A stretch of DNA of 64,000 nt from Hygrophila difformis (Eukaryota > Streptophyta > Magnoliopsida > Lamiales > Acanthaceae): NCBI GenBank assembly GCA_030278955.1, contig JAOANR010000003.1, forward strand, positions 60,505,628 through 60,569,627, given 5' to 3'. Shown piece after piece: positions 1 to 64,000 of this stretch. The notes beneath the pieces are model-generated. The model worked only from the letters and a program-made list of their open reading frames with translations. It was not told where the DNA came from and made no database searches. Made by a program: the position numbers and the translations under genes. The stretch's first letter is position 1. Each line of letters begins with the position of its first letter.

Positions 1-1960
1 CTTCGAGCCTAAGCTCCGATAGCAGTGCAGCTACCTTCTCTTCCTCGTCTTCAGCCCACGGAGCAGCTTCCAAATATTCCAAGCAAGATAACACTCCCGC
101 ATCAAATCCAATTGCTGCCGAGACCTACGTTAGAAACCATCCATCAGAATATCAAAGTCATTTATTTGGATATTGACAAGAAGTCAACACTCAAAGTATG
201 TCATCATCCTTGTGTTAGAAGTTTTTTTTAACCGAGTTTTAAGAAAATGTGAATGATGAAAAAGATCTTGCAACAGTTATATTACTGTTAACGGAAATTA
301 CAAAACGAAAATCTACACAAGGTGACAATCCTTAAGATGTGTATTGTCACTCTCTATAGAATTATTGGGGTAGGACATATACATAAATGCCAACTGTTCT
401 CGGACAGCATTGGGGAAAATTGGCCATTCACGAAATTGACAAGCTTGAGGAATTAGGTATGACGAGAGATTCTACTATCAAATTGACTCCTCAACCCACC
501 CCCAATTGCCAGTCACAACAAAGTACTTGAAACAAAGAAATTTAACCAGAACCCAAGTTTAGATTTCCCTTTGGTGTCCAATTTTCAACAATATGAGATG
601 TGACTGTAATCCAGCTATCCAATGTAAGAAACTAGATTGGCATGGTGGTAATACCAGATTAAAACCAACAGAACACCTTCAATCATCTACTCTAACACAA
701 CAGCCACCGCATAGCAGAATGCACATAGCGTTTTCTCTTATGGGCATATTAAACAATAACTACAATACTTGGGTTATCGGCTATTCTGAATTGGAAAAAA
801 ACCAGATCATACCAACACCCAAGTTATCCAAAGTAACCAAGAAACATATCCAAGTGCCCAAATCATCCTCCAAATATCAGGCTATCCAATCTAGAGTTTA
901 AGCAATTGAAGCTTCACAGAACTATGGAATTCCACAAAACATGATAAAATCCATAAATCGTATTACGAAGAAATCTATATTCTATTGGCAATCCATTTTA
1001 AGTATTTTCATCAAATGTAATGCTGCCAATTCTTACACTAGAACAGAGCTTTCGTTGGATTTCTTTATGTTCATTGGATTAATTCATATATTATCAAGGC
1101 ATTAGAACAGATTACTCCCTATAAAGCACAAACACAACAAGAACGATGAATTCTACACAAAATTGAATGCACAAGCACATTGAAGAACTGATTACCTTTA
1201 AAATCCCTAACACGCGAGGAACGTCCTCTTTCATAAGCTTTTTCCTCAAATCCCTGCAATACATCAATCTGAGAGTCTCGATATAAACCTCAATATCATC
1301 ACAATCGGCGATCTCCACGATGCAAGGCCCCGAATTTTGCTGCTTAGCCCACTCCTCGTTCAATTTCGAAGCGAAAAACCTACTGTGCGCAACGAGGATC
1401 TGTCTGTGAACGCTAATTGAAACGCTAATCCCATCCTTTGAGCTCAGAGTAAGCTTGACGTCGCCGGAGGCGGTATCGTTGAACTGATTCCCAGGGCTCC
1501 GGGATTGGAGGAGATCCATCAAGCGCTGCTGAATCGACGCTTGCTTGTCTTGTGGTGGCGGGTTAGCGATGGGCTTTGAATTTGAGGACTGTTGAATGTG
1601 AACCGAAACGGCGCCGTTTGGGGCTAGGGTTGATGAAGCTCGAGGGAGGATATCGGTTTCATTGGCCATCATTTCGAAAAGGGTGGGGCTGGAGCGGGTT
1701 TTCTCCACTTGCGGCGGCGGAGACAGGAGCCCCGCGGTGAGTGCGGAGTTGAATTTGCTGAAAGACGAGGGGAATTGATCGGCGGTGCTGGTGTAGGAGG
1801 ATTCCATGGAGGAAGTGGTGTTTAGATCTGCAATTGAAGCGTCAATTCTGGAGGTGTGGTGGGGTGCGGGGGCGGGGGAGGCGGTGATGGTGGTTTCACG
1901 GCAGCGGCGGCGCTTGGTTTTGACAGGCGGGGTCTGGAAATGGAGGTGGGCAGTGGCCAT
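1..1960 (-). CDS. BTB/POZ domain protein, At1g63850-like (5' part, two exons seen)
   Basis: The start codon is at 1960. Exon 1 is 1196-1960 (255 codons) and exon 2 is 124-1, which runs off the left edge. The exon 1 donor reads AAG|GTAATC; the exon 2 acceptor is ...CGTAG|GTCTCG, and the intron is phase 0. The exon 1 product has a Ser/Pro-rich N-terminus with a basic cluster at residues 14-21 (KTKRRRCR, possible nuclear signal) and the first half of a BTB fold from about residue 163 ([24 protein letters not shown], then EEW and the acidic [16 protein letters not shown]). Exon 2 continues with [22 protein letters not shown] and an acidic tail, as in the plant BTB family typified by At1g63850. 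BTB proteins usually dimerise and serve as Cullin3 adaptors; that role is inferred here. The C-terminal half lies outside the window. Confidence 0.88.
125..1195 (-). other. Intron 1 of the BTB gene
   Basis: It has GT at the exon 1 side (1194-1195) and AG at 125-126, and is about 1.07 kb long and AT-rich. Small open frames at 593-901 and elsewhere have no recognisable content and read as chance. I see no nested transposon. Confidence 0.8.
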
Positions 1961-2220
1961 ATATGAGGAATTGGGGAGGGGTTTAGTACTTAGTAGTAGT
2001 AGTAGGAGTACTATATTTTGGGGGGGACTTTTTTGTCGGTTAGTGAGGGGACTCCATTGGCATCATCATCAGATATTGCGAACGTTTCAGACCGTTTTCT
2101 GAATTAACAATGGCGACTGGCGATGACCACGAGACAGGGCTTCAAAGACAGTGGAGTCCTAGAGTGACTGATGCCAGATCCGGGACTTGAGCACCCAATG
2201 CATCTACTCCAATAACTCCA
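1961..2220 (-). promoter_or_regulatory. BTB gene 5' UTR and upstream region
   Basis: This is the short stretch between the BTB start codon and the LINE target duplication. It contains a pyrimidine/AGT microrepeat near 1990-2010. I see no clear TATA box. The LINE inserted only about 260 bp upstream of the start codon, so it probably displaced the distal promoter. Confidence 0.4.
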
Positions 2221-2342
2221 CTCGCCCACTCTCTATTTTTTTTGGATCGGCCCAAGCGAGAGAAAAACAACCAAAGCCAAAAGAAAAGATAAAGAAAAAC
2301 AAACGCAAAAATCACAAGAAAATAAAAAACCACAAATCAAAT

Positions 2343-5300
2343 CTAGAATCGGGGGAACCATGCATCGGAAGCATCCGCCGCTAAATCCCCCACGACGAAG
2401 TCAGATGGGAAGGCCCAGGTAGTATAGAAAGCTTCATCCCCAGCACCACGTTTCGCCAAACAATCAGCTACCTTGTTCCCCTCCCGGAGGACATGATAGA
2501 TCCGTCACTCCTCAAAGGAAGATCTCAACTCCTTAATACGATGAAGCAGAGGCGCATAGGGATGAAAACACTCCCATGCCTCATTACAACCAATGACTGC
2601 CAAATAATCTGAGTAACATGTCACTTGCCGGACACCAAGATTCCTAACAAAATCCAGCCCCTCCGCCAGGGCCATCATCTCAGCGTATATAATAGGTGTG
2701 TGACCGATGAAGCCGCATCCCCCGCCTTTCCACTCTCCGGTATCATCACGAACCACAAAACCAAAGCCCGATCGTCCCGAGCTCCCTAATAGGCTGCCAT
2801 CGACGTGAAGTATGGTGCCAACCACATTAAGAGAATTCCAATTCACCAACATCATGATTGATGTGGGAGACATCCTCGTTTCTCCAGCTTGGTGTAGGTC
2901 TCCTGTAAGGCGAGCTATCTCCCTTTGCAGCTCCCTTAGTGTTTTATGCTCTCCCCGAAATACACGGGCATTTCGCTCTAACCACACCACCCAAACTGTA
3001 ACCACAAAAACCGCCCCATACTTGATGTACATCCCCTGCATGAATTCTTTGATATCGGACTTCGGAATAGAGCCACAGTCTTGAGGCACCATAACATGAA
3101 TTGCCTTCCACAGAAACGTCACCCATGCACAATAAAATATACAATGAGCCCAATCGTCAATCTCCGTACCACATAGACCACACAAGGGATAGGTAGCCAT
3201 CTTTCGCCTACACCGAGTGGAGTTAACATGCAGCGAGTCGTGTGATATCAACCATAAAAGAAGACAATATTTCTCAGGGAAAGACGCCTTCCACAACCAT
3301 TTCCACCTGTGCTAGGTTCTTATTTTTCAATCAATAACTCATACGCCGACCGTGCCGTGTATTTCCCGGACGACGACGTATTCCAGCCCCAAAGATCAGG
3401 TACGTCCGCATGCCGCTGTGGTGGAAGGGAAGCACAAATAAGTTGCATCAGCATAGCAGGGACGGGGGAGTAAATGCAATCCCAATTCCACAAGCCATCA
3501 ACGATAACATCCTTCACTTTCCTATCCAGATCTTGGGTCGCCACATAAGGTATGAGAGTAGCTATTTGGCAGCCCCTCCACCATTCGGAATACCTCAGAG
3601 ACGCCTGTCCATTGCCTAGTCTGAGAAAGAAACCCTTGCGCAAATGAGGCAAAACATGTTGGAGTAGCCTGATGATCTTGGATTTTGCATTTGCTTTAGG
3701 AATCAAAGGATTACTCATAGAGCTGTACATCCCCATAACCAACTGAACCCACATTTTATTAGGAGAATGCAACAGGTCCCACAAGAGCTTACCCACCAAG
3801 GCTATGTTCATATGCCGAGCGCGTCGCAAACCAAGCCCGCCATGCGCACGAGGCCTGGCCACGGTGTTCCAGCTCACCAAGTGAATTCCCTTCCCATTCT
3901 TGTCTTTCCATAGAAAGCGGCTTAGCTTCCCATCGATAGCCTTACACACCGCTTCCGGGATCCAGAACAATTGCATAATATAAGTTGGAATGGCCGCCAT
4001 AACTGCTCGACACAAAGTAAGCCGTCCCGCCTTGTTAAGTAGAGTACATGCCCAACCCTCCATGCTTGCATCAATTTTTTCAAGAAGAAACACAAAATCT
4101 TGGCAATGGCTATGGCCTGTCAACATAGGGAAGCCCAAGTAGGTCCCCAGAGTGTCAACAATCGGGATATTCAAAGCCTCCATAATCCACTGTTTATCCA
4201 CATCCCTCACCGCCGAAGAAACCACCATGGAGGATTTTTGGGGGTTGAGATGGAGCCCAGCCACTGCACCAAACGTTTTTAAAGAATTGGAAATTATTGT
4301 GATACTGCCTCTGTCCACCGACGAACATAAGATGAGATCGTCTGCAAAGATCAAATGTGATATACCAATCCCCGTACAAGACACCTTGATTGGCTTCCAT
4401 CTCCCTTGCTCAACCAGTGTACGGACCATGAGAGAATATTTCTCCATAATGGTGAGGAAAAGGTAAGGAGAGATTGGGTCTCCTTGTTTAAGACCCTTGC
4501 CCGGCTTGAAACTTTCAAGTGCCTCTCCATTCCATAAGATAGAATAAGAAGGCGAAGTCACAGAAAACATAATAAGTCGACAAACCGTGGTAGGAAGGTC
4601 CATCTCATATAAACATTGATTTAGGAAATCCCAATGCACATTATCGTATGCTTTGGCCACATTGATCTTGATGATTAGGCCTTTAGTGCGAGTCCGAGCC
4701 CCTTTCAATTGACTCAATAATTCATAAAAACTAACTGCATTATCAATCGTTCCTCGGCCCGGTAGAAAGGCTGCTTGATGGCAAGAAATAGTGGATTGAA
4801 GGATCGGTCGTAGGCGATGCACAAGAACCTTGGTCAGAATTTTATACACCACGTTGCATAACGTAATGGGATGAAACTCTTTAAGACTAATGGGGGCCGG
4901 TACTTTGGGGATAAGGCAGATGAATGCCCGCATAACATCCTGCTGAAAAGATCCAGTAGCTAGAGCCTGTTGCACAAATTTATGAACCGACCCTCCAACA
5001 ATCTCCCAATATTTTTTTATAGAAGAGACAGGGAAATCCGTCAGGCCCCGGGGCGGATAGAGCTTTAATCTCATTCACTGCTTGCTTAACCTCCTTCATG
5101 GTTACTTCCTCCGTCAAGGAGTCCACAACCTGGGGGAAATTGGCATGAAAGCTGGTAATACTATCGTATCATCAAGGCCTTCCACCCGCTGTGATATGCT
5201 AGAAGTCGGAGCTTTGTATAAATCCCTAAAAAAATCACGTGCATGAGCACGAAGGGTAGTCGCATTTTCGCACCAAGTTCCATCCGAAATAGCCATGCCG

Positions 5301-6432
5301 TGAATACGGCTACGATGCCCCCCGCATTTCGCTCGAGCATGAAAATAGGCGGTGTTCCGATCCCCCAATCTCACCCATTTCTCCTGCGACCTTTGGTACT
5401 AATACACTTCATCTTGAGCTAATATAGATTCGTACTCCTTCTTCAACTCCATCTCAAGAAGGCTCAATCTGATAGAGTCGACCCTCTCAAGTGTGCGTGA
5501 GATTCCTTCAAGACGTTTTAGGATCTTGAATTTTCTCTACTTAAAATTTCCACAATAGGATTTGCTGAACTCCCTGGAAGCCTGTTGTACACGGTCTAGC
5601 TGCTGCAAAATAGATGATGATGCCGCGCTCCATGCCTCTGCCCCCACTGGCATATAATCCCTCCTCTCTGCCCACGATGCCTCCCACCGGAACGGTTTTG
5701 CATTGACTTCATGGAGAGGTGGGCCGCAAAACAGAAGGAGCGGATTGTGATCCAAACCCATTTGCGGGAGCACTCTAACAAAACCGAGCGGGAACAAACT
5801 CATCCAAGAAAGGTTGATGACATAGCGATCCAACCTCTTATGTATACGTTGGGACACACCACACGGCCGGGACCAAGTAAATAATCCCCCGTGGGTATTT
5901 AGAGTTGACAACCCACAATCCTGAATGACCCTATCCAACTTCGCAGCCCTACTGATATTGTATAGTCCCCCGCGAACTTCAGATGCAGTAACAATTTGGT
6001 TCCAATCCCCGATCACGGAACAAGCACCATCAACCACATCATGTACCTGGCGGAGAGACTGCCAATTGCCACACCATTCCGGGTATCGTGGCGATGCATA
6101 AATTGCCGTAATGTACCAAGATGAGGAGGAGGACGATAATTTCATAGTGATCAGCCGGTCACGATTGTCCACTACCTGAATATGGAAAACATGTCCAACC
6201 CGGGCGAGGATCCAAACACCCCTGACCTTCCGACGACTTCTTGAATACAAACTAGAAGATAACCAGCCCTTAGTAGAAAGACTTGCGAGCGTGCAAAAAG
6301 AGATTGTGGCTCAAAAAGAAAAACCACGTCAGGAGCATGCTAACGTAGAATATCCATCAAAACCCGTCTACTAGACGCACCAACAATACCACCAACGTTC
6401 CAAGACATGAGCTTAAAGTTGTAAAAATCCAT
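2343..6432 (-). pseudogene. LINE copy 1 ORF2: endonuclease-RT-RNase H, broken
   Basis: It begins at an ATG at 6432 (MDFYNFKLMSWNVGG, the APE endonuclease opening) and ends at a stop at 2343-2345. Endonuclease segments are readable at 6250-5537 (VIGDWNQI, GLDHNPLLL). The reverse transcriptase is at 5074-3320, with FLPGRGTIDNA, GLKQGDPISPYLF and the catalytic FADD (LIFADDLILCSS). A zinc-binding zf-RVT region and RNase H (HVDGSLLGSSGRSGFG, EGNKVADCLAKRG) follow at 3300-2345. Breaks: a stop near 6340 (ILR*HAP), frame changes between 5537 and 5374, near 5100, near 3310 and near 2510. No intact ORF2 remains. Confidence 0.9.
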
Positions 6433-6610
6433 AAAAATAATATTAAAGGGTAGGAGATAGAGGGCAAACCCTAGGTTTGCATGGCCACTGTGCCGTCCGG
6501 ATGGTCTGGCGTCGGGGTCGAAGCCGACGTCGTCGGGGAGAAAGCAGCGGCCTCCCTAGCTTCATCCTGTTCCATAGGCCGAGCTTGTTTTGCCTGGGAT
6601 GCACCAGCGT

Positions 6611-8000
6611 TCAAGGATTGAGGGTAGCTCTCCTGGAGAACTGTAGGACGATGGCGGGTATCCTTCGTCTTAGTGTAGCACGTACCAAAGATCTTTTTTC
6701 TTTTTGTCTAGTTGAAATCCGAGCCCTCGGCCCAAATATTTTAGACTCCGTCCCCGATGGCTCGCTCACCTCTGCAGTATCCAGCCCTTTTCCCTTCTTG
6801 GGCCCAACCCTCTTACTCGCACTCTCAACCGAGGAGCCTAATTTCAACACTGGTTCTTTCCCCTTGGGCGGCCCATTAAATTTTTTCCTAGTCACTTTCA
6901 CCCAATCATCACCCGAGGGTTGACGAGGAATATCTGAAGAAGGATCTTGGCTAGTATTTTGTGATGATTTTCCCCCCTTGATTACTGGAACCTGCCAATA
7001 TTCTCCCTTGATTTCCGGATTCAGTTTCCATGCCAGTTGCCTCTGACACTGCACCTTCCAAATTTGAACCCTGAGTATCTTTAGGTTGATTCGCCGTCAC
7101 CTCATTCATAGTCGCCGGAATCGGTGCCGGAACCTTGCCATCCACACCTTCATTGTTAGGATCTGCCAAGCAATTGTTGCTCGAATGTCCGTAGCGTTTG
7201 CACTTGGTACACAAAAGATGAAGCCCCTCGTATGCCACTTTATGCCAATAGTCACCCAGAAAAATACTCGAGACCAATGGTAGATTAAGATCGATTTCAA
7301 CACAAGCACGCGCAAACCGACCTCGCTTCACCCCCACAGTCTTCTCATCCACTCTAATAGGAGTACCTATGGCAGCCGCCATCTTATTCACAAAGAGTTC
7401 GTCATAGTATTCAATACATAATCCTGGAAACCGTACCCAAACAACCATTTTCTGCGGTGTCATCTCATCTGCGATAAACCCCGGTCGCCAAGGAACAATC
7501 GTCAGGTAACTATCGAACACCACCCATGGCCCTTCTTTAAGAACTCGAGTTCTATCGACATTTTGATCGAACTTGACGAGAAAATACCCAGCTTCCAAAT
7601 CTATCATAGCAAAGTTTCCAAGCGGTTTCCATAGTCGTTTAAGTCTTTCTTTGAGGGCCATGTACCCCACTTTCTTCCCAAGTAACGAGACGATGAGACT
7701 ATCCTCCTAAGGTTTGCACATTCGTTCCTTCAAAGAAGGGTCAACTGTTATACAGTGCTTTAGTCTGTCCCCTCCAATGTAATCCAAAACCACCAGAGCT
7801 TCATTCGCTGGGTCCTCTTTCAGAGGCGCCGGGGCAAGGTTCTTCCCTGCTATAACCATGTCACGAAAGGATAACGCCTTGGAGCCACCAGAAAAGACGA
7901 AATCCGGTGGTAAGTCCTGCGGAGGAGGGGACTCTTGCAGATGGGGAGACGTCGGCGGTGAGGCCCACGGAGAGAATATTATTGCTTTCCAGATTGGACT
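6611..8000 (-). pseudogene. LINE copy 1 ORF1: DUF4283 / zinc-knuckle protein, broken
   Basis: Three pieces are readable. 8000-7710 is the N-terminus, with no ATG because the 5' target duplication reaches codon 5. An in-frame TAG at 7707-7709 interrupts it. 7670-6951 is the DUF4283 core (ERLKRLWKPLGNFAMIDLE, ARACVEIDL) with a CCHC knuckle, C-x2-C-x4-H-x4-C, in CTKCKRYGHSSNNC. After a frame change near 7000 comes a basic tail (VKVTRKKFNGPPKGKEP) to 6611. The family binds the element RNA; this copy cannot make a full protein. Confidence 0.85.
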
Positions 8001-8044
8001 CTCGGCCACTCTTTATTAAAATTCCCATTCATTTTTTTTAGAGG

Positions 8045-9329
8045 GAATAATTGCCAAATAAGTTCTTTTTCTTGTCATTTTTCCCAAATCCGTCCTATTC
8101 GAATTTTTGGCCCCTATTAGTCCATTTCGTTTGTTAATTAAAACCAAATCCGTCCTAAACTCACTAATCCAAATCATTTAGAGATTTAATCAGAAAAATT
8201 GTCAAAAATGTCCATTTTCTTGTCGTTTTGTCTGAATCCGTCCTTTACAACCCTTGCAAATAATTGGTTCCAATTGTTGTGATAATTAGATTAAATATAA
8301 TCTACTTTTGTGCATTATATTTTGTTCTTTTTTTGTTTCTGCAGTCTACATTATAATGTCATAACTACAAGTAAGATGTGTTCAGTTCATATCATATTCG
8401 CATGTCAAACATGAAAAACCTAATTATATGCATTACATACTCTCATTACAATACCATCAAACATTGGGTTCGAAATTAAATATTTCGTCGGCGCCTTTCT
8501 TCAAAATAAAAATTGATGGCAAACCAATGACACTAAATCCTACTCATTACCACTTTTACTAATCACAACCTCCTTCTTAAAAAAAAAAGAATGAATCAAC
8601 TATGTTGGAATCCGGATGGCATATCAAGACGTTGGAAATGATACTTTATTTCAATAATACAAAAAGGGCAATAATCAACTCCATGCAAGTAAGTTTCCAA
8701 TCTCTGCCTACTTCATTTCTTTCAAATTTGAGTGCTCCACAAATTCATTCGCTCTCTGAAATGCCTCATTCAAATTGATAATTTCCATATCCAATTCCTT
8801 CTTTGCTTGGATGGCGATCCCACTGGTTTGTCATTGAGCCCTCCTTGGTTGTGTCAGTGGTTACATGTTCATTTTTATTTTGAAGGAAAACGCCGTTGGA
8901 ATATGTAATTTCGAATTTGATGTCATTATAATGTGAATATGTAATGCGTCTAATTAATTAGGTTTCTTGATTGTTGACATGCGAATATGATATGCATTGA
9001 AAAAATTTACTTGTAGTTGTGACAATATAATGTAAACTGTAGAAACAAAAAAGAACAAAATATAATGCACAAAAGTATATTATATTTAACGCAATGATCA
9101 CCACAGTTGGAGCCAAGCAAGGGTTGAAGAGGACAGATTCGGACAAAACGAAAAGAAAATGGACGTTTTTGGCAATTTTTTTGATTAGATCTCTAATTGA
9201 CTTGGATTAGTGAGTTTAGGACGGATTTGGTTTTAATTAGCAAACGAAGCGGATTAATAGAGGCCAAAAATTCGAATAAGATGAATTTGGAAAAAATGAA
9301 TAGAAAAAGGACTTATCTGGCAATTATTC
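8045..9329. mobile_element. Non-autonomous MULE with about 460-bp terminal inverted repeats
   Basis: The ends are GAATAATTGCCA... and its inverse. The left arm (8045-8513) and right arm (8871-9329) align almost end to end as inverted repeats with scattered substitutions and indels. An 11-bp direct repeat, ttttttagagg, flanks the unit (8034-8044 and 9330-9340); Mutator-like elements make 9-11 bp duplications. The 357-bp centre (8514-8870) is unique here. No transposase is present. It inserted just upstream of LINE copy 1. Confidence 0.88.
8708..8830 (-). pseudogene. Possible captured coding fragment inside the MULE
   Basis: The minus strand of the MULE centre is open for 40 codons before a TAG at 8708-8710. 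It encodes a charged, helix-like peptide (QAKKELDMEIINLNEAFQRA and on to NLKEMK). Composition and position in the non-TIR core fit a captured exon fragment, but I do not recognise the source, and a 40-codon open stretch could be chance. Confidence 0.3.
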
Positions 9330-9340
9330 TTTTTTAGAGG

Positions 9341-9796
9341 CATGGGTCCCTTTGTGATGTTGAGTATGAATATTCACATGACTACTTCCTTTATGTTACA
9401 GTGATTTTGTAGAGATAGATTACTAGATAGTGTGTAAAGTGTGGTAAATTACAGATTATATAGAAGTATAATGTAATTTTAATTAGCAAGCCCCAAGCCC
9501 TAGTTTTTAAAATATATTGTTGGAGTGTAATTTGGCTTATACTGGTCGATATTAAGTTTAAAACTAATATCTCGATGATCTGATGGACATTGAAGGGTTG
9601 TCTCCCCCTAAACAGAATTCTGTATATACAAAGACTTAAACACGAGTCCTGTTGGAGTGTAATTTTAAATTTACATATTTCTAATTATTAATGGTTAAAT
9701 AAGTTATACTGAAGAAAATAAGTTAAACACGAGACCTGTTGAACTCCATCACATTTATATTTATACTGATGAAAATAGTATTTTTTTTCACTACTA
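9341..9796. other. Spacer without a gene
   Basis: This is AT-rich intergenic DNA between the MULE and the first Stowaway MITE. A short direct repeat (gttggagtgtaattt...aaacacgag) occurs near 9521 and 9651. I see no coding signal. Confidence 0.5.
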
Positions 9797-10056
9797 CTTC
9801 CTCTGTCTCATTATAATTGTTACAAACCCTTTCGACACGCATGCCGATGTACATGTTTAACGGTTAATAACTTAAATTTTGTACAACGAAAAGTTATAAA
9901 AAGTTGATTGTCTAAAACTACAAGATTAGACGAATCTAACAAGATCTCACTTGACTATGTTTTTTCTTGCATAACTATAATAAAAATTTAAATCAAAGTT
10001 ACAGAGTGAATAGTGTCAAAAAATTATTTGTAACAAAAGGAGTGAGACGGAGTAAG
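9797..10056. mobile_element. Stowaway-type MITE, copy a
   Basis: The ends are CTTCCTCTGTCTC...GAGACGGAGTAAG, flanked by TA. Its core carries the family signature (AGACGAATCTAACAAGATCT and CTTGACTATGTTTT). At least ten relatives of this MITE are scattered through the window. Confidence 0.85.
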
Positions 10057-11414
10057 TATTAATTAAAAATTCTAAAGTAAGTTATTTTCCGAAAAGACCC
10101 TTAATTAAAAATACACTGTATTTTCAACTGTTCTATATATGCTTCCAACAATTATCTATCTCGAGGGCAGTAATTTATATACTAACTAACAAATAAGATA
10201 TTTAATAATCGTATCATAAGTGGGTTCTAATGATAGAAAACGAATGGTCCTACTTGGATTTTCCTTTCTTTATGTTATGTATTAAAAATTAATAATTGGA
10301 CCCCTTTTGAAATAAGATAAAGATAAAAGGAAAAATAAGAGCCCAGTCATTTTGGTTTTATTTGTTTTGGCAATTGGCATTTTGCAAGGATGGCACAATG
10401 TCTTTTTGTTGTTGGATGTGATTTATTGCTTTCTTTTGGATTACTTGTCAATGGGATCATTGGCCACCCCATAGACCATATAGTTCAAGACAAATTTCAT
10501 ATATGGTCATTACAAAATTGGGCATTCTTTTTACAAGCAATGGATAATTTAATTTAATATTATAATGTTTAGTACAAGAAGGAACACATGGATATAATGG
10601 AGTGTAGTTTCTCAACAATTCAATTTTACTTTTGAATTTTAGAAGATTTAAAATAAAAATTAAAATTATAGACATATAATTTTGCTACACATACAGCTGC
10701 CAACCACATTTCATGCCCACATCATTTATGGCACTATCAAGTGTAGTATATATTTTTCTTTTTTATAAAATGATAGTTATCAAAATGGGCTAAATAATTT
10801 ATAAGGGCCCCCATCCCACCTCATAAATGATCATGGAAAATTTTGCCACTCTATTTATGTTGATTGAAAATTTCACTCTTTAATATATTTACATCTAAAA
10901 GCATACTCAAATCAGACTATTTGTGGGATATGAAACCAATTAAATGGGATGTGAATGTGTAGAACTAAAATACTTTAAAAGAGAACATTACATAGAATAA
11001 GAAAAGTTTCCTCTTGTATTTCAATTATTAAATGTGGAAACTACTTACATAAATATTCAAAAATGATATGGTGAATTAAAGCGGGGGATGAAGTAGCGGG
11101 AAAGGCATGCCATCTTTCTTTTTTTTTTTAACTTCTTAAATTATTGTCCTTTGCCCTTTTTTAGAGGCATGATTTGCTTTCGACCTTTCTTTTTGGACTT
11201 TTTAATTTATTTTATTCATTCATGTTTTTTTCTTCTATTTTCAAGATAGTAGTAGTATGTGCCAAGGCCTAAATGGCGCCTAGGCCCAGAACTCCTAGAT
11301 GGAATATTGGATCAAATTATTGGGCCGAAGATATTTAAAATTAGACCCAAACTTCTTTTCTTTTCTTATTCTATTCTTTTGGGATAAATTTGTTCTAATC
11401 ATTTTAAGCTTATA
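10057..11414. other. Intergenic spacer
   Basis: AT-rich, with no ORF of coding character on either strand. The 72-codon open frame at 10457-10675 has no recognisable motif. Nothing repeated or structured stands out except homopolymer tracts near 11110. Confidence 0.5.
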
Positions 11415-11660
11415 CTACCTCCGTTCTCAAATAATTAAGTGATTCATTTGCATAGTAGTAACTATTTATTGAGTAACTTTTATTAATTTTTTTAACATTG
11501 TTATATAAGAAAAACATAGTCAAGTGACATGTAGTTTTAGAATATCAAATTTTTATAATTTTTATTTATGTACAATTTGAGTTATTAACCTTTAAAAATG
11601 TATTTTAGACGACGTGAAATGCAAGAATGATGCATTTAAAAGAGAACAGATGAAGTAAGT
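11415..11660. mobile_element. Stowaway-type MITE, copy b
   Basis: It starts at CTACCTCCGTTCTC after TA and ends in a degenerate GATGAAGTAAG. The core has AACATAGTCAAGTGACATG; the right half of the signature is decayed. Confidence 0.75.
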
Positions 11661-12017
11661 TATAACGTAACCCCTGTTATATTTATCTAAAAAGAAAATG
11701 ATATTCTTGGCACAAGTTTTTTAATCACGTTACAATACCCTAAAAATACATCACCAAAGGTGGTTTTGTGTTTTATCCTCTAAATAATTGAAGTCACAAT
11801 TCCCACTTGAGCTTTTAAATACCCAGCATGAGAGATTGATTGATTGTCAAATTTGAGCCTTGGGGTTTTACAGAAGATTAACAAGACATAAACTTTACTT
11901 ATTTCGATTTTATTAATTGAACCCTCTCTTCCCCCCTTCAAAGGAGAAAAATACTTTCTTTCCTCAAGTGATAAGTTTATAGTATGACTCGAGGTTTAGG
12001 AAGAAGAAGAAATAATA
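11661..12017. other. Intergenic spacer
   Basis: AT-rich, with no coding or structured signal seen. Confidence 0.5.
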
Positions 12018-12270
12018 CTCCCTCCGTTTTCTTATTATTAACATTTAGAATTTTGAGACTGTTCACGTATGCAATTTAATTAAAGTTTTATCATAATTAT
12101 ACAAGTTAAAACATAGCCAAGTGAGATCTTGTTAGATTCGTCTCGTCGAGTAGTTTTTAAATATCAAACTTTTAGAATTTTCACTTGTACCAAAATTGAG
12201 TTATTAATAATTTAAAAATATGCTGGATTATGTGTATGGGTCGGTTATAAATTTTAGAAAAGAGATGGAG
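12018..12270. mobile_element. Stowaway-type MITE, copy c
   Basis: It starts CTCCCTCCGTTTTC after TA and ends AGAGATGGAG before TA. The core contains AGTGAGATCTTGTTAGATTC. It has the same orientation as copies b, d and e. Confidence 0.85.
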
Positions 12271-12420
12271 TAATAGAAGAAACAGCGCACATGTGCAATT
12301 GATCCAGTGTCCTGACACATGACATGATGTCTCTAGCTCCTACTTTCATTTTCATACATCACCTATCTTGTTCAAACAGCATTCTACTACTTTAAACCTT
12401 AAAAACTCTTTAATTTAATA

Positions 12421-12680
12421 CTACCTCAGTTTTGATGAAAATGAAACATTTGGTATTTTGATATTATTCATTATTCGACTTTGATTCACATTTATACAAT
12501 AGTTATAGAAAGAAAAACATAATCAAGTGAGATCTTGTTAGAATCGTCTCATCTCGTAGTTTTATAATATCAAATTTTTATAATTTTTACTGATATACAA
12601 CGTGAATTATTAACTGTTAAAAACATGCATCGGACTGCGTGCACAGAGTGAATGTTGCACATTCACAAAAACAGAGGAAG
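12421..12680. mobile_element. Stowaway-type MITE, copy d
   Basis: It starts CTACCTCAGTTTTGATG after TA and ends ACAGAGGAAG before TA. The internal signature is AAGTGAGATCTTGTTAGAAT. Confidence 0.82.
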
Positions 12681-12719
12681 TACTACTACTAGTATAAAAT
12701 TTTATATTCTCCACATATT

Positions 12720-12840
12720 GAGACTGTTTGGAAGCCGGCATATTTAGGAGCATATAGCGGATTCAATCATCATATTCTCTCACAATTCTCTCTTCGAATC
12801 TGCTATCTGCTAGCTGATCTGCTGACTCCCAAACATCCTC
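12720..12840. mobile_element. Small Tourist/PIF-Harbinger-like MITE
   Basis: The inverted ends are GAGACTGTTTGGAAGCC and, read from the right, GAGGATGTTTGGGAGTC. A 3-bp ATT duplication flanks it (12717-12719, 12841-12843). It is 121 bp long with no coding capacity. The superfamily is inferred from the 3-bp duplication and the TGTTTGG ends. Confidence 0.6.
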
Positions 12841-12843
12841 ATT

Positions 12844-13213
12844 AGCAATAGCAAGTGTGACCATTTGGTCATGTTTGAATATACTACTAGTATCAAATAG
12901 AAGTACATTACTGCCCTAAGATTGCACAACTTCATTTACTTTTCAGAAATTGCCACGCGTGTGTTTGTAAACTACTCCTATTTGTTAATGTTTATACATA
13001 TAGTTTTGGTCTAATTTCTTAATTTTGGTTTTTGCAAATCCTTAATATGTTTATCTTTATGCAGTTGACTTCTACATATGTTTTTATCTTCTACAGTGGT
13101 AGGAGAGACCGACCCAGAAATTTGATAATGGAGGAATCCTTTGATATGAAATTGTGTGTTTTGTTGCGACAAATTTTTATTGAAAAAGAGAGAAAACTCT
13201 ATAATTCATCAAA
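12844..13213. other. Intergenic spacer
   Basis: The short open frame at 13032-13217 has no recognisable domain. I see no promoter or gene. Confidence 0.45.
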
Positions 13214-13231
13214 CTAAATACTACCTAATTA

Positions 13232-13340
13232 TTTTTTTTGGATGAGCCATTGAAGGCCTGGAAAAGGGGTGGTGGGAGCCCATGCCACACAATTACAAAG
13301 GGAATAAAGGGGAGGGATAAGGGGCCGGTGGGAATCGAAC
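13232..13340 (-). mobile_element. 5'-truncated SINE (family 1), copy A
   Basis: Read on the minus strand it begins at a Pol III B-box-like GTTCGATTCCCACC, runs through CACCCCTTTTCCAGG and ends in an A-run (T13232-13239). It is flanked by a perfect 18-bp target duplication, ctaaatactacctaatta (13214-13231 and 13341-13358). The A box is missing, so this is a 5'-truncated retroposed copy. Confidence 0.82.
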
Positions 13341-13602
13341 CTAAATACTACCTAATTAGAACATCCTGTGAGAGCTTTGAGCTCAATAAGAGAAAAAATA
13401 TGCTTTAATGGAAGCTTTGATTGGTGGACCTTAAATTATTTAAGCTATGAAAAAAAATTACTAGATTTTTTTGTGGAGTCTTGGGACCCAGGCGCCCATA
13501 TTTGACTTCTCCTAGTGATCTTTTCCTCTTTTTTTTTTTTTTTTTTTTTTTCAATTTTGTTTATTCAATTACTTAACATTATATATATTTTTCAATTTAT
13601 TA

Positions 13603-13857
13603 CTTCCTCCGATATAAATATTATATTGGACTTTTTGACACTATTCATTAATTAATTTTAATTCAAATTTTTATCATAGCTATTTAAAGGAAAACATAGT
13701 CAAGTGAGATCTTGTTAGATTCGTCTAATCGTATATTTTTAGACAATCAACTTTTTATAAGTTTTTATTATACACAATTTTAGTTATAAACCGTTGAAAA
13801 TGTGTATCGGCAAGTGTGTCCGAGGGGAATGTAACAATTATATTGAGACGGAGGAAG
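13603..13857. mobile_element. Stowaway-type MITE, copy e
   Basis: The ends are CTTCCTCCGATATAAATA...GAGACGGAGGAAG with TA on both sides. The core has AAGTGAGATCTTGTTAGATT. Confidence 0.85.
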
Positions 13858-13988
13858 TAATATATATTGTTCTAAGAGTTTGAGATCTTTGTGTTTTCTA
13901 ACTTTCTTATTGTATTTCATTATGTATACAAGGAAGGTTCAATGGATGCTTTCCAGTGTTGCAAATCCTCATTATGATTGAAATTGTT

Positions 13989-15119
13989 CACTACAACAAA
14001 AATAAAAAATACCGACTGAAATCACCGACCGACAGGTTGCGGGTCGGATTTACCGACCGCAACACCGACCGCACCTGGTGGTCGGTAAAAAAGAGCCGTT
14101 ACTGGGGCCCGACTTTTAAGTCAACCACTGCGCCGACCAACATTATTGCGGTCGGTTTTACCGACCGCATTACCGACCGAAAATGCGGTCGGTAATTTTT
14201 TTCAATTTTTTTTTAATTTTAATTATTTTTTTAAAAACATATAATCTACCGACCGCACTACCGACCCCAAATTGCGGTCGGTAAAGTTTTTCAATTTTTT
14301 TTAATTTTAATTATTTTTTTAAAAAAATATAATCTACCGACCAAATTTGAGGTCTCTAAAGTTTTTTCCATTTATTTTATATTTTTATAAAATATTTCTT
14401 TGATTATTTTTAAAATTAAATTATTTATTTATGGAGCCATTTAATTATTTATTTATTTTATAATTTATTTTTTATTAAATAATATAAAGAAAATTTTTTA
14501 TTTAATTATAGATGTAGATATAATTATAATTTTTTGATTTCATTTCTTAAATTTAATTAGTGATTAATCATTTTACCCATTTAATTTTATATTTTATTTA
14601 ATTAATGAATTATTTTATTATTTATTTAATTAATATCAGTTTTTATTTCATTTTTTTGGTTATTAATTTATGCATTTATAGTTACATATATTATATATAT
14701 AACCCAATGCATGTTACGACATGAAAGTTTGTGCGTTCGAGTGGCGCACACTCGTGTGGGAAGTCATGGGGAGTAGGGTTCAAATCCCCTCTTTGGCATT
14801 TGGAGAATACTTGTGGAGGATTTATTATATATGACACATGACGAGTTTTCATTGGTAATGTGAAGGGTTGGCAACGATGGTTAGAGTTGAGGACGGTGAT
14901 GGTAAGGTGGGCGGTTCGAGCCCTCCTAAGAACATTTTTTTCATAAAATAGAATTACCGACCGCAATTCGGTAATTCGGTCGGTAAATTTCTCCGGGACC
15001 TTTTGGGACCAGATAGTACCTACCGCAAATGCGGTCGGTAATTCGGTCGGGAAATTTACCGACCACCGTGCGGTCGGTAATGCGGTCGGCAAGGTCCCGA
15101 CGCAATTTTTCTTGTAGTG
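13989..15119. mobile_element. Non-autonomous CACTA (En/Spm-like) element
   Basis: It starts CACTACAACAAAAA and ends TTTTTCTTGTAGTG, flanked by a 3-bp gtt duplication (13986-13988, 15120-15122). Both subterminal regions are packed with ACCGACCGCA / TGCGGTCGGTAA repeats in both orientations, as expected for transposase-binding subterminal repeats. The AT-rich middle has no transposase. Open frames at its edges are translations of these repeats. Confidence 0.93.
14706..14940 (+). repeat. tRNA-like B-box motifs inside the CACTA element
   Basis: Two B-box-like sequences, GGTTCAAATCCCC (near 14778) and CGGTTCGAGCCCTCC (near 14911), lie about 130 bp apart. Each is preceded by a weak A-box candidate, and the second is followed by a T run. 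They could be remnants of SINE insertions. No full tRNA fold was found. Confidence 0.35.
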
Positions 15120-15164
15120 GTTGCTTAATAGGGTTTTCTTTGGATAGTAATCAGTTTGATTAAC

Positions 15165-15330
15165 CTGGTTTTTTTTCTTTTTTTTTTCTTCTTAAAAACA
15201 TTGACACTCAAGTGTCGGCAAAAGAGTGTGGGAATCCAAGCCAACACAAATTAAAAAGGGGATAAATGAGAGGGATAGGAAGCCGGGCGGGGCGGGGAAT
15301 CAAACGTCCGATCATAATATTGGAAATCAA
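15165..15330 (-). mobile_element. Degenerate SINE (family 1), copy B
   Basis: On the minus strand it runs from a B-box-like GTTTGATTCCCC through TATCCCTCTCATTTATCCCC and TTGGATTCCCACAC to an A-rich tail (T-rich 15171-15192). It matches copy A across the body and probably extends further upstream (to about 15370) into an A-box region. No clean target duplication was found. Confidence 0.55.
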
Positions 15331-16317
15331 TGAACATGATCACTAGCTAGGTCAAGTCCTCATCTCCTAACCTATTAAATAAGTGCAAATTTATGTTTGT
15401 GTAAAAGTTGATATTTTTTTTTATTATATTTATAAAAGGAAAAAAAAATGTGACATATCAAAGGAAAGCTGGGAGCTAGGCAGCTGGTAGTATTAATAGT
15501 TGGATAATTATTGGAAGAGAATTTGTGGAAATGGTTGTTTTGAATAATGGTTGTTGTTCTATTGTGTGAAGAAGATAAAAGGGGAGGGCCAAAGTGTTTG
15601 TTTATTATGGGGGGGAAAGATTAGGACAAGTTAACATCAACAAATCTTCCCAAACTAATTGATTGTAACACATGATGCATGTAATGAAAATTGAAGCCAG
15701 AACTTGGATGTGGACAATGCTTCAACACCCCCATATATATATGCAGATGATGGATGCACCCAATTAATTCATAGATGGGTCATAAATAGCAGACCACAAA
15801 TCCACATCACTGCAGATAATGTTTCTACTAACACTACTACTACTACTTTTCACATCCATCATCATCACTTCTTGCTTCTTCTTTCATTATAGTATTGTTT
15901 ACATGTCCTTGGAATATTATATATACATATATATATATATATTTCAAAATTGATTGTATTTAGAGTAATGCAATGGCACAAAATTATTGGAATTCCTACA
16001 CCAATACATCCATTGACCTTCATTCGAATGTGTCTAAAAATTGTAACATCAATCTTAAAATCAACACCTTCCATTACTTATGATCCCACAACATTATATA
16101 ATACTAATATATGTCAAAGACCACATATATCACAAATGTATAAGATAATAATTTTTTAATAAATTTTTTTATAGTTCAATTGAGGGATCAATCAGGATTT
16201 TGACTAATTTTTGGCATCAAAATGGTTATGTCCCCTTCAATCACTGTGATGGGCATCAAACAATATTAATCACCACTGAACCAATCGATTATTGATGTTT
16301 TATAATAATTATAATAC

Positions 16318-16371
<54 letters not shown>

Positions 16372-16880
16372 GTTTTGAGAGTATTATTATTATTAAAGCA
16401 TGAAGTTTTTATTATATATAAGTATTAATTTAATTTTTGGATGAGAGTTGGGGTAGAGCCCTCATGGGCCATGTAGGTCCATTCTGTATTGCTAGATTCT
16501 TGTAATAATTAAAGTATATATATAAAAGCTATATAAATAATAAAAATAAAATAGTGACATATGATAGTCTATGTCTATCGATAGAGGGAGAGGGGGTGTG
16601 GGGGCAGTGTGTCTTTGGCCTATCAAGACACAATTTTTATTAGTGGCATTTTGAGAGTGATGCATGATGATGAACAACCCTTAATTCCTATGCCCACAAT
16701 TTGCACTTTAATTTTATCCTTCCAAATTACAATACAGTAATAATTATATGTACATATATATACTCATATATTAGAATATTCCCACACCAACCATTTATTT
16801 ATTTTTATTACATTACATATTTTGTTAAACCAATAATTTATACCATACATATAGTATATACCATTTTTTAAAGAAAGCTA
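15331..16880. other. Intergenic spacer with microsatellite
   Basis: AT-rich. A (TAA)n tract occupies about 16316-16371. Short open frames (15704-15892, 15950-16159, 16492-16677) are low-complexity or lack motifs. No gene was seen. Confidence 0.5.
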
Positions 16881-16884
16881 CACT

Positions 16885-17379
16885 TGTGAAAATGACACTA
16901 TTCACATAACACTTTGATTTGAAGTTTTATCATAATTATACAAGTTAAAATATAGTTAAGTGAGATCTTGTTAGATTTGTCTCGTCTTGTAGTTTTTAAT
17001 ATCGAACTTTTAGAATTTTTACTTGTACCGAATTTGAGTTATTAATGATTTAAAATATGTATTGGATTGCGTGCTGGGTGGGCAGCGGCGGATCCAGAAA
17101 GTTTTGACAGTGGTATCACAAAATAAATGGAAGCCAAGTTGGAATTAGGATTAGAGTCACAATATAAAAAAACAAAGAGAAAACCTAAATTGAAAGTGAT
17201 AATAGTGGTATCACCATAAAATTGAGTGGTTGCACTAAGGCAATTCTATTCAAATATTAAAAAAAGTTCAAGCTTAAAATAACAATTTTATCAATTTGAG
17301 TGGTATCCCGTGCCACCATTGCTTTGCACATAGATCCGCCCATGTGGGTGGGTACGCAGCAAACAAAAAACAGAGGAAG
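16885..17379. mobile_element. Stowaway-type MITE, copy f, interrupted
   Basis: The signature AAGTGAGATCTTGTTAGATT lies at about 16959-16978 and the right end ACAGAGGAAG precedes TA at 17380. The left terminus is eroded. The element is split by the hAT-like MITE at 17083-17344. Confidence 0.75.
17083..17344. mobile_element. hAT-like MITE nested in a Stowaway
   Basis: It starts CAGCGGCGGATCCAG and ends GATCCGCCCATG (inverted ends), flanked by a perfect 8-bp duplication, tgggtggg (17075-17082, 17345-17352). The 262-bp length, 8-bp duplication and CA-GGCGGATC ends fit hAT. Confidence 0.85.
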
Positions 17380-17381
17380 TA

Positions 17382-17752
17382 TATACTACTCCTATTACAT
17401 CATGGCTTCATGAACTAACAAAGACACACATGTGTGGAACACACATCAAAGGATCTGCATGCATGTTAGTGTGCACATGCCCGGTCTAGTACACCAGGTG
17501 TACAGACACACCAACTATAATTATGTATGGAACTATATATTTCTGTCTCAAAAAAAAATATTTATTATTTATTTATTTATTGAAGTGGAATTCATTCATT
17601 CATTACAATAAATTATTGTACCATTGAATAGTAGTATGTGTCTGGGTGACAACACTATAGAGCAAAGCCTAACTAGTTTGAGTACAATGGGCCGTGCCAT
17701 CAAATATCATTGAATAAAAAAGTTAAAATATAGTAATATCATTACAAAAGTT
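17382..17752. other. Spacer before LINE copy 2
   Basis: AT-rich, with no coding signal. It ends in the direct repeat that marks the LINE target site. Confidence 0.5.
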
Positions 17753-17784
17753 AAAAAAAGTTATAAAAGTTGAGGAAAAAAAAA

Positions 17785-19299
17785 ATGACCTCCTCTGAAA
17801 ACTCTCTGCCGCCCTCCCCCCTGCAACCCTCGCCGCCTAACCCTAAACCGCCTGATCCAATTTCGACTCCTCCAAAGCTTACTTTTCGTGACATTGCACT
17901 CCCCCGCCCTCCGCCTTCCACCCCAGATGAACATATGGACACTGAGCGGATCCCCCTGCGCGAACTGGTCTCTTATGATTTTGTTGATGGGAACCCGCTT
18001 TTGCCAAGTATTGATTTCACTGATGAGGCGCTAACTCGGCTTAGTGCCCCGTTCATGGATGCCCTCGTCGTACAGGTGTTTGGAAAGCGTCTCAGTTTGA
18101 CTACCATGCAAGCGTGCCTGAAGAGACTGTGGAAACCTAAAGGTAACTATAGAGTTGTTGACAGCGACAAGGGGTATTTCCTTGTGAAATTTGATTCGGC
18201 TAAGGATAGGCGACATGCCTTGTATGATGGACCATGGTCGCTGTTCGACCACCACTTGGCGGTAGCACCATGGTCAAAGGACACACATGCAACCGCTGGA
18301 ATCATTACGCGTACTTCTGTTTGGGTCCGATTTCCGGGTTTGGATCCGGTATTCTATGAGGAGGAAGCCATGACGCTTATTGCCAAAATGGTTGGGAAAC
18401 CTATGCGTATTGATATCAACACCAAAGACTTGAATCGAGCAAGGTTCGCTCGTGCATGTGTCGAGATCGACCTGGCTAAACCTGTGATCGGAAAAGTTCG
18501 GGTTGCTGGATGTTGGCAACCGGTGGCATACGAAGGACTGCATAATATATGCACAACTTGTGATAGATTTAGATTTGATATGGGAGAATGCATGCATCAA
18601 GACCAGCAGGGACCGGCCAACCCATCTCCGGTAACCCCACAGGCGTCACCGGTGGGTGTAGGGGCAGCAGGAACTAGCCACGGCGGCGGCATAGCGGCTA
18701 CGACGCTGGATCCGCGAAATCCGCAACAAAATTCTCAGAATCCGCCTTCGGATCAACCTCCCCATAAATCTAGGGATCCTGATTTGGGTGCTAATACGGA
18801 AAATCAGGATTTGCCTACTAAAATTGTGGATTCCCCATATCTGCTAAATAAGGAAAATAATCCCTTGGCCCTGGATGGTAAGCCGCAATCTCAGCCGTCC
18901 AGTGACCCCGCTCCCATTGCGACTCATGGAGATTGGATGCGGGTCGTACGACCCCCACGGCAGCCTCGTCGGGAAGTCCCAAATACTAAGATGGCCCTCC
19001 ACGACAGGACAAATCAGCAGCAGGACGAGGGACTCATGCATGCAAAATTGAAGGGTTTTGCTGTTGGTGTTTCTAACCAAGATGGACCACCAGATACGGA
19101 TGGCAGACAGTCCAAGGTTAAGCGCCCACGAAGGTCATTCACGCAAGGACAGACTCCCAAACTGACGACGGAGTCGGAATCATTTTATACGCCACGCCAC
19201 AACTCCTTCCAAGTTTTGGCAGCATTGGAGAATGAGATGGATACTGAGGAGGCAGGATCAGGGACTTTCGAAACACCCGACCCTGTTGACCATGATTGA
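17785..19299 (+). CDS. LINE copy 2 ORF1: DUF4283 RNA-binding protein
   Basis: An intact frame of 504 codons starts from the ATG at 17785 (GAAAAAAAAAATGACC context). It has a Pro-rich N-terminus and a DUF4283 core with CLKRLWKPKGNYRVVD, FLVKFDS and RARFARACVEIDLAKPV. The knuckle reads CTTCDRFRFDMGEC: the usual His of C-x2-C-x4-H-x4-C is replaced, so zinc binding is probably lost. A long polar tail follows. Its stop overlaps the ORF2 start in ATGATTGA (19292-19299), the usual arrangement in this lineage. It acts, if expressed, in the element's ribonucleoprotein particle. Confidence 0.88.
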   Translation: MTSSENSLPPSPLQPSPPNPKPPDPISTPPKLTFRDIALPRPPPSTPDEHMDTERIPLRELVSYDFVDGNPLLPSIDFTDEALTRLSAPFMDALVVQVFGKRLSLTTMQACLKRLWKPKGNYRVVDSDKGYFLVKFDSAKDRRHALYDGPWSLFDHHLAVAPWSKDTHATAGIITRTSVWVRFPGLDPVFYEEEAMTLIAKMVGKPMRIDINTKDLNRARFARACVEIDLAKPVIGKVRVAGCWQPVAYEGLHNICTTCDRFRFDMGECMHQDQQGPANPSPVTPQASPVGVGAAGTSHGGGIAATTLDPRNPQQNSQNPPSDQPPHKSRDPDLGANTENQDLPTKIVDSPYLLNKENNPLALDGKPQSQPSSDPAPIATHGDWMRVVRPPRQPRREVPNTKMALHDRTNQQQDEGLMHAKLKGFAVGVSNQDGPPDTDGRQSKVKRPRRSFTQGQTPKLTTESESFYTPRHNSFQVLAALENEMDTEEAGSGTFETPDPVDHD

Positions 19300-20887
19300 G
19301 TTTCACGACTTTTCTATCCTAACATGGAACATCCGTGGCGCCATGCATGGGAATACACATCGCCACCTTACGGATTTACTACGTTCGGTATCTCCTTCTA
19401 TCCTCATTATTATGGAACCACGGGGCCCTTTCCAACGGGTTCGGAACTTGTTATATAGATTTCACTATGACGCTCTGCACATCATCGAGAGTGTCGGCCA
19501 GTCGGGAGGACTATGGGTGCTTCAGCGCATGGGGCTTCCGGTGGACTTTGGGATTGTGTCTATCCAAGCGAGAATTATTACCTTCAGTGTTTCTCGTGGA
19601 TCTGTTTCGTGGACTATATCGGCTATCTATGCAAACCCTAGTGCTCATGGGCGCCTGGAGGATTGGAGCTCTATGAGGCAACTGGGTGGCATTATTAATG
19701 GTCCTTGGATGGCTCTTGGGGATTGGAATGAAGTGGTTTGTATGTCTGAATCCAAGGATTAGCTTATGATGATCGTAGGGGCCAGTTATTTTGTGATATG
19801 CTCGATGACTGTGGCCTCCACACCTTACATACGATTGGTGATGCCTTTACGTGGCAACGCAATAATTCAGGAGGGCCACTCGCGCGCAAGAGACTCGATA
19901 GGGCAGTGGCTAATGTCGCATGGCTGGACTTGTTCCCTACTGGATTTGTTGAAGTGCTCCACAGGCGCACATCGGATCATAGTAGTATTCTATTAAGGTG
20001 TTGTCGGAGGATTGGTGACCAAGGGCGAAGACCCTTTAGATGGGAACAATCTTGGACTTCTCACCAGGACTATGCGCATATAGTGGATACAGCCTGGCTT
20101 TGTGGAGGTCACAGCATTCTGGAAAAGTGTCATCAAGTGAAGGAGTCGTCCCTGCATTTTAACGTCCATACTTTTGGGCATATTCGGAGACGTAAGAACC
20201 GTTTGTTGCGACGCCTTGCGGGAATTCGAAGGGTGTTGTCTCGGGTGGATTCGGCCTTTCTTGTGTCACTGGAAGATAAGCTTCTTCATGACTTGGAGTC
20301 GGTCCTCAGGCAGGAGGAAATGCTTTGGGAGCAAAAAGCTAGGGACAAATGGATCCGACATGGTGATGGAAATACCCGATACTTCCATAGCCAAACACTC
20401 ATTCGCAGGAGGAGAAATGCGATAACTGGATTGGACATTGACGGCCAATGGATCATGGATGACTCGGCCCTCCGCAGCCATGCTACGGCTCACTTCACCT
20501 CCCTATTCGCGGCTTCTTCTCGGCCGCTAGCATTGAACAACAATCTCTTTCACCTGCCATGCATGGAGGGGGCGACGGATCTTATTAAAAGTGTGGATGA
20601 TGTAGAGGTCGAGAGGGCGGTCAAGCAGATTACTGGTCTTTCGGCGCCGAGCCCGGACGGGCTCCCGGCCTTGTTCTACAAAACATATTGGAGGACGGTC
20701 GGGGCTGATATGGTTAGGTTTGTGCAGGATGCTTTTTGCCATGGTAGCTTTGAGCCTGCTTTAGCCGAAACTTATATTTGTCTCATCCCGAAGCTGGATA
20801 TTCCAAGGGAAATCCGCCACTTCCGCCCAATCAGTCTCTGTAATGTTAGTTATAAAATTCTAACTAAAGTGTTGGTGAATCGCCTCC
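19292..20887 (+). pseudogene. LINE copy 2 ORF2, 5' part: endonuclease and RT start, broken
   Basis: It starts with MIEFHDFSILTWNIRGAM (APE endonuclease signature). ALGDWNEVV appears at about 19715-19735. A one-base frame change near 19755 creates a stop at 19760; the reading continues in another frame from about 19765 (TWQRNNSGGPLARKRLDR, TSDHSSILL). RT fingers follow with ALFYKTYWRTVG and FRPISLCNVSYKILTKVLVN. The frame is then cut at 20887 by the LTR element. Confidence 0.9.
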
Positions 20888-23632
20888 TGAAACTTTTGAC
20901 AAATTTCATTAACACGAGTATTTTTCAATAAAATATATCAGGATTGGATTTATTAAATGAAGGAGTTATGATTTATGGAATGGGTTTAAGGATATATTAA
21001 GAGTATTACTCTTTATTACTCATGTGAGGGGCTTTAATTTCAAATGGCAATGTGGTCCTCTCTGCCATGAAACTTCTGACAAATCTCATGATACAACCGG
21101 GATAAATTGACCTTCAGCCTGTCACACTGAGGGTCCCCGGCATATGTGCCATGATACTTCTCATGATTTCATGTCATGAGATTCCCTGCCATGAAACTTT
21201 CGGCAGATTCCCACTACATGAGTATTTTCTGAAAATCACATTTTTATTTACTCGTGTTAAGAAACTGTGCCCCCGAAAGCGCACGGAGTCAAAAATTGCA
21301 GTAATTTATAGTAAGTACCGGATCGTTCACTGGAGGATGTGCGATAGAAGCAGGGCCCACGCCATTTACTAAGATTTTCCACTCGGTTACTCGATTCAAG
21401 TTTGAGAAATGACTAACAACTACTTGACATAATTTAAACTGAGTTATGAAAGCAATCAAAATAAAGCAGATAAAATTATTCTAGAAAGCGAATTAAATTT
21501 AATCTAAGAAAGCAATAAAATTATTCTAAGAAAGCGATTAAAATTATTCTAAGAAAGCAGATTTAAAATGAGACAGAAGGGACAGGAAGAAAATAATAAA
21601 AATTGGACAAGATTCAGATGAAACACAGTTAAACTTCCATTTTAATACACAGATCTTTGTTTGGGATAATCCTTTCAGTTAGCTAATTCTCATGCTCTCT
21701 ATACCATGTTCCCTTTAACAGACAGGTACTTACAGTAAGAGTTTACATGCTCTTAAGGCAACAAATTCTAAGATACCACAGACTCACAACTGCTCCCGTC
21801 AGAGCGTGTCATTTATCTGTGGTGGACAAGCAACACCTGACAAATCATTTATTGAAGTGTCAAGTACTGCTATCATTCCCCCATGTCACACCCAAAGATT
21901 CTAATTAAGCCCTGAACTATCCCTTAACTCTCAGTCCTAGTAGCAGTTACACAACTCTCAATACAACCGAGTAACCTCTAACGAAAGCAGTTAAAAGAAA
22001 GCGTTAAAGAAAGCATTTAAAATCCTATCACTCGGAAGTTTTAAAAGTCTGACCCTGGTAGTAAAAGAAAGCCCCCAGTCAGAATGACCGGATGTGGATC
22101 AAGAATTCCCTATTCTCGGTGAACCGCTCGCAGTGTTCACTTCTCGTCGGGTGGTTATGAGATACAAACTAATGAAACGAACTAATAAATTAGTTCGTTC
22201 CGGATGCACTCACTCAGGACTCAAAAATAGGCTTTGGCAGAAGAGGATAGCAGTTGAAAGAATACTCAACCCTACCTTAGAAAATAACCAAGGCCTGGAT
22301 GTTGTTCCTCTAGTATTATCTGTCACACCTTATCGGAATCCAAGTGGAATCTGACCCAGTGCAATATTTAATACAAGATTTCCAACAAACAGCAATTTTG
22401 GAAAATAATAAATCTGAAAATCATTCCCTATCAGGTACTAGACTCTCAATTAAAACACAGATCCTTTCAGTCTAGGTGAGACCTAATCGCTGACTCTGCT
22501 TCTAATTTCCCAAAATCAACCCCCAGTCGGATATGAATTAGTCATAACTGTCGAATTTATCCCTTACTCAGATCCGGATTTTATAAAGGAGTTTTTGTTG
22601 GAAATTTATTATGAAACATCTGATCAAGATTCCTGTGTCCAAGGGAAGGATCCCAAAATAATATTGACCACAATATCTACATAATAATATCATGCATAAT
22701 TTTATAAAGAAGTGTAAAATTAAGTAACCCAAAATATAAAGTGGGTTTAGACAGAAGTTGATACACAGAGATGAAATAGCCGGAGATGAGAAGAATTTTG
22801 GCTAAAGAGAATGCCAGAAATAACTGGGGTGATCTGGACTGCAAACATCTGCTATCCAGTTCCCAATTATTCCAGATGGAAAGATTTTAGACAGCAGAAT
22901 AATCTTAAATGACAGTGGTCGCTATCATTCAGACCCCTACTGTCTGTGAATCAGAGAAAAACCTACATGTTCTTTCACTGTCTTAATTACTAGACAACAA
23001 TGACCTATGTCGTCTAATGTTGGCACAGTTTGAGATTCGGGTTTGAAATTAAGATAAAGAAAGAGAAACTGTATCCGGATAGGAGTCAGCTGAGCAGCTA
23101 TTATAATCCCGGATGGACGAACCGCCAAGGCGTCCACCGACCACTATCCGGACCATGCAAAATAACATCTAATAATTAATATACAGAATACGAGCTAGTT
23201 ATCCGTGTGGGAATACCCGCCAACATTAATCTGATATATTCCTTATTAGCTGTTTCACACAACACGGGTAAAGACAAAATAAATAAAATAAAAGAAAAAT
23301 ATTTTTGGTTCATCTTGCATGAGAGACATTGGTTTCTCATGCAAGGTATGGAAATGATTCCATAATTACTCTTTATGTCTAAATAATCACTCATTCCGTA
23401 ATTAATTAATTACAGTCCAGATTATATACTTAGATCATTAGAGTTTAATTTCTTTTTGTAGAAGAATCTTTTAATGGGGAATTGAACAAAGTTCTTTATA
23501 TCAAATTAATCATGGGTTGAGATCATTGGATTTCAACCTCAAAATATTAATATAAAGGTCCAATTAATTAATGGAGTGAGATGAAGAATAAAAATTTGGC
23601 AAAAGTGCCACTTTGTCGCGATGCAGAGTTCG

Positions 23633-24148
23633 TGTCGCGGAGCGTGGCTCCGCGACAAAGGTTTCGCGACAAAGGGGTGGGAAATAAGAGAAATGGGATT
23701 TTGAAAATTAGGGTTTGCTTTGTCGCTTAAGCAAAAATTTTGTCGCGGAACATGGTTTCGCGACAAAGAGGCATAGCGACAAAGAGGGTTGAAAATTGGT
23801 AAGGACATAATTCCTGGTCGCGGAACAAGGATTTTGTCGCGGTACGTGGTTCCGCGACAAGGGTTCCGCGCCAGAGTCCTCCCAGAATAAAATTACAAGA
23901 ATTTGGGTCCTTGGTCGCTAATCAAGGATTTTGTCGCGGAACGTGGTTCCGCGACAAGAGTTGCACCGCGACCAAGGGGTTTCAAAATTAATGGCAATGC
24001 ATAATTTTCTGTCTCGGAATAAGATTTTGTCGCGGAACGTGGTTCCGCGACAAGGGTGCTCCGCGACAAAAGCCCTGCAGACAAAATGCAAGAATTTGGT
24101 CCTCTGTCGCTAAACAGGGGTTTTGTCGCGGAACGTGGCTCCGCGACA
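23633..24148 (-). repeat. Tandem hairpin array in the 3' LTR
   Basis: Six units start at 23633, 23741, 23835, 23932, 24028 and 24124 (spacing 108, 94, 97, 96, 96). Each contains a 25-nt inverted repeat with arms of the type TGTCGCGGAAC / GTTCCGCGACA. The arms are perfect or nearly so, and compensating changes occur: the first unit has GGAGC paired with GCTCC. A seventh hairpin of the same kind is isolated at 25189-25213. The array lies downstream of the predicted start site, so it would be transcribed. Confidence 0.85.
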
Positions 24149-24890
24149 AGAGTGTATGGCGACAAAGGGTTTTAAAATATTTTATAAAAATTTTGGCAGC
24201 ATAACCCCTTATATTGCATTACATGGGTGTGCGTTGTGATCCGTGGGATCACAACGGGGAAATTACATTGCAACCCGTGGGGTTACAATGTGGTGCAATA
24301 CAATATAGGGGATGCAATTTTAAATAAAAATGCATAAACACTTTAACACTAGCCCTTTTAGATCTAATGCACTAGAGAGAGAAAATAAAAAGCAACAATA
24401 CTACCTAATACTAAAAAGAACAAGAGCAGAATAATAAAAATAAAAGAAATGGCTAAAACTAGTACAAGAAGCAAAAATACAAACTAACTATGCTAACACT
24501 AAAAATAAAGATAAAACTAAAATAAAATAAAACCTACATTAAATCTATCAAGGGTACATATCAAGTGTTTATGCACTTATTAAAATAAGGAAAGCAATAA
24601 AACCTAACTACAATACCAAAACATGGTTCAAAATACACCCATTGATTTAAGTGTTTGAAACCCACAAACTACAAAATATAAAACTGGAAAAACAAGAAAT
24701 GAACACTAGCTACACTATTTTATTACAAAGCATAAATTAAAGCTAAGCTAAAGTCTATTACTACATTGCATAAAATTAAAATAGACTAAACTACCTATCT
24801 AATAAATTCTTGGAGAGCACAGTGGTGCCTCCAAGAACAGTAAAACTAAACTAAGTGTAGCTAGGTTACTGTTCAAGGGGGGTGGGAGGA

Positions 24891-24900
24891 TATATTTATA
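24891..24900 (-). promoter_or_regulatory. TATA box in the 3' LTR
   Basis: The minus strand reads CTCTATAAATATATCC. If used, transcription would start near 24865. This would put about 1.85 kb of the LTR in U3 and about 4 kb in R-U5. Confidence 0.6.
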
Positions 24901-25329
24901 GAGGTGGAAAATTAGCCCTAGGCCCATTAGGCCCATCTGGTCGCCAAACAACTGCTTTGTCGCGGAATAGGGACAAAACACTTTTTGGCTCCAAGATGGC
25001 GCCCAGGAGGGGCCGGGACTTGAGGTCCAGGAGGAAAAGACGAAACTCCTTGTGCCTGCGGGACTCCAGCTCCTGGGACCATGCAGCAGATTTGACATGT
25101 GAGTATTGAATTAATTGAGGTCACGTGACCTGCTGTCTCGGAGGGGCTGTCTCTGTCGCGGAGAGGCTGTCGCGGTCGAGGTCCATTTTGTCGCGGAACC
25201 ATGTTCCGCGACAAACTTTTGTGGCTTGATTCTCCTCTCACAGTCTCGGAATAATTTTGGGCGCGGAGCATTTTTCTGGGCGCGGAGCACTTTTCTGGGC
25301 GCGATGTGTTACTCCGCGACAGGGATTAA

Positions 25330-26130
25330 TTCTCTTCTCTCTCTTCTCACTTTTGATTCTCGATTTCTCTTCTTTCTTCTTTTTATTTTCTGTTCGTCTC
25401 TTTCCTCGTTCATTCCCAGTTTTCCATTTCTTGCTTCTTTCTTCTTCCTCTTTCTTCTTGTTTCTTTTCTCCATTGCTTCTTCTTTCGATTTCTTCTTCT
25501 TTCTTCTTCATCCACCCTTCCTGATTTCTTTTCTTCTCTTCCTCCATTTCCGTCTCTCTTCCCTCTTCTTCTTTTTGTTCCTTCTCTGTTTTCTGAAATC
25601 GGGCTTGTGAATGGTGGGCGGCGGCTGTGGTGCGAGCGATCGGAGTTGAAGGGGCGACAGGACGGAGATGTAGAAAACAGCCGCGGTGGCCGGAGCGGCG
25701 GCGGAGCTCGGTGGATTTGGAGACTGGAGGTGCGGTGGCATGTGGCTCTCACAGCCGTGGCCGCGGCGGATCTGGGCTCTCGGATCTGTGGGGAAGGCGA
25801 CCGGAGCTGCTGTCGGAGTTGGAAGGGGATGGTGGTGATGATGGTGGTTCGTCGGAGGTTAGTGATGGTGGTGGTGAGGATGAGTTGTGGCCGGAGGCGG
25901 CGGGAATGGAAGTGGATGGTCGGAAATGGAGCGGATTGATGAGGAAGGAGTTGTTGGAAATGGATGATGGATGCGGTGGCCGCGGCGGTGGTTCTCGGTG
26001 GTGGCGATGGGATGATGGTGGTGCTCGCGGACGAGGGGGCTGAGATGGGTTGCCGGAGGGGTGGTCGGCGGCGGCGGCGAAAGCGGCGGCGGCGGCAGCT
26101 AAGGTTAGGGTTAGGGTTAGGATTAGGGTA
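25330..26130. repeat. Pyrimidine tract and GC-rich block in the 3' LTR
   Basis: 25330-25595 is almost pure C/T on the plus strand. 25600-26100 is strongly GC-rich, with GGCGG/GGTGG repetition unlike the AT-rich surroundings, followed by four TTAGGG-like units (26103-26128). Open frames here are low-complexity translations. The block sits in U3 and may be captured host DNA; no source is recognised. Confidence 0.55.
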
Positions 26131-26722
26131 TGGGGTGATTGGGCTTTAGGGAATGTGGGCTTGACACTTGGGCCAAGTGGTTTGGGCTTGTGGAGTGATT
26201 GAATTGGGCCAATGTGATTTTGTGGTGTTGGGCCAATAGCACTCTTGGACTTAATAAAATCTTTGGGCCAAATTACCTGTAATTAATTTAAATTAACAGT
26301 AATTAGTGGACCATTTAATTCTTAATTATAGCTTAAAACAGAAATAGAAATAAACAAACATAAAAATTAAAAATATATACATCAAAATATAAAATAATAT
26401 AAATATAATATTTATTCCACTTGATTATTTGGTTTGTGATCCATTTAATGAACCCGTGTTCCACCAAATAGACAATACCGAACCAAAATTAATCAAGTGT
26501 AGGATTTTTAATATTTTTATCATGTTTTTGGAGTTTTTAATATAAAAGTAATAAAATAACAATATTTTTGTATTTTTCAATACCAGCTTATTATTTATAC
26601 AAACTTGCATATATCTGTCAAATTCGACTGCTTTCTTATGTAAATAAGACCGGAATGCGATCAGATGTCCGTATTAGACACGGAAATAGATTGAAAATAA
26701 TGGTCAATTTTGGCCATTATCA

Positions 26723-26737
26723 ACATCCTCACATTTA
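26723..26737 (-). promoter_or_regulatory. Polypurine tract candidate of the LARD-like element
   Basis: The minus strand reads TAAATGTGAGGATGT directly before the 3' LTR start TGATAATGG. It is only moderately purine-rich (GTGAGGATG). Its position next to the LTR supports a plus-strand priming role. Confidence 0.5.
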
Positions 26738-28241
26738 ATACTGATCGTCCCCGAGCAGTCAGAGTCAATGTTCCTAAGAACACGGACTCTACATATTCAA
26801 TCTATTTTCGTGGCTTCAAAAATATCATTCTTTTCAGATTGGGATAAGACAATCGAAAACTACAAGTATTAAATTCTCTTGATTGCAGTATTTAATGAAA
26901 TGATATTTCTCACTTAATCAGGCCTACAAATCAGTCATTATTGATAATTTTTCATGAATATCATGTTTAGAAATAATCATTGATTTAATTCTAGAATTAA
27001 AGTATGACATGAACATAATTAAAAGCAGAGCCTCACATATGGTAGGAACGGAAATTTCACTCACTCTCAAAAAAGGGGTTTTATCAATGAGCACTCATAA
27101 TCAAAATTAATTAAATTGTCCCATATGCTTGCAATTGGACCAACTCGCCACCGGCTCATTTCTTCAAATCGAGATCATGAGGTCTTATTCAAGGGTTGTA
27201 ACGGGGCATACGGTTGTAACATTAGGTAGGAAAGGAAATTATTGGGCTAAAAAGTGGCAAGAATTAATTCTATCATAACTTGGCATATTTTTATTTAAAA
27301 ATTTATGATCATCAATATTTTTGTTTTCCTTTTGCTTTTCTTTTTCTATTGCATGACATTAGACTATGTCTAATTTGCTTTGTCATTTGCAATTTATTTG
27401 TGTTGAATGGAATTCAACACACACATTTTTTTTTTTTTTTTTTGTGTTGAATGGAACTCAACAATTTTCTTCTTCTTCTTCTTTCTTTCTTTTTTTTTTT
27501 TTTTTTGAATCGGTTTATTGAATACCGATTTGAAATTTTGTTGATGATCAAAAATTGTAATGCCTTGATAAAATTTACTCTTGCCCACTTGGGTTTGAAT
27601 TTTTTGGTCATTTTTGAAGGCTAGGAATAATATAGTGGGTTTCAAAGAAAAATTAGGCTTATAGGCTCAAAGTGGTTAATCCTAAAGGGAAAAATATTTT
27701 TGGGTTTGGAATTCAAACGAAGGCCAAAAATTTGGGTTTTTCTAAGTGCCTCGATCATATGCTCGATTTTTGGAATATGTCATGGTCTTGAATCGGTCCC
27801 AATCGCAAGTTCTAGTTTCCTTTAATCAAAATGATTTTCACACATCAAAGAAAAGAATGAGTAAAAATGACTCATGGCTCAAATCTCACATGGAATGGTT
27901 GATTCATGTCATACAATATTCTTAAATTTAATCTTTGAAAAATTCTTACAATCTATTCAATTAAATTCTCAACATGAAGACTCATTACCCAACAAGATGA
28001 TTATATCATTAGATTTTTATAGCTCAAAACCTCAAAAATTCATATCATGCATGTCTTCAATTATATTATCCCAATTTAAAAGTTTGAAAATTTAATCATG
28101 AACCAAAATCAAGTATGCGAATTCTTAGACAGAGTTATGCATGCTTTGTACTGGGTTTTAAAAACATAAAACAATAAAAATAAACAAAAAGAAAAGTGAC
28201 ACACACTTTTTTTTTTTTTTTTTTTTTTTTTTAAGTGAAGA

Positions 28242-28274
28242 ATCAACATCCTCACATTTTGAGCCTTGCTCGAA
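28242..28274 (-). repeat. Polypurine-like motif copy 2 with hairpin
   Basis: ATCAACATCCTCACATTT recurs here in the interior and leads into an inverted repeat, CTCACATTTTGAGC ... GCTCGAAATGTGAG, with one mismatch. Confidence 0.6.
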
Positions 28275-28761
28275 ATGTGAGTAAATCAATTCCTACTTAA
28301 ACACATTATCAAAATCAAAATAAAATAAAAGAGGAGGGAGGGAGGGAGAAAATATTAATCATAAAAGATAGAAAAATAATTCCGATAGCCTTTTTCGTCA
28401 AACCAATTAAATGTTCGACGATTTTTGGCTATGTGTGATCGTTTGGTTCGTCGAACAAGGCGATTGTTCGATGCCCAATACTTAAGAAAAATTCTGATTT
28501 TCATCAAAATTGTTCAATCACATTTTTGAATTTTATAGAATTTAATCTACTACATTTGCTTGCATAAATTAGGTCGGATTAATTCTGTTCTTATAAAAGT
28601 TATTCCGGATTTTAAATTGCTTTAAATTCCAAGAATACTTTCAATTAATCACAGAATCGATCCAACCGGGAACCTGTTTTGCAGCTTTAACTTTCTTTTT
28701 GGTAGTTCCACAAATTCCTGCAAAGCAAACACAAAAGAAGTTATCGGGTTTTCTCAAAAAT

Positions 28762-28800
28762 ATCAACATCCTCACATTTAGAGTCTTAGTACTCTAAATG
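28762..28800 (-). repeat. Polypurine-like motif copy 3 with hairpin
   Basis: ATCAACATCCTCACATTTA leads into a perfect 10-bp inverted repeat, CATTTAGAGT-CTTAGT-ACTCTAAATG. Confidence 0.65.
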
Positions 28801-29230
28801 TGATTCAATTGACTAACACCCAAATTATTTAATATAATATGCACAAGAGATACATATATATATATATAAATATATATAGATGTATATATATGATTTTGAC
28901 TTGCAGAAAATTAGGTTGGATCAATTCTGTGCTTGTGAAAATTATTCCGGATTTTATATTTCTTTGAATTCCGGATATAATCTTCGGTCAATTACAGAAC
29001 TAATCCAACCAGGAACCTCTCCAGATGCTCAGTCGGGACAGGGGCGACGGAAAATGCGATGATGGCCGTGGCTTGTCCGATGGTGGTGAGCAATTGCCAT
29101 TCCGAAGATCTGCTGCTCCATTTATCGTTTCACCAGTGATGAGGGTTTCCTCAGCGCAGTGGTGGTAATGAGTTGGATGGGCGATGGAGCAGCGGTGAAG
29201 CTTCGTGGTCCGGATGTGGTGGAGATGACA

Positions 29231-29396
29231 AACACGTGAGTCTCACGTGTTGTGCAATTTACAATTGCCAATTAGTGTAGCTCCACTGCTACACTTCTCC
29301 ATTTTTCTTTGATTTTTCGTTTAATTAACCTAGATTTTGCAATGGGCGAAGTGTAATTAAACGAAAAGTCAAAGTAGTGTAGCCCCAATGCTACAC
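29231..29396 (-). promoter_or_regulatory. Stem-loop cluster near the primer site (possible packaging/dimerisation signal)
   Basis: In order: a 21-nt palindrome with 10-bp arms AACACGTGAG/CTCACGTGTT (29231-29251); GCAATT-TAC-AATTGC (29254-29268); GTGTAGC-TCCACT-GCTACAC (29275-29294); a 21-bp inverted pair, 29307-29327 with 29354-29374, matching at 20 of 21; and a second GTGTAGC-CCCAAT-GCTACAC (29377-29396). The region starts about 240 nt inside the primer site on the element's strand, where LTR-element RNAs usually carry packaging signals. The function is inferred. Confidence 0.6.
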
Positions 29397-29481
29397 TTCC
29401 ACATTTAACTCCGTACACCATTTTGATGGCTCCATGATTCCTGCAAGCAAAAATACCCAATTGGTTAGGTTTTCCCCTCAA

Positions 29482-29520
29482 ATCAACATCCTCACATTTA
29501 GAGTCTTAGTACTCTAAATG
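29482..29520 (-). repeat. Polypurine-like motif copy 4 with hairpin
   Basis: It is identical to copy 3 over the motif and hairpin, and the preceding module (ATTCCTGCAA...GGTTTT) is also related. Confidence 0.65.
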
Positions 29521-29631
29521 TTTAATTGATTTGAGGGTACTTCTCTGTTCTGAAATAATTATACTGAACTAACACTAAACTAACTATGAGTAATCAGGAG
29601 TGTAATTCTCTTAATAAACGACGCTGCATCC

Positions 29632-29649
29632 TCCCCGGCAACGGCGCCA
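29632..29649 (-). promoter_or_regulatory. Primer binding site, tRNA-Asp type
   Basis: The minus strand reads TGGCGCCGTTGCCGGGGA directly after the 5' LTR. It is complementary to the CCCCGGCAACGGCGCCA 3' end of plant tRNA-Asp. It fixes the element's orientation. Confidence 0.9.
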
Positions 29650-32394
29650 TGAAACTTTTGACAAATTTCATTAACACGAGTATTTTTCAATAAAATATAT
29701 CAGGATTGGATTTATTAAATGAAGGAGTTATGATTTATGGAATGGGTTTAAGGATATATTAAGAGTATTACTCTTTATTACTCATGTGAGGGGCTTTAAT
29801 TTCAAATGGCAATGTGGTCCTCTCTGCCATGAAACTTCTGACAAATCTCATGATACAACCGGGATAAATTGACCTTCAGCCTGTCACACTGAGGGTCCCC
29901 GGCATATGTGCCATGATACTTCTCATGATTTCATGTCATGAGATTCCCTGCCATGAAACTTTCGGCAGATTCCCACTACATGAGTATTTTCTGAAAATCA
30001 CATTTTTATTTACTCGTGTTAAGAAACTGTGCCCCCGAAAGCGCACGGAGTCAAAAATTGCAGTAATTTATAGTAAGTACCGGATCGTTCACTGGAGGAT
30101 GTGCGATAGAAGCAGGGCCCACGCCATTTACTAAGATTTTCCACTCGGTTACTCGATTCAAGTTTGAGAAATGACTAACAACTACTTGACATAATTTAAA
30201 CTGAGTTATGAAAGCAATCAAAATAAAGCAGATAAAATTATTCTAGAAAGCGAATTAAATTTAATCTAAGAAAGCAATAAAATTATTCTAAGAAAGCGAT
30301 TAAAATTATTCTAAGAAAGCAGATTTAAAATGAGACAGAAGGGACAGGAAGAAAATAATAAAAATTGGACAAGATTCAGATGAAACACAGTTAAACTTCC
30401 ATTTTAATACACAGATCTTTGTTTGGGATAATCCTTTCAGTTAGCTAATTCTCATGCTCTCTATACCATGTTCCCTTTAACAGACAGGTACTTACAGTAA
30501 GAGTTTACATGCTCTTAAGGCAACAAATTCTAAGATACCACAGACTCACAACTGCTCCCGTCAGAGCGTGTCATTTATCTGTGGTGGACAAGCAACACCT
30601 GACAAATCATTTATTGAAGTGTCAAGTACTGCTATCATTCCCCCATGTCACACCCAAAGATTCTAATTAAGCCCTGAACTATCCCTTAACTCTCAGTCCT
30701 AGTAGCAGTTACACAACTCTCAATACAACCGAGTAACCTCTAACGAAAGCAGTTAAAAGAAAGCGTTAAAGAAAGCATTTAAAATCCTATCACTCGGAAG
30801 TTTTAAAAGTCTGACCCTGGTAGTAAAAGAAAGCCCCCAGTCAGAATGACCGGATGTGGATCAAGAATTCCCTATTCTCGGTGAACCGCTCGCAGTGTTC
30901 ACTTCTCGTCGGGTGGTTATGAGATACAAACTAATGAAACGAACTAATAAATTAGTTCGTTCCGGATGCACTCACTCAGGACTCAAAAATAGGCTTTGGC
31001 AGAAGAGGATAGCAGTTGAAAGAATACTCAACCCTACCTTAGAAAATAACCAAGGCCTGGATGTTGTTCCTCTAGTATTATCTGTCACACCTTATCGGAA
31101 TCCAAGTGGAATCTGACCCAGTGCAATATTTAATACAAGATTTCCAACAAACAGCAATTTTGGAAAATAATAAATCTGAAAATCATTCCCTATCAGGTAC
31201 TAGACTCTCAATTAAAACACAGATCCTTTCAGTCTAGGTGAGACCTAATCGCTGACTCTGCTTCTAATTTCCCAAAATCAACCCCCAGTCGGATATGAAT
31301 TAGTCATAACTGTCGAATTTATCCCTTACTCAGATCCGGATTTTATAAAGGAGTTTTTGTTGGAAATTTATTATGAAACATCTGATCAAGATTCCTGTGT
31401 CCAAGGGAAGGATCCCAAAATAATATTGACCACAATATCTACATAATAATATCATGCATAATTTTATAAAGAAGTGTAAAATTAAGTAACCCAAAATATA
31501 AAGTGGGTTTAGACAGAAGTTGATACACAGAGATGAAATAGCCGGAGATGAGAAGAATTTTGGCTAAAGAGAATGCCAGAAATAACTGGGGTGATCTGGA
31601 CTGCAAACATCTGCTATCCAGTTCCCAATTATTCCAGATGGAAAGATTTTAGACAGCAGAATAATCTTAAATGACAGTGGTCGCTATCATTCAGACCCCT
31701 ACTGTCTGTGAATCAGAGAAAAACCTACATGTTCTTTCACTGTCTTAATTACTAGACAACAATGACCTATGTCGTCTAATGTTGGCACAGTTTGAGATTC
31801 GGGTTTGAAATTAAGATAAAGAAAGAGAAACTGTATCCGGATAGGAGTCAGCTGAGCAGCTATTATAATCCCGGATGGACGAACCGCCAAGGCGTCCACC
31901 GACCACTATCCGGACCATGCAAAATAACATCTAATAATTAATATACAGAATACGAGCTAGTTATCCGTGTGGGAATACCCGCCAACATTAATCTGATATA
32001 TTCCTTATTAGCTGTTTCACACAACACGGGTAAAGACAAAATAAATAAAATAAAAGAAAAATATTTTTGGTTCATCTTGCATGAGAGACATTGGTTTCTC
32101 ATGCAAGGTATGGAAATGATTCCATAATTACTCTTTATGTCTAAATAATCACTCATTCCGTAATTAATTAATTACAGTCCAGATTATATACTTAGATCAT
32201 TAGAGTTTAATTTCTTTTTGTAGAAGAATCTTTTAATGGGGAATTGAACAAAGTTCTTTATATCAAATTAATCATGGGTTGAGATCATTGGATTTCAACC
32301 TCAAAATATTAATATAAAGGTCCAATTAATTAATGGAGTGAGATGAAGAATAAAAATTTGGCAAAAGTGCCACTTTGTCGCGATGCAGAGTTCG

Positions 32395-32910
32395 TGTCGC
32401 GGAGCGTGGCTCCGCGACAAAGGTTTCGCGACAAAGGGGTGGGAAATAAGAGAAATGGGATTTTGAAAATTAGGGTTTGCTTTGTCGCTTAAGCAAAAAT
32501 TTTGTCGCGGAACATGGTTTCGCGACAAAGAGGCATAGCGACAAAGAGGGTTGAAAATTGGTAAGGACATAATTCCTGGTCGCGGAACAAGGATTTTGTC
32601 GCGGTACGTGGTTCCGCGACAAGGGTTCCGCGCCAGAGTCCTCCCAGAATAAAATTACAAGAATTTGGGTCCTTGGTCGCTAATCAAGGATTTTGTCGCG
32701 GAACGTGGTTCCGCGACAAGAGTTGCACCGCGACCAAGGGGTTTCAAAATTAATGGCAATGCATAATTTTCTGTCTCGGAATAAGATTTTGTCGCGGAAC
32801 GTGGTTCCGCGACAAGGGTGCTCCGCGACAAAAGCCCTGCAGACAAAATGCAAGAATTTGGTCCTCTGTCGCTAAACAGGGGTTTTGTCGCGGAACGTGG
32901 CTCCGCGACA
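32395..32910 (-). repeat. Tandem hairpin array in the 5' LTR
   Basis: It has the same six ~96-bp units as in the 3' LTR, starting at 32395, 32503, 32597, 32694, 32790 and 32886. The isolated seventh hairpin is at 33951-33975. Confidence 0.85.
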
Positions 32911-33652
32911 AGAGTGTATGGCGACAAAGGGTTTTAAAATATTTTATAAAAATTTTGGCAGCATAACCCCTTATATTGCATTACATGGGTGTGCGTTGTG
33001 ATCCGTGGGATCACAACGGGGAAATTACATTGCAACCCGTGGGGTTACAATGTGGTGCAATACAATATAGGGGATGCAATTTTAAATAAAAATGCATAAA
33101 CACTTTAACACTAGCCCTTTTAGATCTAATGCACTAGAGAGAGAAAATAAAAAGCAACAATACTACCTAATACTAAAAAGAACAAGAGCAGAATAATAAA
33201 AATAAAAGAAATGGCTAAAACTAGTACAAGAAGCAAAAATACAAACTAACTATGCTAACACTAAAAATAAAGATAAAACTAAAATAAAATAAAACCTACA
33301 TTAAATCTATCAAGGGTACATATCAAGTGTTTATGCACTTATTAAAATAAGGAAAGCAATAAAACCTAACTACAATACCAAAACATGGTTCAAAATACAC
33401 CCATTGATTTAAGTGTTTGAAACCCACAAACTACAAAATATAAAACTGGAAAAACAAGAAATGAACACTAGCTACACTATTTTATTACAAAGCATAAATT
33501 AAAGCTAAGCTAAAGTCTATTACTACATTGCATAAAATTAAAATAGACTAAACTACCTATCTAATAAATTCTTGGAGAGCACAGTGGTGCCTCCAAGAAC
33601 AGTAAAACTAAACTAAGTGTAGCTAGGTTACTGTTCAAGGGGGGTGGGAGGA

Positions 33653-33662
33653 TATATTTATA
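33653..33662 (-). promoter_or_regulatory. TATA box in the 5' LTR
   Basis: TATAAATATA on the minus strand. This is the copy expected to start genomic RNA synthesis, near 33627. Confidence 0.6.
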
Positions 33663-35488
33663 GAGGTGGAAAATTAGCCCTAGGCCCATTAGGCCCATCT
33701 GGTCGCCAAACAACTGCTTTGTCGCGGAATAGGGACAAAACACTTTTTGGCTCCAAGATGGCGCCCAGGAGGGGCCGGGACTTGAGGTCCAGGAGGAAAA
33801 GACGAAACTCCTTGTGCCTGCGGGACTCCAGCTCCTGGGACCATGCAGCAGATTTGACATGTGAGTATTGAATTAATTGAGGTCACGTGACCTGCTGTCT
33901 CGGAGGGGCTGTCTCTGTCGCGGAGAGGCTGTCGCGGTCGAGGTCCATTTTGTCGCGGAACCATGTTCCGCGACAAACTTTTGTGGCTTGATTCTCCTCT
34001 CACAGTCTCGGAATAATTTTGGGCGCGGAGCATTTTTCTGGGCGCGGAGCACTTTTCTGGGCGCGATGTGTTACTCCGCGACAGGGATTAATTCTCTTCT
34101 CTCTCTTCTCACTTTTGATTCTCGATTTCTCTTCTTTCTTCTTTTTATTTTCTGTTCGTCTCTTTCCTCGTTCATTCCCAGTTTTCCATTTCTTGCTTCT
34201 TTCTTCTTCCTCTTTCTTCTTGTTTCTTTTCTCCATTGCTTCTTCTTTCGATTTCTTCTTCTTTCTTCTTCATCCACCCTTCCTGATTTCTTTTCTTCTC
34301 TTCCTCCATTTCCGTCTCTCTTCCCTCTTCTTCTTTTTGTTCCTTCTCTGTTTTCTGAAATCGGGCTTGTGAATGGTGGGCGGCGGCTGTGGTGCGAGCG
34401 ATCGGAGTTGAAGGGGCGACAGGACGGAGATGTAGAAAACAGCCGCGGTGGCCGGAGCGGCGGCGGAGCTCGGTGGATTTGGAGACTGGAGGTGCGGTGG
34501 CATGTGGCTCTCACAGCCGTGGCCGCGGCGGATCTGGGCTCTCGGATCTGTGGGGAAGGCGACCGGAGCTGCTGTCGGAGTTGGAAGGGGATGGTGGTGA
34601 TGATGGTGGTTCGTCGGAGGTTAGTGATGGTGGTGGTGAGGATGAGTTGTGGCCGGAGGCGGCGGGAATGGAAGTGGATGGTCGGAAATGGAGCGGATTG
34701 ATGAGGAAGGAGTTGTTGGAAATGGATGATGGATGCGGTGGCCGCGGCGGTGGTTCTCGGTGGTGGCGATGGGATGATGGTGGTGCTCGCGGACGAGGGG
34801 GCTGAGATGGGTTGCCGGAGGGGTGGTCGGCGGCGGCGGCGAAAGCGGCGGCGGCGGCAGCTAAGGTTAGGGTTAGGGTTAGGATTAGGGTATGGGGTGA
34901 TTGGGCTTTAGGGAATGTGGGCTTGACACTTGGGCCAAGTGGTTTGGGCTTGTGGAGTGATTGAATTGGGCCAATGTGATTTTGTGGTGTTGGGCCAATA
35001 GCACTCTTGGACTTAATAAAATCTTTGGGCCAAATTACCTGTAATTAATTTAAATTAACAGTAATTAGTGGACCATTTAATTCTTAATTATAGCTTAAAA
35101 CAGAAATAGAAATAAACAAACATAAAAATTAAAAATATATACATCAAAATATAAAATAATATAAATATAATATTTATTCCACTTGATTATTTGGTTTGTG
35201 ATCCATTTAATGAACCCGTGTTCCACCAAATAGACAATACCGAACCAAAATTAATCAAGTGTAGGATTTTTAATATTTTTATCATGTTTTTGGAGTTTTT
35301 AATATAAAAGTAATAAAATAACAATATTTTTGTATTTTTCAATACCAGCTTATTATTTATACAAACTTGCATATATCTGTCAAATTCGACTGCTTTCTTA
35401 TGTAAATAAGACCGGAATGCGATCAGATGTCCGTATTAGACACGGAAATAGATTGAAAATAATGGTCAATTTGGCCATTATCACCTCC

Positions 35489-37953
35489 GGCCCCTTCTTC
35501 AGGATTATATTGGCCCATACCAGTCTGCTTTTTTGCCCGGACGAGGGACAGTGGGAAATGCTATCATCCTACGAGAAGTTTTGGAAGCTTTCCGTAACAA
35601 GCAGAAACGCTCCCAAGCCATACTGCTTAAGGTGGATTTGGAGAAGGCCTACGACAATGTGCAATGGGACTTCTTGGAGGAATGTCTCCAAGAAATGGGG
35701 TTGCCTTCGGACTTCATCCGTATTATCATGTTTTGCATCCGCTCCCCGACATACTCTATTCTTTGGAACGGGTCCATTCTACCATCTCTCTCCGGCGAAA
35801 GGGATTCGGCAAGGGGATCCTTTGTCGCCGTATCTGTTCATAATAGTGATGGAAAAACTGTCAAGAACTATTTGTGCCCGAGTCTCGGAAGGTAGGTGGC
35901 GGCCGGTGGTTATTACACGGGGGGCCGATCCTATATCCCATCTTATATTTGCAGATGATTTACAACTGTTTTCTGAAGCTTCCGCGGAGAGCGTCAGATG
36001 TATGGATGAGGTTCTGAATGATTTTGCTGGGCAATCAGGGCTTAAGATCAATCCTCGGAAATCAACGGCCCTTGTCTCGGCCCGAGTGCCTCAACAGGTT
36101 GGTCATGAGCTTTCGAATATTCTCAATATTAATATTGCTCCTGACATTGGTACTTATCTGGGTTTCCCAACTTTCTCGGGTGCACCTCGCTCCCACCACT
36201 TTGATTTCCTGCTTGAGAAATTACATAAGAAGATGAGTGCTTGGAAGCGGGGATTATTAAACACGGCGGGGCGCCTCACTTTAGCCCGGGCGGTCCTATC
36301 TTCCGTGGCCACATACTTCATGCAATTGATGTGGTTGCCGACCCTCACATGTGAGAAAATCGACCAATTGATCCGACGCTTTTTATGGAAGGATGGACAC
36401 GGGCATGGTATTCATCTGGTGCACTGGGATAAAGTTGCTAAACCTCGGCGGATGGGTGGTCTTAGATTGAGGAAATGCCGAGAGATGAATATTTCCATGC
36501 TAGGGAAATTACTCATGGACGTCATGACAAATTCTCCCAAGGCATGGACGGTTCTTTTCAATGCCAAATACGGGTGTGGGGGAGGGTTTTTCCCCAGAGA
36601 CCGGCAGCCTCCTCTACTTACCGAGCACTTCAACGGGTGGCTCCATTTCTCCTGGACGGGTTTCGGCTTCGGATAGGAAATGGCGCTAGTAATTTCTTTG
36701 ATAGCAAGTGGTTACCGCATGGGAGCATTGGCCCTCGGATTCCCTACGTTCACATCTCGGACACCCTGATTCGGATTTGTGATTTATATATGGAGGATCG
36801 TTGGCGCTGGGAGAACCTTACCATTATGCTCCCGGCCAACATTGTTGATGAAATTGAAAGGTATGGTCCCCTGGATCTTCACCCTGAGGCAACGGACCGG
36901 CTCGCTTGGATGGGAGAACCGACAGGGAAGTACTCGGTGGCGTCGGGCTATGATTGGATTCTATCTCGACGAGGTGTTTGCATGGAGCGACTGGTGGCAT
37001 GGGTCTGGAGACTTCCTTGTCCACCCAAAATTCAGATGCTCATGTGGCTCTTAGTAAATAACGCGCTGCCTACTAACAGGTTGCGATTCCGACGAGGCAT
37101 GGCAGGTTCTCCCGCATGCGCTATATGTAGAGCAAATGAGGAGGATAGCTGGCATCTCTTCTTCACTTGTAATTGGGCTGCTGACACATGGCGAAGACTG
37201 GGATACTCTTGGCAGCTGCAGGGCCAAGCTTCGCCAAATGAGATACCCCAACTCCTGTATAACATGTGCAAGAAGTGGTCGGGGATCGGGCTTGCAGCTT
37301 TATGGGCGATATGGCAAGGTAGAAATGCATTCTGTATTAGAGGGGAAGCAGTTAACAGCTACACTACTATGTGTAGAGCTAGGCGCCTTGGTCAGATGAT
37401 TGATCGCGTGTTCCAGAAGTCTCCAAGGGCTGCTCGGATGCGTCTCGTATCATGGAATCCTTCATGCCACACCGGGATCCTCCTCCATGTGGATGGCAGT
37501 GCCCTCGGCAACCCTGGGCCGGCCGGTTTCGGAGGAGTTATTCGCACGGGAGATGGCCAATGGGTGGAAGGTTTCTCCGGTTATATTGGGGTTAGCTCCA
37601 ACTTGAGGGCCGAGCTGAAAGGTATATGGCGCGGAATCCGGGTCTTGCATCAAAAGGGGGTGGTTGCGGCACTATGTTATTCGGACTCTCAAGAAGCCAT
37701 TCGACTTGTCAAACAGGGCGTCCCTAAAGATCATACCTTGTTTCCTCTGCTGAGTAACATTCGCGAGCTTCTGACACAACGACCGGGATACCAGTGGAAT
37801 CATCTCCTCAGGGAAGGTAATATGGTTGCTGATGGTTTAGCCAAAAGAGGAGCGAAATCCCTGGATTTTTTCACTACTTGGGCGTTTCCGCCGGACGATG
37901 TACGGGGTCATCTTACTGCGGATACTATGGGAGTTTGGTTCCCTCGATTGTAA
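35489..37953 (+). pseudogene. LINE copy 2 ORF2, 3' part: RT core and RNase H, broken
   Basis: RT resumes with PGRGTVGNAIILREVLEAF and KVDLEKAYDNVQWDFLEE. A frame change near 35780 is followed by KGIRQGDPLSPYLF and the catalytic FADD (LIFADDLQLFSE). A second frame change near 36620 leads into DGFRLRIGNG. The zinc-binding zf-RVT domain (CPPKIQMLMWLLVNNALPT, CAICRANEEDSWHLFFTC) follows, then RNase H (HVDGSALGNPGPAGFGGVIR, AELKG, SDSQEA, EGNMVADGLAKRG). It stops at 37951-37953 after TMGVWFPRL. The frame matches the 5' half across the LTR-element insertion. Confidence 0.9.
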
Positions 37954-38042
37954 TTTACTGCTTTTCTCTCCCTTCCCTCCTGCTGTAGTGTTTTTTTAGT
38001 CTTCTCCTTTGCCGACGTTGTAACGTCACCCTTATCAAAAAA
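35489..38042 (+). mobile_element. LINE retrotransposon copy 2, 3' portion
   Basis: It resumes right after the cctcc duplication and ends in an A-run before the 19-bp repeat aaaaaaagttataaaagtt (38043-38061). With 17772-20887 it makes about 5.7 kb of LINE. Confidence 0.93.
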
Positions 38043-38061
38043 AAAAAAAGTTATAAAAGTT

Positions 38062-38906
38062 ATAAAAGTTAGAAAAAAAAAGTCAAATATCATTACAAAA
38101 AATACATGGCCCACTACCCTTGCTTAACTTTTTTTTAGCCGAAATTATTAATTACTAGTATTTTTATTATGTAAATTATTTCAATTCCATCAATTATTTC
38201 ATTCAAATTAATTCAATAATTGGACCAATGCATGTCTGGTGCAATGGGGTTTTATTCGATACCTATTTTTTTGAACTGTAGAATTAGTGGGGGTGTCGTA
38301 TTGTAAAATGGAAATTAAAGCATTTTGCTTTTGGAATACTTTTGAAGAGCCCTCACATAATGATGAAAAAAAAAAAAAAAGAGGCAACAATTATTTGATG
38401 ATAAAATAAAATATACAATGGGGAAAATGTCGTTTCTTTTAGGCCATATGTTAATTTCCTTTAGCCACGTAGTACTACCTTTGATCTCAAAAAGGTACAA
38501 AAATAAAATAAAATAAATAAAGTAAAATACGTATTGAAATGATCAGCTCCCAACAAATGTTTTAAAAATATTGGTATATAATTATTTACATCATAATAAT
38601 TTGTAAAAAAATTGTTCATTGCTCACATTATAGAATTCCTCATTATACATTTTATGTTTAAATTACGTACGTCTCAATTAATGGTTGCATAGTTTCTTAT
38701 ATATAATTCTAGTAGTATGTAGATCTTATGTAAAATACAAAATTCTAGAACATATATTAATTTGATAAATTTCAATTATTAATCTGTTTTGGATATAAGG
38801 ACGCAATTACATTATGCTTAAAAGAGGAAATGAACTTTAATTATTGGATCAAAGTTTTGTATTTGTGTCACAAATATTCTATTGTTTGTAAATAACCAAT
38901 ACAGTA
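38062..38906. other. Intergenic spacer
   Basis: AT-rich, with no coding signal. It has an A-run at 38366-38380. Confidence 0.5.
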
Positions 38907-39382
38907 CTCCCTCCGTCCCGCGAAGTTTGACACATTTCTTTTGGGCACGGTAATTTAGGTGGTGAGGTTTAGTAATTAAAGTAGTATGAGTGTTTGTATT
39001 TAAGATTCTAATAAATTTTGATACTGTTTATTATTTAACTTTGACTTAATGTTATCGTAATGATGTAATTAGAGAAAAATAATCAATTGTGGTCTTGTTA
39101 GAATCCTCTAATCGTGTAGTTTTAGAATATATATTTTGTACAATTTTTATCTGTACCAATTTTAAAATATTAAGAATTAAAGAAATACAAGAGACTTTGT
39201 GTGGAAAAGTAAAATTGTATTGGAATTTGTGCAGAATGGTAAAAGTGATTACTTTTAATGGGATTTAACAATAATTAAAATTCTAATCAAACTTATACTA
39301 ATTTATCTAAAAATGGAAAGGTGTCAAATTCGTGGGACATCCAAAAAAAGAATAGGTGTCAAACTTCGTGGGACGGAGGGAG
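38907..39382. mobile_element. Stowaway-type MITE, copy g (long or composite)
   Basis: It has near-perfect ends, CTCCCTCCGTCCCGCGAAGT...ACTTCGTGGGACGGAGGGAG, flanked by TA. The 476-bp body also contains a decayed copy of the signature core (GGTCTTGTTAGAATCCTCTAAT). It may be one Stowaway inside another. Confidence 0.85.
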
Positions 39383-39384
39383 TA

Positions 39385-40039
39385 CTGTATAGGGATTGTT
39401 TGTTAAATTAATTTCAAAACCGTCCCTATATACGAAGTACTATATATTAGTATAGTTTATACACTGGTGTAGCATAAGTGCATAACAATAATATTTTACT
39501 GTTGTCATTAACAATTTTTTTTCCTGAACATCCTATAATTAACATATAATTAAATGTTAATGAGACTTTAACTACTTAAACAAGTTTGATCTTGAATTTA
39601 AGTATTGTAGATGCAGATAATTGCTGTGGGTGGTTGAATCTAATTAGTAAGTAGTATTTAATTAAAATATATAGTTGTTTTTTTTTTAACAAATATTCAA
39701 AATTATTTTTAATTCAATATTACTAAATGAAGCACAATATTTTTAACATTGCACTTAAAATACTTAGCTTAAATATATTTGAAATAAAATAATAATTGCA
39801 TTTACAATATCAAACGTATAGTCTCAATGAATAAAAAATACTTATTGAATTAAGATCAGTGTCAAGTGATAATAATTTATTTAATTTTTTTAATTAAAAA
39901 AACTGTACACGTGTTGGCCAACGGTACGACAATCATTCGTGCACCATGACAGGTGATAACAGCTCCCCATGACCGACTCATACTGTAATATGCCCATATT
40001 TCCTGCCCTTTTTCGTCTTTTCACATCGCCTCACCTTTC
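39385..40039 (+). promoter_or_regulatory. Upstream region of the RING-H2 gene
   Basis: AT-rich spacer. A G-box, ACACGTGT, lies at 39907-39914, about 130 bp before the TATA box. G-boxes are bound by bZIP and bHLH factors; use here is inferred. Confidence 0.5.
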
Positions 40040-40048
40040 CTATATAAA
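40040..40048 (+). promoter_or_regulatory. TATA box of the RING-H2 gene
   Basis: CTATATAAAC lies about 120 bp before the start codon, which implies a 5' UTR of roughly 90 bp. Confidence 0.7.
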
Positions 40049-40162
40049 CCTTCTCCTCCGTTCATACAATTCATTCTTCACCAGCTGAAACATCAATCAC
40101 TAGAGAAACCACAGCCATTGCCGAAAACTTGAAGCTCAATTTCCTACCGACATTAGTCCAAA

Positions 40163-40669
40163 ATGGGCTTTCCTGTGGGATACACGGATTTGCTCCTCCC
40201 CAAATTGCTCCTCCACCTTCTGTCAGTTTTAGGATTTTTCAGGAAATTCGTGTACGGATTGCTCTCCGTCCTAGGGTTGGGGGATTTCCTGGAGCCGGAA
40301 ACGGCTCCGCCGCGGGAGGAGCCGCGGTCGGTCTCGGTTTCGGCGGCGCTCATCCGAGAGCTGCTGCCGGTGGTGAGTTTCTCCGATTTGGATGACGGCC
40401 TGATTGAGCCGCCGGAGAATTGCGCGGTGTGCCTGTACGAGTTCCGCGGCGAGGATGAGATCCGACGGCTGGCGAACTGCCGGCATATATTCCACCGGTG
40501 CTGTCTCGACCGTTGGATGGACCATGATCAGAAGACGTGCCCGCTCTGCCGGACGCCTTTCATCCCGGAGAATATGCAGGAGGCCTTCAATGAGCGACTG
40601 TGGATGGCCTCCGGGATTTCCGAATATTCCGGCGAGTTCCCGGCGACCGTCTCCAGTAGCAGTTTATAG
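40163..40669 (+). CDS. RING-H2 E3 ubiquitin ligase, BRH1-like
   Basis: An intronless 168-codon gene. Residues 1-45 are hydrophobic with the family opening MGFPVGYTDLLLPK, likely a membrane anchor. The RING-H2 domain is complete: C87-x2-C90-x15-C106-x-H108-x2-H111-x2-C114-x11-C126-x2-C129, with the E2-contact Trp at 118 (LDRWMDH) and CPLCRTPF. The start is chosen because it gives the conserved N-terminus and lies behind a good TATA box. The family (Arabidopsis BRH1 and At1g63840) are membrane-associated ubiquitin ligases; BRH1 responds to brassinosteroid and elicitor. The specific substrate is unknown. Codon use is GC-rich against an AT-rich background, as for a functional gene. Confidence 0.92.
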   Translation: MGFPVGYTDLLLPKLLLHLLSVLGFFRKFVYGLLSVLGLGDFLEPETAPPREEPRSVSVSAALIRELLPVVSFSDLDDGLIEPPENCAVCLYEFRGEDEIRRLANCRHIFHRCCLDRWMDHDQKTCPLCRTPFIPENMQEAFNERLWMASGISEYSGEFPATVSSSSL

Positions 40670-42266
40670 TAGTAGTAACAGTTTATGGTTTTTTCTCCAA
40701 TTCTTTCGGGTGGTTGATGGATTTCGTGGTATAATGTAAATAGTGAAAAAAAGAAGGGGCCGTTTTGAAATTGAAATTTCATGTACACCAACAATTACCC
40801 TCTATGGAGGACAATTATCAATCAAGAATTGAACACATACACAAGATAAATACTAGTAGTAATTCTTAAGGATTATACTATAAACCGATGTGTTGGTAGC
40901 ACTACAAGATAAGCCAAGAAATCTGATGATTAGCATTAGACGAATCTAACAAGACCGAACTCGATTATTTTTTTCAAATATACACTTACAATAATATTGA
41001 GTCAAAGTTGAACAATGGACAGTGTTAAAAAGTCAAACTAAGCGTCTTACATGAGACGGAGAGAGTACTATTTACATTATTTAAATAGAGCCGCATCCAT
41101 TTGGCCCCAATGTATCATCAAACCCTTTACTAAAGAAAATACAATAATTAGTAAAATAGTGTACCTAGTATTCTCAAGGAAAATCAAGATTGGACGTTTT
41201 TAGTTTAAGATACCTAAGTTGGGGTAGCCAAAAGTTTGGAGACTTGACAAAATGGGATAATCTTTCACTAATATAGTATATGAGAGTTTGAGAGACCGAT
41301 GTGGGATGGAAGACAACTTGTTTGTCTTAATGAAATGCCCACTTTCATGCAAATATACATTATTATGCAATTTGCAATATGCGCAGCTAGCCGGAACTTG
41401 CTTGTGACACAACCCGACAATTAAGAATGTCTTATACTATACACTAATAATTCATATACAAATAAAAATATATTTCATCATGCAAAGATGTCGATAAATT
41501 TATATTACCCTTCTCCCAAAGAAACATTTAGTTAATATTCATCATAGAATATAGAGTAGAGTCAAGAGTGTTATACTACTACTGTTATGAATAGTAAAAT
41601 AGTAAATACTTGGATATAAATAAATAAAATGATGAATTAATTAATGTTGAGGGGAGACATAAAAGCCTGACCAGCATATATATCCAGCTATGCCGTCTAT
41701 TATATGGTTGTGACTTGTGAGTTGAATTTGGACATGAAAAAACCTACAATAAATTAAATTAAACACGCGTACATACTATATATAATTTGTTTAAATCATA
41801 GTTAAGGTTTGGGTGGAAAATTGGTTGTGTATATATATTATTGTCTTCTCCTGCGGGCTGCAATGCAAAACAATATACTCTCTATTATATAATCTGAAAA
41901 GATCACTTCATGAGTCAATAAAAGTCCGAAGGCCATAGTTTTCATGTTTATCGGTCAACTTAAAAAAAAATGGGAAGAACTTTCCTGGCAGGCAGAGACA
42001 CATGCAGCAATTCGATAAGATGGAAAGAATCGTCTACGTGCAGTCAACATTAACAACTCAATATCGATCATTTTATTTGAAAGTTGGCATCATTGATTTC
42101 CAATTGGGATCCACATCCACACATAAACAAAAAATACTGTAATAATAATACACTCTTACACTACTATATGGGGAAAAAAACCTTAACGGTCTTGTATAGT
42201 AGTATTACCATTAATTTCAATTTCGTCCAAAAAAAAATTTGAATTACTAAGTAGTACTACATGTTC
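40670..42266. other. Spacer downstream of the RING-H2 gene
   Basis: The 3' UTR is probably within 40670-40800. The remainder is AT-rich with one decayed Stowaway (about 40925-41065). The open frame at 41200-41412 has no motif. Confidence 0.5.
40925..41065. mobile_element. Stowaway-type MITE, copy h (left end eroded)
   Basis: ATTAGACGAATCTAACAAGA and the right end GAGACGGAGAGAG before TA are present. The left terminus could not be found. Confidence 0.6.
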
Positions 42267-42302
42267 ACTAATTACGGGAGCGATTTCAAGGCTGAACATC
42301 AA

Positions 42303-42330
42303 ATGTTCAGCGGGAGCTCCCGCTGAACAT
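42303..42330. repeat. Perfect 28-bp palindrome
   Basis: The half-site is ATGTTCAGCGGGAG followed directly by its reverse complement. It lies 27 bp inside the left end of the Pack-MULE-like element. Confidence 0.9.
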
Positions 42331-42534
42331 GATAGTTCAATGTATTCGTTGTGCTAGTTGGAATATTAGGAAAAAAATTTATCATTCATGTGACTTCAAT
42401 ATTAATGGTAATAAATATTCAATTTCTATTATTAATTTCTATAATTAAGCAATGGATTTACATACCAAAAACTCTAATACTCAACTAATTACAGAAATCC
42501 ATAATTTAAAAAAAATAATATATACTTCCTCCGT

Positions 42535-42860
42535 TTTCAAATCTTTTTTATATACCCACTTTTCACGCAGTCCAATGCACATTTTAAACCATTAATAACT
42601 CAAGTTCGGTACAAGTAAAAATTTTAAAAGTTCAATATTTAAAAAGTCCAATGCACATTTTAAACCATTAATAACTCAAGTTCGGTACAAGTAAAAATTT
42701 TAAAAGTTCAATATTTAAAAACTACTCGACGAGACGAATCTAACAAGATCCCACTTGACTATATTTTAACTTGTATAACAATGATAAAACTTTAAGTAAA
42801 AGTCTGTGGGTGAATAGTAACACATTAATAAACGTCAAGAACATATGAAAACGGAGGTAG
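42535..42860. mobile_element. Stowaway-type MITE, copy i, with internal duplication
   Basis: The ends are CTTCCTCCGTTTTC...AAAACGGAGGTAG with TA on both sides. It contains an exact 76-bp tandem duplication (42569-42644 and 42645-42720). The core is in the opposite orientation to copies b-e (AGACGAATCTAACAAGATCC). Confidence 0.88.
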
Positions 42861-43409
42861 TATATATATATAAATATATATACATAATCACCGACTGTCT
42901 CCGTCTCTTATCTCTGAATAATACAAAAAAAAGTCACAGGATAACAATCAAACAAGCATAGGATGTAAAAACAATCCGCACGGCATACACTTGATTCCAT
43001 CACATTAGCACTATCGTACCTCTTCCATCACCTCCTCCGCCTCCCCGTGGGAAATTTGTTACGGCCGTTCTCCACAGCACAAGATATAGACCAGCACAAA
43101 AATACCATTAACTCAACACATAAAAAAAACTAAGTTCATCATCACAGAAGTAACACGAGAATCAGCACAAAAGATCTCGTCGATCATCACAAGATGGAAA
43201 ATAACTTAGCACATGATATCATAAAAACTAGCACAACTTCGTTCACAATCTCCTTTCATTCCAACTACACACGTTGAAAATTAACCAAATTCAATTTCCC
43301 AACCATCATAGCTTCATTCAGAAGGCAAGCCAAAAAACAACTTGCATGTTTTTTTGCAGAACCCGCTCACAGTGCCAACAAAACCCTACAACATTAATTC
43401 CAAATCCTA

Positions 43410-43830
43410 CGCCACCTACGCTGCCCGGACTTCACCGCTTGCGCAATCCGTGCGCCGCCGATCGAGTTCTCTATCCAAGTGTCGCTCTCTCCCCCGCTCC
43501 CGTCGTGCCTCTCCCGTGATGTCTCTGCCGCTGCTGCAACCCGACGGCGGCACTGCCGTATCCAAATCTTTACCAACACTCCAATAGTGTCTCTGTTCGA
43601 GCGCCACTCCGCCACCGACTCCTTGCGTGCGTGAGTAGTTGTCCCCGGTTATTTTGTATGGAGGAGAATGAAACGCTATTGATTTTGATTTTTGGATGCA
43701 AGAATGGGACGGGGGAGGGGATAATGGTGGCTGGGAAATAGTGAAGAAGAAAAGGAGGCGGTGGTGGGAATGAGAAATTAGGGCACCATCTTGAGAAGTA
43801 GGGAAATTATCCACATATGCCAAAATTATT
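43410..43830 (-). pseudogene. GC-rich segment in the Pack-MULE, possible captured gene piece
   Basis: It is distinctly GC-rich compared with the flanking DNA. Both strands have 70-135-codon open frames, the longest on the minus strand at 43416-43823. None shows a known domain, so I do not assign a product. Position inside MULE termini suggests acquired host sequence. Confidence 0.35.
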
Positions 43831-43972
43831 GAAATTACATTGATTATATAATTTTGTTAAATATAGTAGTTTAATCACACATTAATTGTAAATAAAAACT
43901 AGCACACACAACACGCAAACTCACTGATTCAGCAAAAGCTGAATCAACTTATAAACCGTTCCCACTAATTAC

Positions 43973-44307
43973 TATCAAAATGATCCTTTGACTTCTTAAT
44001 TTTTTTTTAAAAAAAACAAAACTATACTGAAGTGGACACAATTAAGATAATGTGCCTTTGATCCATGCTGAATGTTCCAATCTTGGTTAGAGTTGGTCGG
44101 ATAATTGAAGGGAATTTGCTTGCATTACGCCTAGGGTGTAGTGTCTCCTTTCATTTCCCTCGAATTTGGGAAAAAAAAGTTTTCTTTAACCCTGAGAACT
44201 TTTTCGGGCTGATTTTTTAATCAGACGGGACCGGAATTGAAACAAGCATTTACGGGTCAAAAGTCGTATCTAATTAATTGTGTCCATGTTAACAAAATGT
44301 TTGATTA
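43973..44307. other. Spacer between two MULE-like units
   Basis: 335 bp of non-repetitive spacer, with no gene seen. Confidence 0.5.
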
Positions 44308-45011
44308 AATGAAAGAGAGGAAATGAATTTTTTAGGCCATTACAAGGCACCATTTCCACATTTGGGCCATTATGAAATCAATTTCCAATTTTAGGCCATT
44401 AGAAACCATCTTTGACCAAATTAAGGCCATTTAGACTATTTTGACTTTTTCAAACTTCAATTAACCCTACCAACTTTTACTTTATTTCATTTTGACCCCA
44501 GATTTTAGTTTCTTCATTATCATTAGTCCAATATCAGCCCATCATGCTTCCGATAATTAAATTAAGCACTAAACTTCATACCTTGGCTTTGACCGCCTTG
44601 CTGCCGGGTTTCCTAAGCTCCGGGATTTTACGGACTTCCTCCAACCACGCAGCCGCGACCGATGGTTCACCGATTCTTGGCTCCTTCAGCAACAAACAGC
44701 ACAGTCCTATTTCGTTTCCTACCTTAGGACGTATCAAGATATGAATAAAGGGTTTTAATTATATTATCGGGATATTTGAGATATTTGGAAGCCTGGATTT
44801 TACTGAAGAAATATTAAAAATATTATTTAAACATAATTTCCCCTAACGGAGAAGACAGACACTTAGTTCCTCATGGTGGATACAAGACTCTTGGGGGAAT
44901 ACCCCATACTTTTACAGACTTGAAAGGAAATATGCAGAAAGAGAAATATTACAAATATTTTGAAGAGTTGGGAGGAATTTTTCGATGCCTTCCATCTGCT
45001 TCAAACTCCTT

Positions 45012-45019
45012 TATTTATA
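45012..45019 (-). promoter_or_regulatory. Viral TATA box (35S-type promoter)
   Basis: The minus strand reads GCCTATAAATAAAGG. It follows the transactivator ORF by about 250 bp, the position of the pregenomic RNA promoter in this virus family. Confidence 0.75.
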
Positions 45020-45071
45020 GGCGCCCGCGGACTTCAGCCCCGGATTCCAATCTTCCTCTAAATCCTTGTGA

Positions 45072-45088
45072 CGTCACTGCGTTCGTCA
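45072..45088 (-). promoter_or_regulatory. as-1-like enhancer element
   Basis: The minus strand reads TGACGAACGCAGTGACG: two TGACG motifs separated by 7 bp, the same spacing as in the CaMV 35S as-1 element bound by TGA bZIP factors. The second TGACG is part of the palindrome TGACGTCA. It lies about 53 bp upstream of the TATA box. Confidence 0.7.
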
Positions 45089-45268
45089 CTTGGCCTTAAT
45101 TTCCACCGGCTACATTATTGTCCTTTTTTGAATTATTGCGTTAGGTGGCTTTTGTCAACTTTCCACCTTCTCTTGTCGGCCACTTTCTGCCAGCTACTCT
45201 GCCCTTCTTTGTCGGCTTTTAATAATGAGTGCTGCCGACACCTCTCTTTCTTTTACATCCAGCTAATC

Positions 45269-46561
45269 TTACTTTGGCTTGTGAAAGTTTTTTGGACGTT
45301 TCTTCCCTTTGTCCTGTTCGGGTCCGGATTTTTTCTGGGTTACCCGGATCTTTGTACCGAATAGGGGTTTCTCCTGTTCTGCACAATATGGGCATATGTG
45401 GTTATCCCATTGGCCAACATGCATCATGTTACAAGCCTTTTTTCTGGTAGACTCGGTTGCTGGCAACTTGTTTTCCCAGATGAGTAACCTCTTCTTTTCG
45501 AATGAGGTTTCCGCAAACTCTGTGCTTTTCCCTGTTAAAGAATTAACCAGAAACGATCCATTTAAATTGTTTGAGAATATTTTAAACGGATATTTAACCT
45601 TTTCCATCTCGGTGAGACAGACCCAGAATCCCCATGCTCGTCGGGTGGAGATTTCATCTTCGCTGATTGAAGATACCAATGGTGCCTTCTCATCCATAGA
45701 CTTCACTCTGTTGAAGGCAATCATATCAGGTCTCTGTAATTTAATAAATTGAAAGACCGGATAAGAACCTTTTCCGACTATTTCTGGTGCCGCTGAAATG
45801 AACTTAAGCTCCAGAATATCTCCTCTTTGCAGGTGCGGGTTATTCTGCCATGATTCGTGCACCGCACTACTTATCCATCCCGGAAGTTTTTCGATTTCCG
45901 GAAACCCTGGTGATGTAGTATGAACAGATGCTAATGCTCCAAAGTCATACCACTTTCGAACCTCTTCTGGTTTCGATCCTTCGAGCATCCATACCCTGTT
46001 GTATCTCCCGGATGTCTCGATTACTGTTTTGCTAGGGTTAATTCCCTTTTTGGAAACCAGTTGTTCCCATTTTCCTTGGTACTCCAGCCAAGCAGTAGAT
46101 AGGACCTTCTCGTCTGAATTAACCTTAGAGGTGCCTGTCATTGGCCTAAGGTTAATTTCTTCCTCTTTTACCCCAGAGGCAGTGGGTTGACTTGAGCTTT
46201 CGGAAATGTGACTTTCCTCTTGCTCAACATTTTTGTCGGTATCCGACAATGGTTCCTTTGAAGCAGTGCTTGAATCTGCTTCTTCATATGTGACCACTTT
46301 AGCTTTTTGGGCACATTTCTCTTTGTTTACCAGGGAAGTTGACGCTTTCCTGATTGGCTCTAATACTGTTTCCCATAGTGCTGTCATTGCTATATGGGAG
46401 GTTCGTATATTGTTGCGGACCATGTCCACATCGCTCTGTTGTATTTGGCCAGCTGCTCGTGCATTGATCTCGAGCTGTCCAAAATGCTTCGATAGCTCCT
46501 CTAGGTTTTCTCTGAGGTGCCTGAATCTCGTAATGATGGAATCAGCTTCAAATGCTTCCAT
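45269..46561 (-). CDS. Pararetrovirus transactivator/viroplasmin-like protein
   Basis: A 430-codon intact frame, last in the viral order. It has a helical N-terminus, an acidic/polar linker (about residues 95-155), a central conserved region with YNRVWMLEG and KYPFKIFSNN, and a Cys/His cluster CPYC near residue 395 followed by a Lys-rich tail. Position after the polymerase and before the promoter, length and the central region fit the translational transactivator (ORF VI type), which allows reinitiation on polycistronic RNA. It overlaps the polymerase end by 14 nt. Confidence 0.75.
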   Translation of the reverse strand: MEAFEADSIITRFRHLRENLEELSKHFGQLEINARAAGQIQQSDVDMVRNNIRTSHIAMTALWETVLEPIRKASTSLVNKEKCAQKAKVVTYEEADSSTASKEPLSDTDKNVEQEESHISESSSQPTASGVKEEEINLRPMTGTSKVNSDEKVLSTAWLEYQGKWEQLVSKKGINPSKTVIETSGRYNRVWMLEGSKPEEVRKWYDFGALASVHTTSPGFPEIEKLPGWISSAVHESWQNNPHLQRGDILELKFISAAPEIVGKGSYPVFQFIKLQRPDMIAFNRVKSMDEKAPLVSSISEDEISTRRAWGFWVCLTEMEKVKYPFKIFSNNLNGSFLVNSLTGKSTEFAETSFEKKRLLIWENKLPATESTRKKACNMMHVGQWDNHICPYCAEQEKPLFGTKIRVTQKKSGPEQDKGKKRPKNFHKPK

Positions 46562-48609
46562 CTCTCGTTAGGAAATCTGCAAGAACATTTTCATGAGATT
46601 TTATAACATCAATATCATAAGTATAATATTGACATTCAGCTTGCCATCTGATAATACGAGCTTTTTCAATTTTTGATTCAAGTTTATTTTTTAAAAAAGC
46701 CCTAACATTAGTATTATCAACTTTTAATACAAATTTCTTTGCAAGTAAGAATAAATGCCATTTTTTAAATGTTTTCCATACTGCAAAGAATTCCTTTTCG
46801 TTAATATGCCAAAGTTTGGCTTGTTGTTCAGTGAACAACCCTCCTGTGTATCTACAAGGTTCTTGACCCGTAGTTGTTTTTCTCATGAGCACTCCTGCCC
46901 ATCGAAAATCATTGGCGTCTGTGTAGACTACCAGCTCATCCTCATCCTGAGGTATCGCGAGTTTTGGCAAGCTATTGCAGACTTGCTTTAGTTCACGAAT
47001 TCTCTTGGTATGGATTTCTTCCCATTTCCATCTAGAGCTTTCAGTCTCTTTCAGGAGTGGTCTAAAATCCTTTCTATATTTTGCAAGGTCTTTAATAAAC
47101 ATACCCGCAAAATTTACAACTCCTAAGAAACTCTGAAGTTGTTTCTTGTCTTTTAATGTATCAGGAAAATTGCGGATTTTCTCCACAATGTGTTCCTGTA
47201 ACTCTATTCCTGCTTCATCAATTTGAACTCCTAAGAATTCAATTTTGTTAGCAGCGATAGTGGCCTTTTTCTCAGAGAGAACTAGACCTTCCCTGTGACA
47301 TGCATCAGAAAATATTTCAAGATGTTTAATATGCTCTTTAATATTTCGAGATTCAATCAGAATGTCATCTATGTAGACGAACATAAACTCTAGATAATCC
47401 TTAAATAGATTATCCATCTTTCTTTGGAATATCTGAGGGGCATTAGAAAGCCCCATTGGCATAACATTCCAAATATATTGTCCTTGTGGGGTGGAGAATG
47501 CTGTGAATTTCTTCGACTCATTCTCCATCTTAATCTGATAGAAACCAGATTTGCAATCAAATTTAGAAAACACTTTAGCACCTTTGATGCAATCAATTAA
47601 GTGTTCTCTACTCGGAATGTAATAACCATCAAACTGTATTATTTTGTTAATACCTTGATAGTTTATTACCAACCTGGGTTTACCTCTCTTTATTTCACCG
47701 TGGTTTCTTACCAAGAATCCAGGGCTACTATAAGCTGAGACTCCAGGCTCGATGAGTTTAAGATCAATATGCTCCTTGATAATTTGTTGCATATCTTTCT
47801 TATCCTGCATATTCATTAAGATGGGTTTGTATCGAACATACTCATATTTATATTGTTCTTTTACCTGTAGAGTAGCTTCGATCTTGTTTTTATCCCACCA
47901 TGCCAGATGATCCTCGTTAAAGTTTCTCTGGATAAGTCTTTTGACATTTTCGAGGGACAATTTAGTTTCACCATCAATGTCTAGTGAAGTTATATTTAAT
48001 GACTTCATTTCCTGCATTGCTTCTTTGAGGTTTATAATTTCCTCAATAGAAGCTTCATCAAATCCTTGCTGTCTAAAATACAACAAAGCCTTACCAAACT
48101 TTCTTTTATCCTGCATTTTTGGATGGGTTAGTTTGGCATCATTATCACCACGTTTGCTGCGAAATAATATAGGCATTAACATATTGAATGCCTTTTCCCT
48201 GCGCAACACCTGTATCTCATTTCCACAACTTGTGGTAAATATTAACAAATTTCTTTTGTTATCTTGAACATATTTTGTAAAGGATTGTATAAAATTGTTC
48301 CCTAACAAAATATCTGCTCCTGTGTCATGAAAGTAAATAGGAGGCGTTTTTACCTTATACCAAGGTGTACCAAATGCTCCTCCAATCATGATATTGGCTT
48401 GTCGAATACCCTTATTTAGTACTAAGATTTTTTTGGGAAAAATCTCTTCCTGCAATAATGGGTAATGATTCCATAGCTTCGCTAGGGAAAACTCCTGGTT
48501 TTGCCGTGCAAATACCTGATCCTGAATCAATATAAGCTGCGAAATATTCTGACTTATATTCTTCATATATTATCCCTACTGAGATATAAATGGAGAATGG
48601 ACTTGTCAT
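46548..48609 (-). pseudogene. Pararetrovirus polymerase (protease-RT-RNase H), one frame break
   Basis: The start at 48609 overlaps the movement-protein stop in ATGA (48606-48609). The protease active-site motif DSGSG appears in this first frame. The reading changes frame near 48480 and then stays open to 46548. The second frame has the protease C-terminal ILLGNNF region, RT with GFYQIKMEN, MPMGLSNAP and catalytic YIDD, then RNase H (YTDAN, ADFLTRDG). No other lesion was seen. Family members cleave their polyprotein and reverse-transcribe the pregenomic RNA; this copy is interrupted. Confidence 0.88.
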
Positions 48610-49853
48610 TTAATTCTGATGGTGTGACCCTTCAGATTAAATTCTATACCATTATCCTTTCTTACCCATGGTTTATGATTTTCGAGAAAACTTAATCCCA
48701 AAATCATAACCCCATTGTCTTTTCCGGCGGTGCCTAAGACTCTGATCTCGTGTCCTGCAATTTCAATTGTTCCTTCATAGGTTCCAATTGATGGCTGCTG
48801 CAAGTAGTATAAGTCATCACATGGAAAACGGTTAATCTTTTCAGTGATGTCGAATATTACTCGTATTTCTTTCCATCCTTCAGGGCATTTTATCTTTATA
48901 TTATCTAACCAAATGGATTGAGGAGTTAGATCTTTGATGAACTCCTTCCCTTTATATGCCATAATTCTGTCTTCCGAAAAAGACATACGGCTTGCGTACT
49001 CAATTCTAGCACTCGTTGATCTGTCTAGAATTGGATGATCTCTTATTTGTATGTCTACTCCTCCTAACCTTGGAATCTGGGTAGGATTTGGAGTCATGAC
49101 TTTAGCAAATTCCTTGAAAATTCTAGGAATTTCTATATATTCTTTCCTAAGAAATAAGTCAGAATGATGACTATTGGAAAGTGCATAAGAGATTCTATAA
49201 GTTATAGAATATGGCCTGTTCCCTTCTTTCATCAGATCTTTTCTTTTAAAATCCTGATGAAGAGTTAGAACTCTACTAAAATCTTGGTCAGCTAAGTTAT
49301 AGGAAATTCTGGGATGTATGTCTAACATTAACTTCCCAGCATATAAATTTCCTACCATAGTTCCAAGAAGACCATCTCTAAGGTTATTGATTCTTCTATC
49401 AGTGACTGATAGATGCAATTCAGAATCAATGCCTTCTTTAAAGGTTGCCTTAATTACTACTTCAATGGCTCCTATGTGGATCCATTTCATAGTAATGGCA
49501 ATTTCCTCCTTCATTCTGCTTAATTCCTCAAGAATTTCTTCTTTAGGAATTAATTGCATATCCATAACATTACAAGTAAGTTCCATAGGAATTGCAAACT
49601 CACCTGCACTTACCTTGTAGATGATGTTATGTCTTCTCTGGTTGAGTCCCATTTGGTTAAGAACTCGTCCAATCCCGCCAATTCTGAATCCGTCATATGG
49701 GCTGAGGTTGGAATCTTGTCGCATTATTCTTTCCATGGTTCGATTCGAGATCGTCATCCTTGAAAAGAATCCAGACAGGTTTTCAGTGGTCTGAATCCTG
49801 TCTTCTTCAGTCAGACTCGGTTGAAGATCCATCTGAATATGAGTCCGAGTCAC
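48606..49853 (-). CDS. Pararetrovirus movement protein (30K superfamily-like)
   Basis: 415 codons, intact. The middle contains the Caulimoviridae movement-protein pattern (KATFKEGIDSELHLSVTDRR, then the short motif GTMVGNLYAGKL). This family forms tubules through plasmodesmata. It overlaps the coat-protein ORF by 47 nt upstream and the polymerase by 4 nt (ATGA) downstream. The C-terminal 100 residues include GVMILGLSFLENH, which resembles a protease-like fold; its role is unclear. Confidence 0.8.
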   Translation of the reverse strand: MTRTHIQMDLQPSLTEEDRIQTTENLSGFFSRMTISNRTMERIMRQDSNLSPYDGFRIGGIGRVLNQMGLNQRRHNIIYKVSAGEFAIPMELTCNVMDMQLIPKEEILEELSRMKEEIAITMKWIHIGAIEVVIKATFKEGIDSELHLSVTDRRINNLRDGLLGTMVGNLYAGKLMLDIHPRISYNLADQDFSRVLTLHQDFKRKDLMKEGNRPYSITYRISYALSNSHHSDLFLRKEYIEIPRIFKEFAKVMTPNPTQIPRLGGVDIQIRDHPILDRSTSARIEYASRMSFSEDRIMAYKGKEFIKDLTPQSIWLDNIKIKCPEGWKEIRVIFDITEKINRFPCDDLYYLQQPSIGTYEGTIEIAGHEIRVLGTAGKDNGVMILGLSFLENHKPWVRKDNGIEFNLKGHTIRIK

Positions 49854-51255
49854 TTCTTAATTCTTCCTCGTAGATGCTTTCATCCGAGGGGATGTCCTCA
49901 AACTGATAGACTGGTACCAGCTTTCCATGGTAGACTGCTTCCACGATATCCTCCGTGGCTTCGTACATTCGTACCTCACGATTCTGAGGGCAATCGGGTG
50001 AGATATGACCTCTGGCTCCACACTTCCAACAGTTGCAGTCCTTGAAACTTTCGTTGGCTCGGGTATGGGCTCGTCTGAATGTTCTCTTGGACGTCGTTCT
50101 CCCCGTGCTCCTTGCTGCTGAGCTAGTTGAACCTTGGGATGAACTCTTCGTCGTTCCCGTTCTTTGTCCAGTTTTGTATGATCTGGCCTTGCTCTTGGAC
50201 CACCATGCTCTTCTTCTTCGGAATGGAGGTCTTCTGAAACTCCTACTGTATGAGCCCCGACTCTTCTTCTTTTTCCTCTTTTCTCCTGATTCTCCTATAA
50301 TTGTTGGAAAATCGTTATTTTCACAGCAAAGAGGAGTTCTTTTTATTTTACCTCTTAGTCTCTTGATGTTCTTTTGGGCTGCTGCCTGTTGACGCCATTC
50401 TCTGAGCTTATCCTTTAAGAAGGACATTCTTCGAGCTATTGAGTCCACTGTACCAGGGGGTACTGTGTACGATTGGATCAACATTTCTCTCCATGGGCTG
50501 CAGATCTTTGCAAAGAACATGGGACATGCTACTTCGGCTGTCATTTCACTCCGAAAATAGTATTTACGAAACCAGTAGATATATTCGTCTACTGCGCAAA
50601 TACTTCTTAACTCCATACCCAACAGTGCTTGGGTATAGACTTTGATTTTTTCTGTTCTCTGTTCTTCAAAATAACCATCTCCTACAAAATGGGTTTTGAA
50701 TAAGAGGCCAAACCTTTCGCAGATTGTGCTTTTGGATTCTCCTTCGAGTATTTGCTCCTTTAAAGCAGCCGTGGAGTTTTTCCAGCCCAGCTTTGCCGAT
50801 CCTTCGAGACTCAGCTCTATTAATCTGACAAAGTTTTCTTTATCGAGTTCCAGGGTGGTTGATGCAATCTTCATTGAAGCTACCCATTCATCGATCAGGT
50901 CTTCGATGTTTCGGAAGTCGATAACGTCGAGGTTTAGTGTTATGCCATATGGATTTAATGGTTGTAACATCGTCTTGGCCCACGGTGTGGATTCTGGTGC
51001 TCTACTTGGGTTCCGTCCTGGGTTTCGTCTTGCATTGAGATGCACCTCAGGATACCTGTTCATGTAGAAGTCTGTACTTTCTCTCATTGGAACATCAGGC
51101 GGTCCATCGTGGGTCACGTTGGATCCTGATCCTTCCGCATAACCCAATTGAAGGACTTCATTGGGTTTTACATTAACCAGATCCATAATCCCCAATTGGG
51201 AAAATGATTCTGCTAATTCTTGTAGATCTGATAGATCTGCCCTGGAAACACTCAT
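49807..51255 (-). CDS. Pararetrovirus coat protein
   Basis: 482 codons, intact. A helical capsid core (YIYWFRKYYFRSEMTAE, KLREWRQQAAAQ) is followed by a very basic Arg/Lys/Ser segment. Then comes the zinc knuckle CWKCGARGHISPDC (C-x2-C-x4-H-x4-C) and an acidic Ser/Asp/Glu-rich C-terminus. This arrangement is typical of the family's coat protein. The start overlaps the stop of the upstream small ORF in ATGA (51252-51255). Confidence 0.85.
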   Translation of the reverse strand: MSVSRADLSDLQELAESFSQLGIMDLVNVKPNEVLQLGYAEGSGSNVTHDGPPDVPMRESTDFYMNRYPEVHLNARRNPGRNPSRAPESTPWAKTMLQPLNPYGITLNLDVIDFRNIEDLIDEWVASMKIASTTLELDKENFVRLIELSLEGSAKLGWKNSTAALKEQILEGESKSTICERFGLLFKTHFVGDGYFEEQRTEKIKVYTQALLGMELRSICAVDEYIYWFRKYYFRSEMTAEVACPMFFAKICSPWREMLIQSYTVPPGTVDSIARRMSFLKDKLREWRQQAAAQKNIKRLRGKIKRTPLCCENNDFPTIIGESGEKRKKKKSRGSYSRSFRRPPFRRRRAWWSKSKARSYKTGQRTGTTKSSSQGSTSSAARSTGRTTSKRTFRRAHTRANESFKDCNCWKCGARGHISPDCPQNREVRMYEATEDIVEAVYHGKLVPVYQFEDIPSDESIYEEELRSDSDSYSDGSSTESD

Positions 51256-51653
51256 TCGACTGTTTTCAGGAGATTGATCATAAGCTCTTCTTGTGATTTC
51301 TGCTTTGGAACCATAGTTGCTTTACCCTTTTGATGTAAAGCTTGTACTGGTCCGAATGCATCTCTAATATTGGCTTGGTTATTCTTGGAAGATCCAAGAA
51401 TATCCTTCTGCCTTTTCTTGATATCCGAAATGTCAAATTTCAGATTCAAAATTTCTTTCTTTAGACCATATGTTGTCTGATTCAAGTTATCTATTTTTCC
51501 AGGTATAATTAATACCCGGTTACCAAAATTTTGAATCGTCTTTTGGATTTCTCTTAAGTCTTTTGATAACTTAGAGCTATCCGGATCAATTTCTTTCCAG
51601 TCCGTTCCTCTCATTTTTAGGAAAGAAACTGATTTTGATAATATCTTGTCCAT
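51252..51653 (-). CDS. Small pararetrovirus ORF, coiled-coil protein
   Basis: 133 codons, first ORF after the primer site. It is Lys/Leu/Ile-rich with heptad-like spacing (LREIQKTIQNFGNRV, LKKEILNLKFDISDIKK), and ends in a basic stretch. Size, coiled coil and basic C-terminus recall virion-associated proteins; the identity is inferred. Translation appears coupled to the coat protein through ATGA. Confidence 0.6.
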   Translation of the reverse strand: MDKILSKSVSFLKMRGTDWKEIDPDSSKLSKDLREIQKTIQNFGNRVLIIPGKIDNLNQTTYGLKKEILNLKFDISDIKKRQKDILGSSKNNQANIRDAFGPVQALHQKGKATMVPKQKSQEELMINLLKTVE

Positions 51654-51814
51654 TGGACAAGTTCAAGAAATTCCTTTGGAATTTTCTATTTTTTATTTCC
51701 AAAATTTGGAAATAACTTGTGGGTTTCAAATTAATTGAATTCATTAAATAATTAAATCTTCTCCATTAAGAAATAAAATATTATAAATAATATAATTAAT
51801 ATGTTCTTCAATAA

Positions 51815-51833
51815 AACCTAGGCTCTGATACCA
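51815..51833 (-). promoter_or_regulatory. Viral primer binding site, tRNA-iMet type
   Basis: The minus strand reads TGGTATCAGAGCCTAGGTT, matching the 3' end complement of initiator tRNA-Met used by all Caulimoviridae. It lies 160 nt before the first ORF. Confidence 0.9.
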
Positions 51834-52156
51834 ATTTTCAAGCGCATTGGGTGTCATTTATATAGTGAAAACTTAAGTATATTGACAAAGGACTAAAGTA
51901 AATAAAGTCAAACTTTCTTGGGGTTTTAATGAAAGAAAGGAAAAGTTGTTGGGAATTAATTAATTTTCAAATTGGTCCTTATGGCTTAATTTCATTCAAC
52001 ATGTGTTTGTAATGGCCTAATTCTGGAAATTCAACTTATAATGGCCTAAAAGTGGAATAGACTCCTTGTAATGGCCCTTTTTATTACTTTTCCCAATGAA
52101 AGAACCATTTTGATTGCAATTAGTAAATGAATTACTGTCAAATTTAAGGTTTGAAG

Positions 52157-52521
52157 TAGGGGTGATATCGAGTCGAGTCTCGAGACTGAACATTATAATT
52201 CGAGTTTGTACAATAACAAAATTTAAAGTTCTAGCCCGAATTTAACTTAGCTAGATAGTACTATATAATTTGAATTTAAATTTACAATTTTTTTCGTAAA
52301 CGATGACAATCATGCGTCAGCAAAGGTCTGTGGGAGCCCAAACCACACAAATTACTTAAATTTACAGTTTTAATTATTATGTTGTAAAATGTACTGTAAA
52401 TTTATTAGGCTTGATAAAGCTTAAATTGTACGTCTAATTAGTTTTTTATTTTTATATTTTTAAATTTAATAGTTTAATCAAGTTTTGATCGAGTATCGAG
52501 TCAGAGTTTTCTTCACCCCTG
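52157..52521. mobile_element. hAT-like MITE
   Basis: The ends are TAGGGGTGATATCGAG and CACCCCTG (inverted). An 8-bp duplication, gtttgaag/atttgaag, flanks it (7/8; 52149-52156 and 52522-52529). It carries a nested SINE piece. Confidence 0.7.
52287..52355 (-). mobile_element. Strongly 5'-truncated SINE (family 1), copy C
   Basis: On the minus strand it has TTTGTGTGGTTTGGGCTCCC and ends in an A-run. It is flanked by ttaaatttaca (52276-52286, 52356-52366). It matches the 3' part of copies A and B. Confidence 0.75.
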
Positions 52522-52625
52522 ATTTGAAGTAAATGAAAGAACCATTTTGTTGAAAGGATTTGGAACATGCAAGGACTACTGTCAAATTTAATGTTTGAAG
52601 TAAATGATTTAAATTATTATGTTCA

Positions 52626-52627
<2 letters not shown>

Positions 52628-52672
<45 letters not shown>
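52628..52672 (+). repeat. A45 homopolymer
   Basis: An uninterrupted run of 45 A. It follows a diverged duplicate (52530-52600) of host sequence also present at 52095-52156. It could be an A-tail of an unrecognised retroposed sequence or simple expansion. Confidence 0.9.
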
Positions 52673-52674
<2 letters not shown>

Positions 52675-52933
52675 GTGATTAGCGAATACGTTATGAATAA
52701 TGGTAAAGGCACACACAAAACACTCTGTTCCATTAAGTAGCAGTGTCCAAGCATCAACACAGACCACACAGTCCACAATTTCTCACAAATATGCAGAGTT
52801 CAATATATATAATGTGTACTCACTTTATAACATCTACAGCTTTGAGGAACGCAAAAATGAAGGAAAAATATAATTTAGATGGGAAGACCGCCACAATCAC
52901 GATCAAGAAACATGGAAATGAAACTGAAAATCA

Positions 52934-55473
52934 CTATTGGTAGCCACCATGGGGGTGCCCAGGTGGAGGATACCCGGCAGGAGGGTAGCCGCCAGCTTGG
53001 TAAGGAGGAGGATAAGTTGGCTGTCCATAAGCAGGAGGGTACGCGTATCCAGCCGTTGGGGGGTATGGTTGATCGAGCCGTGACATCTGTTGCATAGGGG
53101 GAACCGCCATTGGAGGCTGGGATCCAAACTTGCCATCGCGCTTGTCCATTTCGATCTTGTGTTGTGTCTGAAATTCATTCAAGAAGAAATAGTGTGTAGA
53201 GTAGTGAATGTATGTATTCTAAACAAAGATTTCATCGCCAAACAATGCAATTCGACAAAATAAAAAATTGAATTATACCTGCATACACGCGCAGACCCTG
53301 TAAAATCAAAACATACAGCAATTTAGCACCAACCTCTTGTACCTCAACAATTCAAATAGAGTTCAGCGGTAAAATGGGTGAAGATAAACGTTAAGTGTCT
53401 TACGTGCAGTACACCATATCTGACAAGCACGACAGAATCTGCGAAGCTTCAGAGAGTTCCTCGCTTCCAACAATCATAGCAACGATAGAAAAAATGCAAG
53501 CGACTTGTTGGAGGCAGAACATGAAACCCTAAAACAAGAAAGCCAAAAAGTCTATTTGCAAAAGGCCACGAATGAATAGATTGTGATATTTAGTAAGTAT
53601 GTAAAAGAGAATGGAATGGATTGCTTGAGAAGGGGATCAGGGAGTACAATAATGCAATTATCGCATTTTGTAGTCTGTATGTTGAATTCATCTTGCAACA
53701 GAAACCTCGTTGAGGCTACAGAGTTGCCAAAGCATAGCAAGACCTGAAATCGCGATATTTTGAAAGAAACTGAAACGATCAGAGTCAAGCAATATTGACA
53801 GCACATAAAAGGGACAATAAATGGTTCCATGTAAATAAAATGGTAAAAGCAGAAGTTGAGTTATAAAATGTCTTATATCGAGTCAATAAGAGATGATGGA
53901 AATGCAACAATCACCTTCTGGCGTTATTTAAAAGTGGGAGTACAATATGACTTCCTGCTTTGTTATGCAGATTAACATTATCCCAAGTACTATGCAAGCA
54001 TTCAAGATCATCAAAATCAAAGAACAAAGACCATGCAATTGGATTGGAGTTGAAACTAATATATATGAGGAGAAGATTTTGTTGATGGATGCAGTGTTTG
54101 TAGTCGCTAATAGTTTGGTTCAAGCCATCCTCCGGCACATCCACTAGTAAAGCTTCCAACAGCTTAAAATATAACTAGCATGAATGTGTTTTTATCACAA
54201 CACAAACTAGTGTGGATTAAAGTAAGAAATTTTCCGAGAGTGACAAGCCTCCAAGAATTAACTTGACATTTGAACATGCGAATTACCACAGTCTATTACC
54301 TCTGTACCAAGACAAAATTCAGGGCAACGCCTTTCACCACACTTCCCACTGCAAGGCAGATACCCAGCACAGCAAACATACCTTCCAACCACAAAAAGCA
54401 CTTACGGATGCCAATAGATGAACATGACTACAAAGTAGAAGAAGATGATAAAAGATTCTTTTCATACCTGGACATGTCATTGTAGAGAGCTCTTTTGCGG
54501 AGCATATATGATACACAGGGTCCACTGTAAATCGGAAGTTGAGATGGATTATTACATTGAATCCAACTAAATACAGCATTCAATACAAGATGGACAATTT
54601 TGTTAACCACGGTCCGGGCTAGACAGACATGCAGTTTACTGCACCTCTGTGTCAATTCCTTTTCTTCTACTCATGCTGAGCCACTTCAATAAAATTAGTT
54701 ATGCTTGAGCAATATGCCAGTTTTCAGCCATTAATTCAATTCAATGTTGATCTGATCGGTGGCATAAAATAGTTGACAATTATTCTTCGAGTTACTAAAA
54801 TTTTTTCCACCATGTCCATGTACCAGTGTTTGATTCTTTATAAATATACTCATATCCTAAATTTCAATTTTTTCTGAATATAACACTTGGATGTATGTAA
54901 TCTAATCGGATCCAATCGCTGTGCCGAAATCAATATAACATGTATCACAGTTTTGCACGTTCCTGTGTTGATTCAGATTCAATTTCTATCAAAATTTTCC
55001 AACAAGGTAATCAGCAATCAGTTTTGGACAAATTTAAAAAGTTTACTGAAGTCAACCCAAGTTAAGGTAAATTTCAATGTCAAGAGAACTGAAACACCAC
55101 AAATAACAATCACAACAATTCAATATACAGCAGATGTAAAAATCCAAAATTCAATTTGAGTATATCGCAATGATAGTCAGAGAAGTCCTGTTAAAACTAA
55201 AAATTAGAACTTTCTTCACTTACCACCAAAAGGCCAAGCAACAATCTGCAATAAAAACCAAAGAAAAGTAAGCAATTAATATGTAGCCATAAAATAGCAC
55301 AGAAATTAACCCCAAAATCATCGTATTCTTCCATTTATACCGCAAAATTAGGGTTTCTAATCTGTATACTTACAGGGCGGATCATGCTGAATGGTGCTCA
55401 TGAGATCTGTGTGCCACAAATTGCGATAACTCTGGCGCAGTTGCATCTTGTCCAAGCGTTCCTGCGACGCCAT
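52934..55473 (-). CDS. Cysteine-rich membrane protein, PLAC8-annotated plant family (At1g63830-like), 8 exons
   Basis: Exons: 55473-55374, 55245-55224, 54524-54468, 54381-54300, 53743-53648, 53528-53404, 53297-53279 and 53167-52934. All have GT/AG borders, and the frame runs unbroken for 244 codons. The start is MASQERLDKM. Cys-rich stretches follow: YCCLAFWCGPCVSYMLRKRA, YVCCAGYLPCSGKCGERRCP and FCLGTEVLLCFGNS. A Cys-containing hydrophobic segment (GFMFCLQQVACIFSIVAMIV) comes next, then VYCTVCACMQTQHKIEMDKR, and a Pro/Tyr/Gly-rich tail with YPP repeats. Exons 2 and 7 are only 22 and 19 nt. Strong conservation of Cys motifs suggests metal or membrane association; the function is unknown. I recall Arabidopsis relatives annotated as PLAC8 family. 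Confidence 0.88.
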
Positions 55474-55900
55474 TTCTGGTTCCTTTCTTCACAAATTGAA
55501 AAAACTCCCCACCCAAAAAATCGATTTTCGAATTTGAATTTGTTCAAGCGCAGAAGGCGTAGACCAATACAAATTCCAAAAAGAAGAAACCTGCAATGCC
55601 TAGTGGGGCACTCGACAGATTGGCAGAGGACCTGAGATCCAGGTTGATCCTCACCGTTCACATCCTTATCCAAGTCAAACATTGACTCCACGGTTCAGAT
55701 CGAAGTTGACTTCAAAAAAGAATTACACAAACTTTTGGGGTCATTCCGCAAAAAATAATAAATTCAGCGACTAATACAAGAACATCGCTGTCGTTTTAAA
55801 CCAGACGCGGAACGACCGTTTCAACTCGTTCTTGTCCGTTTTCAGATGAAAATACGAAAAAAAAAAAGCGCTGTTCTCTTCGTTGAAATAAGATGTTCTG
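55474..55900 (-). promoter_or_regulatory. 5' UTR and upstream region of the cysteine-rich gene
   Basis: No obvious TATA box. Open frames on both strands (55384-55635, 55398-55691) overlap the first exon and look like shadows. Confidence 0.45.
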
Positions 55901-56060
55901 ATCTGAATTTTATAAAATCTGATCTGGTTTTGTCTGATCTGATTGGATCTGGTCTGGTCTGATCTGATTACAACTATTATATAGTATGGTCTAATCTAAT
56001 CTGAATGGGTCTAGTCTGATCTGATTTAATCTGATCTGGTCTGATTTTAATAAGAATAAA
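55900..56060. repeat. CTGATCTG-type simple repeat
   Basis: Degenerate tandem of CTGATCTGGT / CTGATCTGATT units. Confidence 0.8.
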
Positions 56061-56104
56061 TAATAAAAATCCTGAAAATAAGTTCAGGAGAACATGCTCT
56101 AAAT

Positions 56105-56435
56105 TTGCTTATCCCATGTCGCTGAGATGCGCTAAAATGCATAAAACTATGTCGCTGAAATGTATAAAATTGTGTCGCTGAAATGAATATAATAATGTCC
56201 TGAATTGCATAGGTCATGTCGCTGAATTGTATTGCTCATGTCACTGAATTGTGAAGGCTCCGTCGCTAAGATGCGTTTCAAATGCAATTACCTTCAAACG
56301 TCTCTAACTTCAAACATCGCTGAAATGAATACAACAATGTCGCTGAATTGCACAGGCCGCGTCGCTGAATTGGATTGGCTCCGTCGCTGAATTATGTAAT
56401 CACGTCGTTGAATTGTATAGTCTATGTTGCGATTA
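56105..56435. repeat. Degenerate ~25-bp minisatellite (TCGCTGAA unit)
   Basis: About a dozen units of the form ATGTCGCTGAATTGCATAGG with drift (TCGCTGAA, TCACTGAA, TCGTTGAA). Confidence 0.75.
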
Positions 56436-56442
56436 AAACATA

Positions 56443-56709
56443 CTTCCTCCGTTCCTTTTTAATTGCCATGGACCCATATTTTACGCAATCCAATACACAT
56501 TTTTAATTCTTAATAACTCAAATTTCATATGAGTAAAAACTATAAAAATTTGATATTCTAAATCTATGCGATTAGACGAATCCAACAAGATCTCAATTGA
56601 CTATATTTTATCTTATATAGTTGTATGAAATAGTCGAATCAAAGTTACTCAATGAACAGTGACAAAACACAATCCGTGTCAATTAGTTAGAAACGGAGGA
56701 ACGAGGAAG
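56443..56709. mobile_element. Stowaway-type MITE, copy j
   Basis: It starts CTTCCTCCGTTCCTTTTTAA and ends ACGGAGGAACGAGGAAG, flanked by TA. Core: ATTAGACGAATCCAACAAGA. Confidence 0.85.
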
Positions 56710-57053
56710 TATTAAATACCTAAAAAATAAAATTACGAAACTTATCCTGATTTCAACCGTTGAATAATGAAAATAATCAACGGTGGAGGACTAAAAGTCC
56801 GCACGTCCGCATGCCTTCCTAGTCCGCACCATAACCAAGATGTTGTCAAGAATAATTCTAGATTATTTCTTTCTGTTAGCAGCAAAATCTTTCCCCCTTT
56901 TCTCTTTCCCAATGTCGTCCGATTTGTTCGTCTACGATAAACCCTTCTTCCCGTTTTCGCCCTTTCCCTTGGAAATCCAGGAAACATCAATTTTGTACCG
57001 GAAAATTTAAACAATCCAGTCGATGAACAATTATTTAGACCGGGAAATTGCGT
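56710..57053 (-). other. Spacer interrupted by the copia element
   Basis: The minus strand is open across 57104-56742, partly LTR-derived, without a domain. This and 62188-62500 were contiguous before the copia insertion. I cannot assign a gene. Confidence 0.4.
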
Positions 57054-57058
57054 CTTCT

Positions 57059-57346
57059 TGAGGAACAAGAGAGAAAGTGGAAGAGAGAGTGCGCACTGTT
57101 TCATTGCTTAACAGAATTTGTTACAGGAAAATCAATTGGGAAAAGGAACCCCTATCTAGAGATATAGGCAGATTACACATAATATGGGCTACAATAAGAA
57201 TGGGCTGCACAAAACATAAGAGGCCCAAGAAGGAACTGCAACTAACAGGCCCAATGCTCCTTCACACGCGAGTAGCAGCACCAGCTGTGTTTGTGTTGTC
57301 CTGCTTCGTCGTGCATGAATTGGGAGAGTACCCAATATGTCCAACA
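57059..57346 (-). repeat. 3' LTR of the copia element
   Basis: On the minus strand: TGTTGGACATATTGGG...CTTGTTCCTCA. The RNase H frame reads slightly into it. Confidence 0.93.
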
Positions 57347-60300
57347 TCCCCCCGCAAGCTGAAGTATTCCACAGCTTCAGCTTGGAGCAGAAATGATGAA
57401 AGTGGCGAGGAGTTAGACCTTTTGTAAACATGTCAGCAAGTTGGTGGGTGGTTGGAACAAAGATTGGATCTATGAGAACCTGCTGAAAATGATCTCGAAC
57501 AAAGTGGCAGCCAACGTCCAGATGTTTAGTGCGTTCATGGTGGATGGCGTTCTTCACAAGCTGGATGGCAGACATGTTGTCACAGTGAAGAGGGAAAGGA
57601 GTAGGCAAGGGTAGCTCCAACTCCTTGAAGAGAGAACCTACCCAAAGCAATTCAGCAGCAGTCACACCCAAGCTCCTGTACTCAACCTCGGTAGAGCTCC
57701 TGGACACAGCATCTTGTTTCTTTGTTTTCCAAGAGACAAGGGAGTCTCCAAGAAAAATGCAATAACATGTCAATGAGCGCCTGGTAGTAGGACAATTTCC
57801 CCAATCGGCATCACAATAGCCTTTTAACTCAAGAGGGAGCCCGAAAGGATAGTGAAGTCCAATCTGATGAGTGTTTTTGATGTATTGGAGAACTTGGATC
57901 ACTCCATTCCAATGGTGGACAGTGGGATGGTGCATGTGTTGGCTCAACTGCTGCACACTAAAGCTGATGTTAGGTCTGGAGAAGCCTAAGTAGAGCAGTT
58001 TGCCAACAAGCCTGCGGAATAGTTGTGGTTGATCGAATAGAGCACCAGAGGTGTCATATTGGTGATGAGGAAGGCAGGGTACATAAACCTTGGAGGTGTC
58101 AGGAAGCTGGATTTCAGAGACAACATCCAAGGCATATTTGTGTTGGCTAACAGAGAACCCTGATGAGGATCGAGTGATCTCAAGACCAAGGAAGTATGAG
58201 GCATCCCCAAGATCCTTAATGGTGAATTGACTATGCAGGCTCTTCTTGATGTCTGAAATAGCATCAACATCATCACCTGTGATCAAGATATCATCCACAT
58301 AGACCACCAAGAGGATGATACCAGCACATGTGAACTTAAAGAATACACATGGATCTGAGTAGGTGCATTTGAATCCTGAGGAGGAGAGAAAGGATTTGAG
58401 GGCAGCATACCACTGACGAGGGGCTTGTTTCAAGCCATATAAGGATTTCTTTAATTTGCACACTTGACCTGAGGAAGAGGGGAGACCCTGAGGACACATC
58501 ATGTAGATCTCCTCATCCAGTTTACCATGGAGAAATGCATTGTTTATATCCAATTGGGAAAGACTCCATCGATGAGAAGCTGCAATAGCAATAACAAGCC
58601 TGACACTAATAGCTTTGGCAACAGGGGCAAATATCTCGAAGAAATCTTTTCCAAACTTTTGGTGAAAGCCTTTTGCCACAAGCCGAGCTTTGTGCTTGTT
58701 CACTGTGCCATCCGGATTACACTTAACCCTGAAGATCCATTTACACCCGATGGGTTTCTTCCCAGCTGGTAAATGCACTAAGTCCCAGGTACCATTTTTT
58801 TTCTAAGGCAGGTAACTCAGCTTGGATGGCTTGATCCCAATGAGGGATGCCATGAGCCTGAGCAAAAGTGGAAGGTACCTGAGCATTGTCATCAATGGAT
58901 GTACAGATGTAGTCCTTGTACTTTTCTGGTCTCTTGATAGTTCTCTTAGGTCTAGTAGGAGCCACAGGTGCTGCAGTAGGCTCTCTGATGCCAAAGTGGG
59001 AATCAGAGGAAGGAGGATTCTCCACAGGGGATGGAAAATCAGAGGTTGAATTGTGGGGAGACAATTCAACAGAGGGAGAAGTACCATATCTCTCAGTGGG
59101 AGAGACAGGAGAAGTGACATCAAGAGTTTGGCTCACTGATCTAGGTGAGATCAGAGGAGAGTGCTCTATACCATGATGAGCAGTGGGCTCATCAGGAGAG
59201 TTGGCACTATGGTGAGTAGCAGTAGGCTGCTCACAGATTTCTTGAGAGTTTTGAAGGGAAGAAACAGGTAAGGGAAGAAAGGTTGGTAAGTCAGTCGAAG
59301 GAACTGAAATGGAAGGAGAAGAAGCAGAATAAGGGATGTGGGAAGAGTGTTTTGGATCAAAAGGGAAGACATTGTCATGAAAGACTACATCCCTAGAGAC
59401 AACAACCTTTTTGCTATCTAGGACAAGGACTTTGTATCCTTTCTTCCCTGATGCCATGCCCAGAAAAACACCCTTCAAGCCTCTAGCATCAAGTTTGCCT
59501 GTAGGATGAGGAATTTTGGCATAGCACAGGCAACCAAAGCAATGAAGAGAGGAAATGTCAGGTTTTTGACCAAGAAGAACTTCACTGGGAGATTTCCATT
59601 CAAGGATGGAAGTAGGAAGCCTATTTATGAGGTGAGCTGCAAAAAGCATGGCATCACCCCAAAAGGATTTTGGGACAGAGGAAGTGAGAAGGAGATTTCT
59701 AGCCACTTGGATTAAGTGTTTATGTTTTCTCTCAACCCGACCATTTTGCTGGGGTGTGTATATGCAAGAGGTTTGATGCACAATCCCAAGAGAGGTAAAG
59801 AGGTTTAGGCAAGACTTGTTGCAAAATTCACTGCCATTATCAGTCCTAATTACCTTGACCATTTTATTGAAATGAGTTTTAACATAGGTAAAGAAGGCAG
59901 ACAGAAGACCTGGGGTTGCAGATTTATGATGCAACAAATATAACCAAGTTGCTCTAGAGCAATCATCAACAATAGTCAAGATGTATTTATAATTTGATCT
60001 ATCACCAACAGAGAAGGGTCCCCAGAGATCACTATGTATTAAATCAAAACATGAGGTAGCATGAGAATCACTGTGGGAAAAGACAGTCTGTGTATTTTGG
60101 AGATAGAGCAGACATCACAAGGTAAATGATCTTTGTTTTCAGTACTGAATCCCAATTTAGACATGACCAATGGGGAGGGGTGACCAAGTATGTTATGCCA
60201 AATATCAAAGCTATTGGACTTATCTACAGTAGCAAATGCAGGAAAACAATGTTGAGTAATGTTTCTTTCATGGCAGAAGGAGTAGAGGTTGTGCAGGAGT

Positions 60301-61797
60301 GTCCCCTTAAGAAGGATCTTCTTAGAGCTCAGGTCCTGCAAAAGGCATGAGGTTGGATCAAAAATAGCCAAGCATTTGAGCTCTCTAGTGAGCTGACTAA
60401 TGGAAAGAAGATTTAATATCAGACCAGGAACGAACAACACATTTGGAACTGTTAGATCTTTCAACAATCTAACTGATCCAATGTGAGTAGGTGTTTTAAT
60501 GGAGCCATCTGGCAGAAAAATGGACTTGTTGTGTTTAAACGGCTGAGGGTCAATTAAGCAAGTAAGGTCGGCACAGAGATAACTACTGGCACCTGAGTCA
60601 AGCAACCAAGATCCTTTAAGAAAATCAGAGTCAGAAGTACTACCTGCCAATTCGAATATTTCTCTGTCAAAGACTCCTCCAGCAAAGTCAATGGGATTGG
60701 CAAGATTGGCAGACTGATGTTTGGCAAATTCATCAAGTTTTGCTTCTATTTTGGAGAGAATCCTCACCTCCAAGTCCTCACCACTGACATGTTTAGGAGC
60801 TCCAGCTACTGATTTGCCTTTCCTTTTCTCTGCTAAGGCCTTGTACCAATCAGGCACTACTCCTGAAACCATGAAGCAATTGGCTCTACTGTGACCACTC
60901 TTTTTGCAATGGTCACAGTAGGCGTTTTTGTTAGCCAATTGGTAGCACTTCTCCCTTGTGTGTCCAGTCTTCTTACAATAGGTGCAGATGACCCCGTTTC
61001 CACGACCACTGCTCTTGTCAGCTACTCCTTTATCCACCGTTGCAAGAGCAAAGTTAGATGAGTTGGAGCTGTCACCAGAGGCTCCTTGGCTCCCTTTTTG
61101 TTCAATACCACAGAGCATGCCATGGGCTCGACTAACATGAGGAAGAGGATCCATGAGAAGGATCTGATTGCTAACATGTTCAAACTCATCATTCACACCC
61201 ATTAAGAATTGCACCAGCAGTTCATATTCCTCCGAATCTTTGAGAGCCTTAAGTGTTTCTGAGCTACAGGTTTTGGGAAAAGGTTTCAGTGCTTTGAGAG
61301 CATGCCACTGGGATTTGAGATCATTGTAGTAGCTAGTTATAGATCTATTTCCTTGGGTGAGATTAACAAGTTTCCGTTGAAGCATAATGACCTGAGGTCC
61401 ATTGGTTTGGCCATAGCAGTTTTCAAGCTCATTCCAAAGACTAAATGATGTTTCAGCATAAAGATATTGACAGGTGATATCAGGCGTCAAAGAATTCTGT
61501 AACCAAGTCAGGACCATGCAATCTACTTGAACCCATTCATCATACAATGGATCATCAGCAGCTGGACAGGGAAAAGTACCTTCAATGAACTTGATTTTGG
61601 CTTTAATTCGCAGGGTATTCCGAACAGCTATGCGCCATGAGTTCCAATTAGTGCCATCGAACAGAACTGGTGCGAGCTTTAGGTGAGGCTGATCAGCGAC
61701 TGAGAGGTTTAGCTCCGGGGGGACGAGGAGCAGGAGGCTGAGGTAGTGGAGTTTCATTTGAGGTTTGTGATGGTGTTTCTGTGGTAACAGACGCCAT
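57189..61797 (-). pseudogene. Copia gag-pol polyprotein, frame-broken
   Basis: The probable start is the ATG at 61797 (MASVTTETPSQ). A frame change at a C6 run near 61715 follows. Gag (61690-60039) has FDGTNWNSWRIAVRN, and two CCHC knuckles, CTYCKKTGHTREKC and CDHCKKSGHSRANC. Protease: WLLDSGASSYLC. GAG-pre-integrase: WHNILGHPSP with CDVC. A second frame change near 60085 is followed by integrase with TIVDDCSR, RTDNGSEF and NGRVERKHKHL (D-D-E). A third near 58800, in an A8 run, leads into RT (YVDDILITGDD) and RNase H (GYCDADWGNCPTTRRS, SRSSTEVEYRSL, HCDNMSAIQL). Without these slips the element would be coding-competent. Confidence 0.92.
57347..57357 (-). promoter_or_regulatory. Polypurine tract of the copia element
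   Basis: The minus strand reads GCGGGGGGA immediately before the 3' LTR. Confidence 0.85.
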
Positions 61798-61880
61798 CAA
61801 AAATTGAGGTTGATGAGCTGATTGGATAAAATCAGCTCAGATATGCGAGAATCAAGAGTGCGGAGTGTGAGATTCAGGAG

Positions 61881-61899
61881 CGAAACCGCTCTGATACCA
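61881..61899 (-). promoter_or_regulatory. Copia primer binding site, tRNA-iMet type
   Basis: The minus strand reads TGGTATCAGAGCGGTTTCG next to the 5' LTR end. Confidence 0.92.
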
Positions 61900-62187
61900 T
61901 GAGGAACAAGAGAGAAAGTGGAAGAGAGAGTGCGCACTGTTTCATTGCTTAACAGAATTTGTTACAGGAAAATTAATTGGGAAAAGGAACCCCTATCTAG
62001 AGATATAGGCAGATTACACATAATATGGGCTACAATAAGAATGGGCTGCACAAAACATAAGAGGCCCAAGAAGGAACTGCAACTAACAGGCCCAATGCTC
62101 CTTCACACGCGAGTAGCAGCACCAGCTGTGTTTGTGTTGTCCTGCTTCGTCGTGCATGAATTGGGAGAGTACCCAATATGTCCAACA
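61900..62187 (-). repeat. 5' LTR of the copia element
   Basis: 288 bp, partner of 57059-57346; expected to contain the promoter. I did not identify a convincing TATA box. Confidence 0.93.
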
Positions 62188-62192
62188 CTTCT

Positions 62193-62858
62193 CTGCCGAG
62201 CATTCAACTCGAGAATTGACAATTGGGAATTGCAGCACACTCAGTAAAAACAGAAGATTTTCAGCTCAAGTATATATGAATCCTTTTTGGGGAATTCTAT
62301 TCTACCCCAGAGCTTTATGCAGAGGAGTTACGGCAGTAACATAGTACCTTTGACAAGAAGCAGAATTTACCATTCCAATCACAATTCGACGACGTTTGGG
62401 AGCTTCCCCAAAATCTGCAGAATAAAATTGTGGACTCTGAACCAGACATGCATATGCGGACGGGTGTGCAGTACTGGGGATTTACAGGTTTGAAAAAGAT
62501 TCCATTTTTCATTCTTCTTTAAGATTAAAAAAATAATAATAATAAAAAAAAAATAATGAAGCATCGAGCAAAGAAATTGCTTTGTATAAAGAATCATTGC
62601 CCTCTAATTGTTACAATTTGAATAATTCATTGGCCTAATTGCAGAATGCGCATATGTAGCAGCGCGGACGCGTGGTGGAATCTCTTATTAAAGATGTCTA
62701 ATTAGTATTTTGGGAAAGTTTGACTGCAAATGTAATTTCTATGAATGGTAATAATAACCTTTTGAAAAAGGTTGGAATTATGATTTGGTTTACAAATCCT
62801 GCAGGGTTAAAATTTTTGGTATATTGCAATAAATTAATCTCGATTATTCCATTACTAA
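62193..62858. other. Intergenic spacer
   Basis: No gene recognised. Open frames at 62287-62493 and on the minus strand have no motif. Small AATAAT repeats occur near 62530. Confidence 0.45.
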
Positions 62859-62875
62859 TAATAGAGAGATAAGTA

Positions 62876-63062
62876 ACCAACCGCAGTTGACTTGAGTGGA
62901 TGGGGCTCTAGTCACTTAAGCAATGTTTCGGGTTCGAGCATTGTATGCAAAAAACTGCTTTGGGATAAGCGCCCTTAATTGCCCTTGCAGATCCTCGAGG
63001 CATTAGTCTTGGATCCAATGTGGTCTGGGATATCCAATTTCAACAAAAAAAAAAAAAAATAG
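62876..63062 (+). mobile_element. tRNA-derived SINE (family 2), apparently full length
   Basis: It begins near an A-box-like TGACTTGAGTGGATGG, has a B box GGGTTCGAGCATTG, and ends in an A14 tail. A 17-bp duplication flanks it, taatagagagataagta (62859-62875) and taataaagagataagta (63063-63079), with one mismatch. Pol III boxes, tail and duplication define a SINE. Confidence 0.88.
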
Positions 63063-63079
63063 TAATAAAGAGATAAGTA

Positions 63080-64000
63080 TTTCCCGTTATTAAACATATA
63101 ATAATAATGTGCATATTTTAAAGTAAGAGAATAATCAAATAGGCCAATCTGGCTAATCACTCCACATATATTTGCGCATGTCCTAACTGGCTGCCTTTAA
63201 TTTTTTAAAGCTCCAATATTCTTCTAAAAGGTTTAAACACTGTGTGTTATATCCATCCTATAAGTATTAATAATACGTGTTTACACATCAAACAATATTT
63301 CATGACTGAAAATTAAATTAATTACGAATTAGTTCAATATATTTGCTGCAACTCACATTTTCCAGAAAAATGCAGATGAGAAAAATCAAACCCTAAATTT
63401 CTAAAATAAGAAATTCCTCTAATAACCCCATTTCTCATCATATATTGTTCTCGGAAAAAATTTATTAATTCAATAGAAACCTTCCTCCTGGGACCTGCCC
63501 ATTGAGCCAATTGTCAAACCAATATACCACTGCATGCATTTTTTTAAATTTTTAAAATAAAAAAGTATTATATGCATCATTCATTCAACAACAGACAACA
63601 CAATTGATTTACAGTAGGGAATGAGGAATTAACCCAATTAGTTAAGTCCATCAATTCGCCATCGGCCCTCTATCCATCCCTTTTATTCTCCTTTGTAATT
63701 TGTGTTGCATGTGCTCTCACCACCCCTTTCCTAGCCTGTATAGGCTATTCAGAGGGGAAAAAAAAGAGTGAGAGAGAAGAAAAAGAAAAAAAAAGAAAGA
63801 TTTGCACTACTAACAATAATTAAATCAATAACCATGTTTCTATTGGTTGTTAATTAAATCTATCCTCCAATATGATCGGGCCAAATTAAATTAAATAATA
63901 TAATTCACCACAAGAATCCTCAATTTTGTAGTAACGTTAACATTTTCTTGTAATAGGAGATTTCCTCAACATATAGTAGTTTTGTTCTGAAACCACCATT
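63080..64000. other. Intergenic spacer to the right edge
   Basis: AT-rich, with a purine tract at about 63755-63800. No gene, repeat family or structured element was recognised. Confidence 0.5.

What the first reader, a model, noticed from the sequence alone, without database searches (positions are those of the whole stretch)
44308..52103. A nearly complete pararetrovirus genome sits inside Mutator-like termini with a 9-bp target duplication
Seen: perfect aatgaaaga on both outer sides, inverted ends sharing GGCCATTACAAGG and about 180 bp more, and viral sequence filling everything between the arms. Known: Mutator-like elements make 9-bp duplications, and Caulimoviridae integrants make none of their own. 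Inference: either the virus landed in a small MULE, or a MULE mobilised a viral genome. The second case would be a DNA-transposon route for spreading pararetroviral copies.
Basis: partly seen in the sequence, partly recalled or inferred. Interest (0 to 1): 0.9.

Follow-up and report, generated by a model that had tools for sequence, protein, structure and literature searches.

The report
Plant virus moving as a transposon
A nearly complete plant pararetrovirus sits between the ends of a cut-and-paste-type transposon and has spread as one unit to hundreds of places in its host genome, apparently while its viral genes were still working, which would be a new way for such viruses to enter chromosomes.

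Summary
Confirmed: a caulimovirid genome lies in a 7,778-bp element whose inverted ends align at 122 of 168 bases, flanked by a perfect 9-bp duplication. The host genome (915 Mb) shows mobilisation. The left end occurs 309 times, the right end 312 times (controls 0); 62 of 86 perfect right ends pair with a perfect left end in proper orientation (wrong-orientation control 1), 37 of them about 7.8 kb apart. Of 16 copies with both ends read, the window's included, 15 have a perfect 9-bp duplication of their own and one has 8 of 9. The same virus body also occurs with a related end pair (one copy, 9 bp) and an unrelated one (131 left ends; 10 bp in both copies read). Variants shared among copies show purifying selection on reverse transcriptase and movement protein, which passive cargo does not predict. 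Promoter, leader hairpin and primer site are split between the two ends and would work only if the ends were joined. Best reading: a pararetrovirus with Mutator-like termini in its leader hairpin, alternating between a circular reverse-transcribing form and transposase-mediated integration. Against it: no circle junction in the assembly, and no partner transposase identified.

The parts
44308..44316 (.). left copy of 9-bp target duplication, aatgaaaga
52095..52103 (.). right copy of 9-bp target duplication, aatgaaaga
44317..44500 (+). left terminal inverted repeat (starts GAGGAAATGA; repeated GGCCATT motifs)
   Evidence: boundary the same in 8 of 8 copies; 309 ends in genome at <=2 mismatches
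51890..52094 (-). right terminal inverted repeat (starts GGGAAAAGTAAT here, GGGGAAAGTAAT in 10 of the 12 copies)
   Evidence: 312 ends in genome at <=2 mismatches
44481..44486 (-). AATAAA in viral sense, inside the left arm; possible poly(A) signal of the pregenomic RNA (motif recalled, function not tested)
44790..44855 (-). 5' arm of a second, inner inverted repeat; read as base of the pregenomic leader hairpin
   Evidence: 53/68, E 3e-9
51757..51825 (-). 3' arm of the inner inverted repeat, at the opposite end of the integrated element
44863..44907 (-). leader short ORF (14 codons; a 3-codon one, 44863-44874, shares its stop) ending 7 nt before the stem
45012..45076 (-). promoter-like motifs TGACGTCA (45069-45076) and TATAAATA (45012-45019), pointing outward through the left arm (motifs recalled)
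45269..46567 (-). 432-aa ORF after pol; transactivator (TAV)-like by position only, no Pfam match over cut-off
46548..48569 (-). reverse transcriptase and RNase H part of pol (673 aa open)
   Evidence: RVT_1 3.7e-35, RT_RNaseH 2.4e-17
48412..48609 (-). N-terminal part of pol with Peptidase_A3; frame break to the RT part in this copy
48606..49856 (-). movement protein (416 aa)
   Evidence: PF01107 7.5e-31
49807..51321 (-). coat protein ORF (by position) with CCHC zinc knuckle (504 aa)
51252..51662 (-). first ORF (136 aa), no Pfam family
51821..51833 (-). TGGTATCAGAGCC, initiator-tRNA-Met primer binding site (motif recalled)

Best explanation
It is a virus-transposon hybrid: a caulimovirid genome (leader, ORF1, coat protein, movement protein, pol, TAV-like ORF) whose two ends are Mutator-like terminal inverted repeats. 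SHOWN: the about 7.8-kb unit has inserted at many sites with precise ends and target duplications of their own, as a DNA transposon does. SHOWN: variants shared among copies carry the mark of purifying selection in RT-RNase H and the movement protein (private variants also in the coat protein), so working viral proteins were needed during the spread. SHOWN: the same body occurs with a second, unrelated pair of ends. INFERRED: a MULE transposase acts in trans, since no ORF of the element matched one. INFERRED: between insertions the element exists as a circle with the two TIRs abutted at the tip of the pregenomic leader hairpin. Only then would the promoter, leader stem and primer site, which the integrated copy splits between its two ends, form one terminally redundant pregenomic RNA for reverse transcription. 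Integration and excision by the transposase at the TIRs would alternate with viral replication.
For: Same boundary and virus inside in 8 of 8 copies. Of 20 copies, 14 perfect 9-bp duplications and one of 8/9; for 5 the right end was not reached. 309 left and 312 right ends, controls 0. 62 of 86 perfect right ends on C1-C8 paired in the correct orientation against 1 in the wrong one, 37 of the 62 at 7.70-7.85 kb, 11 between 3 and 7.7 kb; three internally deleted copies were read and have perfect duplications. Selection, neutral N:S about 2.8: variants shared by at least 2 copies are MP 1 N: 8 S (15 rows, window included) and RT-RNase H 10 N: 19 S (32 rows); a context-matched permutation expects 7.0 and 20.8 N, reached in 0 of 5,000 draws each. 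Coat protein private variants 37 N of 76, expected 54.9. Among RT sites other than C>T/G>A, 16 of 78 site pairs fail the four-gamete test. Leader anatomy: short ORF ending 7 nt before a stem whose other arm lies at the far end of the element; a short ORF ending in front of a leader stem is the layout described for caulimovirids (PMC5902531, passages). Second end type at the same distance (2.93-3.08 kb) from RT: 9 of 17 type-C left ends on contigs C1-C2, with 10-bp duplications in the 2 of 4 copies where the right end was read.
Against: No abutted right|left junction (0-30 bp spacer, exact ends) exists in the 915-Mb assembly, so no direct trace of a circle or concatemer. No partner transposase was found: single members of the two commonest MULE transposase families lack such ends within 4 kb; other families were not examined. 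ORF1 shows no constraint (private omega 0.90), and all 20 other copies differ from the window by frame-changing indels there. Coat protein and TAV-like shared variants are not significantly short of N (p 0.07 and 0.08; 0.065 and 0.062). The four-gamete result can also come from gene conversion or repeated mutation. No relative was confirmed in the viral contig collection. All but four of the copies fetched were picked by identity of their left or right arm, so young copies are over-represented. Many copies are broken: only 19 of 32 RT pieces are free of stops and frameshifts relative to the window.
Confidence: 0.6

Rival explanations
1. Passive cargo: a MULE captured an integrated virus once (as Pack-MULEs capture genes), and a transposase acting in trans copied the package by DNA transposition alone. 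Viral functions played no part.
For: Ends, target duplications and internal deletions are all ordinary for MULEs (the deletion habit is recalled); no circle junction in the assembly; a virus-free element with related ends and a 9-bp duplication lies next to one copy (L002:695-1472).
Against: Purifying selection on MP and RT in shared variants; four-gamete failures among copies; a second unrelated end type on the same body.
Confidence: 0.27
2. The ends are not MULE ends but an inverted repeat of the virus itself, recognised by some other recombinase.
For: No pair of these perfect ends shorter than 2.7 kb among 62; no transposase was identified; leader hairpins are native to caulimovirids (PMC5902531, passages).
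Against: 9-bp (type A, one type B copy) and 10-bp (type C) duplications and long TIRs fit Mutator-like elements (7-12 bp per PMC10741241, passage); a virus-free 778-bp element with related ends and a 9-bp duplication; type-C ends are unrelated to type A yet do the same.
Confidence: 0.1
3. A single virus landed in a MULE at this locus; no mobilisation.
For: Only the anatomy of the window.
Against: Many copies with precise ends and duplications of their own.
Confidence: 0.01
4. Assembly artefact or segmental duplication of one locus.
For: Repeats can be mis-assembled (general knowledge; no call).
Against: In the copies read, flanks differ and each has its own duplication; copies differ by about 0.9% in RT.
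Confidence: 0.01

Closest known systems
Teratorn (piggyBac-herpesvirus fusion of medaka; PMC5601938, passages read)
   Same: virus genome bounded by DNA-transposon inverted repeats and target duplications; multiple copies; viral genes largely intact among copies
   Different: Teratorn is a 180-kb herpesvirus fusion with its own transposase; here a 7.8-kb reverse-transcribing plant virus, no transposase found inside, hundreds of copies, two unrelated end types
Endogenous caulimovirids / EPRVs (PMC8256270, passages)
   Same: same kind of viral genes; integration in AT-rich DNA
   Different: EPRVs are described as entering by illegitimate recombination with host repair; here precise ends, TIRs and 9- or 10-bp duplications
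Pack-MULE / non-autonomous MULE (PMC10741241, passages)
   Same: long TIRs, duplications within 7-12 bp, foreign sequence carried between the arms, no transposase found inside
   Different: cargo is a near-complete virus with genes under purifying selection, not gene fragments
Cavemovirus / Solendovirus (gene order recalled; TAV homologues in both genera per PMC5902531)
   Same: coat protein before movement protein before pol before TAV-like ORF
   Different: genus placement not tested here; the passages read mention no transposon ends in them

Membership tests
Caulimoviridae | movement protein of the MP family | tested here: met
   PF01107 E 7.5e-31
Caulimoviridae | pol with aspartic protease, RT and RNase H, no integrase | tested here: met
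   Peptidase_A3 in two pieces (21.9 bits over and 20.7 bits under the 21.3 cut-off), RVT_1, RT_RNaseH; no integrase family among the 8 ORFs scanned at E <= 0.01
Caulimoviridae | coat protein with CCHC zinc knuckle | tested here: met
   PF00098, 20.9 bits against cut-off 20.8
Caulimoviridae | tRNA-Met primer site and leader with short ORF before a stem | tested here: met
   motif and spacing; layout described in PMC5902531 (passages); in the integrated copy the parts lie at opposite ends
Caulimoviridae | episomal circular genome and virions | not testable with these tools
   no reads or RNA at hand; no circle junction in the assembly
Mutator-like transposable element | target duplication of 7-12 bp (PMC10741241) | tested here: met
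   type A: perfect 9 bp in 15 of 16 copies with both ends read, window included, the other 8/9; type B: 9 bp in 1 of 1 with both ends read; type C: 10 bp in 2 of 2 with both ends read, of 4 tried
Mutator-like transposable element | long terminal inverted repeats | tested here: met
   168-bp alignment, 73%; type B 176 bp 74%, type C 123 bp 72%
Mutator-like transposable element | MULE transposase inside (autonomous) or an autonomous partner with the same ends | tested here: inconclusive
   none among the 8 ORFs scanned; 2,395 candidate PF10551 sites in the genome, 150 scored, but one member each of the two commonest families lacks these ends within 4 kb
Pack-MULE | carries captured host gene fragments | tested here: not met
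   cargo is viral; a GC-rich piece at about 44590-44700 is of unknown origin and was not searched for a host source
Teratorn-like virus-transposon fusion | virus genome bounded by transposon ends and duplications, multiplied as one unit | tested here: met
Teratorn-like virus-transposon fusion | own transposase gene | tested here: not met
   (8 ORFs scanned)

The most novel reading that the evidence does not exclude
A plant pararetrovirus has made Mutator-like TIRs the tip of its pregenomic leader hairpin. It lives two lives, as a reverse-transcribing (perhaps cell-to-cell moving) circle and as a DNA transposon that integrates and leaves through those ends, and it has exchanged its ends for an unrelated pair at least once.
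Probability: 0.5. Interest if true: 0.97.

Novelty: new variant of a known kind. Interest (0 to 1): 0.92.

Why it matters
Pararetroviruses are described as lacking active integration and entering plant genomes through host repair (PMC8256270, passages). Here such a virus is bounded by DNA-transposon ends and its unit has inserted precisely many times, which gives a concrete integration route that can be tested. It crosses the line between Class I (reverse-transcribing) and Class II (cut-and-paste) mobility, and is a plant counterpart to Teratorn. Two unrelated end pairs on one virus body suggest that such fusions recur. Movement-protein relatives are abundant under Sesamum names, so the system may extend to sesame and its relatives; whether those copies have transposon ends was not tested.

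Tried and rejected
Virus-into-MULE at a single locus: rejected. Assembly duplication: rejected by differing flanks and duplications in the copies read. A suspected head-to-tail pair on C5 (and one on C1), which would have shown a circle junction, was fetched and is not a tandem; a genome-wide search for the exact junction gave 0. Partner transposase: one member each of the 353-aa and 530-aa families, 8 kb each, showed no such ends; other families were not examined. A search of viral contigs with the movement protein confirmed nothing. The host could not be named; a paper on Fittonia was checked and does not fit (18 chromosome pairs). In an early N/S count over all held loci some genomic copies were counted twice; it was repeated with one locus per copy, and only that is used. 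The count of type-B ends did not complete. The search with the virus-free element's end was asked once, not answered, and not repeated.

Papers: search listings. No paper joining pararetroviruses to MULE mobilisation appeared in the listings (one search listed 10 of 655 papers); the library lacks most subscription journals and all preprints. Abstract and passages seen: PMC12440569. Passages only: PMC10741241, PMC12422009, PMC5902531, PMC8256270, PMC5601938.
Full report
What is there. The element runs from 44317 to 52094 and is flanked by aatgaaaga on both sides. Its ends align inverted over 168 positions at 73%, E 4e-20. The genes read on the minus strand from the right end: a 136-aa ORF, a coat protein ORF with a zinc knuckle, a movement protein, pol, and a 432-aa ORF in the TAV position with no Pfam match over cut-off. 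Pol is broken in this copy by a frame break inside the protease; all 12 other copies compared differ from the window there by a frame-changing length difference, so the break looks private.

It is mobile. The window lies in a 915-Mb genome of 246 contigs that can be searched. The 40 best left-arm matches, of 1,183 first-look candidates, are listed at 100% identity. The first 8 were fetched: 8 of 8 start at the window's boundary, with unrelated flanks and 97.6-99.1% identity inward over about 1,715 bases. Right ends were sought for 20 copies: 12 were found about 7.8 kb away. Of these 11 have a perfect 9-bp duplication of their own and 1 has 8 of 9. Three of the other 8 have internal deletions and perfect duplications. 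In the remaining 5 the right end was not reached. The window's and the 14 perfect duplications together are 92% A+T, against 61% for the window.

Numbers. With at most 2 mismatches the left 31-mer occurs 139+170 times and the right 31-mer 172+140 times; reversed-pattern controls are 0. Of 86 perfect right ends on contigs C1-C8, 62 have a perfect left end within 40 kb in the proper orientation, and 1 in the wrong orientation. Of the 62, 37 span 7.70-7.85 kb, 12 are shorter (shortest 2,699 bp) and 13 longer. The usual moving unit is thus the whole virus with both ends. An RT 31-mer occurs 863 times at <=2 mismatches, far more than the type-A ends.

Other ends on the same body. Four RT loci not flanked by listed type-A ends were read at both expected end positions. 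One has type-A left-end sequence after all, with the right end displaced. Two have left ends of a related type B; in one of these both ends were read, with a 9-bp duplication (TACTTATAA). One has ends of type C, whose outer 150 bases show no significant similarity to A or B (E 0.03 or worse); an inner 27-base match to A reaches E 0.003. Type-C left ends occur 131 times. On contigs C1 and C2, 9 of 17 of them lie 2.93-3.08 kb from an RT match, the place where type-A ends lie, and no RT match there has both types (90 RT matches with 0-1 mismatch: 33 with perfect type-A ends, 9 with type C, 48 unassigned). The other 8 type-C ends had no such RT match nearby. Two of four type-C copies tried have perfect 10-bp duplications; in the other two the right end was not in the piece fetched. 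Next to one viral copy sits a 778-bp virus-free element with related ends and its own 9-bp duplication.

Selection. With one locus per genomic copy, variants shared by at least two copies are 1 N: 8 S in the movement protein (15 rows, window included), 10 N: 19 S in RT-RNase H (32), 4 N: 5 S in the coat protein (20) and 5 N: 6 S in the TAV-like ORF (12), against a neutral N:S of about 2.7-2.8. A permutation that keeps the base and its methylation context expects 7.0, 20.8, 6.5 and 7.8 N; draws as low as observed were 0 of 5,000 for the first two, and fractions of 0.065 and 0.062 for the last two. Private variants are also short of N in the movement protein, RT and coat protein, but not in the TAV-like ORF or ORF1. 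Sites other than C>T and G>A still fail the four-gamete test in 16 of 78 pairs, which needs recombination, gene conversion or repeated mutation. Passive cargo does not predict the N shortage.

Layout. In viral sense the promoter motifs (45076-45012) point outward through the left arm. A short ORF ends 7 nt before the 5' arm of an inner inverted repeat (44855-44790); the other arm (51825-51757) and the tRNA-Met site (51833-51821) are at the opposite end. A short ORF in front of a leader stem is the shunt layout reported across caulimovirid genera (PMC5902531, passages). In the integrated copy these parts are 7 kb apart and in the wrong order for a pregenomic RNA. Joined end to end they would be in the right order, with the TIRs at the hairpin tip. 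This is inference: no junction was found in the assembly.

Relatives and age. A search with the movement protein gave 507 proteins at E <= 0.001; of the 120 listed, 119 carry Sesamum names, at 54-86% identity, and the best (88%) is an unnamed record. The host is therefore probably a relative of sesame, but it is not named. RT pieces of 13 copies differ by 0.94% on average. At a recalled plant rate of 7e-9 per site per year that is about 0.7 million years between copies; selection and reverse transcription would change this figure.

Verdict. Mobilisation of the virus as a unit by transposon-type insertion is close to certain. Assignment to Mutator-like elements rests on TIRs and duplication length, not on a transposase. 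Dependence on viral functions is well supported for RT and the movement protein. The alternating circle model is the best single account but lacks direct proof.

Noticed in passing
window 20888-26722 and 29650-35483: direct duplication of 5.8 kb at 99.98% identity, 8,762 bases apart; a very recent duplication or an assembly duplication
   Followed up: partly
window 57059-62187: LTR retrotransposon-like element with 288-bp LTRs (99.65% identical, TG...CA) and a 5-bp flanking repeat CTTCT
   Followed up: partly
window about 44590-44700: GC-rich, coding-looking piece in the viral leader between the inner stem and the left arm, with a possible splice donor (by eye); perhaps captured host sequence
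   Followed up: no
L002:695-1472; L072:1206-1379; L053:1102-1275: virus-free elements with ends related to the right arm (74-78%) in or beside viral copies; the first has a perfect 9-bp duplication
   Followed up: partly
G000, MULE transposase sites: two large families of MULE transposase ORFs (353 aa and about 530-600 aa), many with identical scores among the 150 scored; suggests recently active MULEs in this host
   Followed up: partly
window 9844, 42648, 56490 and 12075-17056, 39041: a diverged dispersed repeat family in several inverted and direct copies
   Followed up: no
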